Of a DNA stretch of 64,000 bases, positions 1 through 64,000 are shown in pieces. The stretch is from Pseudomonadota bacterium (GTDB lineage: Bacteria > Desulfobacterota > Desulfobacteria > Desulfobacterales > RPRI01). The translations under genes were made by a program, and so were the position numbers. How positions within the stretch are numbered: the stretch's first letter is position 1; every line of letters begins with the position of its first letter. The notes beneath the pieces are model-generated. The model was not told the origin of the DNA and ran no database searches. It saw only the letters and a list, made by a program, of their open reading frames with translations. The stretch spans positions 1 to 64,000 of the forward strand of contig JAHITX010000014.1 of assembly GCA_018817425.1 (NCBI GenBank), in the 5' to 3' direction.

Positions 1-827
1 CCCGAAGCATCAGCACCACTGCCATCTTCTCCATCTGTTTTAGAATCAGTTATGTTTCCGGATTTGTCTCCCGAACCTTCTTCAGTTCTACCCTCTGATT
101 CAGAGCCTGTTTGATCAGAACTACTTTTTGTGGATATTCCTGAAATATCTTCTTTGCCACTTTCTTCACTTTCCGATCCACCTTTGTCTCCGCTTTTATG
201 TCCCGTGCCTGTTGGATCAGAATCGTCATCAGATATTCCGCTATTACCTTTTTCATCACCTCCTGCATCTTTAGATTCAGGGCTTGAACCAAACCCGCCA
301 TATTTTTCGGACATCACTCGGATCGTTTCTTTTAATTTATCAAGTTGATTCAGCTTATCCTTTACTGAATCAGTTCCTGAATCTGACAATATTTTATCGA
401 TTGCGCTTAATGCCTTTGCTACATCATCAAGGTTAACTTCCCCTTCTATCATAACTTTATTTGCAAATGTCTTCAGCGTATTATCTTTTGCTTCCTCTGA
501 CATTGAAAATATATAATTTGCCCCAATAACTATTCCTTCGGGGTTTTTATCTTCTTCATATATTTTTTTCAGGTCTGCATTTATGGATGACTTAAGGCTG
601 TTTAGGTTTTTGCGTTTGTTATTAACGGCGGCTGGATTGTTCTCTGTATTCCATAGCAGACCGATTAGTTTCTTCGGATCTATTTCTTCCAAAGTCTCTA
701 CAGAACTGTCATCGTAATAAAACTCTCTGATAGCGTAAATAAGCTTATATTTAAGGGCATTTTTATTCCGATAATTAAGCCCTTCTATAGCTTGATCGAT
801 ACCTTTTAGAGTAATTGCTTCATTCAC
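1..827 (-). CDS. Hypothetical protein with Ser/Gly/acid-rich C-terminal part (3' end outside window)
   Basis: I do not recognise this family. The minus strand is open from a GTG at 827-825 to the window edge, about 275 codons, and a strong AGGAG lies six bases upstream of the GTG. The first 170 or so residues look like a normal mixed helical domain. After that the protein becomes a low-complexity run rich in Ser, Gly, Asp and Glu, typical of a linker or a surface or secreted tail. Coding-like sequence continues upstream of the GTG (KTEVLREWYELCFNTSNGKE) but in a frame closed by a stop. It could join a second frame starting at ATG 994-992 if one base were missing in the T-run (A-run on the minus strand) at 890-893. 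The true gene may therefore be longer and broken. No function is proposed. Confidence 0.6.
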   Translation of the reverse strand, partial: MNEAITLKGIDQAIEGLNYRNKNALKYKLIYAIREFYYDDSSVETLEEIDPKKLIGLLWNTENNPAAVNNKRKNLNSLKSSINADLKKIYEEDKNPEGIVIGANYIFSMSEEAKDNTLKTFANKVMIEGEVNLDDVAKALSAIDKILSDSGTDSVKDKLNQLDKLKETIRVMSEKYGGFGSSPESKDAGGDEKGNSGISDDDSDPTGTGHKSGDKGGSESEESGKEDISGISTKSSSDQTGSESEGRTEEGSGDKSGNITDSKTDGEDGSGADAS

Positions 828-1131
828 AGGGAACTCCTTTCCATTAGAAGTGTTGAAGCAAAGTTCATACCATTCGCGCAATACCTCCGTTTTCCATTCT
901 CAGATATCAAGAGTCTGTTATTATTTAACAATATCTTGATAAACATTAACCGTCGTAACGCACTGGCGATTAGTGGTATATTTGACGGATTCATAAGAAA
1001 CCGGCTTATATATAAATTGGAATATATATAATAATAAACCATAATATTAAGCTGTTGCAACTATCATCAAATTATATTTATAAATGGTATATTATTTGCT
1101 TATTTTGTTAAGCTACAGAGGAATTATAAAT

Positions 1132-1908
1132 ATGGGGCGCATTATCTGCATAACTGCCAGAAAAGATGGCGCAGGAAAAACTACTACGGCCATTAACCTT
1201 TCAGCTGCATTTTCAATAGCTGAAAAAAAAACCCTTCTTGTTGATTGTGATCCTATCGGTCATGCCACAACAGGTCTGGGAGTGGATGAAACATTGATTA
1301 CCAATTCTCTGTATCAGGGGATGGCCGGCAAAGTTCCGATAACAAAACTCATAATAAATAAAGGCCCGGGTTATCCTAATCTGATTCCCGCGAAATTGGA
1401 CTTATATAGATTTCCAGTGGGCATAGGAAATAATAAGGAATCAGTTTTACGCAACCTTCTGGCAGAAGTTAAGGAACGGTATGATTATATTGTTATTGAT
1501 ACGCCTCAGACTCCTGTAATTTTAATGATAAATGCCTTTGTCGCAGCAGAGTTGCTATTAATAACCATACCTTGTGAATATCTATCACTTGCCGGGTTTG
1601 GTTATCTGTTTGACACGTTTCAAATGATAAAAAAAGGGTACGGCTTAAAAAATGATATAGCAGGAATACTTATTACAAAGATGAATAAACAGGAAAAATC
1701 TTCCAGATTGATTGCGGAAGAATTAAGGAATCGTTTTAAAAATATCATATTTGATACCAGCATTCCAACATGTGGCAAGTTAAGAAGTTCTCCGGCTTAT
1801 GGTAAACCTGTATTTATGACTGATATAAAATCTGTTGGCGCAAGGAGCTATCTTAAGCTTGCTTCTGAAATAATGAATAAATGGGAAAATATAGCCATAA
1901 AACAATAA
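1132..1908 (+). CDS. ParA/MinD-family ATPase
   Basis: A P-loop ATPase of the ParA/MinD/Soj superfamily, which position cargo such as plasmids, chromosomes or polar machines by ATP-dependent dimerisation. The deviant Walker A motif KDGAGKTTTAIN sits near residue 11, with the second (signature) lysine position occupied. The switch I-like stretch LLVDCDP follows near residue 38, and the Walker B-like VIDTPQTP near residue 120. Length, 258 aa, is normal for stand-alone ParA. I prefer the ATG at 1132 because AGAGGA lies just upstream and the conserved strand starts there; an in-frame start at 1084 would add 16 residues. The next gene encodes a small acidic protein that could be a partner. No ParB or FlhF/FlhG hallmark is seen, so the cargo is unknown. 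Confidence 0.8.
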   Translation: MGRIICITARKDGAGKTTTAINLSAAFSIAEKKTLLVDCDPIGHATTGLGVDETLITNSLYQGMAGKVPITKLIINKGPGYPNLIPAKLDLYRFPVGIGNNKESVLRNLLAEVKERYDYIVIDTPQTPVILMINAFVAAELLLITIPCEYLSLAGFGYLFDTFQMIKKGYGLKNDIAGILITKMNKQEKSSRLIAEELRNRFKNIIFDTSIPTCGKLRSSPAYGKPVFMTDIKSVGARSYLKLASEIMNKWENIAIKQ

Positions 1909-1980
1909 AGTTATATATTATGGAAACTAAATTTGCTGCTACCATTCTTTCCTCCATAATTTATAAGGGAGAATTTAAAC

Positions 1981-2451
1981 ATGAAAATAATTGATAAGGA
2001 AGTTATAAGAAATGGAGAGCAAGATCTAATAGATTCAATAAACGGTGACCTTGACTGGGGTACTGTTGAAGAAATATTCAAACAGCAGCATCGTATGGAT
2101 ATTGGTGATGATATAGAATATAAACATGGAGATATTGTTGTTTATAATGACCAGGTGGCTTACAGGCTTGAGTTTGATGTCAAGGTCAATTTTACTGTTT
2201 TATTGGATAGAGAAGGAAGCTGTCTTTTGGTAAACACGCCGGGATGTGATGAAAGCTCCTGCAAGGATACCATTCAAAACAATCTTCCTTGTGATGAATC
2301 TGCCAGCGAAGACAACCTTAAGAATATAGATAATGATGAAGAGGTAATATCGGAATCATACGATCAAAGTGATATTCATGATACTGATAATATGCAGGAA
2401 AGAATTGCACAGGCAGTATCTGATGTATCGGGCGCAATTACTGAAAATTAA
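1981..2451 (+). CDS. Small acidic protein of unknown function
   Basis: A 156-residue protein that I do not recognise. The first 90 residues look folded, with alternating strands such as GDIVVYNDQVAYRLEFDVKV and FTVLLDREGSCLLV. The rest is strongly acidic and probably disordered, with Cys residues in the DESSCKD and NLPCDES segments. It follows the ParA-like ATPase by about 70 bases with a GGGAGAA upstream of the ATG, and precedes the zinc-ribbon gene in the same direction, so the three may be co-transcribed. The acidic tail is compatible with a partner or adaptor role beside the ATPase, but that is inference only. Confidence 0.6.
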   Translation: MKIIDKEVIRNGEQDLIDSINGDLDWGTVEEIFKQQHRMDIGDDIEYKHGDIVVYNDQVAYRLEFDVKVNFTVLLDREGSCLLVNTPGCDESSCKDTIQNNLPCDESASEDNLKNIDNDEEVISESYDQSDIHDTDNMQERIAQAVSDVSGAITEN

Positions 2452-2505
2452 TGATATATTATATTTAAAAAGCCAGTTTCAAAAGGATAGGCTGTAGGAT
2501 TATAT

Positions 2506-3996
2506 ATGGAGAATCAAACCGATAAACTTGAAATCAGAAGTAAATTTAATGAAATTCTTAAACAGCATATTACAAAACTAATAGGTGTATATGATGAAAT
2601 TTTTGACTTATCTTTTACTTTGAAACAAATTGCGTGCCTTATACTATTACGGGAACAGATTGGCGGCCAATCTGATAATTTTCCGGTTTATATTGAAAAA
2701 TATTTTAAAGAAACTTTATTTAACGAAATATCCGAACTCGGGTTGGAAACAGATGATGAACTCGATAAGATTTTTGAAGAATTAATTCAAAAAAAATATC
2801 TTCAAATTAATGAAGACAATACTATCTGCGTAAACAAATTAACATATAGTATTACAAATCTTTTAGACCTGATTTACCCTAGCATGAGTGGAATGAATTT
2901 CCCGGCCTACATAATTCAAACTATGGATGAAGTAATATCAGGCCGAAAAGAACTTGCCCATGCCCTTGATCAATTTGGTCAGACCTTACAACTTCATGGG
3001 GTTATGGTAAAAAAACAAGACAGCAAAACAAAGCAGCAAAAGTCTGACAGTTTAATTTCCGACAGTAAAATCATCAAGCCAAAAAAGACAGAAACCCATA
3101 GCAAAAAACAATTTTTCTCCGCTAAAAATAAGATAGAAACCAACAATGAAAGCAATATTATTAAGTCAGGAAATTTAATTAAGCCCTTTTTCTCTCCTTT
3201 TTCAGAATCTAAGATTACACCTGCATTTGAAAAGAAAGAGGAAATAATTATAGAAGAAACCTCTTTTATTGATAAAGAAATTACCAAACAAGCCATAAAC
3301 AATTCTGAAGAAAATGAAGAAGTCATAAATATAACCGAAGTTGCAGAAAAAACAGATAAAAACGAATTAAACGCCTGTGATGATAATATTTCAATATGCT
3401 CTGATACCGAAAATACAGTTGAGCCTGATTCTGAAAACGATAAAATTCAAAATGATGAATTACTAATAAATAAAGAACAAATCATCACAGCTAAAATTCA
3501 TGACAATGCAGACAAAAAAGATATATTGCCCGGAGTACTTGAAACGGAAAAGTATGAGGAAGAAATAAATCCCGGTTTAATAAATGAAGATAATATAGTT
3601 GAAAACCAGATCGCTGCTTTTGAAGAAGAATTGGCAATGCAATGCCCTGTATGTAATAATGGGAAAGTTATTTCAAATAAAACCATAAAAAATAAAGTGT
3701 ATTTTAGATGCTCAAACAAACAATGCAGTTTTATAAGCTGGGGAAAGCCTTATTATCTATCTTGCCCTAAATGCGGCAACACTTTTCTTATAGAATCCAC
3801 TCTAAGCAATGGGAAAGCCGTACTTCGATGCCCAAGGGCAACATGCCGTTATACTCGGGCTATTCCCGGAGAAGAAGCAGAAGGCTTAGTTGAACAAAAA
3901 GCTTCAATAATTGATTTGGCAGATCAAAAAACTAAAACAACCCGTTTGCCGGTCAAAAGAGCTGTAAGAAAAAGGGTTGTTCGGAGAAGAAAATAG
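2506..3996 (+). CDS. Double zinc-ribbon protein (topoisomerase C4 type) with long acidic linker
   Basis: A 496-residue protein with three parts. Residues 1-165 are a mostly helical domain I do not recognise. Residues 170-375 form a charged, low-complexity Glu/Lys/Asn-rich linker. Residues 380-460 hold two Cys4 zinc ribbons, CPVC...CSNKQC and CPKC...CPRATC, of the kind found at the C terminus of bacterial topoisomerase I, where they bind single-stranded DNA. The protein ends in a basic cluster (RAVRKRVVRRRK) suited to nucleic-acid binding. It is not a topoisomerase, as no Toprim or catalytic core is present. Together with the ParA-like ATPase it may act on DNA or nucleoid positioning, but this is inferred only from the zinc fingers and context. 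Confidence 0.7.
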   Translation: MENQTDKLEIRSKFNEILKQHITKLIGVYDEIFDLSFTLKQIACLILLREQIGGQSDNFPVYIEKYFKETLFNEISELGLETDDELDKIFEELIQKKYLQINEDNTICVNKLTYSITNLLDLIYPSMSGMNFPAYIIQTMDEVISGRKELAHALDQFGQTLQLHGVMVKKQDSKTKQQKSDSLISDSKIIKPKKTETHSKKQFFSAKNKIETNNESNIIKSGNLIKPFFSPFSESKITPAFEKKEEIIIEETSFIDKEITKQAINNSEENEEVINITEVAEKTDKNELNACDDNISICSDTENTVEPDSENDKIQNDELLINKEQIITAKIHDNADKKDILPGVLETEKYEEEINPGLINEDNIVENQIAAFEEELAMQCPVCNNGKVISNKTIKNKVYFRCSNKQCSFISWGKPYYLSCPKCGNTFLIESTLSNGKAVLRCPRATCRYTRAIPGEEAEGLVEQKASIIDLADQKTKTTRLPVKRAVRKRVVRRRK

Positions 3997-4010
3997 AAAA
4001 TGCTATATAA

Positions 4011-4036
4011 TCTATTGACGGGAGGCCATCAATAGA
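4011..4036. repeat. Short inverted repeat after the zinc-ribbon gene
   Basis: Perfect 8-bp arms (TCTATTGA / TCAATAGA) with a 10-nt loop lie 15 bases after the stop of the zinc-ribbon gene. This could be a weak terminator between that gene and the convergent J-domain gene, although no T-run follows the stem. Confidence 0.35.
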
Positions 4037-4117
4037 TGTCAATAATATGACACAAAGATATGCCGGAAATATTTTCCCCTTAACTTATTAAACAGTCAAG
4101 AACTTGCCCTATACTAT

Positions 4118-4891
4118 TTAATTAGATGATCCAGTTTCAAAAGCAACCTTGCGGTTATGCTCCTGTAGTCTATTTACCATCATTTCCATATCCGTTGACA
4201 TAAGGACACCTTTTTCCACAAAAAATGCACCTATTGGCCTTTGGAGACTGCTTTGTTTTCCAAGCAGTGCTAATCGCTGAAAAGAGGTTAAATAACCTTT
4301 CAGGCAGGCATATTCGACAAATCGCTTATCATGTTTTCGTTCAAGTGCCCGTTGTTTAAGTATAATGTATATATCATGTTTACTAAGGATTCCCCATTTA
4401 AGGGCTATCTGACCTACCGAGGGTCGCTGCATTTTTTGCCGGGCTAATGCATCAATTAGTGTTTTCCACGAAACTATGCCAGAATAGTATAGAAATTGGC
4501 CTATCAATAATTTTCGTTTGGGAAGAAATCCTCTGTAAAAATGGTCAGCAGAATTTTTGCTATTGTTTGTATTAGTATTTTTTTTCTTAAGTTCTTTGTT
4601 AATAATAGTAGTAGTACTGCTTTTGTTTATCACAGGGCTGCTGTTTTTGATAGCTGTTTGCAGTGTTTCGTAAGCAATATTCAGTTCAATGAATTGCTCA
4701 TTCATTTCATTTTTCATTTTCCCTATAACCAAACAACGGTCAGGATGTGTTTCAAGTGCTTTTTTTCGGTAAGCGGTTTTTAACATTATCGGACGGATAT
4801 CCATTATAGTATCAATCGAAACGTTAACTGCTGGCCCGAATATTATATTATAAGCATTCATAATGTCTTGAGTATGTAAAACGTTCGGCAA
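4118..4891 (-). CDS. J-domain protein with C-terminal MshEN/GspE-N-like region
   Basis: Residues 10-80 form a DnaJ J-domain: helix II is followed by the loop motif HPD (residues 49-51), which stimulates DnaK ATPase, and then a helix with FIELNIAYETLQ. A Ser/Thr/Asn-rich linker follows. From about residue 120, repeated pieces such as LIGQFLYYSGIVSWKTLIDA and SVGQIALKWGILSKHD resemble the small helical N-terminal domain of GspE/PilB/MshE ATPases, in which MshEN binds c-di-GMP. The start is a TTG (4891-4889), chosen because GGAGGG lies seven to eight bases upstream; an ATG ten codons later has no such site. The gene is divergent from the GGDEF gene. It is probably a co-chaperone targeting DnaK to a membrane or signalling complex. 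Confidence 0.75.
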   Translation of the reverse strand: MPNVLHTQDIMNAYNIIFGPAVNVSIDTIMDIRPIMLKTAYRKKALETHPDRCLVIGKMKNEMNEQFIELNIAYETLQTAIKNSSPVINKSSTTTIINKELKKKNTNTNNSKNSADHFYRGFLPKRKLLIGQFLYYSGIVSWKTLIDALARQKMQRPSVGQIALKWGILSKHDIYIILKQRALERKHDKRFVEYACLKGYLTSFQRLALLGKQSSLQRPIGAFFVEKGVLMSTDMEMMVNRLQEHNRKVAFETGSSN

Positions 4892-4927
4892 AATTTGCCC
4901 TCCTTGATACGTTATACTTAAAAGTTT

Positions 4928-4945
4928 GGCTTAAATACTTAAGCC
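4928..4945. promoter_or_regulatory. Palindrome between divergent J-domain and GGDEF genes
   Basis: GGCTTAA-ATAC-TTAAGCC is a perfect 7-bp inverted repeat in the 245-bp divergent region. It lies close to the J-domain start and could be an operator. No regulator can be assigned. Confidence 0.3.
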
Positions 4946-5060
4946 TTGTTGTAAAGTACATATTTCAGCGATTTAATTATATGCATAATTGATGCCTTAA
5001 CTAAAAGTTTTATATAATAAATTTTAAAAAATTAAAAGTAATAAATTTAAATATTTTAAA

Positions 5061-5077
5061 TTGGTATAATTGTTGCT
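5061..5077 (+). promoter_or_regulatory. Sigma-54 promoter of the GGDEF gene
   Basis: TTGGTATAATTGTTGCT matches the sigma-54 consensus YTGGCAYRNNNNTTGCW except for the C-to-T after GG. GG and GC are separated by 10 nt. The predicted transcript starts near 5088, 49 bases before the ATG. Confidence 0.7.
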
Positions 5078-5136
5078 TCAATAATTGCAAATCTTGAATC
5101 TTTATGAAACTTCAAAGGAGTTAAAAAGAAACCGAA

Positions 5137-6633
5137 ATGGCGGAAAAAGTATTAATTATCAGCAATAGCGATACTGATGTTAATCTAATTAGCAAAAGTA
5201 TTAATTTTAAAGAATCTGATACTGTAATATTTACATCTTCTTGTGATATGGAGGAATTGATTTTCTCCGGAGATTTTGCAGCTATACTCGCAGACTATGA
5301 TTTTGTTGGAGACAGAGTTTTAGGCTGGATAGATATGCTCCAGAAAAATAAGTCCACGTCATGTCTGATTCTTTACGGCGAGAAAAGCAGCGCTGAAAAT
5401 ATTGCAGAAATACTCCGAAAGGGAGCTTATGGATTTATACCACGTTCGCTGCTTGCAGAGCGAATCCATGACACACTTATAGACGGGTTGGAAAATCGGC
5501 GGGCTTTTGCTGAAATATTGGAGATTATTGAAGAACAAAAAACTGCAAATGAGCGGCTTGAACAGGAAAAAAATTCATTAAGAAATAAAAACAAAGAGCT
5601 AAATTTTATTAATCGCTTCAGCTGTGAGGTTTCTTATGATTTGAATTGGGAACATATTCTCCCTAATATGATTAATGCAGGATTCTTAAATATAATTGAT
5701 GCTAAATTTATATCAGTGCTTTATAGGATCGGCAATGATTGGAATTTTTCCTGCTATTCACCTGATGGATTGTGTGATGAAAGTACTACAGATAAAATCA
5801 AGAATGATATTTGCGATAAATTTGTTTCAATATCAGGAGAAAAAATAGACAGCAAAGAGGTTTCAATGTCTGTATACCCATCAGAGTCCAAAGCATTATC
5901 CAATATCCCGATATTATCTTCTGATCAATTGATTCTGCCTTTAATATTTGGAAAACATCAGTTGGGAGTACTAACTATGCTCCCAAAAAGCAGTAAATCA
6001 TCGATTAATAAAAACAGCGAAATACTGTCGACCATTTCAAATATCATGGCCATGTCCTTAAATAATGTACAAGAATATGAAAGAGTGAAAAAAATGACTG
6101 TCAGGGATGGTCTGACCGGGGTTTATAACCAGAAGGGTTTTAAAGAATTTATTGAAAATGAGTTTCAAAAGGCAAGAAGATATAAAAGATCGCTTTCTTT
6201 GATTATGATTGATGTAGATAATTTTAAAATTATTAATGATACTTTAGGCCATTTGGCCGGAGATTATGTTCTGATAGAACTGGCAAACCGCTTAAAAATA
6301 TCTTTAAGAAACACCGATATTTTAGCAAGATATGGTGGAGATGAGTTTGCAATAATTCTACCGGACACAAAAAGTAAAGAAGCCGAAATACTTATAGAAA
6401 GAGTTCTGACTCATGTTAGAAATGATTTTATTGAGTGTAATTGTGAAAAGCTCTTAGTAGATGTAAGTCACGGCATTGCTGCGATTGATGAGCTTGAACT
6501 TACGGATAATGCCCTGGATTTAATCGCTGTCGCAGATTCAAAGCTTTACAATGCAAAACGGCGTTTGCACGAATATTCATCCATTGTGCTAAATGAAAGT
6601 GTTCCTTGTTTTGGAAATTCTTTAGCTTCCTGA
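5137..6633 (+). CDS. Diguanylate cyclase: degenerate receiver, GAF-like sensor, GGDEF
   Basis: Predicted to make c-di-GMP from two GTP. Residues 1-120 are receiver-like, with Asp53 in the phosphoacceptor position (ILADYDF), but the acidic pair is reduced to SNSD and the usual Lys of the KP pair is replaced in FIPRS, so normal phosphorylation is doubtful. A coiled coil spans about 125-165 and a GAF-like domain about 165-320. The GGDEF domain occupies the C-terminal part with an intact GGDEF active site and an RNTD inhibitory I-site exactly five residues before it, implying product inhibition. The best Shine-Dalgarno (AAAGGAG, 5114-5120) is 16 bases from the ATG and an in-frame stop lies between, so this start is forced. 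A sigma-54 site precedes it, linking it to flagellar control. Confidence 0.88.
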   Translation: MAEKVLIISNSDTDVNLISKSINFKESDTVIFTSSCDMEELIFSGDFAAILADYDFVGDRVLGWIDMLQKNKSTSCLILYGEKSSAENIAEILRKGAYGFIPRSLLAERIHDTLIDGLENRRAFAEILEIIEEQKTANERLEQEKNSLRNKNKELNFINRFSCEVSYDLNWEHILPNMINAGFLNIIDAKFISVLYRIGNDWNFSCYSPDGLCDESTTDKIKNDICDKFVSISGEKIDSKEVSMSVYPSESKALSNIPILSSDQLILPLIFGKHQLGVLTMLPKSSKSSINKNSEILSTISNIMAMSLNNVQEYERVKKMTVRDGLTGVYNQKGFKEFIENEFQKARRYKRSLSLIMIDVDNFKIINDTLGHLAGDYVLIELANRLKISLRNTDILARYGGDEFAIILPDTKSKEAEILIERVLTHVRNDFIECNCEKLLVDVSHGIAAIDELELTDNALDLIAVADSKLYNAKRRLHEYSSIVLNESVPCFGNSLAS

Positions 6634-6784
6634 GATCATGCCAGGATTTATTAGTACTATATTCTTGTCAGGATTGAAGGATATTTTCTGTTTAATCGGC
6701 TCTGTAATCTTGCAAAGCATGAATTTATCGGGAAGGAAACTAAGCGTAAAAAGATAAATAATTACTTACCAAAGGAAAAAGCAA

Positions 6785-8134
6785 TTGAAAAAGCAACTTA
6801 TTTTTTCCGGCAATTTTGTTGTCGGCAAAGAAAAAGATATAATTTTGGAAGCCTGCCTGGGCTCATGTGTGGGAGTAGTTATCTGGGATAAAGAAGCAAA
6901 AGTCGGCGGGTTGATTCACCTGCTATTGCCGGAATGGACAGGGTATGGCGAAATCCTAAAGCCAGCACTTTATGCAAAAACAGGGCTGCCTCTTTTCATT
7001 AATGCTTTGAGCGAGGCAGGAGCCGATAAAAGCCGCATGAAAGCATATGTTGCCGGAGGTGCTTTGATAGGACCGATATCTCAATTGGATATGGATCTTA
7101 ATATCGGCGGCAGAACTGCTGATATTGTCCAGAAAATACTGGCTGATGAATCTATAGAAGTCTGCCAGGCTGAAACCGGTGGATTTTTTGGATATCGTTT
7201 AAATCTTGATTTAAGATCATTTAAAAGCTCCATTAATCTTATAGTTGATATGCCATCACAAGAAGATAATGATTTCAAAAAACCTGTACCTGCTGATATT
7301 ATCCAGTCAATTAATGTGGTACGGCCGATTCCTCAAATCATTCTTAAGGTCGTACAAATGATAAACGACGGCAATTATAATATTAATGAGGTTGCTAAAG
7401 ATATAAAAAAAGAACAGGTTATAAGTGCTGCAATTTTAAGATTGTGTGCTTCATCTTACCTGGGATTAAAGGAAAAGGTTACATCTATCAGCCGCGCGCT
7501 GGCTCTTTTAGGAGAAAAAAATCTTTTTAAAGTGATTGTTTCAGCTTCACTGGAGCTGTACTTTTCAGATGCCGCAAGAGGCTACTCTCTTTGCAAGGGA
7601 GGTCTGTTCCATCACGCTCTTGGCACAGCAATGATTGCTGAAGAACTGGCAAAGTATACCGCAATAATCAAACCCGATATAGCATATACAGCCGGGCTTT
7701 TACACGATATCGGAAAGGTAGTGCTGGATCAGTATATTTCATCGGCATATCCTCTTTTCTATCGACGTACTCAGATTGATATGGTTGGACTTGATGAGGC
7801 GGAAAAAGAGCTGGCCGGTATTACTCATTCTGAGGCTGGAGCAATCTTAGGTGAACGCTGGTCAATAAATGAATCCCTTATAGACGTGATAAAGCACCAT
7901 CATCAGCCTGAACTGGCATCTAAAGCTCCGGAATTGACACACATAGTTTATGTGGCTGATTTACTTATGAGCAAATTTCAGGCAGGGCAGGAATTAGCTA
8001 CTCTTGATAAAGGTGATATTTCTTCAAGGCTTAATAAAATCGGTTTGACAACATCAAAGTTCCCCGTTATTGTGAATCTTATTCCACAAAGCATATTGGA
8101 AGGAACAATAAATCTTCCCGCATTTTCTCAATAA
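6785..8134 (+). CDS. CheD-HDOD fusion protein
   Basis: Residues 1-160 are a CheD-type receptor glutamine deamidase. The catalytic Cys lies in CLGSCVGVV and the His in GGLIHLLLP, as in known CheD. From about residue 170 to the end is an HDOD domain (PIPQIILKVVQMIND, then HHALGTAMIAEELAK and GLLHDIGKVVLDQY), a signalling relative of HD hydrolases. CheD normally deamidates chemoreceptor glutamines and binds CheC/CheX-type phosphatases. The start is a TTG, with AAAGGA about eight bases upstream; no ATG is available before the conserved strand. A separate cheD followed by an overlapping HDOD gene occurs at 47035-48374, so this is a fused version of the same pair. It is convergent with the HD-GYP regulator. 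Confidence 0.88.
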   Translation: MKKQLIFSGNFVVGKEKDIILEACLGSCVGVVIWDKEAKVGGLIHLLLPEWTGYGEILKPALYAKTGLPLFINALSEAGADKSRMKAYVAGGALIGPISQLDMDLNIGGRTADIVQKILADESIEVCQAETGGFFGYRLNLDLRSFKSSINLIVDMPSQEDNDFKKPVPADIIQSINVVRPIPQIILKVVQMINDGNYNINEVAKDIKKEQVISAAILRLCASSYLGLKEKVTSISRALALLGEKNLFKVIVSASLELYFSDAARGYSLCKGGLFHHALGTAMIAEELAKYTAIIKPDIAYTAGLLHDIGKVVLDQYISSAYPLFYRRTQIDMVGLDEAEKELAGITHSEAGAILGERWSINESLIDVIKHHHQPELASKAPELTHIVYVADLLMSKFQAGQELATLDKGDISSRLNKIGLTTSKFPVIVNLIPQSILEGTINLPAFSQ

Positions 8135-8175
8135 CTATTTTTGCTTAATATGTTTGATAAATGCTAATGACGTAA

Positions 8176-9747
8176 CTAAATCCCTATAGACTTATGTAAT
8201 TCCCCGGAAACCGGCAGGTAATACTCTTGATCTTTTAATCCTTTATTTTCTTCACCTGATAAAGACTGGAAATCATTTTGCTTGTGGCTTTCTATAAATG
8301 CATCAACTACTTTTGGGTCAAATTGGCTGCCCGAATTTTCTGTAATAATATTTAATGCAACAGCATCATCCATTTTCTTCCGGTAAGAACGATCAGATGT
8401 CAATGCATCATAGACATCTGCTACCGACAGAATGCGTGAAAGAAACGGAATATCCTCCCCCTTTAAGCCATCAGGATATCCTTTCCCGTCAAATCTTTCG
8501 TGGTGGTGGTGAATTATTTTGCATTCATCGATCCACATGCCCAGATGTCCTATAATATTGCTGCCAATAACAGGATGCTTTTTTATTATATCATATTCTT
8601 CATCCGAAAGTTTTCCGGGTTTAAGAAGAATACTATCAGGAGTTCCAATTTTACCTATATCGTGCAACAAACCGCATATGTTTAGTTTATCTATATCTTC
8701 TTGTGAAAATCCTGCTGTATTGCCTATGGATTTTGCATATAAAGATACCCTGTGTGAATGTTCTTTTGTATAAGGGTCTTTTGCTTCAATAATTTTCACT
8801 AACGCATAAAGCGTTGAAAAAAGATTTTCAAAAATATTTTCATAAAGCACCTGATTTTCTACCAGAGAAGATGCTTTACTTAAAAGAAAATTCATATAAT
8901 AAAGGTCTTTTTTTATAAAGTATCGGGCGTTATCATTGATAAACAATACAAGAACACCGAATGTATTGGTTTTAATTTTGAGAGGTGCTGCCATGGTGCT
9001 GCTGTAAATGTTATTACTTTTGATAATAAGCGGCATCCCTTCTTCTGCAACTTTTTTGATATTATGCGTTACTATCTTTTCGCTAACAGCAGCATAGTTG
9101 TTATCAAGCTGCGGATAAGACGCAAGAATAGTTGGATCTTTATGATATTTATCAAAGATACAGAAGTATGCTTCATTACATTTAGTAATTTCACCAGCCA
9201 GGTCCACAAGAATGTTTAAAACTCCACTTGTGCCCGGAGGGTTTTCCAGTTTATGAAGAATAAGGTTTATTATTTCGACTTCCTTAATTTTCTTCTGTAA
9301 TTCCATATTGAGTTTTAGGACTTCCTGATTTTTTTCGTTCGCCTCGTTGAGTAGTATTCCGTTAACAAACAGTTCCCTTTCTTGCATTATACGCTGGATA
9401 GTCTGCTTAATTTTTGACATTTCAAACGGCTTGGTTAAAAAATCCACAACTCCGTTTTTTAAGGTATTTATTGCATTATCTGCTGTAGGATGGCCGGTTA
9501 TCACAACTATCGGTATGGTATTATCATAAAGATGGATTCGTTTGGCTAGCTCTATCCCATTAATTTCCGGCATGGAAATATCCAGAAAACAGCAGTCGAT
9601 TTTTTGCTGTTTAATGGTTTCTAAGGCAATTAATCCATTCGTTTCAGTAAATACTTTGTAATTGGTAGTGGCTTCAAGATATTCCTTGAAAATCTCCAGA
9701 ATGGACTGTTCGTCATCAACGATAATTATGTTTAGATTATCTCTCAT
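8176..9747 (-). CDS. Response regulator with GAF-like and HD-GYP domains (c-di-GMP phosphodiesterase)
   Basis: Residues 1-125 are a canonical receiver: the acidic VDDE pocket, CFLDISMPE phosphoacceptor, VVITG switch and TKPF lysine are all present. A coiled coil and a GAF-like sensor follow to about residue 310. The C-terminal domain is HD-GYP: HSHRVSLYA, GLLHDIGKIGTP, then HHHHERFDGKGYPDGL with the GYP motif, and DVYDALTSDRSYR. HD-GYP enzymes hydrolyse c-di-GMP to pGpG or GMP, so this should oppose the GGDEF protein encoded nearby under control of a histidine kinase not seen here. It is the last gene of the fliD-fliS-flaG transcription unit, 16 bases after the preceding receiver gene. Confidence 0.92.
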   Translation of the reverse strand: MRDNLNIIIVDDEQSILEIFKEYLEATTNYKVFTETNGLIALETIKQQKIDCCFLDISMPEINGIELAKRIHLYDNTIPIVVITGHPTADNAINTLKNGVVDFLTKPFEMSKIKQTIQRIMQERELFVNGILLNEANEKNQEVLKLNMELQKKIKEVEIINLILHKLENPPGTSGVLNILVDLAGEITKCNEAYFCIFDKYHKDPTILASYPQLDNNYAAVSEKIVTHNIKKVAEEGMPLIIKSNNIYSSTMAAPLKIKTNTFGVLVLFINDNARYFIKKDLYYMNFLLSKASSLVENQVLYENIFENLFSTLYALVKIIEAKDPYTKEHSHRVSLYAKSIGNTAGFSQEDIDKLNICGLLHDIGKIGTPDSILLKPGKLSDEEYDIIKKHPVIGSNIIGHLGMWIDECKIIHHHHERFDGKGYPDGLKGEDIPFLSRILSVADVYDALTSDRSYRKKMDDAVALNIITENSGSQFDPKVVDAFIESHKQNDFQSLSGEENKGLKDQEYYLPVSGELHKSIGI

Positions 9748-9763
9748 AGATCGCTCATTTATA

Positions 9764-10453
9764 TTACTTTTCAGTTCTCATAAATTTGAGATAATGATTT
9801 TTGAATGTCCTGAATTCACTTTCCGTCAGCAAGCCTTTGTCCATAAGGGATGACAGTGCTTGCAATTTGTCTGTATAGTTATCAGGCGCGGAATCGTTAT
9901 ATATATAATGAAGACCGGCCATGCCTGATGAGAAAAAATTTAAACTCTTTATCTTTTCAGATTTATATTTTTGGCTATTTAAAAGCATTAATTCCTGGTA
10001 AACTTCCTTTAATTTTTTTTCTAACTCTTTATTTTGTCTGTTTAGTTTTATTTTATCTATAGCCCTGTTGATAACTATTTTTATTTCTCCCATTTTACAT
10101 GGCTTCATTATATAATCATAGGCACCTTCTCTTACAGCAGCTACCGCTGTTTCCAGAGAAGCATAGCCGGTAACAATAATAACAAGGATATCCGGATTCT
10201 TTTTTTTTGCATATTTTAAAACATCCAACCCGCCCACATTGGGCATAATAAGATCAGTTATAATCAGATCGAAAGGTTCTTTATTGATCATACCAATAGC
10301 TTCGGCTCCATCATAACATACCGAAACCGATCTTTCCTGCCCATCCATTAAAGTAAGATCCTTTAATATATCTGCAATTACTTTATCATCATCGACTATC
10401 AGAACTTTAAAAGGATTAAACATATCTATTAATTTCGGATCGGGCATAGCCAT
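9764..10453 (-). CDS. Response regulator with SHOCT-like C-terminus
   Basis: The receiver domain (VLIVDDDKVIADIL, LIITDLIMPNVGG, VIIVTGYASLETAV, IMKPCKMGE) is complete, so phosphorylation is expected. After a coiled coil near residues 140-170 the tail ends with LSSLMDKGLLTESEFRTFK, which resembles the short SHOCT motif (oligomerisation module). There is no DNA-binding or enzymatic output domain. I chose the ATG at 10453, four bases after the flaG stop; a TTG at 10474 overlapping flaG would add seven residues. Its place between flaG and the HD-GYP regulator suggests a flagellar or motility signalling role. Confidence 0.82.
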   Translation of the reverse strand: MAMPDPKLIDMFNPFKVLIVDDDKVIADILKDLTLMDGQERSVSVCYDGAEAIGMINKEPFDLIITDLIMPNVGGLDVLKYAKKKNPDILVIIVTGYASLETAVAAVREGAYDYIMKPCKMGEIKIVINRAIDKIKLNRQNKELEKKLKEVYQELMLLNSQKYKSEKIKSLNFFSSGMAGLHYIYNDSAPDNYTDKLQALSSLMDKGLLTESEFRTFKNHYLKFMRTEK

Positions 10454-10457
10454 TATA

Positions 10458-10811
10458 TCAAACCTTTTTATCAAGCATCAGGCCTATGGTTTCTTCAAGC
10501 TTTGTTGCCAGACTGAGCAATTCCGAAGAAGGAATTTCCCTTATAACTTCACCGGTATTTTCATTGACAACTGTTACGATAATTTTGCCCGAAGCTTCAT
10601 GAACTGAAAACGACAAATCAATATTTTGAAGAACTTTCATTTTGTTTTGCAAACTTGCAAATGCATCATTTGCATTTGCTGCATTTACAGGCTTTTTTTC
10701 TTCTTCTGATTTACTGTTTTCTTCCACGGGAGTCTGATCCCGGACTGCAACATTTGGTTGTGATAAAGAATCTAAACTTTTTCCTGATAAAGAAACAGGT
10801 TCAACATACAT
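10458..10811 (-). CDS. flaG: FlaG family flagellar protein
   Basis: A 117-residue FlaG-type protein: a variable polar N-terminus followed by the conserved C-terminal block LSFSVHEASGKIIVTVVNE and GEVIREIPSSELL. In other bacteria FlaG affects filament length. The ATG at 10811 is preceded by AAAGGAGGTGA with good spacing; the ORF could open three codons earlier but without a better site. It lies downstream of fliS and the FliT-like gene. Confidence 0.88.
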   Translation of the reverse strand: MYVEPVSLSGKSLDSLSQPNVAVRDQTPVEENSKSEEEKKPVNAANANDAFASLQNKMKVLQNIDLSFSVHEASGKIIVTVVNENTGEVIREIPSSELLSLATKLEETIGLMLDKKV

Positions 10812-10847
10812 CAGTATCACCTCCTTTACTATTTAAATCATCAGAGC

Positions 10848-11279
10848 TTATCTTTTGTCATCAAGATATCTTGGAAATTGGTTTCCTTTTTGGCCATACC
10901 CTCTACTAGCATGCCTGACACTATTCATCTTAAGAAGCTCATCTTTAATGCTTCTGCTTTCCGCCTTAACCATTATCATTATACTTGCATCAATCGGCAC
11001 AATTTGTTCCAAAAGAATTTTTATGCGGTTAAAATATTTATCGAAAATTTCTTTAAACCTATCGGAACCGTTATGAATGGCACTTTGTACGGACATGTCT
11101 ATTCTTTTAATTTTATTTATACAGTCCAGCCTTTTCGATATAAAAATATTAATATTTTTCTCCGCTTTATGTTTCAAGGATTCTTCCATTTCCTTTGTGG
11201 CAGAAAGATATTGGGTAGTAAGAAAGATTTTTTTTTCAAGGAGTAGGCCAATATTAACATCTTCATCGATTTTATTCAT
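10848..11279 (-). CDS. FliT/FlgN-like flagellar chaperone candidate
   Basis: A 143-residue, mostly helical and charged protein starting MNKIDEDVNIGLLLEKK, with CAGGAG nine bases before the ATG. Its size, helical composition and position between fliS and flaG match the FliT/FlgN type of export chaperone that escorts FliD or hook-filament junction proteins. Sequence identity to those families cannot be shown by eye, so the assignment rests mainly on gene order. The tail (SRGYGQKGNQFPRYLDDKR) is short and probably flexible. Confidence 0.55.
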   Translation of the reverse strand: MNKIDEDVNIGLLLEKKIFLTTQYLSATKEMEESLKHKAEKNINIFISKRLDCINKIKRIDMSVQSAIHNGSDRFKEIFDKYFNRIKILLEQIVPIDASIMIMVKAESRSIKDELLKMNSVRHASRGYGQKGNQFPRYLDDKR

Positions 11280-11303
11280 TTTTTAATACTCCTGATCATA
11301 TAC

Positions 11304-11744
11304 TCATATAAAATTGGAAGCATGCTGTATACTTTCTTCTTTAAATCGGACAGGTTCATGCTGAGTTTTTTTATGTCTTCCATTAATGATTACCTCCCAG
11401 GCCGATAAAAGTTCTGATAGTATTCCAATAACTTCATCAATTCCATTAAGATCTTTGTTTATATCAGCCAAAAGAATTTTTCGGTTCATGTATTTATACA
11501 AATCCGATAAATTTCGTGCAATGGCACCGCCTTTTTCCAAATCAAGCGAGCATAAAAGTTCGTCAATAAAATCCATGGCCTTTTGTAAGGCCTTACATTT
11601 TGCCTCAAATTTATTTTCCAGGTACTTGATTTTTGTAATTTTAAGCTGATCTATAGCGCCTTCATAACACATTAATATCAGTTTCCCGGGATCAGCAGTG
11701 ATTACGGTCGTTTTACGATAAGCCCTTATACCGTTATTGTTCAT
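11304..11744 (-). CDS. fliS: Flagellin export chaperone FliS
   Basis: FliS binds the C-terminus of flagellin in the cytoplasm, preventing early polymerisation and aiding export. The protein has the family pattern: an N-terminal AYRKTTVITADPGKLILMCY followed by four helices, including LDLEKGGAIARNLSDLYKYM. At 146 aa it is slightly longer than usual owing to a C-terminal tail. The ATG has AAGGAG upstream. It follows fliD by about 40 bases and is clearly in the same unit. Confidence 0.93.
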   Translation of the reverse strand: MNNNGIRAYRKTTVITADPGKLILMCYEGAIDQLKITKIKYLENKFEAKCKALQKAMDFIDELLCSLDLEKGGAIARNLSDLYKYMNRKILLADINKDLNGIDEVIGILSELLSAWEVIINGRHKKTQHEPVRFKEESIQHASNFI

Positions 11745-11783
11745 TTAAAATCTCCTTTATTTCTTTTTAATTATGATTAACCA

Positions 11784-14700
11784 CTACACCCAACCGTTTT
11801 GAGCTGCACTTATCTGGCCTGCCAACCAATCGCTCTGGCTCTGTATCTTTGCAAGGGCTGTTTCCATAACCACAAACCGGTTGATCATCATTTCCATCTT
11901 TCGGTCTAAACGATCTTCCATTTGATCAATCTGGGTTTCATAACTTTCTATGTTATCCTGAAGGGATTTTTGTTTAAATCCGACATAACCTTCATATTGA
12001 TCTGTAATGTCAAAAAGTTTTCTGTCAAATAACTCTGCAACTCCCAAGGTAAGTTTTACGGTACCGATTTCACCTGTTGTTGTTCCGGTATATTTTATAG
12101 ACAGACCGTCAATATTTGCCTCACCGCTGTTTCCCCCGAGCATCTGACCTTTGCCGGTTGCAGTTTCACCATTGATTGTTCCGGCTACATCCACTCCATT
12201 GTCAACGGTTTGGTCACCCCCTGTCCACAACAGGTTGTTTGCCTGACTGATTGTAAATGAATTTCCCGTTCCGTAATTATTATGTTTAAGAACCATGTGA
12301 TTTCCGGCATCAACAGATGCTGTTATGCCCATAGCATAGCGTCCTGTCTGCCCACCGGTATTTGCAGTAAGTACTGTTCCAAAATCGAGATCGTGTGCGC
12401 TTGTAAAATCAAATGTCAAAGAAACACTGCTAGCTCCTGATGAATTATCTGTTATCAAGATCTGTCCTGATGCATTAATATCGGCCGTAACTTCATTTCC
12501 GAAAGCTGTTTCTATGGAAGAAAGCAAACCCTGAACAGAATCTGCAGCAATATTCGAAATAGTATAAGACCCGTTTATCTCGGTTCCATTATGATCTACC
12601 GCTGAAAAGGAAATTACATCACCATTGACCAGATTGGCAGAATCGCCTGTTGCGTTATAAACGCTATCCCATTTTGTCGATGAGGTTATTGCCGCTGCCT
12701 GGCCCGAATCGGCGTAAAGCTGTTCGGATCCTGAAATAATCTGAGTATAGACTGTAGATAATTCACTGTTTACAGCATTAACCATTTGGGACATGGTCAT
12801 TGAACTGGTAAGATTTACGACGGATGTGCCGCTTCCTTCTGTAATAGTAAGGGTTTCATCACTGCTTAAACTTGTGTTGTCCGATGCATCCGATGTACTT
12901 TGTGTTGCAGCAGTATCAATATTAACCGTGTACTCGCCATAATTGGTATCATTAGAATGTCCCAAATACTTTATAGTGCCAACACTTACTTCGCTGCTTG
13001 CTGTAAAAAGCTTCTTCACATCATTAAAATTGCTTTTGAGATAGCCGCTTAGTTTATCATTGTCTATGTTAAGCTTACCGTCCTTATCTACATTTATGCC
13101 GACTAAACCCATTGTGGAATAATCGTATGAAACACCCCAGACGCTCTGTGTTAAAATAGATGTCAAATCCGATTTGACCGATATCAGGGTTCCGTCTCCA
13201 AAAAGAATCCCTCCTGTTTCCTGGGTTGTTTCATCAAAAGAAAATTGGGATTGAATATATGATGAAATACTATTGTAGCTGGAAACAAAATTGCTGATAT
13301 TTGATATAATGGCATCGGTATCACGACGTATATTAAGCGAAACGGTAGTTTCGGTATCGGCTTTCAACAAATTCAGAGTTACGCCGGAAATTATATCGTC
13401 AATCGCATTTTCAGAACGTGTGACAGTTACCCCGTCCAATGTAACGGAAGCATCTGCTCCTGCAACTATTTCACGTTTACGGGCAGTGCCGGAAAGGATG
13501 CCGTCCGTATCAAATTTGAGAGTAGTATCATCTGTTCCGCCGGAATCTTTTACTCCTATTCTTATGTCAAGATAGCTGGTTCCTGATGTATTATTCACAA
13601 TCATTAATTTGCCGTCACCGTTAACAGAGGCGGTTACATTGCCAAAAGCCGATTCTATCTTTGAAAGAAGATCACCTAAAGTGGTTGTATCGGTAATGAT
13701 AAGAGTATCATCTGATACAGGATTGTTATCCGTATCCGTGCCTTCCAGATGTATGTAATCTGTATTCAGAAATCCGGTATAGCCGTCAATATCCATGATT
13801 AAAGTATCTGAGGTAATTACAGCTCCACCGCTTGTGTTTTCAATATCGCCTGTTACGCTTGATTCATCTGAAACGCCGCCTTTTATTATACCCAGTGTTT
13901 CAAGAATATTATTCTTATCAGTATATGTATTGGCGGCCCCTTCAACCATCAGTCTGTAATATGTGTTGTTATTTTCCGTTTCGGAAGTAATTGAAGCCGT
14001 AAGGCCGGCAGCGGCAAATTTGGTCTGCAAACTGCTTAAGGTGTCTGTGCTTAGATCTATATCGCCAATTGACATGCCGTTAATTATAATTTCCCCGGCG
14101 CTTGAGGTTTGAGTGGTTGAAAGGTTAAGAAGAGATTTTATGGAGATGCTGGTACTGCTGAACCCATCCGTCTGGTCCCCACCGGTGAGATGGTTTTTTG
14201 CAGTTCTGTCGGCATCTGTAAAGCCAAACTCATAAAGAATATCAGATACTCCGCCGTTTTGCAGTCCGATTCCCGAAGCGCCTGTTGTATCACTGGTAAG
14301 TACCAACCGGTGGTCACCTGTTCCATAGCTTATAATGCTGGATGTAACTCCGGTCGGATTTGAGCCTGAATTTGCATTGTTAATTTTATTGCTTACATCA
14401 GCCAATGTATCGGTTGCTGCGATATTTATAGCAGTTCCGTTTATCAGGATATCACCGGAGTAATCTGATCCCAGAGCATCGGATATTGATGCAAATGACC
14501 CTGAAGACAGTTTTTGGGCAGCAGCCAGATTATTGACTTTTAGTGAATAGGAACCTATGGATGCCGTATCGGATGTACTGACAGTCAGAAGGTCGGAAGC
14601 TTTAACTGTTGAACTATCAGTTGTCATAGACGCTTTGAATATATTAAAATCATCGGTATCCTTAAGAGTACCAACTGCTGTCTTTAAGGATAGCAATTTG

Positions 14701-14861
14701 CTGTTTAAAGACTGCCATTCGGTAAGTTTTGATTGTGTTTCAGTTTTTTTTCCGGTAACAAGATCGACTCGACGGTGTTCAATTTCCATAAGCGAATCAA
14801 TCATGGACCGCCAGTCAAATCCGCTCGAAAGACCTGATATTAGGTTGGTGCTCAGAGCCAT
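11784..14861 (-). CDS. fliD: Flagellar hook-associated protein 2 (filament cap), unusually large
   Basis: FliD forms the cap at the filament tip and helps flagellin fold in. The N-terminal FliD domain (ISGLSSGFDWRSMIDSLMEI) and the C-terminal coiled region (SYETQIDQMEDRLDRKMEMM ... MINRFVVMETALAKIQSQSD) are both intact. The protein has 1025 residues, against roughly 450-700 in most bacteria. The extra length is Ser/Thr/Gly-rich beta-type sequence with repeated flagellin_IN-like pieces, for example near residue 400 (LLSKIESAFGNVTASVN) and near 785 (LLSSIETAFGNEVTADIN). GGAGG stands six bases before the ATG. A sigma-28 promoter and a leader hairpin lie just upstream. Confidence 0.95.
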   Translation of the reverse strand: MALSTNLISGLSSGFDWRSMIDSLMEIEHRRVDLVTGKKTETQSKLTEWQSLNSKLLSLKTAVGTLKDTDDFNIFKASMTTDSSTVKASDLLTVSTSDTASIGSYSLKVNNLAAAQKLSSGSFASISDALGSDYSGDILINGTAINIAATDTLADVSNKINNANSGSNPTGVTSSIISYGTGDHRLVLTSDTTGASGIGLQNGGVSDILYEFGFTDADRTAKNHLTGGDQTDGFSSTSISIKSLLNLSTTQTSSAGEIIINGMSIGDIDLSTDTLSSLQTKFAAAGLTASITSETENNNTYYRLMVEGAANTYTDKNNILETLGIIKGGVSDESSVTGDIENTSGGAVITSDTLIMDIDGYTGFLNTDYIHLEGTDTDNNPVSDDTLIITDTTTLGDLLSKIESAFGNVTASVNGDGKLMIVNNTSGTSYLDIRIGVKDSGGTDDTTLKFDTDGILSGTARKREIVAGADASVTLDGVTVTRSENAIDDIISGVTLNLLKADTETTVSLNIRRDTDAIISNISNFVSSYNSISSYIQSQFSFDETTQETGGILFGDGTLISVKSDLTSILTQSVWGVSYDYSTMGLVGINVDKDGKLNIDNDKLSGYLKSNFNDVKKLFTASSEVSVGTIKYLGHSNDTNYGEYTVNIDTAATQSTSDASDNTSLSSDETLTITEGSGTSVVNLTSSMTMSQMVNAVNSELSTVYTQIISGSEQLYADSGQAAAITSSTKWDSVYNATGDSANLVNGDVISFSAVDHNGTEINGSYTISNIAADSVQGLLSSIETAFGNEVTADINASGQILITDNSSGASSVSLTFDFTSAHDLDFGTVLTANTGGQTGRYAMGITASVDAGNHMVLKHNNYGTGNSFTISQANNLLWTGGDQTVDNGVDVAGTINGETATGKGQMLGGNSGEANIDGLSIKYTGTTTGEIGTVKLTLGVAELFDRKLFDITDQYEGYVGFKQKSLQDNIESYETQIDQMEDRLDRKMEMMINRFVVMETALAKIQSQSDWLAGQISAAQNGWV

Positions 14862-14892
14862 GTTACCTCCATTTTAATATGTTACCAAAACA

Positions 14893-14913
14893 GACCGGAA
14901 AATAATTCCGGTC
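14893..14913 (-). repeat. Hairpin at the 5' end of the fliD transcript
   Basis: 8-bp perfect arms (GACCGGAA / TTCCGGTC) with a 5-nt loop sit just downstream of the predicted sigma-28 start near 14916. This could stabilise the mRNA, and is less likely to be a terminator because it lies between the promoter and fliD. Confidence 0.5.
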
Positions 14914-14923
14914 CATATTTCGT

Positions 14924-14951
14924 TTATCGGAAAAATTTGTTAAAAACTTGA
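14924..14951 (-). promoter_or_regulatory. Sigma-28 promoter of fliD
   Basis: On the minus strand TCAAGTTT, then 12 nt, then TCCGATAA, close to the sigma-28 consensus TAAAGTTT-N11-GCCGATAA. The spacing is the same 12 nt as at fliC and cheW. Confidence 0.72.
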
Positions 14952-14994
14952 GTCTTTTGTTGCTTTCCAAATACATAGCAAAATGCCTGCCATA

Positions 14995-15032
14995 AAAAAT
15001 CCCGTTTCCGGAAATCCGAAAACGGGATTTTT
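14995..15032 (-). terminator. Terminator between fliC and fliD
   Basis: A strong stem (AAAAATCCCGTTT with AAACGGGATTTTT, plus an inner CGGA/TCCG pair) lies about 70 bases after the fliC stop and is followed on the minus strand by a T-run. It separates fliC from the fliD unit. Confidence 0.8.
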
Positions 15033-15099
15033 GTTTAAGTTACAAGTTACCAAGATAAAATTGTTTATGGCTCTTTTTATAAAAGTATTTACGACCTCA

Positions 15100-16533
15100 T
15101 TATCCAAACAATGAGAGAACACCCTGAGGCGCCATGTTAGCCTGAGCCAGCATTGAAGTACCGGCCTGAAGCAGGATCTGGTTCTTTGTAAAAGTCGTCA
15201 TTTCTGAGGCCATATCCACATCACGGATTACAGATTCAGCCGCCTGAGAGTTTTCAATTGTAGTTGCCAGGTTCGCAGCGGCATAAGAAAGCCTGTTCTG
15301 AGCCGCACCGATATCACCTCGCCGTGACGCAAGGGTGTCGATGGCTGTGTTAATGGTTGTTAAGGCAGCTTGCGCCCCTGTTGCAGTACTTAGATCGATA
15401 CCGCTGATGTTTAAACCTGACGACCCTGTCGTGGCATCCCCAACGCTTATGTCAATCCGGTCATTGGATGTGTTTTTAGCTCCTACCTGGAAAGTGGACG
15501 CTCCGGAATTGTCGACGGCAAAGGTTACAGCATCATAGTCGCCATCCGCATATCCTGAATCAAGAGTTAGCTTGATACCTAACTGATCAAAGTCCAGTGT
15601 TTGTGCAACGCCGTCAGTAGTTGCAACCGCTTGGGATGCTCCAGTGGTTCCATTAGTAAGTGTCATGGAATTTGAAGCACCAGCATTAGTAATAGTCCAA
15701 GTTCCGGTCGCAGTGGAACTTCCTAACGACATAGATGAATAACCAACATCGGCTACTATGATAGTATCATCAGCTATATCTGCTGCGGCTAGAGTACCAG
15801 CACCGGTTATAGTCAATCCAATATCAGCGAACGTTATGGCATTGGTTGCTGAATCGTAGGAACCAGCATATACCGCACCGTCTGTCGCACCGGTCATCAG
15901 AACACTACCTACAGTTGAGGATATAGTAGCAGCACCGGTTGACAAAGTGTATGTCTGCGCAGCAAGGTTAGATACATCGCTGCTGAATGAAAAACTCATT
16001 GTTTCGGTATCTGTACTATCATCAGTGAATGTGTACTTGTTGCCATTGACTGTATCAAGAGCGACAGTGGTAGTTGCACCAGTAGTTTGCCAATCGGCCG
16101 AAGATGCACCAAAGGTTCCATCAAGCAGCTTACTGCCTGCATACTCGCTGGAGTTTGCAATACGATCAATTTCATTAATCAGCTGTACTTTTTCTGCCTC
16201 GATCTTGTCCAGGTTGGACGATGCATTGGCTGAAGCAGCCTGTGTTCCGAGTTCCTTTAAGCGGGTAAGCATGTTGCCGATCTGGTCCATGGCACCTTCT
16301 GCAACCTGTAAAAGCGAGTTTGCTTCCGATGTGTTTCTGCTTGCCACTTTGTAACTGGCGATATCCGCACGCATTCCCGAAGAAATTGCCAGTCCTGCGG
16401 CATCATCTGCCGCCCTGTTAATCCGGTAACCTGAAGAAAGTCTTTCAAGAGATTTGCTCATTCCGCTGTCAGCGATCTGCAGATTCTTGTGTGCGTTCAT
16501 TGCTGCGATGTTGTTTTGAATTCTAAGTCCCAT
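15100..16533 (-). CDS. fliC: Flagellin
   Basis: The filament subunit. The N-terminal D0/D1 helices (GLRIQNNIAAMNAHKNL, SLERLSSGYRINRAADDAAG) and the C-terminal D1/D0 helices (SRRGDIGAAQNRLSYAAANL, ending QANMAPQGVLSLFG) are conserved. The central roughly 230 residues are a Ser/Thr/Gly/Ala-rich variable domain, which forms the exposed surface and is the likely place for O-glycans. At 477 aa it is mid-sized. AAGGAGGA is three to four bases from the ATG. It has its own sigma-28 promoter and terminator, and a glycosyltransferase gene lies immediately upstream in the same direction. Confidence 0.97.
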   Translation of the reverse strand: MGLRIQNNIAAMNAHKNLQIADSGMSKSLERLSSGYRINRAADDAAGLAISSGMRADIASYKVASRNTSEANSLLQVAEGAMDQIGNMLTRLKELGTQAASANASSNLDKIEAEKVQLINEIDRIANSSEYAGSKLLDGTFGASSADWQTTGATTTVALDTVNGNKYTFTDDSTDTETMSFSFSSDVSNLAAQTYTLSTGAATISSTVGSVLMTGATDGAVYAGSYDSATNAITFADIGLTITGAGTLAAADIADDTIIVADVGYSSMSLGSSTATGTWTITNAGASNSMTLTNGTTGASQAVATTDGVAQTLDFDQLGIKLTLDSGYADGDYDAVTFAVDNSGASTFQVGAKNTSNDRIDISVGDATTGSSGLNISGIDLSTATGAQAALTTINTAIDTLASRRGDIGAAQNRLSYAAANLATTIENSQAAESVIRDVDMASEMTTFTKNQILLQAGTSMLAQANMAPQGVLSLFG

Positions 16534-16680
16534 TGTTTAATCCTCCTTGATTTTATGTGATTTTTGCCGTTTATCCGGCTCAGTATTTTCGGGCGTCCCT
16601 GCCCAAATGTTTACGATCCTATCAATAAGAATTTGCTTATCACCTCCTTATTTTTTATTGGATCGTTTTAACCTTTAGCT
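16534..16680 (-). promoter_or_regulatory. fliC 5' leader with a perfect Shine-Dalgarno that has no AUG, and nested inverted repeats
   Basis: The predicted leader is about 145 nt. At 16650-16640 it holds TAAGGAGGTGA, a full 11-nt complement of the 16S rRNA tail, but no AUG, GUG or UUG follows at normal distance. An AUU at 16632 opens a 31-codon frame that closes at 16537, overlapping the real fliC ribosome site. The site is enclosed by ACGATCC/GGATCGT and AATAAG/CTTATT arms. This may be a decoy or standby ribosome site, a leader peptide or a regulator-binding element. Confidence 0.5.
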
Positions 16681-16683
16681 GAA

Positions 16684-16711
16684 TTATCGGATGAAGGATA
16701 AAAAAACTTTA
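16684..16711 (-). promoter_or_regulatory. Sigma-28 promoter of fliC
   Basis: TAAAGTTT, 12 nt, TCCGATAA on the minus strand. The -35 element matches the consensus exactly and the -10 has one mismatch. Predicted start near 16677. Confidence 0.8.
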
Positions 16712-16769
16712 AAAAAAAATCACGATCTGCGGATTTCTTACGGATTCATCAATCGGAAGGAGATAAACT

Positions 16770-18776
16770 TTAACAAATAGTTTGGGAGTGTAGAGCAAGC
16801 CTTGTCAAGCGTTCATCCTTTGGATTCAGGGATAAACCTGTTTCCAGTAGCCTAACCGCCGTGCCGTATTCACCCTTTTCAATAGACTCACGGGTAAGAT
16901 CAGCAATTATATCTGTGTTTCCCGGCCCCAGCCTGAGCCCGATATCTACAGCCATTTCAAATGGCGATGCACAACTTTTGGCCAGAAAGCTGTGTGCAAT
17001 CATCAAATAAAGGTCTGCAAGATCCGATATGGATTGCAGTATGCTATTCGATGGTAATTCCAGTATTCTGAGCAATGATTCGCAAGGTCCTATCATGCCC
17101 TCGATATTCCCGGTTTCCAGACAGACTATAGAAAGAGTCAATGCTATGTGAATATCTGCCGGATAAACGGCAAAAGCTATTGCAAGAAAATGCAATGCTT
17201 CCTGATGACACGATTTTTGAAACAAAAGCAGGCCGAGGTTCAAGGCAGCCTTTGGAGATTCAGGATCAATCAGTAACACTTTGCGGTATTTGTCTTCGGC
17301 CTTTTCAAACAGCCGCTGTTTTTCAAGAGCAATGCCCCAGTTTATAAAAGCATCTGAATTCTCCGGTGCTTTGGCCACAACAGTTTCAAACGCTCCGGAT
17401 GCTCTATCGTAATCGCAAAGCTCCAGAAGCAACAACCCCATACGGAATGGTATATCAGTATCCTCCGGCAAGAGATCCTGAAGTTTTTGATAGATGGAAA
17501 CGGCCTCATCTTTGCGACCCGACATTTTATAAGCCCTAGCCAGGGCGTGAATACCTTTGGAAAAACCAACTTGTTCAGTAGGAAGCATTTCCAGAACTTC
17601 GATTGCTGTATCGCTTAGTCCTAGCTTCAAGATGTTTATGCCTATTTCTTCTATGATTTGAAATCGCGCATTCTTTGAAACACTCTTTACGGCCTTTTTT
17701 AAAAATACGACCCCTTGATCCTGCTTCCCCAAATAAATACTTGCATAGCCCATGCTCCGGTAAACCACCCAGTCCTGATGCACTGTCTCAAACTGAAATA
17801 CAGGAAAGAAGCTGATATCAGTGGTGAGCTTTTCACAAAGGTCCAGGAATGTGTAACCGTGCTTTAAGGTGTTGTCATAATCATTTTCAGAAAAATAAAT
17901 TTGAGTCAGGCAATGATGAAGATCAATGCTCCAGACAAAACGCTCCAGACCTTCAAGGCCGGTGGTTTTAGCTTCATCGAATCTTCGCATCTGTAAAAGT
18001 GAATTTGAAGCTACAAAATATGTCCAGGAAAGCTGTGATGAGCGCTCTTCTTTAGCTCTGGCCATATCTAAGGTGAGCGCTGCCTCCCGGTAGGCTCCTT
18101 CCCAGTCCTTTTCGGCCATCAGCGTCATGGCCAGGTGGTGATGAGTAGGAATATCATCGGGCCACTCGGCTGCTTGCTGGCGCAAAAGTGCAAGAGAACG
18201 CTCAATCTTGGTACGCTTTTTCTCAGGGGTCAGGTCATAGCCGTAATGCCATAGTACAACCGGAGATGGAGTAAGCGATTCTTTAAAAATTATTTGGTTA
18301 TGAACCTTGCCACGATAGTAAATGTCCAAACCGTTTTTGAATAATCTGGGCGAACTCCCCTCACTGTAATATGCGCCATCCTCCAGGTAACTCCTTACTT
18401 TAAATAAGATAACTCCAGTTGGAGCATTTCTGACAAGCGTCCTGACAATATGGCCGGTCTTTGCTTCCAGCTCTTCGTCCGCATCTATTATCAGAATCCA
18501 TTCGCCGGTGGCGTATGAAATAGACTGATTGCGGTGCTTGCTGAAATCATTTTCCCAGAGATGGTGATAGACCTTAGCACCGTAACTTTTGGCTATCTCG
18601 ACTGTGCTGTCCGAAGACCCGGTATCAACCACGATAATTTCATCCACTACATCTCTTATGCTTTTCAGGCAATTAGGAAGCAGTGCCTCTTCGTTTTTTA
18701 CAATCATACATGCCGAGATGAGAGGTTTGCCCAACTTTTTCTCTTTCGCTTTTACTTTCTTTATTTTTTTGCTCAT
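16770..18776 (-). CDS. GT2-family glycosyltransferase with TPRs, probable flagellin glycosyltransferase
   Basis: Residues 17-250 are a GT-A fold family 2 transferase: ISACMIVKNEE at the start, VVDTGSSDST nucleotide-binding loop, and the metal-binding DAD at 98-100 (LIIDADEE). From about residue 200 to the end run tetratricopeptide-like helical repeats (FMAGLLLLELCDY-type; SDAFINWGIALEKQ, PKAALNLGLLLFQ), a form used to bind protein acceptors. Such GT2-TPR proteins next to fliC are known in several bacteria as flagellin modifiers. Here the gene is 60 bases upstream of the fliC promoter in the same direction. A near-consensus sigma-54 site lies about 165 bases upstream. Acceptor and sugar are inferred, not seen. 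Confidence 0.85.
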   Translation of the reverse strand: MSKKIKKVKAKEKKLGKPLISACMIVKNEEALLPNCLKSIRDVVDEIIVVDTGSSDSTVEIAKSYGAKVYHHLWENDFSKHRNQSISYATGEWILIIDADEELEAKTGHIVRTLVRNAPTGVILFKVRSYLEDGAYYSEGSSPRLFKNGLDIYYRGKVHNQIIFKESLTPSPVVLWHYGYDLTPEKKRTKIERSLALLRQQAAEWPDDIPTHHHLAMTLMAEKDWEGAYREAALTLDMARAKEERSSQLSWTYFVASNSLLQMRRFDEAKTTGLEGLERFVWSIDLHHCLTQIYFSENDYDNTLKHGYTFLDLCEKLTTDISFFPVFQFETVHQDWVVYRSMGYASIYLGKQDQGVVFLKKAVKSVSKNARFQIIEEIGINILKLGLSDTAIEVLEMLPTEQVGFSKGIHALARAYKMSGRKDEAVSIYQKLQDLLPEDTDIPFRMGLLLLELCDYDRASGAFETVVAKAPENSDAFINWGIALEKQRLFEKAEDKYRKVLLIDPESPKAALNLGLLLFQKSCHQEALHFLAIAFAVYPADIHIALTLSIVCLETGNIEGMIGPCESLLRILELPSNSILQSISDLADLYLMIAHSFLAKSCASPFEMAVDIGLRLGPGNTDIIADLTRESIEKGEYGTAVRLLETGLSLNPKDERLTRLALHSQTIC

Positions 18777-18940
18777 GACAATGTTTCCTTTGCTACCGGC
18801 GCTTGCTGGTATTTTCCAATATCATAACCAGTTGAGTACCAATCTACCTTTTCTGTTGTCAAATGTTTGCATAGAGCACCCTATAAGACAGCCTTTAGTG
18901 TGCATCTTGGAAACCGAATCCTTTTTGTCGAAATGATATT

Positions 18941-18957
18941 AGCAACATTAGTGCCAG
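18941..18957 (-). promoter_or_regulatory. Sigma-54 promoter of the flagellin-side glycosyltransferase
   Basis: CTGGCACTAATGTTGCT on the minus strand, almost exactly the consensus, with 10 nt between GG and GC. Predicted start near 18930, giving a leader of about 155 nt. Confidence 0.8.
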
Positions 18958-19317
18958 AAACTTAAAATAGCTTAATATAGACTTAACAGCGGGTGCAAAA
19001 CTTCCACGATGATGATGTGACGCCTGATGGCACTTTGAACAACAATGCCCCATGAGGAAGGTGGAAAGTATTTCATAAAGAACACCATCACAGTAAAAGC
19101 ATAATCACCGACCACCAGCATAGCTGGTGGTTTAATGTAAGGCAATTTATGAGCTGTACATTAAAGTTTACCCTATTAATAGGTTGTGGGGATTGGTTTC
19201 TTGCTCTGGGTATTTGCTTGGCTCAAACCTCTTTCGTGAAAATAGTGCGTATCTTTTGCGGGTGGTAAAATAGGAAAAGAAGTCAAATCTTTGACATAGT
19301 GTTTTTATAAAACAGAT
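18958..19317. other. Intergenic region with a hairpin
   Basis: No gene is visible between the glycosyltransferase promoter and wlbB. The one clear structure is ACCACCAGC-ATA-GCTGGTGGT at 19111-19131, a perfect 9-bp stem with a 3-nt loop followed by TTTAATG. Such hairpins occur at ends of IS200/IS605-like or REP elements, or could end the wlbB-wlbA transcript. No transposase is present. Confidence 0.4.
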
Positions 19318-19887
19318 TTATGGTTTAAGTTTTATTCTCAAACCTTTCTCGCTCATTTTATATTGATTTCCGCAGGTCGTGCAAACCAGATCTTCTGTAA
19401 GCCGTTCCCCGCATACACATACCCAACCAATTTGCTTTGCAGGATTACCCACTATTAGGGCATGATCGGGAACGTCTTTAGTAATTACTGCTCCTGCACC
19501 GATAAATGCAGATTGGCCTATGGTATGCCCGCATACTATGGTGCAGTTGGCCCCTAATGTCGCTCCTTTCTTAATTAGAGTGGGGCGTACCTGATCCATT
19601 TTGGAAATTTCTGCTCTTGGGTTGTATATGTTGGTAAATACCATGGAGGGACCACAAAAAACTCCGTCTTCAAGAGTGACACCTTTATATATCGAAACAT
19701 TGTTCTGAAGCTTACAATTATTTCCAATAATAACATCATCGGCCACGAACACATTCTGCCCTATAGAGCAGTTTTCTCCGATGACAGCGGTGGAGCTGAT
19801 ATGCGTCCAGTGCCAGATACGTGTTCCTGCGCCAATTATTGCACCATCGTCTACACAGGCCAATTCGTGTATGAATATTTCAGACAT
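19318..19887 (-). CDS. WlbB/WbpD-like sugar N-acetyltransferase (left-handed beta-helix)
   Basis: A hexapeptide-repeat acyltransferase: repeated turns such as [20 protein letters not shown] and [18 protein letters not shown] build a left-handed beta-helix trimer that uses acetyl-CoA. It closely fits the WbpD/WlbB type, which acetylates the 3-amino group of UDP-2-acetamido-3-amino-2,3-dideoxyglucuronate. The tail carries a CVCG...CTTCG pair that looks like a small metal site. The start at 19887 has TGAGG six bases upstream; an ATG at 19899 overlapping the wlbA stop is also possible. It follows the WlbA-like oxidoreductase, the expected earlier step. The UDP-GlcNAc dehydrogenase and the aminotransferase of the pathway are not in this window. 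Confidence 0.85.
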
Positions 19888-19895
19888 ATCCAACC

Positions 19896-21028
<1,133 letters not shown>

Positions 21029-21083
21029 GCGCAACCGGAAACAGTGTTGGTTTTCTTTTTCCCGATTTCTGCCTGTCCATGGT

Positions 21084-21308
21084 TTATGCTGTTCTTTTTA
21101 GTACAAGAGCGCGGTAGGGTAAATTAATGGCCGTAATCTCCAGATGGCTCAGAAGATGCTTATTGGGCGTGCTCTGACCACAAATTTGAATTTTAACAAT
21201 TTCGATTTCAAAGTTATTCAGATCTATCTCTTTAAACAGACAACGTTTCACCGCAGCTGTATCGTAGATTCGGGCATAATCGCCCAACCTTGCGCGTTGG
21301 CATGGCAA
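21084..21308 (-). pseudogene. Possible gene remnant beside repeat copy 1
   Basis: About 60-74 codons that read like protein (NNFEIEIVKIQICGQSTPNK, HLEITAINLPYRALVL) but have no proper start. Upstream the same frame closes, and a protein-like stretch (GYRLIIVNALAMP) appears in another frame. I read it as the 3' end of a decayed gene of unknown family; a chance ORF is possible. Confidence 0.3.
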
Positions 21309-21370
21309 GGGCGTTGACGATGATCAGGCGGTAGCCAGGAATCGATTAAAAACCTGAACGATTAACGTCC

Positions 21371-21988
21371 TTATAATCCACACTCATTTAATTGGTTGGC
21401 GCATTTTTTGTAGGCGTTCATTAAATCTTCTCTTTCAGGAAAGAAGAACATCACCTCCTGAAGCCTCTTCAAAAGCCCTGAAATATGAAAATGATCCAAT
21501 GCGTTGATACTTTCATTACGGATTTTAGAACCATTTGTCTGATTACACTGATGATAAAAAACACCTTCATTGATCAAAGCAATGGCGCGATCAATTTCAT
21601 GGGTCATCCCTTGGGTGTATTTTGTTTTGAAACATCTTCTTACTTCCTGCATCAACTGATCTTTATCGGATTCACTTAGGGCGGATTGATTCAGCACTTC
21701 GAGATGGGCATAGGCTAAATGACCATGGGGAAAGCTTATCCCTTCTTTGAATAATTTTGGATCTGCTTCAGGCATCAATTGAATGTTCCGCTCATCGTAG
21801 GAATGATAATTATAGTCTCTGGTCAACCTCCTGCAAAAAAGTGGTTTCTCGATTTGAACAAATTTTCTATAAAAGCATAATATGATGCGATTTTACCATT
21901 TGTAAGCGTACGACAAGTTTCCAACGTATCTCCTTGTGAAAGCTCCGCCTCCCTTTTTCATTAGCTGATCAATAATTTTGGATTTCAT
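21371..21988 (-). pseudogene. Interrupted gene of unknown function
   Basis: The ATG at 21988 has AAAGGA eight bases upstream and opens 31 codons (MKSKIIDQLMKKGGGAFTRR...) that stop at 21893. The same frame resumes at once and stays open from about 21826 to 21371 (SFPHGHLAYAHLEVLNQSAL, RDYNYHSYDERN). Between them a shifted frame reads like protein (NGKIASYYAFIENLFKSRNH then FFAGG). The simplest reading is one gene of about 205 codons with two compensating frameshifts. I do not recognise the family. It is the last gene of the radical-SAM operon, next to repeat copy 1. Confidence 0.5.
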
Positions 21989-22028
21989 GTATTTAGTCCT
22001 TTAATGGGTTTTTTTATAAGGAAATTTT

Positions 22029-23288
22029 TTAGGCCTCATCCAGCAATTTGTAAAACTCCTTGAATTTTTCCAGATCTATTGTACTGGCCAGATATTTGTC
22101 AACATAGTACTCAGGGGTCTTTGTCATAATTTCACCATGCACGCGGCATATTTGTGGAAAAAAGGATAACACAGTCATCTTTCCTAGGCTGCCATCCGTA
22201 CTCAAAAAATAACCTTTATCCTTGCAAAAATCAGGGTAGATAACAGATGGTGGAGAATTTGTTAATCCGGGATGGTAGTTAAATCCGGTTCCTGACACTT
22301 TAATAAGCAAACCTATATGGGGCGATAAAATGCGTCCCAATTTGACATTGTTATCAGAAAAAACAAATGCATTATCGTCAGGATTTATAATGAACCTGGC
22401 CTGTGAAAATATGTCTATTTTTTCAGTTAAATTTAAAGTTGCGGGGTCAATACACTCAAAGCCCTGCTCCTTTAAAAACAGCATGATGGTCTCCTGAACA
22501 CCCATTGCACGCGTAGCGCCGTGTGTTTTTTCGCCCACGATTCTGAATATCTTTTTTGTAGCGGGTAGCTTTGAACGTCGTGGCCCCACAAAGCGATCTT
22601 CAATCATTTGAATATTTTTAGGGCGTCTTTGAAAGTAATATGAGCGAGGACCATAAAAAGATACCTTATCTGCCGTTAAAAATTCACCTTGTTTAATAGC
22701 TAAAAGATACTCTTTGGGAAACCCGATTGGCTCAAAAAATTCAACCATTCTGTCATAATTCCTACCTTCCGCAACATTTACGTAATTAAAATTCATACCA
22801 TCAAACCAGAACATAGGAAAAAAGCTCTCCCAGAGGTGGTGTCCGTAGCCCCCACTGGGATTTGCCATGGAAAGCAGATTCCCTTTAAAGTGACCTTTAT
22901 AGGGTAAGTTAATATTTTTCTTTATATGCTCAATTGTCAAACACCTTCCATCATTAATTCCAATCAAACTGCCTGTTTCAGCAATCAGGTAACCATCCGG
23001 CGTAATGACCATGCCGCTATTGCCAATAACCATGCCGTTTTCTATGGTCGCGGCATAGGCTTCAGGAAATACCAATTTTGTTGGCCATTCCCCGAAATAC
23101 TCTGCAAGGTCTCTCAACATTCTGGTTTCCTGCGGACGACGAATTGCAGAATCATAGCCCAAACGCTCCATATTAACTGTTTCTTCAGGTAAGTGTTCGT
23201 GCACCTCAACCCCATATTGCCTATGAGTATCCGCTACTATATCTCTGAACCACTTTACTCCAAGTATTGGTTCCCAGTTTTTTGCCAT
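22029..23288 (-). CDS. GT61/DUF563-like glycosyltransferase
   Basis: A 419-residue protein resembling family 61 glycosyltransferases involved in capsule, O-antigen or protein glycosylation. The pattern seen is VSFYGPRSYYFQRRPKN, then KKIFRIVGEKTHGATRAMGV, QGFECIDPATLNLTEKIDIF, and ARFIINPDDNAFVFSDNN, matching the family order of an Arg-rich strand, GFE..DP..L, an A..I strand and an N-terminal-loop motif. No signal peptide is seen, so it is cytoplasmic. AGAGG lies about seven bases before the ATG. It sits at the end of the radical-SAM gene row. Donor and acceptor are unknown. Confidence 0.65.
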   Translation of the reverse strand: MAKNWEPILGVKWFRDIVADTHRQYGVEVHEHLPEETVNMERLGYDSAIRRPQETRMLRDLAEYFGEWPTKLVFPEAYAATIENGMVIGNSGMVITPDGYLIAETGSLIGINDGRCLTIEHIKKNINLPYKGHFKGNLLSMANPSGGYGHHLWESFFPMFWFDGMNFNYVNVAEGRNYDRMVEFFEPIGFPKEYLLAIKQGEFLTADKVSFYGPRSYYFQRRPKNIQMIEDRFVGPRRSKLPATKKIFRIVGEKTHGATRAMGVQETIMLFLKEQGFECIDPATLNLTEKIDIFSQARFIINPDDNAFVFSDNNVKLGRILSPHIGLLIKVSGTGFNYHPGLTNSPPSVIYPDFCKDKGYFLSTDGSLGKMTVLSFFPQICRVHGEIMTKTPEYYVDKYLASTIDLEKFKEFYKLLDEA

Positions 23289-23403
23289 TCTTGAACCTCT
23301 ATATGTTAAGGTATTCTTTTATTACCCAGATTGTTTGTAGAAACTATGGACTTTAATTTTTTACATGCTGGTAATAATCTTTTGTTGATGGGTTGCTGCA
23401 ATA

Positions 23404-24597
23404 TTATAATTGTTCGCCTGCGGGTATTAATTTATCATTTATATAAGAACCAACTCCATTGCAATAACCGCAAATATGCGGTTGGTCATAAGTAGTTGCC
23501 TGTAAAAAGAACTTAACTATATCTATCGGGTTATCTGTTGTTTTAACATAATCAACCCGCTCTTTCCCTGGTGACAGCTCATTTATGCCTCCGGTATATA
23601 CCGAACAAGATGCAGTGCAGGGATATATTTTATCTGCGAACATACATTTATACATCCGCATAGAACAATTCAGATACAGTTCTTCATTTTCTCTTTCAGA
23701 CCTGTTTTTGGGCAGACTCAAATCTCCTATATCATTCCACCTTACCTCTTGTGCTCCTGTTGCGAAGCTGTTGAAAAAGTGCTTTATACCGTATTCATTA
23801 AATAGAGATCTCAAATTATCAACTTTTAAGAATTTTAGAATGTCGGGGTGAACATAATGTGAAATTTGTATTGAACCAATATGCTTTTGAAGGGCTTTAA
23901 GCAGCTTTTCATCCGGCAGTAACGTTCCGTTAGTAACAAACGTTAGTTCGTTATATTTATCCCTGTAATTTTCTGAAATATATTCAATGATTTTATCCAG
24001 CTCAGGGTGTAAAAGTACTTCGCCTGTTGTTAAATGGAATATACCTATGTAATCAATTGCTTTGAATACATTATCAATGTTTTTTCTTACTTCTTTAAAA
24101 GGCATAATATAAGACTTGTATTCATTAAGGTAAGGTACCTGCGCAATGCAATGTTTACATTTTAAAGAACAGACAGTTGTGATAATAAACTCAAGGTTTG
24201 GTAAAACAATTTTGTTTTTTTTGAAATAGCTGTAAGCTGTAAAAAAATCCCTTGAGGTACAAAAGCAGTTTTTATCATATCCCGCTTTTAATAATTCTTT
24301 AGAAATTTCCCGATACTGGGAGTTATTTGGCATTATTATAATTCTTGTGTTTTGTTTATCTTCGTTTATTAACCTCTCTGGAGAGAGAATTTTGTAATCG
24401 AGAAAATCCGTTCCATGTAAATTTTTATTGCTGTCCACAATATATTTTATATTCAAAGCATCAGCATATCTGAGCAAGGGAACAATCATTCGTCCCTTTC
24501 CCCAGAAGATTATTTCTTTTTTTTCAAATTGACTCAGAAATTCATCAGACTTGATTATAAACTCCTGATCATTTTTATATTTGCCGGATAAATTCAT
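23404..24597 (-). CDS. Radical SAM/SPASM protein with N-terminal Rossmann-like domain (subfamily B)
   Basis: Residues 25-115 are a small nucleotide-binding-like domain (KEIIFWGKGRMIVPLLRYAD, KYIVDSNKN, RIIIMPN). The radical SAM core follows with the [4Fe-4S] motif in TTVCSLKCKHCIAQ and the GE motif in TTGEVLLH. The C-terminal part is SPASM-like with further Cys pairs (YKCMFADKIYPCTASCS, HICGYCNG) for auxiliary clusters. It ends PAGEQL, as does the paralogue at 25711. Radical SAM enzymes cleave S-adenosylmethionine to start radical reactions on their substrate; the substrate here is unknown. GGAGG precedes the ATG by six bases. It lies in a row of six such genes. Confidence 0.85.
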   Translation of the reverse strand: MNLSGKYKNDQEFIIKSDEFLSQFEKKEIIFWGKGRMIVPLLRYADALNIKYIVDSNKNLHGTDFLDYKILSPERLINEDKQNTRIIIMPNNSQYREISKELLKAGYDKNCFCTSRDFFTAYSYFKKNKIVLPNLEFIITTVCSLKCKHCIAQVPYLNEYKSYIMPFKEVRKNIDNVFKAIDYIGIFHLTTGEVLLHPELDKIIEYISENYRDKYNELTFVTNGTLLPDEKLLKALQKHIGSIQISHYVHPDILKFLKVDNLRSLFNEYGIKHFFNSFATGAQEVRWNDIGDLSLPKNRSERENEELYLNCSMRMYKCMFADKIYPCTASCSVYTGGINELSPGKERVDYVKTTDNPIDIVKFFLQATTYDQPHICGYCNGVGSYINDKLIPAGEQL

Positions 24598-24671
24598 AGC
24601 TTACCTCCATTTGACAGGATTATTTTAAAATGTAATTAATGTGTGTTCCAGAACACCATCCAGATCATTTA

Positions 24672-25700
24672 CTAAGAATATATCTCTTTCAATCGATTTA
24701 TGTGATCATCAAGTATATCTTCGGGAAATGGTCGACATTGCACAACAGAGCAAGTCTCACAGGCAACGCCTTTATAGTTTTTACTGCCATCCAGCATCTT
24801 TTGCTGTACCTGCCTTATTATTTTACCATTCCATATATCGAAAAAACTTTCTTTCTTAATATTCCCTATGCCTATCATTGTTTCATTAGAACAGGGAACA
24901 ACCCTTCCGTCAGGGCATACTGTAACTAAATGATAGGGCTGAGGACATATGTTTATATCCGGCAAACTAAAGCCTAACGCATTATAGTTAGGTGTCTTAT
25001 CCAACCATTTTGAATAATCCAGTTTCTGAACATTCGGGACAACCTGTTCAATCGCATAAGAATCACAATAATCTTTAAAAAGATCAATAAAGTGTTTTTT
25101 GTCACTTTCATCATCCAGTGCAACGTCCATAGTTTTTACATAAACATTCAGGTTCTTGTTTTTTCGCTCTTTTTCCTGGTAAAAATATTGCACATTACGA
25201 ACGATAGAATCAAAATCAACCTTTCTTCTGCAAATCTCCTCATACTTTTTATTTGAAAGTCCATAAATGGAAATCCTTAATCTTTCCAATCCTGCATCAA
25301 TCAAGTTCTTTGACATCTCAGGGGTGAGTAATGTGCCATTTGTAATTAACTCCAGCTTATCAGACACTTTTTTATCTGCGGCATAGCGAACAAACTCGAC
25401 GATATTTTTATTAAGTAAAGATTCTCCGGCTCCGCAGAAACGCAGCATTTTAATTTTCTCCGGCATTTCAGCCAATTCATCTATAAGTTTTTTAAAAACA
25501 GAAAGCTCCATAAATGTCTCAGAACTCAATTTAGGCCGTATGTTTTTGCCCAGACCATAATGACAAAAAGTGCAGGCAAGGTTGCATACATATGTATCAA
25601 AGATTTGAACAACTAACGGGGCTTCTAGTGGTAATACGTCGGCAAGCCTAACACGCCTTCCTGACGGAGCCTGCTTTTTTGATATATTTTCAGAACTCAT
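24672..25700 (-). CDS. Radical SAM/SPASM protein (subfamily A)
   Basis: 342 residues beginning with the shared subfamily-A segment RRVRLADVLPLEAPL, then the cluster motif YVCNLACTFCHYG and the GE motif (AGESLLN, with Ser where most have Pro). The tail is a SPASM domain: INICPQPYHLVTVCPDG, VVPCSNETMIGIGN, DIWNG and VACETCSVVQC, giving the Cys set for auxiliary iron-sulfur clusters. It is clearly paralogous to the proteins at 29290, 30318 and 31315. GAGG stands seven bases before the ATG. Such proteins modify peptides or, in surface-polysaccharide loci, unidentified substrates; no precursor peptide is visible nearby. Confidence 0.9.
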   Translation of the reverse strand: MSSENISKKQAPSGRRVRLADVLPLEAPLVVQIFDTYVCNLACTFCHYGLGKNIRPKLSSETFMELSVFKKLIDELAEMPEKIKMLRFCGAGESLLNKNIVEFVRYAADKKVSDKLELITNGTLLTPEMSKNLIDAGLERLRISIYGLSNKKYEEICRRKVDFDSIVRNVQYFYQEKERKNKNLNVYVKTMDVALDDESDKKHFIDLFKDYCDSYAIEQVVPNVQKLDYSKWLDKTPNYNALGFSLPDINICPQPYHLVTVCPDGRVVPCSNETMIGIGNIKKESFFDIWNGKIIRQVQQKMLDGSKNYKGVACETCSVVQCRPFPEDILDDHINRLKEIYS

Positions 25701-25710
25701 GATTTTACCT

Positions 25711-27018
25711 CTATTTATATCTATTGTTTACGTTCGGGACGGGCAATTGTATCCCTGCAGGAACCGGTTTAGGATCAAAAGCTAATTCACAGTAACGACA
25801 AGCATCTATAAATGGTAAATGTTCAAATTTTTCGAGAACTGGACCAAGGTTACCGTTATTGTGACTGTGAATATCTATACATTCGTGCGAATATTCTTTA
25901 ATTTTTCCCAATTGAATACCCGCATAATGATGTGGGCAAAGATACAGCTTCCCTTTATAGGCACGGTGACAATTTTTTAAGAAACAGCGGTAAAATGCTT
26001 TTTTGAGATAATCATTTTTCACATCGTGCTTTTTGAAGTCTTTAAAATCAAGCCACTCAAAATTTATTGTAAAAAGAAAAGGAATTCCATGCTCATTTAG
26101 TTTTCTTCTGGTTGCAATAATATTATCAAGCAATTTGCCAGACGTGGTCTTTTCATAATTTGATACCTGAAGCATAAACCGAGTATTCTTCATAATATCA
26201 CATAATCTGTCGGAAGGGATAACTGTGCCATTAGTAAAAGATTTTATATAACCAATATTTTCAATCTCCAGTAATCCTTCTATCAATTCCTCTATGCGCG
26301 GATGCAGAAAAGGTTCTCCGCCGACCAATTCCACAAAATTGAGAAAATATGAAGCATCTGCTATTTTCTTAACATCAGAAAGAATAGATTCTACAGGTGT
26401 AAAGCCTTTATCAATGAGAAGAGGAATTTGTTCGCAGCAATGCTCACACCGCAACGTACATTTTTGGCTGACAATATATCCAAACCAGCCAAAAGATGTA
26501 CTTCGCCTGTCATCTTTAATATCTACATGATTTCCCATTTCTTTCAGGCAGGATGAAGCTACTTTGCAGTGATGACGCTCAAAGCCGCAATTTTCACACT
26601 CGAATATATCGATCGTCTTTTTTTCTTTTGTTCTGGATGAACAAATGGGCATCTTCAATCTTCGATTTAAAGCCCAGCCATCGTGTATTTTTAATTCATG
26701 GTTTCGTTCCAGTACCACTTGTTTTAAAAGTTCAAATTGAGTTTCCCAATTAACTGAAATAATGACCTGGAATTGAGAATCCAGTTTGCTGAAAATGTCA
26801 GGAGGATGGACAACAACCCCATTGATCGATTTTAAGCTTTCATAAGCCCTATCTACATAATATGCTATATCTATATCGTATTCTGAAAGAGTCTTCTGTA
26901 ATTGTTGTCCTAGCACACCTGCTGGGTAGATAATAATCTTTTTGCTTGATAATTGATCGAGAACTTCGTCTATTTCTTTATTGTTGATAGCTTGAGTTTT
27001 ACTTATTTTTGTATTCAC
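25711..27018 (-). CDS. Radical SAM/SPASM protein with N-terminal Rossmann-like domain (subfamily B)
   Basis: Residues 25-115 form a nucleotide-binding-like domain (KKIIIYPAGVLGQQLQKTL, YYVDRAYESLKSINGV, QVIISVN). A small CxxC group (FECENCGFERHHC) precedes the radical SAM core, whose cluster motif is SQKCTLRCEHCCEQ with GGEPFLH as GE motif. The C-terminal Cys set (YRCFLKNCHRAYKGKLYLC, IDACRYCEL) fits a SPASM-like domain, and the end PVPAGIQLP repeats the PAGxQL motif of the gene at 23404. The start is GTG (27018-27016) with AGGGG upstream. Its stop is ten bases before the next gene of the row, so translation is tightly linked. Confidence 0.87.
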   Translation of the reverse strand: MNTKISKTQAINNKEIDEVLDQLSSKKIIIYPAGVLGQQLQKTLSEYDIDIAYYVDRAYESLKSINGVVVHPPDIFSKLDSQFQVIISVNWETQFELLKQVVLERNHELKIHDGWALNRRLKMPICSSRTKEKKTIDIFECENCGFERHHCKVASSCLKEMGNHVDIKDDRRSTSFGWFGYIVSQKCTLRCEHCCEQIPLLIDKGFTPVESILSDVKKIADASYFLNFVELVGGEPFLHPRIEELIEGLLEIENIGYIKSFTNGTVIPSDRLCDIMKNTRFMLQVSNYEKTTSGKLLDNIIATRRKLNEHGIPFLFTINFEWLDFKDFKKHDVKNDYLKKAFYRCFLKNCHRAYKGKLYLCPHHYAGIQLGKIKEYSHECIDIHSHNNGNLGPVLEKFEHLPFIDACRYCELAFDPKPVPAGIQLPVPNVNNRYK

Positions 27019-27103
27019 GCCAACCCCTGTTCAAATTAGTAGTCTAAGAAGATTCAAAAAATAACATGATGGCTTCTTGTAGACCATTTAATTTTTTACT
27101 ATT

Positions 27104-29293
27104 CTATCCCCAAATGGGAATATCCTTATTGAACGAAAATGCGTCATCTGCATAAAATTTATCGGTTATAGAGCTGACAATGCAACACTTATTGGAAAAA
27201 AATATGCCAAAGCTTTCTTCAATAATGTGAGAATCTATTAGAGTTTCTACAGGATTTGGCAGCAGGGTAACGAGATTTTTTATAAACTCACCTATACCAT
27301 AATGTATGCCAATTTTGTCTTTATAGCGTTTTTGATTCATTTTACCTTCAGCCTGTACGAATTTGCCATCTTCTTTGCAATACAGGTACATACCTTCCGG
27401 AGCTGCCAGCACAGATTCAATTATCAGTTTATTTCTCATTACACTGCTTTGATCAGCGGTCTGTATATCGCCTTTTCCTTGGTATAATCCCTGAATATAT
27501 CCACCGATACCGTATGGATTAGAATTACCCATTCGAGCGCAAAAATAGTATCCCTGAAGCTGTCTTCCGATTAAATTACCCAGATAATATTGATTTGTTC
27601 CACTATAATGGGTATCCGCACATACAGTGTTTGATATATCAAGGTTTAAAGAGTCGATATACTGAAGATAAGCCGTTCGTTCCTTAGAAGCTGATTCAAG
27701 AATATCGCGTCTATAGGGTTCAAGATAATTTATGATTCGGCTTTTTTCTGTTTTGGTATTTATCAATAAATCCTTATGGGGATCATCTTTATAAGCTGAT
27801 ATGCCAAATCGAATAAAGGTATATTCCGCGAAAGTACCGGTAAAAGAGAGATCAACTAATTGATTAATATCAGCATCGGAATAAAGTGAGGGAACAGTAA
27901 CAGCCCTGCGAGAGGTCTTGAAATAAATGCCCTTTGCTGTGTTTTTAAGGTTTAATAATTTAGTGAGCAGATTATAGTAACGTAGCAGCAGTAAACCATC
28001 CCGTGCAAAAAACAGAATGTTTTTAATCGATTTATCTCTTGTTATTGAAAGGAGCCAGAAAAGATAACCGGATAATAAGGGCCCGAACGCCACAAATCCT
28101 AATGCCTTGGTATCTGTAAATGTAACTTTTCCCGAAGTGTGGGATAATGCAAAAGGTGAATTGAAAAGGACTTCCATAATCAGCCCCATCATGATTGACT
28201 CCTGCATATTTCTTGCTTGAGAGACTAATGAAGATATTGATGAAGTGCGAAATAAGTCATAGGCCGATCTTACGATTATAGCGTTTATGCCGCATTCCTC
28301 TGCCCTGTTCCCGTCTGATTCAGGATTATCACCGATATGAAGGATCTTTTTGCCTGGAACTTCAGAACAAAATATCCGCCACAATTGACCCGAATTTTTA
28401 TCAGCTCCTTGATTGCAGGAAAGAAAAAGTTTTTTATAGCCTGTAATCTGATTTTCTTTCAGGATCAAAGCAACAACATCCTCTGGCAAGTACATATCTG
28501 ATATAAGATAAACAGATTTCCCTGCTGATAAAGCATAATTATAGAGATCAACAACATCTTTTCTTTGCGTAAGAAATTGTTTTTCAGTTTCTATTTCCAG
28601 ATTACAGATATCATTTTTATACTCAACGGGTAGCCCAAAATCTTTGACCATCCGGTCATATACCTGATTTAATGTAAATGTAAATCCTGTCTTCTGTTGT
28701 AATTGAGCCGCAGCGTATCGTCTGGATCGTGCATAATCAAATGTTTCTCCGTATAAATCATAAACCTTTTGTTCGACTACTAAAAAAATGTCTTCGGGCG
28801 TAAGAACCTTTCTCATAAGCAGGGTATCAAATACATCAAAAGAGATGATATCACTAACCTTTATACTCTTAATAATTTGCTCTTTTGTAAGCTTCCAGTA
28901 TGGATCATTTTCATAGTCAATATCTTCAGTTTCTGGCTTTGAACCATCCTGAAAATATACCGGTATATTATATTTTTCGGTTTGTTCTCTGATACGATTA
29001 TAAATTACTTCCCAATAATTTTCGTTTGAAATAATAATAATTAAATCTGCATACTTTTTTACATCATCTAATGTAATTACCGAAACACCATTTATCTTTA
29101 ACCCTACATTCTCAGGATCCCTGTCTAAAAGCGCGGTAAATAAAAACTCCTTTAAGTATTTAGTTAAAATATATGTATTATTACCTGTTCCATACAGTGC
29201 AATTCTCTTGTTTTTTGCGTGCTGGAAATTAACTAAGAAATTTTCAATAAATGAAATAATTTGTTTATCTTTTAATTTGTTTCCAGTTTTCAT
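27104..29293 (-). CDS. HAD-superfamily protein with N-terminal Rossmann-like domain (COG5610-like)
   Basis: A 729-residue cytoplasmic protein. Residues 20-110 hold the same nucleotide-binding-like domain as two radical SAM neighbours (KRIALYGTGNNTYILTKYLK, ALLDRDPENVG). Residues 145-350 are a HAD domain: ISFDVFDTLL carries the nucleophile Asp, VYLISDMYLP motif II, and KKILHIGDNPESDG motif IV. The C-terminal half (NILFFARDGLLLLRYYN, YFKTSRRAVTVPSL) matches large HAD proteins found in polysaccharide clusters. It may be a phosphatase on a sugar phosphate or a glycosyl-transfer accessory; both are inference. The ATG at 29293 overlaps the stop of the upstream radical SAM gene (ATGA). Confidence 0.75.
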   Translation of the reverse strand: MKTGNKLKDKQIISFIENFLVNFQHAKNKRIALYGTGNNTYILTKYLKEFLFTALLDRDPENVGLKINGVSVITLDDVKKYADLIIIISNENYWEVIYNRIREQTEKYNIPVYFQDGSKPETEDIDYENDPYWKLTKEQIIKSIKVSDIISFDVFDTLLMRKVLTPEDIFLVVEQKVYDLYGETFDYARSRRYAAAQLQQKTGFTFTLNQVYDRMVKDFGLPVEYKNDICNLEIETEKQFLTQRKDVVDLYNYALSAGKSVYLISDMYLPEDVVALILKENQITGYKKLFLSCNQGADKNSGQLWRIFCSEVPGKKILHIGDNPESDGNRAEECGINAIIVRSAYDLFRTSSISSLVSQARNMQESIMMGLIMEVLFNSPFALSHTSGKVTFTDTKALGFVAFGPLLSGYLFWLLSITRDKSIKNILFFARDGLLLLRYYNLLTKLLNLKNTAKGIYFKTSRRAVTVPSLYSDADINQLVDLSFTGTFAEYTFIRFGISAYKDDPHKDLLINTKTEKSRIINYLEPYRRDILESASKERTAYLQYIDSLNLDISNTVCADTHYSGTNQYYLGNLIGRQLQGYYFCARMGNSNPYGIGGYIQGLYQGKGDIQTADQSSVMRNKLIIESVLAAPEGMYLYCKEDGKFVQAEGKMNQKRYKDKIGIHYGIGEFIKNLVTLLPNPVETLIDSHIIEESFGIFFSNKCCIVSSITDKFYADDAFSFNKDIPIWG

Positions 29294-30321
29294 AAACACT
29301 GAACTTTCTTATTGAGGTATTTTCCATTTGCAATAATCCTTTCTTCATAACCATCCAGGACATCTTCTTCAAACATTCCGAATTTATAGGCTTCACATTT
29401 TGAGCAGATATTATTTTTTTGTTTTTTTAACATTGCAAATTGAAATTTTTTCAGATTTTCTCCGTTCCACACATCAAATATGTTTTCTTTTTGTGAATTG
29501 CCACATACAAAGGGTGTTTGCATGCCGCAACACGGAACGATATTGCCATCTGGGTTAATTTGGAGCATATAAAACGGCTGCGGGCAGATCTGTGCATTTT
29601 GCACGGCATTTCCGTTTTGTGTGGTGGCAAGAGGTGTGTTGCTCAGTTTTGTATAGTCAATATTTGGCACTGCCGGAGCAAGGTGTTCTATCGCTATTTT
29701 ATCGCAAATATTGCCAAATATATCGTAGAATTTTTCTCTTTCATTTTCTTCTAATGCACAGTCAATGATTTTGATATAAATTTTGCATTCTTTTTTGTTT
29801 TTATAAAAATATCTGATATTTTCTGTAAATTTATCAAAATTAATATCTACCCTGCAAATCTCTTTGTATTTTTTAGATGATAACCCCTGAATTGAAATTC
29901 TCAGCCAGTCTAATCCTGCTTCTATTAAGTTATCCGACAATTCATTGGTTAAAAGAGACGCATTTGTAACAATGTCGAAAGATTTTGCAACCTTTTTATC
30001 CCTAGCATATTTAACCATTTCTGCAATTTGGGGGTGGAGTAATGGCTCACCTGTGGCCGCAAATCGGAGCATTTTTAACTTTTGAGGGAATTCGGCTAAC
30101 TCATCAATGCATTTTTTGTACAAATCAAAATCCATCATTGATTTGTCGGCAATAAAGCCCCTGCCTTTTTTCGGCAGGGAATGAATGCAGTAATTGCACC
30201 TGAAGTTACACGCATAGGCCGGGAAAATCTGCACCATAAAAGGTGTGTAAAGGGGTATGGCTTCTGCCAGTCTGGTACGTTTGCCGCCTACAGACTGTCC
30301 GTTTATTTGCTCTGCATTCAT
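29290..30321 (-). CDS. Radical SAM/SPASM protein (subfamily A)
   Basis: 343 residues with the subfamily-A opening KRTRLAEAIPLYTPFMVQIF, cluster motif YACNFRCNYCIHS, GE motif TGEPLLHP, and the segment LRISIQGLSSKKYKEICR shared with its paralogues. The SPASM domain is marked by QICPQPFYMLQINPDG, IVPCCGMQTPFVCGN, FDVWNG and NICSKCEA. The ATG overlaps the stop of the upstream paralogue (ATGA) and its own stop overlaps the HAD gene start, so the three are translationally coupled. Substrate unknown. Confidence 0.9.
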   Translation of the reverse strand: MNAEQINGQSVGGKRTRLAEAIPLYTPFMVQIFPAYACNFRCNYCIHSLPKKGRGFIADKSMMDFDLYKKCIDELAEFPQKLKMLRFAATGEPLLHPQIAEMVKYARDKKVAKSFDIVTNASLLTNELSDNLIEAGLDWLRISIQGLSSKKYKEICRVDINFDKFTENIRYFYKNKKECKIYIKIIDCALEENEREKFYDIFGNICDKIAIEHLAPAVPNIDYTKLSNTPLATTQNGNAVQNAQICPQPFYMLQINPDGNIVPCCGMQTPFVCGNSQKENIFDVWNGENLKKFQFAMLKKQKNNICSKCEAYKFGMFEEDVLDGYEERIIANGKYLNKKVQCL

Positions 30322-31322
30322 TCAGGTAATCTTTCTAAGATAATATCTGCGTCTTCATCCAGGACATCTTCCGGTTGAGATACATCGTCAGGGGCGCAAC
30401 AAACCTTGCAATGTGCATTAGTGTAACGTTTTTTTGTTAACTGAAGTCTCCAGAAGTCAAGATGCTTTTCGCTTTGCCATATATCCGTAATGCGGTCAGA
30501 ATTAACATTGCCTAACACGACAGGAACATAAACTGAGTCACATGGCTTTACATCACCATTAGGCAGTATTCCAAGCATGAAAAATGCAAGAGGGCACACC
30601 TTCCTTTTTTCTATTACCCTGCCTTGTCTGTCATAATTTATATCCAGGCTGTCAGTGGCTTTTACTCCGTCATAGGTCTTTTGTACCTTTTCAATGAACA
30701 TCCTGTCTGAGCAACCAGAGAAAAGATTATAGAACTTTTCTTCTTCATCTTTTTCAAGAGCAATATCCAGAATTTTTACAAATAACTTTGTATCTTCTTT
30801 GTTTTTGTAAAAATAATTAATATTGTCCATAAATTTTTTAAAATCTATATTGGTTTTGGATATTTCCTGGTATTTAAAAGAAGATATGCCTTGTATGGAA
30901 ATTTTAACAGCATCTATTCCGCTGGATATTAAGTCATCAGACATACCTTTTGACAAAAGCGAGCCGTTGGTAATAATTTCAACCCTTTCAAATGCCTTGC
31001 TTTCTTTTGCAATTTCAACCATTTTGGCAATGTTTTTGTTAAGAAGAGGCTCGCCATGTCCGGTCAGGGATAGTAGTTTAATTTTACTAGGAAACCGGCT
31101 TAACTGCTCAAAGGCCTTTTTATATGTATCAAGTGTCATGGTCTCTTTTACAAAACCATATCTTTTTTTCATTTCAGATAGTTCAAGTGAATGAGCACAA
31201 TAGATACATTTAAAATTACATACACTTGTTGGGGATAAATAAATGCTAAAAGGGATATTAAGGGGAACAACGTTTGCTAATTTAACCCTGTTAACATCAT
31301 AAATCGGTTTTATTTCAGACAT
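30318..31322 (-). CDS. Radical SAM/SPASM protein (subfamily A)
   Basis: 334 residues. The opening NRVKLANVVPLNIPFSIYLS leads into the cluster motif TSVCNFKCIYCAHS and GE motif GHGEPLLNK. SPASM cysteines are in KVCPLAFFMLGILPNG, VKPCDSVYVPVVLGN and NAHCKVCCAPD, with DIWQSEKH in place of DIWNG. I chose the ATG at 31322, eight bases after GGGAG; a TTG at 31337 is a poorer alternative. The start overlaps the 3' end of the next upstream paralogue, another sign of coupled translation. Confidence 0.9.
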   Translation of the reverse strand: MSEIKPIYDVNRVKLANVVPLNIPFSIYLSPTSVCNFKCIYCAHSLELSEMKKRYGFVKETMTLDTYKKAFEQLSRFPSKIKLLSLTGHGEPLLNKNIAKMVEIAKESKAFERVEIITNGSLLSKGMSDDLISSGIDAVKISIQGISSFKYQEISKTNIDFKKFMDNINYFYKNKEDTKLFVKILDIALEKDEEEKFYNLFSGCSDRMFIEKVQKTYDGVKATDSLDINYDRQGRVIEKRKVCPLAFFMLGILPNGDVKPCDSVYVPVVLGNVNSDRITDIWQSEKHLDFWRLQLTKKRYTNAHCKVCCAPDDVSQPEDVLDEDADIILERLPE

Positions 31323-32358
31323 GCTCATTTCTCCCAAAGATATTTATCAGTAATTCAGGGGTCTTATCATCAAGATATTCAGACTCGTCAGTTATTACAT
31401 TGTAGCAGACGCAAGTTTTACATTCAGGCATTTTATCTTTTTCCAGTTTGAGCATCATCTTTAAAAAAGACATCCTTTTTTTTCCGTTCCATATATCCAA
31501 GATGGAGTTCTTATTTAAATTTCCTACAGAAAAGCCCTTTCTCAGGCCGGGAATTGAACAGGGAAACAGGTCAAGATCACAGCCTACCTGCAAAAAATAG
31601 AAACATTGCCCACAAACTTTTCTATCTGCAGAACACTCTTCTCCATACATGTTTTTAGATGCTGTAACCTGGTCAAGAATTTTATCGTGCTGCTGCTGCA
31701 TCTGAACAATGTGTTCCACATAGATTTTGTCGGCAAAGGGCGAAAATATTTTTAAAAACTCGTCTTTATCTGTGTCCTTTTTAAAAGCAGCATCAATTGC
31801 TTTTATATAAATTTGAGCCTTACCTTTTATTTTGTAAAGATACTTAAGAGTGTCAAGAAACTTGTTTAAATCTATTTTTTTACCGCATGTTTTTTCATAT
31901 TGTTTTGAATTTATGCCCTGAACAGATATGTTGATATTTGTAATGCCTGACTTAATCAATTTTAGGGAGAGCTCATTATTTAACAGGAGTCCGTTTGTTA
32001 TTATTTCCACCCTGTCTGATATTTTACTGTCTGCCGCAATTTTTACAAAATCAGGCAAAAGGGGATTTGCAAGAGGTTCACCGAGGCCGGAAAAAACAAT
32101 TCTCTTAATACTCCCTGAAGGAAATGTCGCCAGTTCACCGATTACCTTTTTATAGTCATCTGAAGGCATGTGCTTTACTTCGTATCCCAGTTTATTGAAT
32201 TCACTGTTTTTATCGTCTCTGGTTGAATGAATGCAGTAATAACACTTAATGTTACATACCCTGGTTTGTTCTATATAGACTGTAAAAGGAGCTGGCAAAG
32301 GAATAATATCTGCCAGGTTCTGTCTGTTTGTATCTACATTTGTTTTTATTTCAGCCAT
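31315..32358 (-). CDS. Radical SAM/SPASM protein (subfamily A)
   Basis: 347 residues, first of the row in transcription order. It has the subfamily opening NRQNLADIIPLPAPFTVYIE, cluster motif TRVCNIKCYYCIHS, GE motif GLGEPLANP, and INISVQGINSKQYEKTCG. The SPASM part has KVCGQCFYFLQVGCDLD, LFPCSIPGLRKGFSVGN, ILDIWNGKKR and ECKTCVCYN. The ATG at 32358 follows AGAGGA by six bases; a GTG at 32373 would add five residues. It starts 14 bases after the methyltransferase gene, so the radical SAM row continues the same transcript. Confidence 0.9.
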   Translation of the reverse strand: MAEIKTNVDTNRQNLADIIPLPAPFTVYIEQTRVCNIKCYYCIHSTRDDKNSEFNKLGYEVKHMPSDDYKKVIGELATFPSGSIKRIVFSGLGEPLANPLLPDFVKIAADSKISDRVEIITNGLLLNNELSLKLIKSGITNINISVQGINSKQYEKTCGKKIDLNKFLDTLKYLYKIKGKAQIYIKAIDAAFKKDTDKDEFLKIFSPFADKIYVEHIVQMQQQHDKILDQVTASKNMYGEECSADRKVCGQCFYFLQVGCDLDLFPCSIPGLRKGFSVGNLNKNSILDIWNGKKRMSFLKMMLKLEKDKMPECKTCVCYNVITDESEYLDDKTPELLINIFGRNEHV

Positions 32359-32372
32359 AAAAAATCCTCTCA

Positions 32373-33566
32373 CTACAACAGATAAACATCACCTTTAAAG
32401 TTGCCTTCAAATAGCAAGCTCTTCAACTTTGAAGAGTATGGGCCTGTTGGTATAACTATGATAGCGGATTTATCCAATTGAAACATAATTTCAGGGGAGT
32501 TTATTTTATAATTTCTGATTGTCCTGGTTTGTTTATATTCATCAGAATCATGGAGGCCTGCAATATTGCATCTGGGTAAAAGGTAAGAAGCCAGCAGATA
32601 TAACATATAGGATGATAATCCCCAAATATATACAGGGCGAGCGCTGTCATAATTTTCCAGAAATTGTTTTATTGGCCCTGGTGTCTTGAACAAATTCCCA
32701 TGCCATTTTTCTGATAATAAAAAGCTTGGCCTTATTTTATGCATAGAACCATTTTTTTTTACAATGCAGTACAAACATTCTTCTTCTGCCTGGTCATGAC
32801 CGTCAAAGGATTTGTTTCCAACTTCAAGGCATTCAAATCCATTAATATTTACAAGGTTTTTAAGCGCCGGTTTATCAAAATAATTAATATGTTCATGGAA
32901 AAAATCATATAGAGGTGCATCTCTATAGGTTGGGTAGCTGGCAGCATCAGGAATTTCGATATAGGCAATGCCGTCAGCATCGAGTATTCTGAAAAGTTCT
33001 GACATGGCCTTTTTCAGGTTAAACACATGCTCAATTGTATGAGTTAAAAATGCCATGCCGCATGATACATCAGGCAGAGGAACATCTGTTGCGGTTCCTG
33101 TGCGAACATCAGCAACAGCAGTTTCCTGCAGTCGATTGATATTTGCATCTAATGAATCAACCCCACACAGATTGGTATAACCTTTTTCTTTAAGAGTTCT
33201 TAAAAGTCCACCCTTGGCACAGCCAATATCAACACTAATTTTACTATCTGGAATATCATATTTTTCAATGAGCTTAATATAGCTCAAAAAACGGTTCTGG
33301 TCTTTTGATGTCTCCCCGCCCATACCCTGGCTTTTTGTTGTATAGTAATAATTGTGTTTTTTATAATATTCATTGTAGTCATATTCAGTAGATGGTGTTT
33401 CATAAAAGACCATTCCGCATTTGTTGCAGGATACAAGTTTTACGTCATTTCTAACAGGGTAGTTGTCATAAATTGCATATTTGATGTCACCGAGCAAAAA
33501 GGCCTTGTTGTTGTTGCAAACAGGGCAAACCCTGGATAACTTAATGGCAGCAGAAGAACTTATCAT
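32373..33566 (-). CDS. SAM-dependent sugar C-methyltransferase-like protein
   Basis: 397 residues with the three-part build of sugar 3-C-methyltransferases (TylC3/NovU type). An N-terminal zinc site (CPVCNNNK and CNKCGMVFYE) is followed by a class I methyltransferase core with the SAM motif VDIGCAKGGLLRTLKEKG and HTIEHVFNLKKAM. A C-terminal Rossmann-like domain (RPVYIWGLSSYMLYLL) closes the protein. Such enzymes methylate C3 of nucleotide-linked 4-keto-6-deoxy sugars, which fits the CDP-4-keto-6-deoxyglucose made by rfbF/rfbG upstream. The ATG overlaps the GT4 stop (ATGA). The exact product is inferred. Confidence 0.8.
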   Translation of the reverse strand: MISSSAAIKLSRVCPVCNNNKAFLLGDIKYAIYDNYPVRNDVKLVSCNKCGMVFYETPSTEYDYNEYYKKHNYYYTTKSQGMGGETSKDQNRFLSYIKLIEKYDIPDSKISVDIGCAKGGLLRTLKEKGYTNLCGVDSLDANINRLQETAVADVRTGTATDVPLPDVSCGMAFLTHTIEHVFNLKKAMSELFRILDADGIAYIEIPDAASYPTYRDAPLYDFFHEHINYFDKPALKNLVNINGFECLEVGNKSFDGHDQAEEECLYCIVKKNGSMHKIRPSFLLSEKWHGNLFKTPGPIKQFLENYDSARPVYIWGLSSYMLYLLASYLLPRCNIAGLHDSDEYKQTRTIRNYKINSPEIMFQLDKSAIIVIPTGPYSSKLKSLLFEGNFKGDVYLL

Positions 33567-34891
33567 TGTATAGTTCCATATTTTTCCAGATACTTTAATT
33601 TTTCATTGTCAAAGAAAGCGCTGTAATGTTTTATGCTTCCCCTTGTATTGCCTTTAAAAATCTGAGGCAGCTGTGTAGCTTTTTCGCTGAGTTCAAGAGG
33701 TACATCATCAGGGTAATACCCAAGTATCTTTTTATAAATGTGGGAGGCATCACACTCCCCAAATGCTAACAGAAACAGTGAAACAGCAAAGTCTGAGCTT
33801 TCAAATTTATTGAATATGCATTTTGATTTTGGACGGGACAAGAGTTCCTGATATATTTCCAGCCAGCTTCTTACCGGTTTGTCTATGGTAAAGTTCTCTT
33901 TTGCATAATTTTTTGACGCGACGGACATTTTTTTTCGCAAATCATCATTACAGTACAGCTTTTGTATCAACTCAATAAATTCTTCTTTGCTGTTTGCGAC
34001 AAACCCTGTAAGGCCATCCTGAACAACATGTTCCTCTGGGCCGCCCGCAAATACAACCTGTGGAATTCCCGCGCTCATTGCCTCTATTAAAACCTGTTCT
34101 CCTGTCCCGTAGTTCTCTCTTTGCAAGGGGTAGGCAAAAATGTCAAATTCAGCTAAATATCCCTTAACATCGGTAACTTTTCCAGTGAATTTGAACTTGT
34201 TAATACAGCCTTTTTCTCTGGCTTCTTCTTCCATACTTATATGAGAATCTCCTCCCACAATTATAAACCGGGCATTCGGAATATCTGCTTTGTTGAACAT
34301 ATTTATAAAATCAGGGTGGATTTTGCAGTAATCAACTGTGCCTATATAGCCGATGTTAAAGGTATTATGTGGAATCGGATCTATTTTATCAAAGTTATTC
34401 AGTCCGCAACATGAAGGAATTGATCGTATATGGCTGCGTTGCCAGTCATTACTTCTTTTTATGATATCTTTTTGTGTAAGGCTAAAATCTGTTGTTGTGA
34501 CAAACATTTCAGGAAAATCAAATATTGAGTCGTTAAATAAATATGGTGCATAATGCCCGTTTACATGGCTCCACATTACAACACGGGCCTTTTTGCCTGA
34601 AAAAGAATATAGCAACTTATATAAAAGCGGGTGGTTCCAGAAATGGATATGGACAATATCTGCGTTTTGCATTTTTTCATGCAGCCAGTTATTGTCAGGC
34701 GATATTATCTCATATATCTTTATTCTGTTAGCATTACTCCAGAATTTGGCTTTTTCATTAGCGTATTCAAGGCTTACAATTTCGTGTTCAAAATCATCCC
34801 TTGTATACAGATTAAAAACAAGTGACATCAGGACACAGCCGACTCCGCCACCAAAATGGGGCGTTATGTGAAGTACCTTTTTTTTATTCAC
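33563..34891 (-). CDS. Family 4 glycosyltransferase
   Basis: A 442-residue GT-B transferase. The N-terminal half starts KKVLHITPHFGGGVG and includes the acceptor-side stretch ADIVHIHFWNHPL. The C-terminal half has NIGYIGTVDY, KFTGKVTDVKGYL, and the donor-binding motif GTGEQVLIEAMSAGIPQVVF, with E-x7-E present (EQVLIEAMSA). An extra tail of about 80 residues follows, rich in charged and aromatic residues. Retaining GT4 enzymes transfer sugars from nucleotide donors; here the CDP-6-deoxy-type sugar made by the genes upstream is the natural guess. The start is GTG with AAGGGA nearby. Confidence 0.85.
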   Translation of the reverse strand: MNKKKVLHITPHFGGGVGCVLMSLVFNLYTRDDFEHEIVSLEYANEKAKFWSNANRIKIYEIISPDNNWLHEKMQNADIVHIHFWNHPLLYKLLYSFSGKKARVVMWSHVNGHYAPYLFNDSIFDFPEMFVTTTDFSLTQKDIIKRSNDWQRSHIRSIPSCCGLNNFDKIDPIPHNTFNIGYIGTVDYCKIHPDFINMFNKADIPNARFIIVGGDSHISMEEEAREKGCINKFKFTGKVTDVKGYLAEFDIFAYPLQRENYGTGEQVLIEAMSAGIPQVVFAGGPEEHVVQDGLTGFVANSKEEFIELIQKLYCNDDLRKKMSVASKNYAKENFTIDKPVRSWLEIYQELLSRPKSKCIFNKFESSDFAVSLFLLAFGECDASHIYKKILGYYPDDVPLELSEKATQLPQIFKGNTRGSIKHYSAFFDNEKLKYLEKYGTIQ

Positions 34892-34914
34892 TGAATCCCT
34901 TGTATGCTTTGGAC

Positions 34915-35820
34915 TTAATCATATGACAATGAATTTATAGTGTTTTTTAAACCATCACGTAGCGAATATTTTGAAGTCCAGCCAAGATTTTTCAATCGTG
35001 TGTTATCACCGCATATAAAAGGAGGCTCCCATGCCCTGTAAGATATTGCGCCTGGCTGAATTAAATCATTTTGATTCATCAGTTCCCCTATTGTTTCAAG
35101 TAATTGTCGAATCGACACAGGGGATCCGCTTGAAATATTAAATATTCCGTCAGCCCTTTTTTCTAATAATGTGGAAAAAGCCGAGGCTACATCCGAGACA
35201 TGAATATAGTCGCGTATCTGTTCCCCAGGACTTGATGGAAAGGCCATACTTTCTTTTAATGAATTTATTGCCGCTGGCACCAGTCGTTTTGGATTTTCCT
35301 TTGGTCCGTAGGGATAGAATATCCGTGCCCAGGAAAAGGCAACATCATTTTTTGTTGCTAACTGGCTTCCTGCCAGAAAACATGAAAGCTTGGTTCCAGC
35401 ATAAAGGCTTGCAGGAAGGGTAGGGGTGTCCTCGTTTAGGTATCCAAAGTTGGTATTATATTCGAAACACGTACCTGCCGCAATGATATGCCTGCAACCA
35501 GCCTCGATGAGTGTCTGAAATAGTGTCAGGCTTGATGTTAGTGCCTGGATATTTTTTATTGAATCAAGGTACTTCCCGGGTTCAGCATACCATGCGAGAT
35601 GAATACAGGCTTCCGGCTTAAATTCATTAACAACTTCTTCCAGCATCTGAGTATTTTCCAGAGTAGCGTTGATGACTGTAAAATCATTCTTTAATAATTG
35701 TAAACGGGGCATAGGGTTATCAGGAGTAATCAACGCCACAACCTGATGGCCTCCTGAAAGAAGCTTTTCCATTACATGGGAACCAATAAACCCGGGGGCT
35801 CCTGTTACAAATACTCGCAT
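34915..35820 (-). CDS. NAD-dependent epimerase/reductase (extended SDR) of the CDP-sugar branch
   Basis: A 301-residue extended short-chain dehydrogenase. The NAD-binding motif GAPGFIGSH is at the N-terminus and the catalytic Tyr/Lys in SLYAGTK. VFVTGAPGFIG and the C-terminal GDNTRLKNLGW resemble sugar 4-ketoreductases or epimerases. Following the RfbC-like epimerase, it probably reduces the 4-keto group to finish a CDP-6-deoxyhexose. The ATG at 35820 overlaps the RfbC-like stop by one base; a longer in-frame opening into that gene has no support. Confidence 0.8.
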   Translation of the reverse strand: MRVFVTGAPGFIGSHVMEKLLSGGHQVVALITPDNPMPRLQLLKNDFTVINATLENTQMLEEVVNEFKPEACIHLAWYAEPGKYLDSIKNIQALTSSLTLFQTLIEAGCRHIIAAGTCFEYNTNFGYLNEDTPTLPASLYAGTKLSCFLAGSQLATKNDVAFSWARIFYPYGPKENPKRLVPAAINSLKESMAFPSSPGEQIRDYIHVSDVASAFSTLLEKRADGIFNISSGSPVSIRQLLETIGELMNQNDLIQPGAISYRAWEPPFICGDNTRLKNLGWTSKYSLRDGLKNTINSLSYD

Positions 35821-36353
35821 TATTCGCTTTTCCAATCGGGATGAGATGCATCCTTTTTTGAGATAGTGCTGACAGGAATCGGCCACTTGATACCAAATGC
35901 AGGATCATTCCACCTGAGGCCGTTTTCAGCTTCGGGATGATAAAAGGCTGATACCTGATAAAACACCTCTGTATTATCTTCAAGTGTTTGGTAACCATGA
36001 GCAAAACCTACCGGCACATAGAGCATTTGATGATTAGACGCAGAGAGTTCTGCTCCAAACCATTGCTTAAACGTTGGTGATTCAGGCCGAAGGTCAATGA
36101 TAACATCATAAATAAAGCCGGAAGTGCATCGAACAAGTTTCGCTTCGGAATGCGGGGCTACCTGATAGTGCATACCTCGTAAGGTGCCTTTTTTTCTATT
36201 AAAGGAGATATTGCATTGAAACAGGTCAGGATTTAAGCCATGATCTATAAACTCATGTCTGCAGAATGCCCGTGCAAAAAAACCTCTTTCATCTTTAATA
36301 AGATCAGGTGTTATGATAAAAGCCCCTTTAAGTTTTATTTCTGTAAATTTCAC
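35820..36353 (-). CDS. RfbC/RmlC-like 3,5-epimerase (cupin) acting on a CDP-sugar
   Basis: A 177-residue member of the dTDP-4-dehydrorhamnose 3,5-epimerase family: DERGFFARAF, QCNISFNRKKGTLRGMHYQ with the catalytic His, LVRCTSGFIYDVIIDLRP, and FYQVSAFYHPE...GLRWNDPAFGI near the end. RmlC itself uses dTDP-sugars, but the neighbours rfbF and rfbG make a CDP-4-keto-6-deoxyglucose, so this copy probably epimerises C3 and/or C5 of that compound. It directly abuts rfbG, whose stop codon overlaps the start region. Confidence 0.88.
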   Translation of the reverse strand: MKFTEIKLKGAFIITPDLIKDERGFFARAFCRHEFIDHGLNPDLFQCNISFNRKKGTLRGMHYQVAPHSEAKLVRCTSGFIYDVIIDLRPESPTFKQWFGAELSASNHQMLYVPVGFAHGYQTLEDNTEVFYQVSAFYHPEAENGLRWNDPAFGIKWPIPVSTISKKDASHPDWKSE

Positions 36354-37441
36354 TATTTCAACCAGGGAATGCGTTTTATTTTCGCATCTGAGATATAATT
36401 ATTAATATGCTCAAGGCTTAGTATATTGCCGGATTCGTAAAATTCCTTGTACCATTGTGCTGTTTTTTCAATGGTCTCATCGCTTGCCCAAACCGGTAGC
36501 CATTTTAATTTTGTCCTGCCTTTGGAACAATCGAGTTTTAACAGACCTGCCTCATGGGGTTGATGGGGTGTTTGATTTATTTCATAATCCATTTTGGAGC
36601 AAATCTTTTTAATTTTCTGAAGTATTTCCTCTACTGTAATACTACCTTCATCTGAGGGTCCGAAATTCCAGGCTTCAGCAAAATCCTTTTGTCCATCCAG
36701 AAGTTTTTGACCAAGGAGTAAATAACCGCTTAACGGCTCAAGTACATGCTGCCATGGTCGAATAGCACCTGGATTTCGTATTATTACTGTTTTTTGCTGA
36801 TGGATTGAGCGCATTATATCAGGAATAAGACGATCAGCTGCCCAATCGCCCCCGCCTATAACATTCCCTGCACGTGCGCTTGCGAGAAGAGTCTGATGTG
36901 TCTTGCCGTAGTCTTCAGTATTGAAAAATGATTTTTGCCAGCAGCTGGTGAGTATTTCTGCACAGCTCTTTGAGGCACTGTAGGGATCATATCCTCCCAC
37001 CTGATCAATTTCACGATATCCCCATGCCCATTCTTTATTTTCATAGCACTTATCACTGGTTACATTAATAATAGCCCTGACACTTTCAGTTCCTCTTGCC
37101 GCTTCGAATACATTTACTGTCCCCATTACATTACTGCTGAATGTTGTAAACGGATCTTTATAGGATTCCCTTACAATTGCCTGAGCCGCTAAGTGGAACA
37201 CTATATCGGGTTTTTGCTCTTTGAAAACCTTTTTCAGTTTGTCAGCATCACGAATATCACCAATCACGGATTTTATATCCATGTTGAGAAGCTGAAAGTG
37301 ATTAGGTTCTGTTGGTGGATGAAGGGAGTATCCGGTAACTTCAGCACCCATATGTGAAATCCACAGAGCCAGCCAGGAACCTTTGAAGCCTGTATGCCCT
37401 GTGATAAGGACTTTTTTATTATTATAAATCCCTTTGAACAT
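36353..37441 (-). CDS. rfbG: CDP-glucose 4,6-dehydratase
   Basis: 362 residues, an extended SDR that converts CDP-glucose to CDP-4-keto-6-deoxyglucose. Marks are the NAD loop VLITGHTGFKGSWLALWI, AAQAIVRESYKDPFTTF, SDKCYENKEW, the active-site YSASKSCAE (Tyr-x3-Lys) and ARAGNVIGGGDWAADRLIPD. This GGGDW stretch is typical of RfbG. The ATG at 37441 is 15 bases after the rfbF stop. A GTG/ATG-type opening at 37474 overlapping rfbF would add 11 residues and looks less likely. It is the second enzyme in the branch. Confidence 0.95.
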   Translation of the reverse strand: MFKGIYNNKKVLITGHTGFKGSWLALWISHMGAEVTGYSLHPPTEPNHFQLLNMDIKSVIGDIRDADKLKKVFKEQKPDIVFHLAAQAIVRESYKDPFTTFSSNVMGTVNVFEAARGTESVRAIINVTSDKCYENKEWAWGYREIDQVGGYDPYSASKSCAEILTSCWQKSFFNTEDYGKTHQTLLASARAGNVIGGGDWAADRLIPDIMRSIHQQKTVIIRNPGAIRPWQHVLEPLSGYLLLGQKLLDGQKDFAEAWNFGPSDEGSITVEEILQKIKKICSKMDYEINQTPHQPHEAGLLKLDCSKGRTKLKWLPVWASDETIEKTAQWYKEFYESGNILSLEHINNYISDAKIKRIPWLK

Positions 37442-37455
37442 GCGCTGTTTTAACC

Positions 37456-38235
37456 TTAATCCCAGATTTTCCATTTTGCCTGGCCTGATGACCAGAGCTG
37501 TTCAAGTATTGCCTTGTCTCGTATAGCATCCATGCACTTCCAGAACCCCTGATGTTTATATGCAGAGAGCTGTTTATCCTGTATAAGTTTTTCTAAAGGA
37601 TATTCCTCCCACATCAATTGGTCTGCGTTTTCAGGAAGGTAATTAAATATTTCGGGCTTTAGTACAAAAAAACCACCATTGATCCATCCACCGTCTCCAA
37701 GTAATTTTTCATTGAATTTTTCCACATGGGAGTCAGTGTCAATATCAAGCAAGCCAAATCTGCCTTCCGGTTGTACTGCTGTAACAGTTCCTATTTTACC
37801 ATGTTCATGGTGGTGGGCTATCAGTTGTTTTAGATCTATATCAGCAACACCGTCTCCATAGGTTAATAGAAATTCCTCATTACCGATGTAATGTTGTGCA
37901 CGTTTTAAACGACCGGCTGTGCCTGTATCAAGGCCTGTATCAACAAGTGTAACTCGAAAATCCTCTGCATTGGAACGATGGACTTCAAAACTGTTAGTTT
38001 GAAGATTGACGGTAACATCTGAATTATATACATAGTAGTTTAGAAAATATTCTTTAACCATATAGCTTTTATAACCAAGGCATATGATAAAATCATTGAA
38101 TCCCTGTGCCTCGAATATTTTCATGATATGCCAGAGGATAGGCTTCTCTCCAATCTCTATCATTGGTTTGGGCTTCAGGTGGGATTCTTCAGATATTCGT
38201 GTACCCAAACCTCCTGCGAAAATAACTATTTTCAT
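37456..38235 (-). CDS. rfbF: Glucose-1-phosphate cytidylyltransferase
   Basis: 259 residues. It activates glucose-1-phosphate with CTP to CDP-glucose, the first step of CDP-sugar synthesis. The nucleotidyltransferase signature FAGGLGTRISEESHLKPKP, LTYGDGVADID metal/sugar site and WINGGFFVLKPEIF are typical of RfbF. GGAAGG lies about nine bases before the ATG. It heads the operon rfbF-rfbG-epimerase-SDR-GT4-methyltransferase-radical SAM row. A sigma-54 promoter in repeat copy 2 lies 586 bases upstream with a decayed gene between. Confidence 0.95.
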   Translation of the reverse strand: MKIVIFAGGLGTRISEESHLKPKPMIEIGEKPILWHIMKIFEAQGFNDFIICLGYKSYMVKEYFLNYYVYNSDVTVNLQTNSFEVHRSNAEDFRVTLVDTGLDTGTAGRLKRAQHYIGNEEFLLTYGDGVADIDLKQLIAHHHEHGKIGTVTAVQPEGRFGLLDIDTDSHVEKFNEKLLGDGGWINGGFFVLKPEIFNYLPENADQLMWEEYPLEKLIQDKQLSAYKHQGFWKCMDAIRDKAILEQLWSSGQAKWKIWD

Positions 38236-38429
38236 AACATTATGCCTTCCTTTAGAGTTTGTTCAATTACGACTAAAATTGTTTTGTACCATGTCTACTA
38301 TAGCATTACTTGTATGAGCCACTTTCAAAACGTTTCAGTTTGGTCAAGCTCAAGGCGGGAGAAAATTTCAACCACAGGAATACATTTAGTATTTCGAGGA
38401 TAGCGCTAAAGGTTAGCGCTTATGCTTCA

Positions 38430-38790
38430 CTACGTGTCACTTCGTGTGAAATTTGAGCCCAACGCAGAGATTGGCCAAAATGGGGCGTTTTGTAACTGGC
38501 TCGTATAAGTTTCTTTTAATTTATCCTGCCATGACACTGTGGTGATCATCTGCTCAATCCAGTAATCAATAGCTTGAAATGGTTTGGGTAAGTATTATCT
38601 GCCGGACAGGCTCCGCCCCCTTCGGTTACACCAACTTTTATTGGCGTACCGACTGAAAACATAGTTTTGTCAGCCTTTATAACAGAACTGCTCATCCTGA
38701 AAATTTCCAGCATCAAAGTTATGGGCATCATATTTAAAGATATAAATCGGTATGCCCCACACTAAAAAAACCTGCTTTCACAATTACATA
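38430..38790 (-). pseudogene. Gene remnant with two frameshifts between rfbF and repeat copy 2
   Basis: Three overlapping frames read like consecutive pieces of one protein: GIPIYIFKYDAHNFDAGNFQ, then DKTMFSVGTPIKVGVTEGGG with GACPADNTYP, then PFQAIDYWIEQMITTVSWQD and KLKETYTSQLQ, with a stop at 38432-38430. They can only be joined by two frameshifts, so the gene is broken. I do not recognise the family. The wider interval 38236-39245 has no intact gene. Confidence 0.5.
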
Positions 38791-38827
38791 ACAAAAACAC
38801 AATAGCTAAAAACAATATTTACTTTAG

Positions 38828-38914
38828 ATTAAGCAATCAATATGCCAAGTTCTTTTAACTGTTAAATATTTTGTGTAATTGAATAATTGGGCTTCATATG
38901 GAGATATCTGCAAG
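38828..38914. repeat. 87-bp direct repeat, copy 2
   Basis: Identical to 20942-21028 and in the same orientation. It marks the other side of the glycan island and carries the same sigma-54 promoter directed towards rfbF. Confidence 0.9.
38832..38848 (-). promoter_or_regulatory. Sigma-54 promoter upstream of the rfbF operon
   Basis: The same TTGGCATATTGATTGCT as in repeat copy 1. Predicted start near 38821. The leader to rfbF would be about 586 nt and runs through a decayed gene, so it may have been separated from its original gene. Confidence 0.7.
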
Positions 38915-39169
38915 ACATAATCGGTAAGTTTTTTTTGATTTTTGCACAAACCAAGGCGGGTATTGCCTGCCGCTTAAATAATTGTGCTAATTGAAACTCA
39001 TGGCACAAGGCTTCGGAAAATTTACCCGCTATATAGATTCAATGCTCAGTTCAAAACAAGTTCTTTATTTTGATAGTCAAATTCATGACGCGTCAAGCTT
39101 TTTTTAAACATTGAAAGAAGCGTCAAATAATTGCCGTTTAGCAAAAAATAAAATAAATTATTTTTTTGC

Positions 39170-39196
39170 TAAAGTTTTATTTTATATTGCCGATAA
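39170..39196 (+). promoter_or_regulatory. Sigma-28 promoter of the flgM operon (perfect consensus)
   Basis: TAAAGTTT, 11 nt, GCCGATAA: an exact match to the sigma-28 consensus. Predicted start near 39203, which rules out translation starts upstream of it for the next gene. Confidence 0.92.
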
Positions 39197-39245
39197 AATG
39201 TTTGAATGGATTTTATTTATTTGTACAAAACATGGAGTAGTTTTT

Positions 39246-39614
39246 ATGGTTATTTCAGCATATCAAGTTAATAATGTATTACGGGTTTACCATGATCAGC
39301 TTAGAAACAGCAGAGCATCGAGTAAAGCTGTTAAGAATCCTACTCAATCGCCGGATAGTGTTACTATATCAAGCACTGCTAAGCAAAAAGCTGTCAGCGA
39401 AAAAATTGCTACGAGTATTGCAAATAAAATAAACGGTTACAGCACAAAAGATGAAATTGGAAATAAACTGTTAAAAAAATATGAGGCTAATTCTGAAATT
39501 CAGTCGAAAGTATCTCAAAATATTTCTGAAGATCTCCTGTTTAAGATGATAGATGAAGAAGGAGAAACTATAAAAATGCTTAATGTTGACGATATTAAGC
39601 AGATTGGTAATTGA
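39246..39614 (+). CDS. FlgM-associated protein, DVU0524 type
   Basis: A 122-residue protein starting MVISAYQVNNVLRVYHDQLR, a pattern typical of small proteins found just before flgM in Desulfovibrio-like bacteria (DVU0524 family). Its central part is Ser/Lys-rich and the C-terminus helical (ISEDLLFKMIDEEGETIKML). GGAG is eight bases before the ATG. The open frame extends upstream to 39111 but the sigma-28 promoter lies inside that extension, so 39246 is the real start. Function is not established; co-expression with FlgM suggests a role in the anti-sigma switch or late export. Confidence 0.8.
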   Translation: MVISAYQVNNVLRVYHDQLRNSRASSKAVKNPTQSPDSVTISSTAKQKAVSEKIATSIANKINGYSTKDEIGNKLLKKYEANSEIQSKVSQNISEDLLFKMIDEEGETIKMLNVDDIKQIGN

Positions 39615-39622
39615 GGTTAATA

Positions 39623-39943
39623 ATGAGAATAGATGATAAGATTACAAATTATGAAATTAATAAACAGCTGGCAAATGCAACGCCTAATATTCAGGAAGGG
39701 CAACAACTTCCGGATGGGCAAAAAGACAGCAAAATAAATACTGAAAGCCAGGATGCTATAGTTAATCTTTCCCAAGCCTCAAAAGAAGTCAGGCTGGCAA
39801 ATAAAGTTATATCTTCAACCCCGGATGTCAGAGAGAAAAAAGTTTTGGAAATAAAAGAAAAGATTGAATCAGGAACTTACGAAATTAACAATAATGCTGT
39901 TGCAGCAAAGCTTGTAGATGCTTTTATGGATGATGTTTTCTAA
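39623..39943 (+). CDS. flgM: Anti-sigma-28 factor FlgM
   Basis: 106 residues: polar N-terminus and a conserved C-terminal sigma-binding part (VNLSQASKEVRLANKVI, VLEIKEKIESGTYEIN, NNAVAAKLVDAFMDDVF). FlgM holds FliA inactive until the hook is finished and FlgM is exported. GAGG stands six bases before the ATG at 39623, ten bases after the previous stop. Its own sigma-28 promoter gives feedback control over fliC, fliD and cheW. Confidence 0.92.
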   Translation: MRIDDKITNYEINKQLANATPNIQEGQQLPDGQKDSKINTESQDAIVNLSQASKEVRLANKVISSTPDVREKKVLEIKEKIESGTYEINNNAVAAKLVDAFMDDVF

Positions 39944-39981
39944 GACTTTACTAAAGCAGTAAACTATAATATTCCGATTAT

Positions 39982-40023
39982 AAGGTACCGGCTATATGGC
40001 AATTGCCATATAGCCGGTACCTT
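39982..40023. repeat. Perfect 42-bp palindrome after flgM
   Basis: AAGGTACCGGCTATATGGCAA is followed at once by its exact reverse complement, 21-bp arms with no spacer. It probably ends the flgM transcript as a long hairpin, but the T-run is short (CTTTC). A cruciform or protein-binding site is possible. Confidence 0.7.
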
Positions 40024-40079
40024 TCAACACTATAAATCCAGCCTTATTATCTAATCAATCTTTTATATTTTATAAAACT

Positions 40080-40116
40080 GTTCTTTGACGACTTCACAAT
40101 AAAATCGTCAAAGAAC
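40080..40116 (-). terminator. Terminator of the cheW-mcp unit
   Basis: 12-bp perfect arms (GTTCTTTGACGA / TCGTCAAAGAAC) with a 13-nt loop, 19 bases after the MCP stop. It could work in both directions between convergent flgM and mcp. Confidence 0.7.
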
Positions 40117-40134
40117 TTTCTATATAAGGTTTAC

Positions 40135-41832
40135 TTAAAAATCCTGAAAGTCATCTTCTTCAAAAGGGATTAACTGTTCAGGTTTTAGTGCTTTATTATC
40201 TCTTCCTTGTTTTTTCTCATGCTTATTTATATGAGGGGGCGGAAGAGCGGTTTGTTCTTCGTATTTATATTGTTGATTACTTTGTTGAGCTACTTTATTA
40301 CTTCTGGCAGATAAAGGCTTGGAGCTGATTATATCGTTGGCGTTTTTTCCTCCTATTACTAATACCAAATCTCTTACATATTGCTTGAGTTGCTTTGCCT
40401 GGGCATTCATCTGACCGGAAGCGCTGGCAGATTCTTCTGCATTGGCAGCATTACGCTGTACTATTTTATCCATCTCTGCAACAGCTTTGTTTATTTGTTC
40501 AATGCCCTGAGACTGCTCTTTTGATGCGGCTGCAATTTCTCCCACCAACTCACCAACTTTTGAGGAGCTATTGGATACATCCTGAAAGGCTTTATTGGTT
40601 TTTGTTACCAGCTCAGAGCCTTCTCTGACCTTCTTTACAGTTCCTTCAATCATTTGCGCAGTGTTCTTAGCCGCATCTGCCGACCTCATTGCTAAATTTC
40701 GCACTTCATCGGCTACTACCGCAAAACCTGCACCAGCTTCGCCTGCCCTGGCAGCTTCTACCGCAGCATTTAAAGCAAGAAGATTGGTCTGGAAAGCTAT
40801 TTCGTCAATAGTTTTGATGATCTTGGATGTTTCGTCACTTGCTAATGAAATATCATACATGGATTTGGTCAACTCTTCCATGGAGTTGTTTGCCTGTTCT
40901 ACAACCTGATTAGCTTCTTTCATGAGATTATCTGCCTGGGTTGCATTATCCGAGTTTTGTTTAGTCATGGAAGACATTTCTTCAAGAGAGGATGATGTTT
41001 CCTCTATTGATGCAGCCTGCTCGGAGGCCCCTTCGGCAAGCGACTGGCTTGATGAGGATACCTGTAGAGTCGCAGATACTACCTGTTCTGAACCATCAGT
41101 AAGTCCTTTAACCACATAATTAATCGGTTTTGTTATGGTTTGCGTCAGAAAAAAGGCTATGAAAGATCCCAATAAAATTGCAGCTATCGCAAGAGATATC
41201 ATTATATAACGGGCGCTGGTATAAGCGCTTTTAGCATTATTAAATGCCTGATCGCTTAGATGGCCCTGATACTCAATAATTGCTTCAACAGCTTCAATCA
41301 TTTGTTTTTGGGGTGTAAGCATATCAAGCATAATTACATCGGCTGCCCTGGCATTGCCATCGAGAGAAGTCAGTGTGCCGACTGATGTCACATTAGTACT
41401 ATCAGAAGAAGCATATCCTGACATACAAAAGTCTACGGCTTTATTTACCAGCAAGTCAATTTTTTGCTGGTGCTCAACTACGGCAGACAAAAGCTCCTTA
41501 CCTTTTTCATCTTTGACTTTAGCCGTCAGTTGAAGATAAATATTATTGAATTCGGCCCGGGCTTTATCAATATTATTTTTCTCGTTCTTCACAATATCCA
41601 GTCCAACGCTTAAAGCAATATTTCTTATAGATTGAGTTATTATATTCATCTCTTTGCTTAAATCATTGGCCAGTAGTACTGCAGCATTTTTATTGCTGAT
41701 AATATCTTCCATATACGAATTAATAGTTTTTATTCTGGTAAGGCCGATTAATGCAGTAGCACCTAATAAAAACAAAATGATTCCAAAGCCGATTCCTATT
41801 TTCGTGCCTAACTTCACATTTTGAAAAGACAT
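40135..41832 (-). CDS. Methyl-accepting chemotaxis protein
   Basis: 565 residues. A first membrane helix at about 14-34 ([18 protein letters not shown]), a periplasmic four-helix sensor, a second helix near 208-230, HAMP, then the signalling coiled coil with the hairpin tip [20 protein letters not shown]-type sequence. The methylation helices carry the usual Glu/Gln/Ala pattern ([16 protein letters not shown]). A low-complexity linker leads to the C-terminal [12 protein letters not shown], an acidic-aromatic tail like the tethers that recruit CheR or CheD in other bacteria. AAGGAG precedes the ATG. Ligand unknown. It is co-transcribed after cheW from a sigma-28 promoter. Confidence 0.95.
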
Positions 41833-41904
41833 AACTCTTTCTCCTTATAATTCATCATTGAACTTTAAGCCGCTTTAAAACCATACGGTAAGAACTAATT
41901 AAAG

Positions 41905-42414
41905 TCAGACTTTTTCTATTATAGCAACTTCATCACGGCTTAAAACCTTATCGATATCGAGAAGAATTTTGATTCCGCCTTCGAATTTAGCCATCCCAAG
42001 TATATAATCGGTATTCAGTTTCGTGCCGAAGGTAGGTGTTTCTTCCATATCTTCCGCTTTTATGTTTAATACTTCCGAAACAGAATCAACCACAATGCCG
42101 ATCATAACGGTCTCAGCCTCGCCTGATATTTCAACAACCACTATGCAGGTCCGTTCAGTGTAGTCCATTCTTTCCATTCCGAACCTGAGCCTTAAATCTA
42201 TTACAGGAATTACCTTGCCGCGAAGGTTGATTACTCCTTTTATAAACTCAGGTGTTTGAGGAACCGGAGTTATCGGCATCATTCCAATAATCTCTTTTAT
42301 TTTTAAAATGCTTATTCCGTACTCCTCGTTGGCCATTGTAAAAGTAAGATATTTTCCTTCTCTGTCAGTCATTTCATTTATTACCTGGCCTAATTTTTCT
42401 GCCATTTTTGCCAT
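41905..42414 (-). CDS. cheW: Chemotaxis coupling protein CheW
   Basis: 169 residues. A CheW/SH3-like fold linking receptors to CheA: YLTFTMANEEYGISILKIKE, EFIKGVINLRGKVIPVIDLR, VVDSVSEVLNI and YILGMAKFEGGIKILLDID. The ATG at 42414 is chosen because AAAGGAGG lies nine bases upstream; an earlier ATG at 42471 would read through that site. The gene heads the cheW-mcp unit behind a sigma-28 promoter. Confidence 0.95.
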   Translation of the reverse strand: MAKMAEKLGQVINEMTDREGKYLTFTMANEEYGISILKIKEIIGMMPITPVPQTPEFIKGVINLRGKVIPVIDLRLRFGMERMDYTERTCIVVVEISGEAETVMIGIVVDSVSEVLNIKAEDMEETPTFGTKLNTDYILGMAKFEGGIKILLDIDKVLSRDEVAIIEKV

Positions 42415-42531
42415 TTGCTTTCGCCTCCTTTTTATAGATAAAGCTAAAATATCTCTTGTAAATCTTAACATAACACTCCCTTTTGGCAGTGCTAATATCG
42501 AATATACAAAATCTTTCTTGAGTTGAGCCTA

Positions 42532-42559
42532 TTATCGGTAATAATCAAGAATAGCTTTA
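42532..42559 (-). promoter_or_regulatory. Sigma-28 promoter of cheW-mcp
   Basis: TAAAGCTA, 12 nt, ACCGATAA on the minus strand; same 12-nt spacing as at fliC and fliD. Predicted start near 42525, about 110 bases before cheW. Confidence 0.72.
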
Positions 42560-42647
42560 GGTTGTTTATAGTTTAAGCTATGAATCATTAAACGCTCTTA
42601 TTCTATAACATTTTAATTTTGATACCAATAATATCAGTTATAGTTTT

Positions 42648-43439
42648 TCAGCAAGGCTTGGCTTTATTATAAATACTCGGTTGTGCATACTTAAAGGGAT
42701 GATTAATAGTATTTAAGCTTTCCGCACCGCCTATAATAAGGTAACCGGACATCTTCAAAGCGCTATATAATTTGTGCGCAACGTTAGACTTTGTTTCATT
42801 ATCAAAATATATAAATACATTCCTGCAAAAAATAATGTCGAAAGTTTGTGATGGTAAAGGATCTGAGATAAGGTTGTATCTTTTAAATGTAACCATCTGT
42901 TTTATTTCATTTTTTACACGAACGTGATTGCTCAGAGAGTTTATGCCTTTTTGGAAATATTTTTTTAAAATATTGGGCGGAAGATTTTTTACTTTTTCTA
43001 AACCATATACTCCGTTTTGTCCCATACGCAGCATTCTTGTTGATATATCAGATGCAATAATTGTTGGTTTAAAGCCTTGCTCAAGACAGTATATAGCCAC
43101 TGAATATGGTTCTTCCCCGCTGGATGAAGCAGCACACCATATATTCATATGTTCTTTCGTAAGACATTTGAAATGATGGCTTTCTCTGAAGAAATAGGTA
43201 TGATTGGTTGATACTGCATCAAGAAAATTTATTAATTCTCTCTGGTCGTTTTCTAGTATTCTTATATATTCTTTGACAGATTTTATACCGGTAGCACGCA
43301 ACCTCTTGTCAAGTCGAGATTGCAAAAGTGACTGTTTTCCATCATGAAGGTTTATTCCACATTCATGATGGACAAGTTTGCTAAGTTTCTTAAATTGCCT
43401 TGTTGATAAATCCATATGACAAAACCATGACCATTTCAT
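42648..43439 (-). CDS. cheR: Chemoreceptor methyltransferase CheR
   Basis: 263 residues. CheR methylates receptor glutamates using SAM. Seen are the N-terminal helical domain (FKKLSKLVHHECGINL), the Arg-rich turn (SRLDKRLRATGIKSVKEYI), TYFFRESHHF, the SAM motif WCAASSSGEEPYSVAI, IIASDIS, and FDIIFCRNVFIYFDNETK. No clear ribosome site precedes either the ATG at 43439 or the in-frame ATG at 43415 (MDLSTRQ), which matches family N-termini better. A sigma-54 promoter lies about 180 bases upstream. The gene stands apart from the main che operon. Confidence 0.93.
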   Translation of the reverse strand: MKWSWFCHMDLSTRQFKKLSKLVHHECGINLHDGKQSLLQSRLDKRLRATGIKSVKEYIRILENDQRELINFLDAVSTNHTYFFRESHHFKCLTKEHMNIWCAASSSGEEPYSVAIYCLEQGFKPTIIASDISTRMLRMGQNGVYGLEKVKNLPPNILKKYFQKGINSLSNHVRVKNEIKQMVTFKRYNLISDPLPSQTFDIIFCRNVFIYFDNETKSNVAHKLYSALKMSGYLIIGGAESLNTINHPFKYAQPSIYNKAKPC

Positions 43440-43627
43440 TTTAGGAGGGTCAAATTAATAATGCAGTTTAATAGTAGAAGACTTTTTTAAAACTATTAAA
43501 ACAGTATTTTGCCCGGTTAAAATAGCGATTTTTAATCAGTTCTTAGAATAATAATACTTGCTGTGTTTTTCCGGATTATTAAATATGGCCTGACACGATA
43601 TCTTTTCATTTTCCAAAATATTAATAT

Positions 43628-43644
43628 AGCAAAGTTTATGCCAT
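43628..43644 (-). promoter_or_regulatory. Sigma-54 promoter of cheR
   Basis: ATGGCATAAACTTTGCT on the minus strand, 10 nt between GG and GC. Predicted start near 43617. Confidence 0.72.
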
Positions 43645-43910
43645 GAGAACCTACCATAAACTTTGGCTTAAGCGTCTCCGGCCTGTTAATAGAGTTTTTG
43701 CCGGTTAGCCAATGATAACAAAGTAATAATTAATATAAGGTGGAAATTTTTTCCTGGTTCACAAAACCCATTAACAGGAGCAGATGCATCGTCAAGACTT
43801 TGACGGTGACGCCAAAAATACAGACCTATAGCTGTTATGCATAGGCTATATATAATATAGCTTTCATGATATTACTGGCTTTGTGATGCTCCCAAAAGAT
43901 TATACACAAC

Positions 43911-43927
43911 ATGGTATAAAAATTGCT
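43911..43927 (+). promoter_or_regulatory. Sigma-54 promoter of the PilZ gene and possibly the che operon
   Basis: ATGGTATAAAAATTGCT, 10 nt between GG and GC. Predicted start near 43938, about 97 bases before the PilZ gene. Confidence 0.65.
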
Positions 43928-44034
43928 GCTTGTTTATCAAAAGCACTATCCTGCTATAAACAGCATTCTATTATGAAACCGGACTTAGAAGCTGCCAATA
44001 CTAGTTATATGATTTTTACAGTCTGGAGATACAA

Positions 44035-44673
44035 ATGATTTCGAAAAGAAAAGAATTACGCTCGTATGTGAGAACAGCTTTATCATATGCTGTCAACTAT
44101 GAAATTATTTCTCCCGAAGAATACAATTTTCTTAGCAAAAAGTCCGATTCACTTAAAAACAGTGATAGAAAAAAATTAAAGATAACCCATATGCTTTCCG
44201 ATAATAATAACAAGGTAGATTTTGATTCCAAGATTGATGGATATGATGATTTTCTGGTAGAATTTCTTGTTAAAATGGATGAAAAACTGGACTGTATTTT
44301 ATCTATGCTATTATCAAATGAAGCCCAATCCAAAACATTAAATCCGGCATTTATAAATTCTGGGATTGGGAATAATATTAGCGCATCAGGCATCAGCATA
44401 CTAACATTTGAACCGGCAAATAAAGGCCAGATTATTCATGTGAATATAAATTTATGCAAATTACCTCCGGTGTTTATTGACACATACGGGGAAATCATAC
44501 GGGCAACCAGTATAATTAAAAACAACAAACAAATGTATGATTTAGGCATAAACTTTATTGATATTGCCGAAAAAGAAAGGGAAAAAATTGTAGCCTACGT
44601 ATTCAGTAAGCAAAGAGAAGCACTTCGAACCGAAAAGCAAAACCATGCCCGGAGCGAACAACCAACGGCTTAG
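44035..44673 (+). CDS. PilZ-domain protein (c-di-GMP effector)
   Basis: 212 residues. An N-terminal segment RSYVR fits the RxxxR c-di-GMP motif, although it stands unusually far from the second motif, NISASGIS, which matches (D/N)xSxxG near residue 118. The C-terminal PilZ barrel continues through IHVNINLCKLPPVFIDTYG to YDLGINFIDIAEKEREKIV. Between the motifs is an extended helical region. It is probably a c-di-GMP effector that adjusts motility, given its place just ahead of the che operon and the GGDEF and HD-GYP proteins elsewhere in the window. The spacing of the first motif leaves ligand binding uncertain. Confidence 0.72.
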   Translation: MISKRKELRSYVRTALSYAVNYEIISPEEYNFLSKKSDSLKNSDRKKLKITHMLSDNNNKVDFDSKIDGYDDFLVEFLVKMDEKLDCILSMLLSNEAQSKTLNPAFINSGIGNNISASGISILTFEPANKGQIIHVNINLCKLPPVFIDTYGEIIRATSIIKNNKQMYDLGINFIDIAEKEREKIVAYVFSKQREALRTEKQNHARSEQPTA

Positions 44674-44824
44674 GGGAAAAACGGAACAGCAAAGTAATGA
44701 ACTCAAAACAAGTCTTTATTGACAAGCATCAAAGATATCAACCCCATTATAACGGATTGGTCAGCTTGAGTTCGTTGGAGATCATTTTATTATGCTAATA
44801 ACAACGAGCAGAAGGATATGATTG

Positions 44825-47038
44825 ATGACAGAGACATTAGAAATAATTAACAAAAAGATAGAGACTCTAGCGCTTGAAACTGTAATTCTGGATTCCGAAG
44901 ATATTCCAGGCCTCGGAAAGACTGTACAATCAATCGAAACTATTATGGAACTGTCTAATGAATTAAAAGAACAGTCCATGATCTCAGTATGCGAGGCAAT
45001 GAAAGAATATATTGAAGCAGTAATCTTAAGGGAGAAAATAGATTTGGGGCCTTTTGAAAAAGGCATTTCTTCCATGCAGAAAATAGTTGGTAATTTATCT
45101 AAAGGCATAAGTTACGAAGGTGATATAGCTGAGCTGATAGCCGGTTTGGGTTGTCAGGTTGAAGATGGTTGTAAATCCGATAATGAATCAGAGTCTGGAG
45201 AAGACAAAAAAGACAGCAACTCTACAGCAAGCTTGGCACCCATAAAAATTAATGATGAAGACAAGGAAATTATTTCCGATTTCATTGTCGAATCTCTTGA
45301 TAACTTAGCCTCTATTGAAATCAGTCTTATGGATCTGGAGCAGGATCCTACCGATGTGGAGACAATCAATGCCATATTCAGACCATTCCATACAGTTAAG
45401 GGTGTTTCGGGGTTTCTAAATTTTAATAAGATTAATCAATTTGCACATAAAGTTGAAAACTTGCTGGACAAGGCACGAAATGGTGAATTAACTATTAACG
45501 CTGATATAATTGATGTGATTTTAGAAAGCGTTGATTTATTAAAGGGAATGATAGAAAATGTAAGAAGCTCTCTCGATACAGGAATAATATTTGAGGGCAG
45601 TGAAGACACCAAAGCATTTGAGCAAAGAATCGAAGGACTTCTTTCTCCGACAACAAAGGATAAGAAAAAACTTTTGGGAGAAATGCTTGTTTCATCGGGA
45701 TCACTTACTACCGCTGATATTCAGGATGCGCTGGAAATTCAACAAAAAAGCCCTGACAAGAAATTAGGCGAAATACTGGTTGAACACGAAAAAGTAAAAA
45801 CCAAGGTGGTTGTTTCATCCTTAAGAGAACAAAAACGCGCGGATGCTCCTGAATCGCTTCAGGTAAAAGTTGATACTGTTAAGCTTGATAATATTGTTGA
45901 TATGGTCGGAGAATTAGCAATTGCACAATCAATGCTAAAGCAGCATGAAGCTATTTTAGACAACAAAGACAGAAAGCTGCTTCAAATTACCAATCAATTA
46001 AATCTTATTACATCCTCTCTGCAAGATACTGCCATGTCAATGAGAATGGTGCCGATAAAAACTACCTTCCAAAAGATGCTTCGGCTTGTCAGGGATTTAG
46101 CCAGGAAAGCGGGCAAGGATATACAACTTGTTATGTCGGGTGAAGAAACAGAGATTGATAGAAATCTTATTGAGGAAATCTATGAACCTATGGTCCATAT
46201 GATTCGAAACTCAGTTGATCATGGCTTGGAAGTAGCGAAGGAAAGACTTGAAAATAATAAGACCGGGCAGGGAACTATATTTCTTAAAGCATATCACAAG
46301 GGCGGCAATATAGTTATTGAAATTGGAGATGACGGCCGTGGTTTGAACAGAGAAAAAATCATATCAAAGGCTCTTCAAAGCGGCCTGCTTAAAGAGGGAG
46401 AAAAACTTACTGACTTAGAGATAGATAATCTCATATTTCATCCGGGTTTTTCGACTGCCGATAAGATTACGGAGATTTCAGGAAGAGGTGTCGGTACAGA
46501 TGTTGTAAAAAGCAAAGTAGAAAAACTAAGAGGAAGAGTTGAAGTCCGGTCTAATTCCGGTAAAGGTGCAACGTTTTTTATTCGCCTGCCTCTAACTCTG
46601 GCCATAGTCGACGGGATGATTGTCAGAGTAGCAAATGAACGTTTTATTATCCCGACATTAAATATTCAGGAATCATTTCGGCCCCAGAAAGAAGAATTTT
46701 TTACAGTAAGGGGTGAGGAAGAAATTATAAAAGTAAGAAATAATTTAATTCCTCTGGTCAGACTTGACCGTTTGCTTGGGCTAAAAACAAAAAGCGCTTC
46801 CGAAGAAACAGAAATGCAACCATGGGAAAAACTTGTTGTTGTTGTTGAAAATCAGGAGAAAAAGAAATGTCTGCTGGTGGACGAACTTATTGGCAGGGAA
46901 GAGGTTGTTATCAAAAGTATGGGCGGGTGGCTTAAAGACATCAAAGGAATAGCCGGTTCTGTTATTATGGGTGATGGCAGGGTCGGGCTTATTCTTGATA
47001 TAGGAAGTATATTTCAGATGGTATCGAGGGAATCATGA
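44825..47038 (+). CDS. cheA: Chemotaxis histidine kinase CheA with an MshEN-like insert
   Basis: 737 residues. A helical N-terminal stretch of about 100 residues (possibly a decayed HPt) precedes the working HPt with His189 in FRPFHTVKGVSGF. Instead of a clear P2 domain, residues 281-338 look like an MshEN/GspE-N module (LLGEMLVSSGSLTTADIQDA and LGEILVEHEKVKTKVV). Then come the dimerisation helices, the ATPase domain (N-box HMIRNSVDHGLEVA, DDGRGLNRE, GRGVGTDVVKSKVEKLRG) and a C-terminal CheW-like domain. GAAGG is nine bases before the ATG at 44825. It heads the operon cheA-cheD-HDOD-cheY-cheX-cheB-cheZ-cheY. Confidence 0.95.
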   Translation: MTETLEIINKKIETLALETVILDSEDIPGLGKTVQSIETIMELSNELKEQSMISVCEAMKEYIEAVILREKIDLGPFEKGISSMQKIVGNLSKGISYEGDIAELIAGLGCQVEDGCKSDNESESGEDKKDSNSTASLAPIKINDEDKEIISDFIVESLDNLASIEISLMDLEQDPTDVETINAIFRPFHTVKGVSGFLNFNKINQFAHKVENLLDKARNGELTINADIIDVILESVDLLKGMIENVRSSLDTGIIFEGSEDTKAFEQRIEGLLSPTTKDKKKLLGEMLVSSGSLTTADIQDALEIQQKSPDKKLGEILVEHEKVKTKVVVSSLREQKRADAPESLQVKVDTVKLDNIVDMVGELAIAQSMLKQHEAILDNKDRKLLQITNQLNLITSSLQDTAMSMRMVPIKTTFQKMLRLVRDLARKAGKDIQLVMSGEETEIDRNLIEEIYEPMVHMIRNSVDHGLEVAKERLENNKTGQGTIFLKAYHKGGNIVIEIGDDGRGLNREKIISKALQSGLLKEGEKLTDLEIDNLIFHPGFSTADKITEISGRGVGTDVVKSKVEKLRGRVEVRSNSGKGATFFIRLPLTLAIVDGMIVRVANERFIIPTLNIQESFRPQKEEFFTVRGEEEIIKVRNNLIPLVRLDRLLGLKTKSASEETEMQPWEKLVVVVENQEKKKCLLVDELIGREEVVIKSMGGWLKDIKGIAGSVIMGDGRVGLILDIGSIFQMVSRES

Positions 47039-47526
47039 TGAATATTGTTGTCGGCGTCGGTGATATGAAAGTAAGCAATGATCCTGATGCAGTGCTGGTT
47101 ACATACGCTCTGGGTTCATGCATAGGGATCGGAATATATGACCCTGTTGCAAAAGTTGGAGGAGTGCTTCACTATATGTTGCCCGACTCCGAAATTGATC
47201 TGGTGAAAGCGGCTAAGAATCCTTTTATGTTCGGCAATACCGGCATACCCCTTCTTTTTAAAGAAACATATAAATATGGAGCCTCAAAAAACCGTCTTAA
47301 AGTTCTTGTATTAGGCGGAGCACAGATTCTTGATCAAAACGGGCTTTTTAATATAGGAAAACGTAACCATACTGTTCTTAGAAAGATGTTCTGGAAAAAT
47401 AATATAATAGTAGATTTTGAAGAGGTGGGAGGCACTGTAAACAGAACTATTAAGCTTGAAATAAAAACCGGCGAAGCCATTATGAAGATATCCGGTACAG
47501 AGGTGAGAAGAATACCATGGATTTAG
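47035..47526 (+). CDS. cheD: Receptor glutamine deamidase CheD
   Basis: 163 residues. Complete CheD with the catalytic Cys in YALGSCIGIGIY and His in GGVLHYMLP; LGGAQILDQNGLFNIGKRN is also typical. It deamidates receptor glutamines and can bind CheX/CheC. The ATG overlaps the cheA stop (ATGA), and its 3' end overlaps the HDOD gene by ten bases, so all three are translationally coupled. Confidence 0.95.
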   Translation: MMNIVVGVGDMKVSNDPDAVLVTYALGSCIGIGIYDPVAKVGGVLHYMLPDSEIDLVKAAKNPFMFGNTGIPLLFKETYKYGASKNRLKVLVLGGAQILDQNGLFNIGKRNHTVLRKMFWKNNIIVDFEEVGGTVNRTIKLEIKTGEAIMKISGTEVRRIPWI

Positions 47527-48374
47527 AAAAAATTATAAAAGAAATCGGCTCGCTAAGTCCTGTTTCCTCTACAGGAACTAAAATTATGGAAATAATTTCC
47601 GATCCTAACAGTTCTTTGGGGGAGATCGTAGATATTATCCAATACGATCAAAGTATGACCGCCAATCTGTTGAGGGTATGCAATTCATCTTTTTTTGCTT
47701 TGAGGGAAAAAGTTGCATCAGTGCGACAGGCAGTTGCCTATTTGGGAATGAATAATATAGCCAATATAATTATAATGGGAAATTTTTCAAAAAACTTCCA
47801 GTCATCCCAGGAGGGTTACGGTTTGGATGAAGGCGAATTGTGGAAGTATTCGGTTTCTTCTGCCCTGATAGCCCAAGATTTGGCGGAAAAACGGAATTTA
47901 AAAAACATTCCCCGCCTGTTTACATCTGCATTGTTGAAAGATATTGGAAAAGTAGTATTAAACAATCATGTTAAAGATGTATTTCAACAAATCGAATTAA
48001 AAGTGCATGAAGATGGTCTGTCTTTTTTGGAAGCGGAAAAAGAAATTCTTGGGATTGATCATGCTGAGTTAGGCGCTATGGTTGCTAAAAAATGGAATTT
48101 TACTCCGGAAATGGTGTATATTATCAGAAATCATCATAATCCAATAAATATTCTGATAGAAGATAGTCTTTCAATTCCGATTATTTATCTGTCCGACTCA
48201 ATATGTATGATGATAGGAATCGGCGGAGGAGCTGACGGACTTGCTTACAGGTATTATCAGGAAGTTATTGACAGGCTAAACTTTACTGAAGTTGAGTTGC
48301 AAAAAACCATCGCCGCTTTCTGGGAAAAAACCAAAGCTGTTGAGGAGATGGTTACTTTGTCAGGAGGGCGTTGA
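47517..48374 (+). CDS. HDOD-domain signalling protein
   Basis: 285 residues, nearly all HDOD domain: SLSPVSSTGTKIMEIISDPN, IIQYDQSMTANLLRVCNSS, SVRQAVAYLGMNNIANIII, then LKDIGKVVLNNHV and RNHHNPINIL. HDOD proteins lack full HD hydrolase sites and act as signalling scaffolds, some in polar flagellum or chemotaxis control. It is the free counterpart of the HDOD half of the fusion at 6785-8134. Confidence 0.9.
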   Translation: MDLEKIIKEIGSLSPVSSTGTKIMEIISDPNSSLGEIVDIIQYDQSMTANLLRVCNSSFFALREKVASVRQAVAYLGMNNIANIIIMGNFSKNFQSSQEGYGLDEGELWKYSVSSALIAQDLAEKRNLKNIPRLFTSALLKDIGKVVLNNHVKDVFQQIELKVHEDGLSFLEAEKEILGIDHAELGAMVAKKWNFTPEMVYIIRNHHNPINILIEDSLSIPIIYLSDSICMMIGIGGGADGLAYRYYQEVIDRLNFTEVELQKTIAAFWEKTKAVEEMVTLSGGR

Positions 48375-48761
48375 AAATGGCATTTAATGTTCTGATTGTT
48401 GACGATTCTTCGTCAATGCGGGCAGTTATAAAAAAGGTTATTAAAGTTTCCGGCTTTAATGTAGGCAATTATTTCGAGGCTGGAGACGGCATTGAAGCCT
48501 TAAAAGGACTTGAAACCGATTGGATAGATATTGTGTTAAGCGACATAAATATGCCGAATATGGACGGCCTGTCGTTTTTATCCGAAATGAAAAAAAATGA
48601 GCTATTCAAATCGATTCCGGTTGTAATGATTACAACTGAAGGAAGTGAAGAAAAAATCCAGGAATCGATTAGGTTGGGAGCAAGCGGCTATATTAAAAAA
48701 CCGTTTTCTCCGGCGGATATAAAAAATACTCTTAGCGGATTATTGGAAGAGGAGGTCTCTG

Positions 48762-50298
<1,537 letters not shown>

Positions 50299-50322
50299 TA
50301 TAGTGAAAGAGAGGATAACTGC

Positions 50323-51108
50323 ATGACGAAACATCTGGAAGAAAAAATTCACAAGATTATTGACGGAAAGCTTTCGGCTGAAGAAACAACACAAATCATA
50401 GGGTTTATCTCTCATTTGACTGGAAGCAGTATAAATGAAGATGAGCAATTTTTTCAAAATATTGCATATGGAATGAGTGGTGCAATAAAAGATCTGGCTT
50501 TGCTTATTATTGATTTCAGGAAGGATTTAAGATCTAAAATTGACCCTGGATTGACTGATATGACGACAAAATATATTCCGGAGGCATCTGATCAGCTTGA
50601 AGGAATTATTGATACTACCGAAAAGGCTGCTAACAAGATTATGGATAATCTTGAGTTGCTTCAGGAGCAAACAGCACAAATGGAAAAAATTATCAAATCC
50701 TTAAAATCCGGCAAACTCAAAGTGCCGGCGGATGAAGCTAAATCAACTGATGTACAAATCGATACGCAAACTATCGAGAAGCTGAGTCCTCTTTTTAATT
50801 ATATGGAATCAAGTATTAAGAACTATGATACATTGACAACAGATATCTTCGTTCATATGAGTTTTCAGGATTTGACCGGTCAGCGGATTAAAAAGATCAT
50901 GATTCTTGTAAAACAGATGGAGGAAAAACTGAAAAACATGCTTGTTTGTTTTGGAATAAAGCTTTCTACAAAAGAGAGAAATCCGGATATTTCGAATGAA
51001 GACCTACAAAAAGTCGTAGACGACAAAGTTTTTGAACTGGCTGGCCCGCAGAAGGAAGGCAACGGACTCGTCCAGACAGATATAGATGATATCCTGGCAA
51101 ATATTTGA
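50323..51108 (+). CDS. cheZ: CheY-P phosphatase CheZ
   Basis: 261 residues, mainly a long helical hairpin. The catalytic Gln lies in HMSFQDLTGQRIKKIM, and the C-terminal VQTDIDDILANI is the CheY-binding tail expected for CheZ. GAGAGGA precedes the ATG. The conserved helix with the Gln supports phosphatase activity, probably on the second CheY just downstream. Confidence 0.93.
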   Translation: MTKHLEEKIHKIIDGKLSAEETTQIIGFISHLTGSSINEDEQFFQNIAYGMSGAIKDLALLIIDFRKDLRSKIDPGLTDMTTKYIPEASDQLEGIIDTTEKAANKIMDNLELLQEQTAQMEKIIKSLKSGKLKVPADEAKSTDVQIDTQTIEKLSPLFNYMESSIKNYDTLTTDIFVHMSFQDLTGQRIKKIMILVKQMEEKLKNMLVCFGIKLSTKERNPDISNEDLQKVVDDKVFELAGPQKEGNGLVQTDIDDILANI

Positions 51109-51170
51109 GGCTATATCTATTTATCAGGTTTATATATACAATTATATTAAGATATGGAGGTTAAGTAACA

Positions 51171-51545
51171 ATGGATTTAAATATGAAGGTTCTTGTTGTT
51201 GACGATTTTGCCACAATGAGACGAATTGTAAAAAATATTTTAAAGCAGATCGGATTTAGCAATATCATTGAAGCCGAAGACGGAAAAAGCGCTTTTAAAT
51301 TATTGCAGAATGGTAGCTTTGATCTGATCATGTGTGACTGGAATATGCCTGAGATGCCCGGAATAGAACTATTAACAAAGATTAGGGCTGATGAGCAATT
51401 AAAAACGATACCCTTTGTGATGGTTACGGCAGAGGCCCAGAAAAATAACATTTTAGATGCTGTCAAAGCAGGTGTAAGCAGTTATATTGTTAAGCCCTTT
51501 ACTGCTGAAACCGTAGACCAGAAACTAAAAAAAATATTTAATTAA
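51171..51545 (+). CDS. cheY: Chemotaxis response regulator CheY
   Basis: 124 residues, closely matching classical CheY: MKVLVVDDFATMRRIVKNIL, LIMCDWNMPEMPGIELL, VMVTAEAQKNNILDAVKAG and YIVKPFTAETVDQKL. Phosphorylated CheY binds the flagellar switch (FliM). GGAGG stands nine to ten bases before the ATG. Immediately after cheZ, so this is probably the motor-binding CheY. Confidence 0.96.
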   Translation: MDLNMKVLVVDDFATMRRIVKNILKQIGFSNIIEAEDGKSAFKLLQNGSFDLIMCDWNMPEMPGIELLTKIRADEQLKTIPFVMVTAEAQKNNILDAVKAGVSSYIVKPFTAETVDQKLKKIFN

Positions 51546-51668
51546 ATATTTTATATAATTTGATCAGCCATTCACCGACAACAAATTGAATGCTATCAAA
51601 TAAATATTATTAAAAAGGTTTCCGTAGTTGATTTTAAATAATATTTATGGCAAGAGAAAGGTAAAACA

Positions 51669-52067
51669 ATGAATATAAACAAAATAGACCAGACCGACTG
51701 TTTGCGGCAGTCAGGCCTTAACAAAATAACAAGCGATAAAGGATTCAAACAAGTCTTTGATCAAAAGCTTACCGAAATCAACAAGATTGCTCAACCGGCT
51801 TTTTCGAAACATGAAACAGATATAATTAATCATAGTGATAAAGTGCTTAATCTCCTTGATGATTATGTAAACGAATTGCATAATCATCAAAAAACATTAA
51901 GAGAGATTGAACCTCTTGTTTCCAGTATAGAAAAAGAAATAAGCCTTGTTGAATCAAAGACTGCCGGCATTGTTCCCAAAAACGGGGAAATTGAGCAATT
52001 TGTCAGAGAGCTTTCGCTTACTGCTAATGTTGCCATGTTGAAGTTTCAGCGTGGGGATTATGTATAG
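51669..52067 (+). CDS. Hypothetical helical protein in the flagellar cluster
   Basis: 132 residues that I do not recognise. It is mostly helical with heptad-like spacing (LLDDYVNELHNHQKTLREIE), has a short proline/glycine turn (GIVPKNGE), and ends RELSLTANVAMLKFQRGDYV. GAGAAAGG stands about nine bases upstream. It lies alone between cheY and the sigma-54 activator, in a place where small flagellar accessory proteins occur. No function can be assigned from sequence. Confidence 0.55.
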   Translation: MNINKIDQTDCLRQSGLNKITSDKGFKQVFDQKLTEINKIAQPAFSKHETDIINHSDKVLNLLDDYVNELHNHQKTLREIEPLVSSIEKEISLVESKTAGIVPKNGEIEQFVRELSLTANVAMLKFQRGDYV

Positions 52068-52227
52068 TTAACTTTTTATATTGTTTTGTTTTCATATTTG
52101 GCTTGGTTTTAAAAAAGGCTATGCTCATATCAAAAGGGTTTTTGATTTCCTGCCGCAAGGTTTTTAAACATCCCAATAATAATATTTACTAATTTGTCAT
52201 ATTTTTATATCAGAAAGGCTGCATGAT

Positions 52228-53613
52228 ATGCAAAAAATCTTGATTATAGATGATAATCTTACTGAGGCAGAATTAATAGTAAATATCTTAAAAGAAAAAG
52301 GCTTCGAATCAACATCGGCTCCGGATGGGGCTTCGGGAATAAAAGAATTGGATACTAACCATTATGACCTGGTTTTAACCGACCTGATGATGCCGGGTGT
52401 TGATGGAATGGCTGTACTGAACCATGTTGTATTAAAATATCCCAAAACGAAATGCATCATTTTAACCGGTCACGCAACAATCAAAGGTTCGGTAGACGCT
52501 ATTAAGAAGGGCGCTTTTGATTATATAACAAAACCCATCGCACCAGCTGAACTCATTGTGGTTGTGGAAAAAGCTGTCAGATTTAAATTTCTTGAGGAAG
52601 AAAATCTCCGTCTTAAAAAACAGTTAAAAAAAAGATATTCATATACTAATATTATCGGCTCCCACAATGTTATGCAAAATATATTTAACCTTATTGATAA
52701 GATAGCTGACACTGATATTTCAGTTCTTATTCAAGGTGCAAGCGGAACAGGCAAGGAGTTGATAGCAAGGGCCATTCATTATGACAGCTACAGGAGTGAA
52801 AAGCCATTAGTCGTTATAAATTGCGGAGCAATTCCGGAAGCATTACTTGAAAGCGAACTTTTCGGGCATGAAAAAGGAGCCTTCACAGGAGCTTATAAAA
52901 GCAGAGCCGGCCGTTTTGAAATGGCAAACGGTGGAACTATATTTTTAGATGAAATAGGTGAAATGAGTCCGGCATTACAGGTAAAACTTTTAAGGGTGCT
53001 TCAGGATCAGCGCTTTGAAAAAGTAGGCGGAACCAAAACTATTCATACGGATGTTCGTATTATTGCAGCCACCAATAAAAACTTATCAGTCGCTATAAAT
53101 AATAACTCATTCAGAGAAGACCTATATTACAGGTTAAATGTTATCTCAATTAAGGTGCCTTCATTGAAACAGCGCAAATCCGATATCCCTTTGCTTATAA
53201 ACTATTTTTTAAAAAAATTTCAAAAAAAAGAGGGCCATATAATCAGCGGGTTTAATCCTGCCGCAATGGATGGAATGCTTGCTTATAACTGGCAGGGGAA
53301 CGTAAGAGAGCTGGAAAATGTGATTAAGCGCATAGTTGTTCTTTGCGATAAGCAGGTAGTTGAGTTTGAGGATCTTCCCGAACATATACAGCAGGCTGAA
53401 ATATCGTTTCCCAAGGGCGATACTACTCCAGCGCTTGATGGAGTTATTTCCTTTGATACTGCCGTTCAGGATTATGAAAGAAGGCTTATAATGGAAGCCC
53501 TTGAAAAGAGCGATGGAGTTAAAGCAAAGGCTGCAAAGCTGTTAAATATCAAAAGAACAACTCTTGTTGAAAAAATGAAAAAAAAGAATTTTTCCAAATC
53601 GGTCTGTGCTTAG
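52228..53613 (+). CDS. Sigma-54-dependent response regulator, FlrC/FleR type
   Basis: 461 residues. The receiver (IIDDNLTEAELIVNIL, LVLTDLMMPGVDG, ILTGHATIKGSV, YITKPI) is complete. The AAA+ domain has Walker A GASGTGKELIARAIH, the sigma-54 contact loop EKGAFTGAYKSRAGR, Walker B GGTIFLDEIGEM and the sensor RLNVISIKVPSLKQRKSDIP. A Fis-type helix-turn-helix ends the protein (KAKAAKLLNIKRTTLVEKM). It should activate the sigma-54 promoters near flgB and other flagellar genes after phosphorylation. A matching histidine kinase is not in the window. Confidence 0.93.
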   Translation: MQKILIIDDNLTEAELIVNILKEKGFESTSAPDGASGIKELDTNHYDLVLTDLMMPGVDGMAVLNHVVLKYPKTKCIILTGHATIKGSVDAIKKGAFDYITKPIAPAELIVVVEKAVRFKFLEEENLRLKKQLKKRYSYTNIIGSHNVMQNIFNLIDKIADTDISVLIQGASGTGKELIARAIHYDSYRSEKPLVVINCGAIPEALLESELFGHEKGAFTGAYKSRAGRFEMANGGTIFLDEIGEMSPALQVKLLRVLQDQRFEKVGGTKTIHTDVRIIAATNKNLSVAINNNSFREDLYYRLNVISIKVPSLKQRKSDIPLLINYFLKKFQKKEGHIISGFNPAAMDGMLAYNWQGNVRELENVIKRIVVLCDKQVVEFEDLPEHIQQAEISFPKGDTTPALDGVISFDTAVQDYERRLIMEALEKSDGVKAKAAKLLNIKRTTLVEKMKKKNFSKSVCA

Positions 53614-53777
53614 GAACCGGCTGAAGGTTTTTCGATATTTTTCTATTATTTTATGTTATCAGCATCTTCGTCAAAATAATGGCATCTTACATATATCATC
53701 GCTTATAAACCTATCTTCAACCATTAAAATTATCATATAACACCTCCAATTTATAATCAAAAACCAACCGTGTTCCA

Positions 53778-53794
53778 TTGGCATAACAATTGCT
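53778..53794 (+). promoter_or_regulatory. Sigma-54 promoter at the start of the AMIN/TPR gene
   Basis: TTGGCATAACAATTGCT with 10 nt between GG and GC. Predicted start near 53805, only three bases before the ATG at 53808. Confidence 0.65.
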
Positions 53795-53807
53795 TTTAAC
53801 AGGAGAT

Positions 53808-56462
53808 ATGCGAAGCCTGTTTATTTATAGAGTTCTGTTTATTATTATAGCCGTTATGTTAACTGTTGTGCCATATTCGGCTGCTGTTAGCGGCAGTAGT
53901 TTTGTTTCCGTTATAGATGATATACGAAAGGAAATTATTTCAATTTCCACAACAGGAAAAAATAACGGAACAACCATTACCGTTTTAAGCGGCAAAACAA
54001 TGACGGTTTTAAATAATATGGTTATAAAATCACCCAACAGAATCATATATGATATCAAATATGATGGCCCGTCATTTACATCCGTAAGCAAAAATTTAAA
54101 AACCCCGAATTTAAAAAGCTTCCGAGTTGGATATCATTCGGGTAATATCAGGATAGTATTGGATGTAAACGGGACAAAAATGCCAAAGTTTTCACATCGC
54201 GTAAGCAATCATGAACTAATTATCTTTGTTGAAACAGAGCAAAAGGGCAATGGCAAGAAAGTAAAAGCTAAAGAAGTTCCCAGGCAGAATATACCGATAG
54301 CTTCCAAAATATCAGTATTGCCTGAAGAAAATAATCATACAAATCCTGATAAAGATTTATCCGTCCAAAGCCTGAAAGAACCTTCAATAATAGTTGAAGA
54401 GCTGGAGCCAAAACACATTGTAACCGAAAAGGTACCACAGATTGATCTATCAGTATTATTACTGAAGAAAATGACCGAATTCGAACCAAATGGACAAAGC
54501 GAAGAAGCAGCTCTTTTTTTAACAGGAATTACTGCTTTTAAAGACAAGGATTTTCAGAAAGCGGGCGATAGCTTAAAAAATCTCATAAAGGCATATCCAA
54601 AGGGACAATATTCAGAAAAAGCGTATTTTTTGCTTGCAAAATCACTTGATCAGCTTTACGTAACAAGTCTTTCAGAAAATTATTTTGTGATCAAAAATTC
54701 TTACGATGATGCCATATACAGGTATCCATCTTCAGTATTTGTTCCCGATGCCTTGCTGTCTGCCGGAAACCTTTGCCTCAAAGCCAAGTATATCAGCGAG
54801 GCTATAGCTTACTATAATCGCATTATCAAAAAAAATAATGATTCTTTTTTTACAGTCAGGGCATTGCTGCAAAAAGGCGAGGCACTGTATCAAAAGAAAA
54901 AATACTCAGAAGCACTTTCTATATACGAGAATATAACCCTAAACCATAATGATTTCGAAAAAACGGAAGCAGAGCTTGGCATTGCAAAAATACTTTTTGG
55001 GATGAACAGTTTTCAGAAATCCATCAACCTTCTGACCAATCTTGAAAAAGATCCTGAAAACTTATCTCGTTATCCTGATATTCTTCTTTATCTCGGATAT
55101 AATTACTATCAGAAAGGATATTTTACTGAGGCAATTAATAATCTTTTTCAATATTCTAATATATGTCCTGACAGTAGTGAGAATCATCTGATATTAAATA
55201 AAATCGGAGATGCCTACAGGGCAAAAAGTATGTCTGACTCTGCGTCCAAAATATACAGGCTGGTTTTTGATCGATTTCCAAAAACGGAAGGAGCTCTGAT
55301 AAGCCTGACTCGTCTTGCAGAACAATTGGAAAGCGGGGAACTAAAAAATAAGCATAATTTTATTTTTTTTAGTGATAGCGGGCAAGAACTATCCTCAGCA
55401 TACCAAATTTATGAAAAGGTTATCAGTGAATACTTGAGCATAGATAGTAAAAGTCCCTTGCTTGAATATGCCATGCTTAAACTAGCTCTTCTTTACAAAA
55501 AAGATAATAATTACTCAAAAAGCATGGAAGTATTAGATAATTTGTTAAATAAATATCCTTCGTCAAAATTACGTCCGGAAATCATATATGCCTTAAGCGA
55601 TAATTTTGAAACAATTATTAAAGACAAGAAAAACAGCAAAGATAATAACGATGCATATTTGGATATAATTAAGATTTATCTTAAGAATAAACATATTATC
55701 CAGCGGCTTGCTCCTCCAAGAACATTGTTTGCAGTTGCATTAGCATGCATACGCCTGGGACTGGAAGATACTGCCATAGAGCTTTTCATGCAGGCAGATA
55801 ATATTTTCCCTGACAAAGAAAAACCCGAGGAACTTCTTTATTATCTTGGAAAACATTTGCTTGAAAACGGGCAGCAAAGAAATGGGTTAATAAAACTTGA
55901 TTTACTGATCGCTCAATATCGTTTGGGAGAATTTGTTGCAAAAGCATACCATGTAAAAGGAACACTCTTTTGGGACAATAAACAATATGCACAAGCTATA
56001 GATATGTTTTCACAAGCTTTAAACAGCCATCCTGCTGTAGAAGATAAAATTATGATACTTACCGATATGGCTAAAGTCTTCGACATGTCGGGATTAAAAG
56101 CCAAAAGCCTTGAAGCACTAAAAGAAGCAGAAAACATTCTTGCCAAAACCCCGCAACAAGATGAATTTGTCTACCAGAAGATCGGCGAGATTTATCTTAA
56201 TCTCGGCAAACCTGAAGATGCTCTTTTGTTACTTAACAATATAATGGCCACTCAAGAAAATAATAAAGAAAACCTTAAATCCATGTTTATAGTTGCTCAA
56301 TGTTATGAAGCACTTAACAGAAAAAGCGAGTGCATTTCTGTATATAACCAACTTGTCAAAAGTGATGACCCATTGTGGAGCAGCCTTGCTAAGGAAAGGA
56401 TGGAAGCAATAATATTTAAAGAGCTGCTAACCAAATCAGAGCTCAAGAAATCCAGGAGATAG
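53808..56462 (+). CDS. Exported AMIN-domain and TPR protein
   Basis: About 884 residues. A signal peptide (MRSLFIYRVLFIIIAVMLTV, cleavage near AVSG) leads to an AMIN-like domain at about 30-150 (LNNMVIKSPNRIIYDIKYDG, KSFRVGYHSGNIRIVLDVNG), as in amidases and secretins that bind peptidoglycan or the envelope. The rest is a long row of TPR helices (FKDKDFQKAGDSLKNLIKAY, AKAYHVKGTLFWDNKQYAQA and others). It is probably periplasmic and may help place or assemble the flagellar basal body. AGGAG directly precedes the ATG, closer than usual. An in-frame TTG at 53790 lies inside the promoter and is unlikely. Confidence 0.8.
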   Translation: MRSLFIYRVLFIIIAVMLTVVPYSAAVSGSSFVSVIDDIRKEIISISTTGKNNGTTITVLSGKTMTVLNNMVIKSPNRIIYDIKYDGPSFTSVSKNLKTPNLKSFRVGYHSGNIRIVLDVNGTKMPKFSHRVSNHELIIFVETEQKGNGKKVKAKEVPRQNIPIASKISVLPEENNHTNPDKDLSVQSLKEPSIIVEELEPKHIVTEKVPQIDLSVLLLKKMTEFEPNGQSEEAALFLTGITAFKDKDFQKAGDSLKNLIKAYPKGQYSEKAYFLLAKSLDQLYVTSLSENYFVIKNSYDDAIYRYPSSVFVPDALLSAGNLCLKAKYISEAIAYYNRIIKKNNDSFFTVRALLQKGEALYQKKKYSEALSIYENITLNHNDFEKTEAELGIAKILFGMNSFQKSINLLTNLEKDPENLSRYPDILLYLGYNYYQKGYFTEAINNLFQYSNICPDSSENHLILNKIGDAYRAKSMSDSASKIYRLVFDRFPKTEGALISLTRLAEQLESGELKNKHNFIFFSDSGQELSSAYQIYEKVISEYLSIDSKSPLLEYAMLKLALLYKKDNNYSKSMEVLDNLLNKYPSSKLRPEIIYALSDNFETIIKDKKNSKDNNDAYLDIIKIYLKNKHIIQRLAPPRTLFAVALACIRLGLEDTAIELFMQADNIFPDKEKPEELLYYLGKHLLENGQQRNGLIKLDLLIAQYRLGEFVAKAYHVKGTLFWDNKQYAQAIDMFSQALNSHPAVEDKIMILTDMAKVFDMSGLKAKSLEALKEAENILAKTPQQDEFVYQKIGEIYLNLGKPEDALLLLNNIMATQENNKENLKSMFIVAQCYEALNRKSECISVYNQLVKSDDPLWSSLAKERMEAIIFKELLTKSELKKSRR

Positions 56463-56470
56463 ACCCGGTT

Positions 56471-57820
56471 ATGCAAGACAAATGTGTGTTACTTGTAGAA
56501 GATGATAAAACGGATGCTGCTTCAATAACCGGTCTCTTTAACAGGGCCGGATACAAATTGTCATCAGTAAGTGATGGATATGCTGCCCTTGATATTATAT
56601 CGGACACCCCATACGATATGGTAATTTCGGAACTGAATCTGCCAAAAATGAGCGGAATGGATCTATTGGTTAAGATAAAAGAAATAGATTCATCTCTACC
56701 CGTAATTCTTATTTCTAACGATGTATGTGTTAAGCAAGCTGTCGAAGCCATGAAAAACGGTGCTGATGATTTTATTTTAAAGCCTTTAGTGGCTGAAACG
56801 GTAGAATGTATTGTTTCGGGAATATGCAAGAACTCTGTTATCGCAGAACAACCCTTAATGAATGGCAAATATGCAATCGTTACTAAAAATAACGATATGA
56901 ATCAACTTATGCAGTACGCGGAAGAAATTGCAAACAGCCGTGCTTCAGTATTTATTCATGGTGAATCGGGTACAGGGAAAGAACTTTTCGCAAGGCACAT
57001 ACATAAGAACAGCTCTCGTCACGATAAACCCTTTATAGCGCTAAATTGCGCTGCTCTTCCTGAAACACTTATGGAAAGCGAGCTTTTCGGCTATGAAAAG
57101 GGTGCTTTTACAGGTGCTACTGCAAGAAAAAAAGGGAAGTTTGAATTGGCAGATAAAGGCACTATTTTATTGGATGAGATTAGTGAAATGGATTATCAGC
57201 TCCAATCAAAACTATTAAGAGTTCTTCAGGAAAAAGAAATAGACAGGGTCGGCGGAACTGAATCTATACCGGTTGATGTAAGAATTATTGCCACTACAAA
57301 CAAAGATATTGAAAATCTAATGCATGAAGAAAAATTCAGGGAAGACCTTTACTACCGTTTAAATACCATTCCTCTTAATTTACCTCCATTAAGAGAAAGA
57401 CAAGACGACATACCTTTGCTGGCCGATTATTTTATCACTAAGTATAACAAACTTGAACATAAAGATGTCAAAGGCTTGACAGATAATGCGGTTATTGTAC
57501 TAACGGAAAGACCCTGGAAAGGCAATGTCAGAGAATTGGAAAATGTAATAGAAAGAGCAGTTCTTATGTGTAAAGGAAATTTAATAGACGAAAAGCTGTT
57601 GCAATTAAATGGCCGTTTAATGCCTGTCGAGCCACCGGCGCGAAAGATACAGCCCATAAATCCGGAGGTATCTCTAAGAGAACTGGAAAAAAATTTTATC
57701 TTTCAGACTTTAGACAAAACAAAGGGAAACAGAACACATGCAGCTGATATGCTTGGCATCAGTGTTCGAACTTTAAGAAATAAACTTAATGAGTACAAAC
57801 AAAAAATGTGTGAGCAGTAA
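56471..57820 (+). CDS. Sigma-54-dependent activator with Glu in the phosphorylation site
   Basis: 449 residues, same plan as the activator at 52228: receiver, AAA+ with Walker A HGESGTGKELFARHIH, the loop EKGAFTGATARKKG, Walker B GTILLDEISEM, and a Fis-type helix-turn-helix (NRTHAADMLGISVRTLRNKL). In the receiver the acidic pocket is kept (LLVEDDKTD) but the phosphoacceptor is Glu54 (MVISELNLPK), a change that often mimics the phosphorylated state, so it may be constitutively active. It follows the AMIN/TPR gene by eight bases and directly precedes the sigma-54 promoter of flgB, its likely target. Confidence 0.9.
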   Translation: MQDKCVLLVEDDKTDAASITGLFNRAGYKLSSVSDGYAALDIISDTPYDMVISELNLPKMSGMDLLVKIKEIDSSLPVILISNDVCVKQAVEAMKNGADDFILKPLVAETVECIVSGICKNSVIAEQPLMNGKYAIVTKNNDMNQLMQYAEEIANSRASVFIHGESGTGKELFARHIHKNSSRHDKPFIALNCAALPETLMESELFGYEKGAFTGATARKKGKFELADKGTILLDEISEMDYQLQSKLLRVLQEKEIDRVGGTESIPVDVRIIATTNKDIENLMHEEKFREDLYYRLNTIPLNLPPLRERQDDIPLLADYFITKYNKLEHKDVKGLTDNAVIVLTERPWKGNVRELENVIERAVLMCKGNLIDEKLLQLNGRLMPVEPPARKIQPINPEVSLRELEKNFIFQTLDKTKGNRTHAADMLGISVRTLRNKLNEYKQKMCEQ

Positions 57821-57821
57821 A

Positions 57822-57838
57822 AAGGCACGTAATTTGCT
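57822..57838 (+). promoter_or_regulatory. Sigma-54 promoter of the flgB-fliJ operon
   Basis: AAGGCACGTAATTTGCT; GGCACG and TTGCT match the consensus and are spaced correctly. Predicted start near 57849, 68 bases before flgB. Confidence 0.82.
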
Positions 57839-57916
57839 TTAATTTATTATTATGCAACTTATAAGCTTTCTAACCGAATACTAAGCTCTTGATGGCCATT
57901 AAAAAGGAGAAATTAT

Positions 57917-58324
57917 ATGGCTCTTAATTTATCGTTTGGCAACATAATTAACTTGCTTGAAAACGCAATAGGCGTGGCGCATCAGCGGCAAAACACTATT
58001 TCCAGCAATATAAGCAATCTTGAAACACCGGGATACAAGCCGAAGGATATTGATTTTAAAGCTGCCATGGCACAGGCTATAGGGGCAGAATCGCAAATTG
58101 GTTTGTCTAAAACAAATGCCGGTCATATTGACCCATATGCCGATTCCGGTCATAAAGTTGAAGCTTTTGAGGAAGAAGCAGATTGGAATGGTGTAAACTA
58201 CGTGAGTGTCGATAAAATGATAAACAAGATGACAGAAAACAATTTGATATACAAAGCTGCAACGGAAGCAATGTTAAGGAAAATTTCTCTTATAAAAGAA
58301 GTAATCAGAGAGGGAGGACGTTAG
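57917..58324 (+). CDS. flgB: Flagellar proximal rod protein FlgB
   Basis: 135 residues. Rod proteins connect the MS ring and the distal rod. The N-terminal rod signature QRQNTISSNISNLETPGYKP and the C-terminal helix IYKAATEAMLRKISLIKEVI match FlgB. AAAAAGGAG lies about eight bases upstream of the ATG. First gene of the basal-body operon. Confidence 0.95.
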   Translation: MALNLSFGNIINLLENAIGVAHQRQNTISSNISNLETPGYKPKDIDFKAAMAQAIGAESQIGLSKTNAGHIDPYADSGHKVEAFEEEADWNGVNYVSVDKMINKMTENNLIYKAATEAMLRKISLIKEVIREGGR

Positions 58325-58325
58325 C

Positions 58326-58748
58326 ATGAATTTTATGGAATCTTTGAAAGTAAGCGCTTCAGGGCTCTACGCTCAGAGAAAACGAATGGATGTTATTGCC
58401 GAAAATCTTTCAAATATTGAAACCACACGTACGGAAAATGGAGGTCCCTACAGAAGAAAAATGATCGCCATAGGTGCAAACCCGGTTGATGATTTCAATG
58501 AGGTATTAGGTTCGCAAATGGAAGGTGTTAAGGTTGATGCGATTGTTGAAGATAATTCTCCTTTTAAAATTGTTTATAATCCAAGCCATCCTGATGCAGA
58601 TAAGGATGGGTATCTTAAGAAGCCAAATGTGGATTTGGCGGTTGAAATGGCAAACATGTTGATGGCCCGAAATGCTTTTTCCGCAAATTTGGCAGCTATC
58701 AAATCAACACGACAAATGGTTTTAAAAGCTCTTGAAATAGGAAAATAA
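58326..58748 (+). CDS. flgC: Flagellar proximal rod protein FlgC
   Basis: 140 residues. N-terminal SLKVSASGLYAQRKRMDVIA, ENLSNIETTRTENGGPYRRK, then YNPSHPDADKDGYLKKPNVD and the C-terminal helix NAFSANLAAIKSTRQMVLKA, all typical of FlgC. It starts one base after the flgB stop, with GGGAGG as ribosome site inside flgB. Confidence 0.96.
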   Translation: MNFMESLKVSASGLYAQRKRMDVIAENLSNIETTRTENGGPYRRKMIAIGANPVDDFNEVLGSQMEGVKVDAIVEDNSPFKIVYNPSHPDADKDGYLKKPNVDLAVEMANMLMARNAFSANLAAIKSTRQMVLKALEIGK

Positions 58749-58751
58749 AAA

Positions 58752-59042
58752 ATGAACGGCATTAATTTTGACAATTTGGATCCGGTTGGTTTTCATAAGA
58801 GTAAACAAACAACTCCAAACAGCTCTTCAGGATTTAAAGAAGCCATAAAAACTGCAATCGATAATGTGGATAGCCTGGAAAAAGAAGGAGATAAATCCAT
58901 TCTTAATCTCATGCAGGGAAAGGAAGAAGTCCACACAACTATGATTGCACTTCAAAAGTCCGATATATCGATGAGAATGCTTCTTTCAGTAAGAAATAAG
59001 GCTGTTGAAGCTTACAAAGAAATTATGCGCATGCAGTTTTAA
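58752..59042 (+). CDS. fliE: Flagellar hook-basal body protein FliE
   Basis: 96 residues. FliE joins the MS ring to the rod. The conserved C-terminal half is present: SILNLMQGKEEVHTTMIALQ and ISMRMLLSVRNKAVEAYKEI. The N-terminus is polar and variable as usual. It starts three bases after flgC. Confidence 0.95.
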   Translation: MNGINFDNLDPVGFHKSKQTTPNSSSGFKEAIKTAIDNVDSLEKEGDKSILNLMQGKEEVHTTMIALQKSDISMRMLLSVRNKAVEAYKEIMRMQF

Positions 59043-59134
59043 ATTTTTATTTCAGATGTACATCCGTTTATGCTGTAATTTATTTGCACATAATATAAAT
59101 TTAGCAAACAACCAAGATAAGCAGAGCATATTTA

Positions 59135-60697
59135 ATGAATAATTCAGTAGTTCAGTTTACGGAATTTATCAAGTCTCTACCTCCTGCAAAAAAAATCTCT
59201 ATTGCCATTACTGTTTTACTGTTAATGGGAGCTTTTGCCGGTATTTTTATGATAGCAAGCCAGGTTGATTACCGGGTTCTCTTTAATAATCTTTCTGCCC
59301 AGGATGCCGGAGCTATTATAGAAAAACTGGGAGAAAAAAATATTCCGTATAAGATTGAAGGCAGCGGTTCTTTAATACTAGTCCCTTCCGATATGGTATA
59401 TGAGCTGCGCCTTCAAATGGTAGGAGAAGGACTTCCAAGAGATGGCCAGATCGGATTTGAAATATTCGACAAGACCGACTACAAAACAACCCATTTTGTT
59501 CAGAATCTAAATTACCAAAGAGCCTTGCAGGGTGAGCTGGCAAGAACTATAAACTGTTTTGAAGAGGTGAAAACTTCCAGGATATTTATAGTTCTTCCCA
59601 AAGAGACTCTATTTGTAGAAGATGCAAAACCAGCTTCAGCTTCAGTACTTCTTGACTTAAAATCAAATTTACCCCCGGAACGTCTTACAGCTATAATCCA
59701 TCTTGTGGCAAGTGCTGTAGAAGGACTTGTTCCTGAAGAGGTAACTGTTGTTGATACAAAAGGAAGGGTAATCTTTAAAGGTGGCAGCAATAACCAGACG
59801 AATACTTTTTTAAATAATTCACAATTGGATTATAAAACAAAAATTGAAAGTGAAATCAGCAGAAATGTTCAGAGTATGCTGGAAGGAATTATCGGATCGG
59901 GTAATGCAATTGTAAGAGTTAATGCCAATGTAGATTTTAATAAAATAAGTATGAATGAAGAAGAATATGATCCTGCGGCATCAGTTGTTAGAAGTAAAAG
60001 GGATATTGAAGAATCATCTAAATCAGGAAATGCTGCCCAAAACACCGCACCATCTGTAATTAATAAAAGAGCAGGAGTAATTTCGGGAGAATCGGTTGAC
60101 CAAAACGGAAGAAAGAAAAAAGACACTCTCACAAATTATGAAATCAATAAAGTTACAAGAATAATCTCCAAACCGGCCGGAACAATTAAACGCTTATCTG
60201 TTGCCGCAGTTATTGACGGACGATATGAAACGGTTAAGTCGGATGACGGTACCGAAAAAAGAAACTATATTCCGAGAACAAATGAAGAATTAAGAAAGTT
60301 TGAAGATATAGTAAAAGGTGCAATGGGCTACGATGAGGATCGCGAAGACCTGGTTTCAGTTAGTTCCATACCTTTTTCCGAAACCTTACCGGCAGAATTT
60401 CAACCGGAATCCATAACGTTTGATTTCACGGCACTATTTAGAGAATATAAAAACATACTGATTAATCTTTTATTAATAATCGCTGTATTTTTTGTTCTGG
60501 TTAAACCATTGATTAAAATGTTAAAAAGTATCCCAAAAGAACCACTGGTGAATGTAAAGGAGATTCCATCAAATGTGCAGTCAAATGCCCAGATCCCCGG
60601 AGTAAACACAAAAGGCCAGATTGAACAAGTTATAGAAATAAGCAAGAGCAATCCTGAAAAAACCGAACAACTCATTAGGGCATGGATGAACGAGTAG
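59135..60697 (+). CDS. fliF: Flagellar MS-ring protein FliF
   Basis: 520 residues. Inner-membrane ring protein and base of the motor. A first membrane helix is at about 22-42, the ring-building motifs follow (YRVLFNNLSAQDAGAIIEKL, DKTDYKTTHFVQNLNYQRAL, TSRIFIVLPKETLF), and a second membrane helix is at about 437-457. The cytoplasmic tail (QVIEISKSNPEKTEQLIRAW) contacts FliG. The periplasmic linker (residues 265-340) is charged and variable. The 92-base gap after fliE has no promoter I can support. Confidence 0.96.
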   Translation: MNNSVVQFTEFIKSLPPAKKISIAITVLLLMGAFAGIFMIASQVDYRVLFNNLSAQDAGAIIEKLGEKNIPYKIEGSGSLILVPSDMVYELRLQMVGEGLPRDGQIGFEIFDKTDYKTTHFVQNLNYQRALQGELARTINCFEEVKTSRIFIVLPKETLFVEDAKPASASVLLDLKSNLPPERLTAIIHLVASAVEGLVPEEVTVVDTKGRVIFKGGSNNQTNTFLNNSQLDYKTKIESEISRNVQSMLEGIIGSGNAIVRVNANVDFNKISMNEEEYDPAASVVRSKRDIEESSKSGNAAQNTAPSVINKRAGVISGESVDQNGRKKKDTLTNYEINKVTRIISKPAGTIKRLSVAAVIDGRYETVKSDDGTEKRNYIPRTNEELRKFEDIVKGAMGYDEDREDLVSVSSIPFSETLPAEFQPESITFDFTALFREYKNILINLLLIIAVFFVLVKPLIKMLKSIPKEPLVNVKEIPSNVQSNAQIPGVNTKGQIEQVIEISKSNPEKTEQLIRAWMNE

Positions 60698-60700
60698 AAA

Positions 60701-61723
60701 ATGAATTTAGATACCAATGATGCCAAAAAAACAACCGGAATTCAAAAGACAGCAATTTTTTTGATGGCAATGGGTGAAGAATTTACCGCATCATTTTTCA
60801 AAACAATAGATCAAAATAATATTAAGAAAATAGGCAAATATATGTCCAAAATTACATATATTCCTGCCGATGTTTTGAATGCTGTCATGAAAGATTTTTT
60901 AACAAACTTTCAAAGTGACAAGGCTATTGGATTATCCGGCAAATCATTTTTAAAGCAGGTGGCGGATAAATCTATGGGAGAATCACCGGTAAAGGAGGTT
61001 GTAAAAGCAATAGAAAGGGAAAATGAGAATACCCCTTTTGCTGAGCTTGCTTATCTTCCTGCAGAAAACATAATTAATCTTTTTAAGGGTGAGCATCCGC
61101 AAACCATTTCACTTGTGCTATCCACCCTGCCCCAGGACAAGGCAGCCGAAATACTTTGCATGCTGCCAGATGAGAACAAAGCTGATATAGCATATAGAAT
61201 ATTGCACATTGGAGAAGTCAATGATGATGTTATCAGAGACCTTGACGAAATATTAAAAAAAGAAATTACCGAGATGGGGGCTGGTTCAAAAAGAAAATTT
61301 GACGGAGTTGAAGCTCTTGCAAACATTTTAAGTGAGGTAAACGGCGAAACCGAAGAATCTATTATGATGCATATAGAAAAAGAAGATATCGAGCTCGCCC
61401 AGAAAATACGGCAGAAGATGTTTCTGTTCGAAGACTTGTTAAAAATTGATGACAAAAGTTTCAGGGAGATTTTAAAAAATATAAGTAATGATGTATTTGT
61501 AAGGGCTCTTAAAACTGCTTCCGAAGAGATGAAAGAGAAAATATTCAGCAATTTATCGGAAAGAGCTGCCAATATGCTTAAAGAGGATTTTGAAGTGCTT
61601 GGCCCGATTCGTATTAAAGAAGTTGAAGATAATCAGCAGGAAATAATAAAGGCAGCAAAAAAGCTGGAAGCTGAAGGCAAAATCGTTATAGGCGGCAAAG
61701 GCAAAGATGATGTTTTTGTATAA
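60701..61723 (+). CDS. fliG: Flagellar motor switch protein FliG
   Basis: 340 residues. Part of the rotor switch that contacts the stator. The N-terminal FliF-binding domain (KTAIFLMAMGEEFTASFFKT), the middle domain with EHPQTISLVLSTLPQDKAAE, and the C-terminal torque helix with charged residues (KIRQKMFLFEDLLKIDDKSF, FVRALKTASEEMKEKIFSNL) are intact. It starts three bases after fliF. Confidence 0.96.
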   Translation: MNLDTNDAKKTTGIQKTAIFLMAMGEEFTASFFKTIDQNNIKKIGKYMSKITYIPADVLNAVMKDFLTNFQSDKAIGLSGKSFLKQVADKSMGESPVKEVVKAIERENENTPFAELAYLPAENIINLFKGEHPQTISLVLSTLPQDKAAEILCMLPDENKADIAYRILHIGEVNDDVIRDLDEILKKEITEMGAGSKRKFDGVEALANILSEVNGETEESIMMHIEKEDIELAQKIRQKMFLFEDLLKIDDKSFREILKNISNDVFVRALKTASEEMKEKIFSNLSERAANMLKEDFEVLGPIRIKEVEDNQQEIIKAAKKLEAEGKIVIGGKGKDDVFV

Positions 61724-61776
61724 AATGCTTATATTAACTTTATATTTTATGATTAATTGGGCAACCAGGGTATATA

Positions 61777-62514
61777 ATGCAAATATCTCATAAAACAAAC
61801 GGGGATGACCTGACACACTATGAAATGAAAGCTTTTGATTCTTTCTATACTTCTGACAAAAAAGAAACGGGGCCATTTGCAGTCATTCAACACCATACAA
61901 AAAACAATTCAGTTTTTTATCCTATAGACATTGCCGGTAAGTATCATAAAAATGAAAGCCCGGAAGAAATTATAAAAAAAGCTCAAGAAAAAGCTGTTTT
62001 GATAGAGCAGGAAGCATATGAAAAAGGCTTTGAACAGGGCGAAAAGGACGGGTTGGAACTGGGCCAGGCAAAGGCTACGAAAATTGCTGAAAACATCGAA
62101 AGTCTTTTGGAAAAAATCAGTCTTCTAAGTTCAAAGATTCTAAATATTCATGAAAGGGAAATTATTACACTTATTTGTGCTGTTGCAGAAAAAGTTATTG
62201 GTTATCAGGTAGAACTTAATGATGCTGTAATCAGAAATACAGTCATAAATGCTATAAATATGGCAACGGAAAAACAATCTATCCGTCTGAAGGTAAACCC
62301 GGAAGATTTTGAATATATCGACAATTTAAGACCGGAAATATTTCAACGGTTCAATGAATTAGCATCGGTCGAAATAATTTCAAACCCGGCAATAAAACGT
62401 GGTGGTTGTCTATTGGAAACACCATGCGGCGATGTGGATGCAAGAATAGAAACACAGCTTTTAATAATTAGTAAATGTCTACAAGAAGTATTTGGGGAAA
62501 ATAATATTGATTGA
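61777..62514 (+). CDS. fliH: Flagellar export ATPase regulator FliH
   Basis: 245 residues. FliH binds FliI and guides it to the export gate. A GxxxG-type repeat stretch is clear (YEKGFEQGEKDGLELGQAKA), followed by the HrpE/YscL-like C-terminal domain (REIITLICAVAEKVIGYQVE and GGCLLETPCGDVDARIETQL). The first 70 residues are variable. The end overlaps the start of fliI by eight bases. Confidence 0.92.
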   Translation: MQISHKTNGDDLTHYEMKAFDSFYTSDKKETGPFAVIQHHTKNNSVFYPIDIAGKYHKNESPEEIIKKAQEKAVLIEQEAYEKGFEQGEKDGLELGQAKATKIAENIESLLEKISLLSSKILNIHEREIITLICAVAEKVIGYQVELNDAVIRNTVINAINMATEKQSIRLKVNPEDFEYIDNLRPEIFQRFNELASVEIISNPAIKRGGCLLETPCGDVDARIETQLLIISKCLQEVFGENNID

Positions 62515-63838
62515 CATTAGCGTTGATATTAATTGGAACCGTTATATGGAGTCTCTGGATAAATGCCGACCAATGCAGCATCAGGGAAAAATCATTAAGA
62601 TTTCCGGTATTATTGCTGAAGCAAACGGACCAGGACTTTGTATCGGAAGTCTTTGTGATATCGAAACTGCTCCGGGTCATGCTATTCGTGCCGAGGTTGT
62701 AGGCTTCAAAGATCAAAAACTTATACTGATGCCATTTGGAGAGCTAAGAGGTGTTAAGCCGGGCAGTAAAGTTACTGAAATAATCAACCGGGCAACGGTT
62801 CCAGTAGGAAACGATTATATTGGAAGAGTAATTGATGGATTTGGGCAACCTTTAGATGGTAAAGGGGAAATAAATTCGGATGCGGAATACCCCGTGTATG
62901 GTAATGTTATCAACCCATTGCAAAGAAGAATTATAACTGAAACCATGGATGTCGGTATCAGAGCAATAAATTCTATGGTTACCGTGGGAAAAGGTCAGAG
63001 AATTGCTATTATGGCCGGATCGGGAGTAGGGAAAAGCGTGTTAATGGGTATGATGGCAAGAAATACAGCTGCAGATGTTTCAATTATTGCATTAATCGGT
63101 GAACGTGGCAGGGAAGTAAAAGAGTTTGTCGAAAAGAAGCTTGGTAAGGATGGAATGAAAAAAGCAATTGTGATTGCATCAACATCAGATACACCGGCAC
63201 TTATAAGAATAAGAGCTGCCTATTATGCTACCGCACTTGCTGAGTATTTCAGGGATCAGGGATTGGATGTTCTTCTCGTTATTGATTCCATAACCAGAGT
63301 TGCCATGTCCTTAAGAGAAGTCGGGCTTGCGGCCGGTGAACCTCCAACAGCAAAAGGATATACACCAAGTGTTTTTACCCAGATGCCGAAGATTCTTGAA
63401 CGCGCCGGTAATCTTGAGGAAAAGGGCAGTATAACCGGTATCTACAATGTATTAGTTGAGGGAGATGACATGAGCGAACCTGTAGCAGATACCGTTCGCT
63501 CCATTGTTGACGGACACATAGTACTTTCCAGAGATATTTCACATAAGGGGCATTATCCTGCAATAGATGTTATGGCAAGCATAAGCAGAGTGATGAAAGA
63601 TATTGTGACACCAGATCACTTTGATTTGGCGAGAAAAGTAATCAAAACGCTTGCAATATATAAAGATGCGGAAGATCTGATTAACATCGGTGCATATCAA
63701 AACGGCAGTGATTCGGAGATAGATTTTGCAAAAAAAATGATCGGGAAGATAAATGCTTTTCTTCAGCAAAAAATTGATGAAAGAACAGATTTTGATAGCA
63801 GTCTTTCACAATTGAAACAGTTGATAGGAACCAAATGA
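62507..63838 (+). CDS. fliI: Flagellum-specific export ATPase FliI
   Basis: About 443 residues, an F1-beta-like ATPase that powers release of export substrates. Walker A is GSGVGKSVLMGMMAR, with the Walker B region VLLVIDSITRVAMSLREVGL and the family signature PPTAKGYTPSVFTQMPKILE. The start is uncertain: TTG 62507 has GGGGA about eight bases upstream and gives a family-like N-terminus (NWNRYMESLDKCRP); TTG 62492 and ATG 62546 are alternatives. Confidence 0.95.
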   Translation: MIDISVDINWNRYMESLDKCRPMQHQGKIIKISGIIAEANGPGLCIGSLCDIETAPGHAIRAEVVGFKDQKLILMPFGELRGVKPGSKVTEIINRATVPVGNDYIGRVIDGFGQPLDGKGEINSDAEYPVYGNVINPLQRRIITETMDVGIRAINSMVTVGKGQRIAIMAGSGVGKSVLMGMMARNTAADVSIIALIGERGREVKEFVEKKLGKDGMKKAIVIASTSDTPALIRIRAAYYATALAEYFRDQGLDVLLVIDSITRVAMSLREVGLAAGEPPTAKGYTPSVFTQMPKILERAGNLEEKGSITGIYNVLVEGDDMSEPVADTVRSIVDGHIVLSRDISHKGHYPAIDVMASISRVMKDIVTPDHFDLARKVIKTLAIYKDAEDLINIGAYQNGSDSEIDFAKKMIGKINAFLQQKIDERTDFDSSLSQLKQLIGTK

Positions 63839-63839
63839 A

Positions 63840-64000
63840 ATGAAAAAATTTAACTATAGGCTGGAAAAAGTATTGCGTTATAGAAAGTATCTTGAAAAAA
63901 AAGCTCAAAAAAGACTGAGCGATACCATATATGAGTATCAAACCAGAGAAAATTTAATCAAAGATATTGAAAACAAGCAAAAAGAGCTTGCCGGTAATTG
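63840..64000 (+). CDS. fliJ: Flagellar export chaperone FliJ (3' end outside window)
   Basis: The ATG at 63840 is one base after the fliI stop and opens a frame through the window edge: 53 codons of a charged, all-helical coiled coil (NYRLEKVLRYRKYLEKKAQK, EYQTRENLIKDIENKQKELA). FliJ works with FliH and FliI in export and forms the stalk-like coil of the ATPase. Position and composition fit; only a third of the gene is visible. Confidence 0.88.
   Translation, partial: MKKFNYRLEKVLRYRKYLEKKAQKRLSDTIYEYQTRENLIKDIENKQKELAGN

Follow-up and report, generated by a model that had tools for sequence, protein, structure and literature searches.

Twitch-type radical-SAM genes in a deoxysugar island beside flagellin: a probable set of sugar-tailoring enzymes for the flagellin glycan

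The window analysed here is a stretch of bacterial DNA of 64,000 nucleotides, and its central feature is a group of six radical-SAM genes, four of A type and two of B type, which lies near the flagellin gene (Table 1). All six open reading frames are present where the sequence-only reading of this DNA had placed them, all are on the minus strand, and PF04055 is matched above cut-off in each of the six proteins. The genes had been described as a row, with start and stop codons overlapping through much of it. They do lie within 9 kb, but a 731-aa HAD-type gene splits the row. Overlaps are indeed found from the methyltransferase gene (32373..33566) down to the HAD-type gene, where the intergenic distances are -1, -23, -4 and -10 if the longest starts are taken (starting the 31315 gene at ATG 32358 turns the first overlap into a gap of 14 nt), but they are absent among the last genes, which are separated by 85, 10, 74 and 115 nt. 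The grouping of six such genes in 9 kb is beyond chance. There are 72 PF04055 matches in the 5.12 Mb of the genome, the row holds six of them and is the densest group, other 9-kb stretches never contain more than three, and under uniform placement the expectation for six radical-SAM genes in 9 kb is 1.6e-5.

Table 1. Features of the island and its surroundings in the window
Feature	Coordinates	Strand	Evidence and remarks
FliD, flagellar cap	11784..14861	-	PF07195 4.2e-41, PF02465 3e-21
Flagellin (fliC)	15100..16533	-	PF00669 4.8e-34, PF00700 4.6e-25
GT2-TPR glycosyltransferase	16770..18776	-	PF00535 1.5e-22 + TPR; adjoins fliC
100-nt direct repeat, copy 1	20942..21041		downstream border of the island
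GT61-like glycosyltransferase	22029..23288	-	PF04577 7.4e-5, 23.4 bits, under the cut-off of 27
B-type, Rossmann-like stretch + radical SAM + twitch	23404..24597	-	PF04055 1.7e-13; PAGEQL end; in the B profile matching SpeY
A4 twitch radical-SAM enzyme	24672..25700	-	PF04055 3.2e-18, PF13186 1.6e-10; inside A3 clade
B-type, Rossmann-like stretch + radical SAM + twitch	25711..27018	-	PF04055 2e-11; PAGxQL tail
HAD phosphatase / ribose-5-phosphate-transferase-like protein	27104..29299	-	resembles CrpP-CriT part of Bcs3
A3 twitch radical-SAM enzyme	29290..30321	-	PF04055 1.4e-16, PF13186 7.9e-13; modelled protein
A2 twitch radical-SAM enzyme	30318..31337	-	TTG 31337, ATGs 31328 and 31322; PF04055 3.7e-18, PF13186 3.2e-11
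A1 twitch radical-SAM enzyme	31315..32373	-	GTG 32373, ATG 32358; PF04055 1.6e-18, PF13186 1.1e-8
SAM methyltransferase	32373..33566	-	PF13489 2.8e-18
GT4-type glycosyltransferase	33563..34891	-	PF00534 2.1e-21; homologue in 7/7 triplet loci
NAD-dependent epimerase/reductase	34915..35886	-	PF01370 3.2e-32; GTG 35886, ATG 35820
RfbC-like sugar 3,5-epimerase	35820..36353	-	PF00908 1.1e-67
Sugar-nucleotide 4,6-dehydratase	36353..37474	-	PF16363 3.1e-33
Nucleotidyltransferase	37456..38235	-	PF00483 2.5e-22
100-nt direct repeat, copy 2	38828..38927		upstream border of the island
FlgM	39611..39943	+	PF04316 7e-16; far side of the island

The neighbours of the row had been taken for sugar-making genes, and they are well described as a deoxysugar island beside fliC (nucleotidyltransferase, 4,6-dehydratase, 3,5-epimerase, GT4 and GT2-TPR). 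The nucleotidyltransferase is presumably RfbF, a glucose-1-phosphate cytidylyltransferase, the dehydratase is taken here to be of the RfbG, CDP-glucose type, and we assume that the methyltransferase resembles sugar C-methyltransferases. In the flagellin glycosylation islands of other bacteria, e.g., Pseudomonas aeruginosa PAO1, glycosyltransferase and sugar-nucleotide genes stand beside fliC, and the window has this gene content. The homologue of the GT61-like protein in locus L010 (320 bits) is above the PF04577 cut-off. For the HAD-type protein the Pfam search gave zero matches, TIGR01549 (HAD-IA) was above cut-off, and phmmer matched residues 148-478 to Bcs3 (E 2.5e-16). A Rossmann-like domain common to the B-type, HAD-type and methyltransferase proteins was considered and dropped, the alignments being too weak for homology. 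Rfam and tRNA scans found nothing, and a promoter scan, which returned 73 sites vs 64.9 (sd 7.1) in shuffles, was not used as evidence.

The four A-type proteins are paralogues, as had been proposed. Identities to the 29290 protein are 43, 37 and 36% for its three paralogues, and all four have the common segment R-x-x-L-x4-P-L-x-x-P. Their C-terminal cysteines, like those of the B type, had been labelled as SPASM, a domain which holds two auxiliary clusters with seven cysteines. This label is not correct in detail, since the A type has the four-Cys pattern of a twitch domain, with one auxiliary cluster instead of the two of SPASM peptide maturases (PMC9012708, in its accessible part). Among 47 A-type proteins the CxxxCxxC cysteines (C38, C42 and C45 in 29290 numbering) and the C-terminal C246, C306 and C309 are kept in every one, and C264 in 46. 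PF13186 (SPASM) matches all four A-type proteins of the window and neither of the B type. No NCBIfam cut-off was reached by any of the six proteins among the best 25 families for each; for three of the four A-type proteins the best of these was a protein-maturase model, TIGR04317, at 84-94 bits vs a cut-off of 380.

The best solved match of the A-family profile is BtrN (PDB 4M7T, E 1.2e-23), and the four C-terminal cysteines of the family align, as a pattern taken from sequence, to four cysteines of BtrN, whose auxiliary cluster has four Cys ligands according to the accessible part of PMC9012708. A model of one protein, 29290 (pLDDT 88.3), also fits BtrN best (Z 23.3, rmsd 2.6 over 237 residues), followed by DesII (21.8), SuiB (19.9), viperins (19.6) and ChlB (19.4), with SkfB also among the matches, whereas Foldseek puts SuiB second, slightly above DesII. 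Fold and profile similarity is insufficient to prove the reaction type, peptide enzymes and viperins being close in Z. The nearest solved relatives by profile, however, act on sugar-like substrates, which strengthens the reading of the row as glycan enzymes.

DesII is not only second by Z but also the best match of 29290 in a single-sequence search of the PDB (E 2.5e-8), and this would suit redox-neutral A-type enzymes, i.e., epimerases or DesII-like eliminases that give rare stereoisomers or deoxysugars in the flagellin glycan. Several classes in one row would suit several positions of the sugar, and the clade-specific residues differ among the A classes. Radical-SAM epimerases are exemplified by NeoN, and both NeoN and EpeE use a conserved Cys as hydrogen donor. 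Beyond the seven ligands, however, no further invariant Cys is present in clades A1, A2 and A3, although donors other than Cys are possible; in one other A-family clade, of seven rows, position 179 is an additional invariant Cys. In addition, the four-Cys auxiliary pattern aligned to BtrN fits a net oxidation (PMC9012708, in its accessible part). Redox-neutral chemistry appears doubtful; dehydrogenation would be the favoured reaction, with epimerisation or elimination as possible ones.

The two B-type proteins of the window are 26% identical to each other, and both features attributed to them earlier, the Rossmann-like N-terminal stretch (judged by eye) and the PAGxQL tail, were confirmed. The best match of the B profile is the twitch dehydrogenase SpeY (PDB 7WZV, E 7e-16), and the alignment (profile 151-404 to SpeY 34-285) spans the radical-SAM core, the four cysteines and the PAGxQ-like tail. 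The four C-terminal cysteines are invariant in 5/5 B-type proteins. The 25711..27018 protein has a relative in L054 that is 50% identical, and the B-type model, made from a three-row alignment, has a pLDDT of 42.6. A B12-binding domain (PF02310) was not found by Pfam in the six window proteins; it is present in proteins of other islands.

Since the genes adjoin fliC, it may be asked whether the enzymes modify a peptide, either flagellin itself or a hidden precursor, as SPASM maturases would or on the model of FliB. In favour of this are the PF13186 scores of the A type, the presence of SuiB, ChlB and SkfB in the list of fold matches, and the precedent of FliB, a [4Fe-4S] SAM enzyme that modifies flagellin (PMC8598068, in its accessible part). 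However, the invariant C-terminal cysteines are only four, and members of the same family are found in polysaccharide-like clusters away from flagellin. By Pfam the six proteins have no RRE/PqqD-type domain, although some peptide maturases are without an RRE. A hidden precursor, which the sequence-only reading had named as evidence against its own proposal, was looked for among 352 small ORFs of 16 loci, and no shared one was found; such absence is not proof. The 18 cross-locus matches were flgM, csrA and matches between two congeners, and beyond the congeners only flgM and csrA were shared. Peptide modification is considered improbable.

Genes of the A type were found in 25 genomes. In one of these, G805 (216 bits), the gene was lost by the simple ORF caller, and the set thus comprises 47 proteins from 24 genomes; the caller is greedy and wrong starts are possible, and in some genome searches the scoring covered only part of the candidates per genome. 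G022 (109 bits), G241, G132, G367, G154 and G375 (158-183 bits) were left out of the set, as were 22 of the 26 loci of an earlier locus list, which had at most 105 bits on rescoring (L011 gave no row). Clades A1 and A2 contain eight rows each (support 100/99 and 100/100, respectively), while A4 is 60% identical to L054_9393 and pairs with it inside the A3 clade (100/100). The four enzymes fall into three classes and a later duplicate. A1, A2 and A3 co-occur in seven genomes of three phylum groups, contiguously and in that order in five, and every genome with A1 (7/7) also carries A2 and A3. Homologues of RfbF and GT4 are found in all seven triplet loci, but within the stretches read RfbG is absent from two and RfbH from five of them, suggesting that the sugar varies. 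The search for the six-gene pattern in other genomes, which had been put forward as a check, had a mixed outcome: the exact pattern was unseen in the other loci read, but A1-A2-A3 recurs as a triplet, as do smaller groupings of B, A and HAD genes. The set is best read as mobile and as made up of radical sugar oxidoreductases for the flagellin O-glycan.

PF00669 is present in all A-carrying genomes (12/12 and 13/13 in two samples), but so it is in 125/149 genomes of the phylum-level sample taken around L008, where flagellin presence by itself says little, and in 85/148 in the phylum of the window; proximity was used instead. In 9/25 genomes an A gene lies at most 20 kb from a PF00669 gene, compared with 1.41 expected (P 2.6e-6). 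The null places genes uniformly, takes 20-kb windows without clipping and uses rounded genome sizes, and it ignores operon structure and contig ends; the 20-kb cut-off was picked after several distances had already been seen. Without the genome of the window the count is 8/24 (P 2.5e-5). PF00669 also picks up FlgL-like proteins; in G768 the nearest match adjoins a FlgK-like gene (by eye), and another match is at 12 kb. G633 was left out of the count: in its locus L093 the flagellin gene, 8 kb from the A gene, runs over the end of the stretch, with only the C-terminal domain visible. An accidental flagellar link was considered for one carrier contig labelled Fibrobacter succinogenes, a non-flagellate species, and dropped, as its genome has 11 flagellin-domain matches, which makes the label itself doubtful.

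In the remaining 16 of the 25 carriers the contig shows no PF00669 gene at 20 kb or less from the A genes, and A genes are also found in other surface-polysaccharide-like clusters without a nearby flagellin gene (e.g., L051, L057 and L095), in L051 and L057 together with flippase- or NeuB-like genes (named by eye). The islands could thus make another surface polysaccharide, and the nearness of flagellin could come from a clustering of surface-structure genes. Against this, proximity is well over the uniform expectation, a GT2-TPR homologue adjoins the flagellin gene in 9/9 loci showing one, and flagellar genes flank the island on both sides in the window, L050 and L089, the island of L089 being situated between fliC and FlaG/FliD. 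We give little credence to this explanation.

The link of the row to the glycan is well supported, and the row probably consists of twitch-type radical-SAM oxidoreductases which tailor the sugar or sugars of the flagellin O-glycan. The earlier proposal that radical enzymes work on the sugars of the flagellum has gained from comparison, as several unrelated genomes have the same family in a deoxysugar island next to flagellin, while the chemistry is still what we infer. With a sugar as the presumed substrate and CDP as the presumed nucleotide, the RfbF-, RfbG- and RfbC-like enzymes and the reductase would make a CDP-6-deoxyhexose, and the glycan would be assembled by the GT4, GT61 and GT2-TPR proteins and the CrpP-CriT-like protein. 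In A1, A2 and A3 (also in A4 and B) the [4Fe-4S] cluster of CxxxCxxC would cleave SAM, and the 5'-deoxyadenosyl radical would abstract hydrogen from one C-H of the sugar, the position being specific to each enzyme. As has been proposed for BtrN, the auxiliary cluster with its four Cys would accept the electron of the substrate radical, and a keto-sugar would result. The keto group might then be reduced with other stereochemistry, be followed by C-methylation (32373..33566) or lead to the loss of a neighbouring group. The order of steps is tentative, and the sugar might be nucleotide-, lipid- or protein-bound. The chances seem about even that a mobile, phylum-crossing cassette of A1-A2-A3, to which SpeY-like and B12-dependent radical enzymes may be added, edits the flagellin glycan, possibly when assembled.

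The solved sugar- or cyclitol-acting relatives found here, BtrN, DesII, SpeY and BlsE, are all from antibiotic pathways. If the proposed function is true, bacteria would use radical C-H chemistry repeatedly in glycosylating proteins, and not for antibiotic sugars only. Should a conserved set accompany flagellin across several phylum groups, keto-, branched or rare sugars would be expected on flagella. A1, A2, A3 and B are families open to direct testing, and the three co-occurring classes invite the question what three radical steps are jointly needed for.

In the open-access literature, mostly searched at listing level, we found no report of radical-SAM enzymes in flagellin glycosylation islands. 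In Campylobacter, a "radical SAM metalloprotein" adjoins a methyltransferase and a glycosyltransferase in a capsule cluster (PMC8743553), and two phase-variable radical-SAM genes are near methyltransferases (PMC6321876); likened by description only, these are, in the accessible parts of the two papers, single table entries with function not given and no flagellin island. FliB, the flagellin lysine methylase, is likewise a [4Fe-4S] SAM enzyme acting on flagellin, but it transfers methyl to lysine, its authors found no characterised domain in it (PMC8598068), and it does not form a set in a glycan island. DesII shares the fold of the A type and belongs to a nucleotide-sugar pathway, that of TDP-desosamine (PMC11434129, in its accessible part), but it is a longer protein and deaminates an amino sugar, whereas the only DegT-type gene of the triplet loci is the RfbH homologue, in 2/7. 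The butirosin twitch dehydrogenase BtrN is the best match of the A type in both profile and fold, and its single auxiliary cluster has four Cys, the pattern seen in the A type. It is, however, a single antibiotic-pathway enzyme with a 270-residue chain, acting on 2-deoxy-scyllo-inosamine, whereas the A type has approximately 340 aa, the RxxLx4PLxxP segment at its N-terminus and three co-occurring classes, often in flagellin islands. Similarly, SpeY of the spectinomycin pathway is the protein that the B profile matches best, from the core through the twitch cysteines to the C-terminal tail, and the B type differs from it by the extra N-terminal Rossmann-like stretch and by its setting in a glycan island.

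The six radical-SAM genes claimed in the sequence-only reading all exist; they occupy 23404-32373 of the minus strand, in a row that is split in the middle by a HAD gene. Four encode paralogous A-type proteins (A1 to A4) and two the B type, in which a Rossmann-like stretch and the radical-SAM part are followed by a PAGxQL tail. The six proteins all exceed the PF04055 cut-off and the four A proteins additionally score with PF13186. Genome-wide there are 72 PF04055 matches, with at most three in every other 9-kb stretch, and under uniform placement six such genes within 9 kb are expected 1.6e-5 times. In transcription order the row is preceded by genes for an RfbF-like nucleotidyltransferase, RfbG-like 4,6-dehydratase, RfbC-like epimerase, NAD-dependent epimerase/reductase, GT4 and methyltransferase, and followed by a GT61-like gene, two sugar-modifying genes, a GT2-TPR gene, fliC and fliD. 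The overlap of start and stop codons, also proposed earlier, extends from RfbF through the HAD gene save for one 23-nt gap if the longest starts are taken, later starts leaving small gaps (e.g., 14 nt before A1); it does not hold for the last genes, which lie 10-115 nt apart.

Coordinates of the features in the window, in fetched loci (L) and in a congener's genome (G006)
Stretch	Positions	Strand	Feature
Window	31315-32373	minus	A1
Window	30318-31337	minus	A2
Window	29290-30321	minus	A3
Window	27104-29299		HAD gene, 731 aa
Window	25711-27018	minus	B type
Window	24672-25700	minus	A4
Window	23404-24597	minus	B type
Window	21371-21826		Orphan ORF, 151 aa
Window	19896-20855		Gfo/Idh/MocA oxidoreductase
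Window	20942-21041; 38828-38927		100-nt direct repeat
G006 C14	27889		Partial match to 100-nt repeat
Window	38236-38770		Probable dispersed repeat
L050	2560-2822; 18485-19042		Counterparts of the probable dispersed repeat
L054	7199-19998		Island with A and B genes
L010	12140-13945		B12-binding radical-SAM protein
L050	8243-9829		B12-binding radical-SAM protein
L054	10490-12331		B12-binding radical-SAM protein
L089	12349-14133		B12-binding radical-SAM protein

The glycan island, from the orphan ORF to RfbF, is bracketed by the direct repeat (95% identical, two copies found in the whole genome), and near a congener's island, towards its upstream side, there is a partial match to the repeat (82% over 47 nt). 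The repeat may be a trace of the swap that brought in the island, or a duplicated upstream region. The orphan ORF is without a Pfam match at 0.001, and the oxidoreductase gene adjoining the island has 52% GC, the island itself 33-42%. A further stretch of the window resembles two places in L050, from a congener, the similarity holding on both strands; these are probably a dispersed DNA repeat and not genes.

The gene set is real and recurrent. Profile searches gave A-type matches above 200 bits in 25 genomes: the window's, two congeners found among 59 genomes, four from a genome-contig scan, and the remainder from three phylum samples. Leaving aside the window's genome and the genomes of the loci themselves, 345 sampled genomes of the window's phylum gave six, 398 of L008's phylum nine and 150 of L010's phylum three. 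In the window's phylum, B-type matches at E 1e-30 are seen in two genomes out of 247, those of the window and G279. In a tree of 47 A proteins three classes can be delineated, A1 (8 rows, support 100/99), A2 (8 rows, 100/100) and A3 (11 rows, 99/98), and A4 forms a pair with L054_9393 inside A3. A1 occurs in seven genomes (window, L010, L088, L089, L091, L096, L098), all of which also have A2 and A3; the three genes are contiguous in that order in all of these loci except L089 and L091. In L024, A2 and A3 are accompanied by an A1 sister, whereas L094 carries only such a sister and another member. The triplet genomes spread over three phylum groups, L010 carrying a doubtful species label: its contig is labelled Fibrobacter succinogenes, the genome has 11 flagellin-domain matches, and either label or bin could be wrong. 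Since the same locus pairs recur across the classes (window with L010 in A1 and A2; L088 with L098 in all three; L089 with L096 in A2 and A3), the trees suggest that the triplet was transferred as a unit. Against this, L089 groups with L091 in A1, the A3 class does not resolve the window and L010, and some recurring pairs have modest fork support.

Companion genes were counted in the seven triplet loci, in stretches of 12-20 kb for the loci other than the window. Homologues of RfbF (in L098 beyond the flagellar genes and cut by the stretch end) and GT4 are found in all seven, epimerase/reductase-like genes in six (three of them at 40-43 bits), RfbG, RfbC and FkbM methyltransferases in five each, B12-type radical-SAM homologues in four and RfbH in two. 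The L054 island, in another family of the window's phylum (G279), contains A, B and B12-type proteins, a HAD homologue and a further three radical-SAM-like proteins (two fall below the PF04055 cut-off); its A gene lies 16 kb from flagellin. The B12-binding proteins (PF02310 and PF04055) of four islands are possibly sugar C-methylases; the window's island has none. L054 and L009 have HAD homologues close to A and B genes. The HAD protein matches Bcs3, the Hib capsule polymerase, over the CrpP phosphatase and the start of CriT, including an RDG stretch, and CriT is described as transferring ribose-5-phosphate from PRPP (PMC10299916); ribose on the glycan is therefore conceivable.

A flagellin-family gene lies within 20 kb of A genes in nine of the 25 genomes (G000, which is the window's, G006, G177, G279, G398, G451, G704, G724, G768; expected 1.41, P 2.6e-6), and in 8/24 without the window's (P 2.5e-5). 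This includes five of the seven triplet genomes, the other two loci being on short contigs (L010, 16.9 kb; L091, 12.2 kb). In the window and in L050 the island lies between fliD/fliC and flgM, and in L089 it spans fliC to FlaG and FliD. A GT2-TPR homologue adjoins the flagellin gene in all nine loci showing one (window, L050, L052, L055, L088, L089, L093, L094, L096; the FlgL-like match of L098 excluded). A genes are also found in surface-polysaccharide-like clusters with no flagellin gene near (L051, L057, L095), and the A family is therefore primarily a glycan family, often flagellar.

Seven cysteines, three for the SAM cluster and four in the C-terminal domain, are invariant in 19/19 aligned A relatives; in a wider set (n=47) six are invariant and the seventh is kept in 46. 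NeoN-type epimerases rely on an additional conserved cysteine, and none beyond the seven is found in A1-A3, which argues against A enzymes of that type. The C-terminal four align with those of BtrN, described as ligands of a single auxiliary cluster (PMC9012708). Similarly, four C-terminal cysteines are invariant in 5/5 B relatives. The PAGxQL tail pointed out earlier is shared with SpeY, a solved twitch (one-cluster) dehydrogenase, since the B profile aligns through SpeY as far as a PAG-x-Q-like tail. On these alignments A and B are two kinds of putative enzyme, both twitch.

The predicted A3 model (pLDDT 88.3, pTM 0.88) finds BtrN (Z 23.3) and DesII (21.8), then SuiB, viperins, ChlB and BlsE at 19-20; Foldseek places BtrN first (E 3e-14), with SuiB and DesII next and nearly tied, and the single sequence best matches DesII (2.5e-8) and BtrN (8.8e-8) in the PDB. 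The margin over peptide enzymes is real though modest, and for three of the four A proteins the top NCBIfam match, far sub-threshold, is a protein-maturase model. Modification of a peptide by these enzymes is less likely, given only four C-terminal cysteines, no RRE by Pfam and, in 352 small ORFs taken from 16 loci, no shared candidate precursor; the 18 cross-locus matches in that set are all flgM, csrA or between the two congeners. The best explanation, to which we give slightly better than an even chance, is that twitch radical-SAM oxidoreductases tailor the flagellin glycan. As BtrN and SpeY suggest by analogy, they would dehydrogenate sugar carbinols by radical chemistry with the auxiliary cluster accepting an electron, and the keto-sugar would pass to the island's reductase and methyltransferase.

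Searches of the open-access literature found no account of flagellin islands with sets of radical-SAM enzymes. One related gene set is presumably that of Campylobacter fetus, to judge from a locus tag. Two phase-variable radical-SAM genes are listed there among surface-glycan genes (PMC6321876), and one in a Campylobacter jejuni capsule cluster (PMC8743553). Radical-SAM genes in surface-glycan gene sets are already known from such listings.
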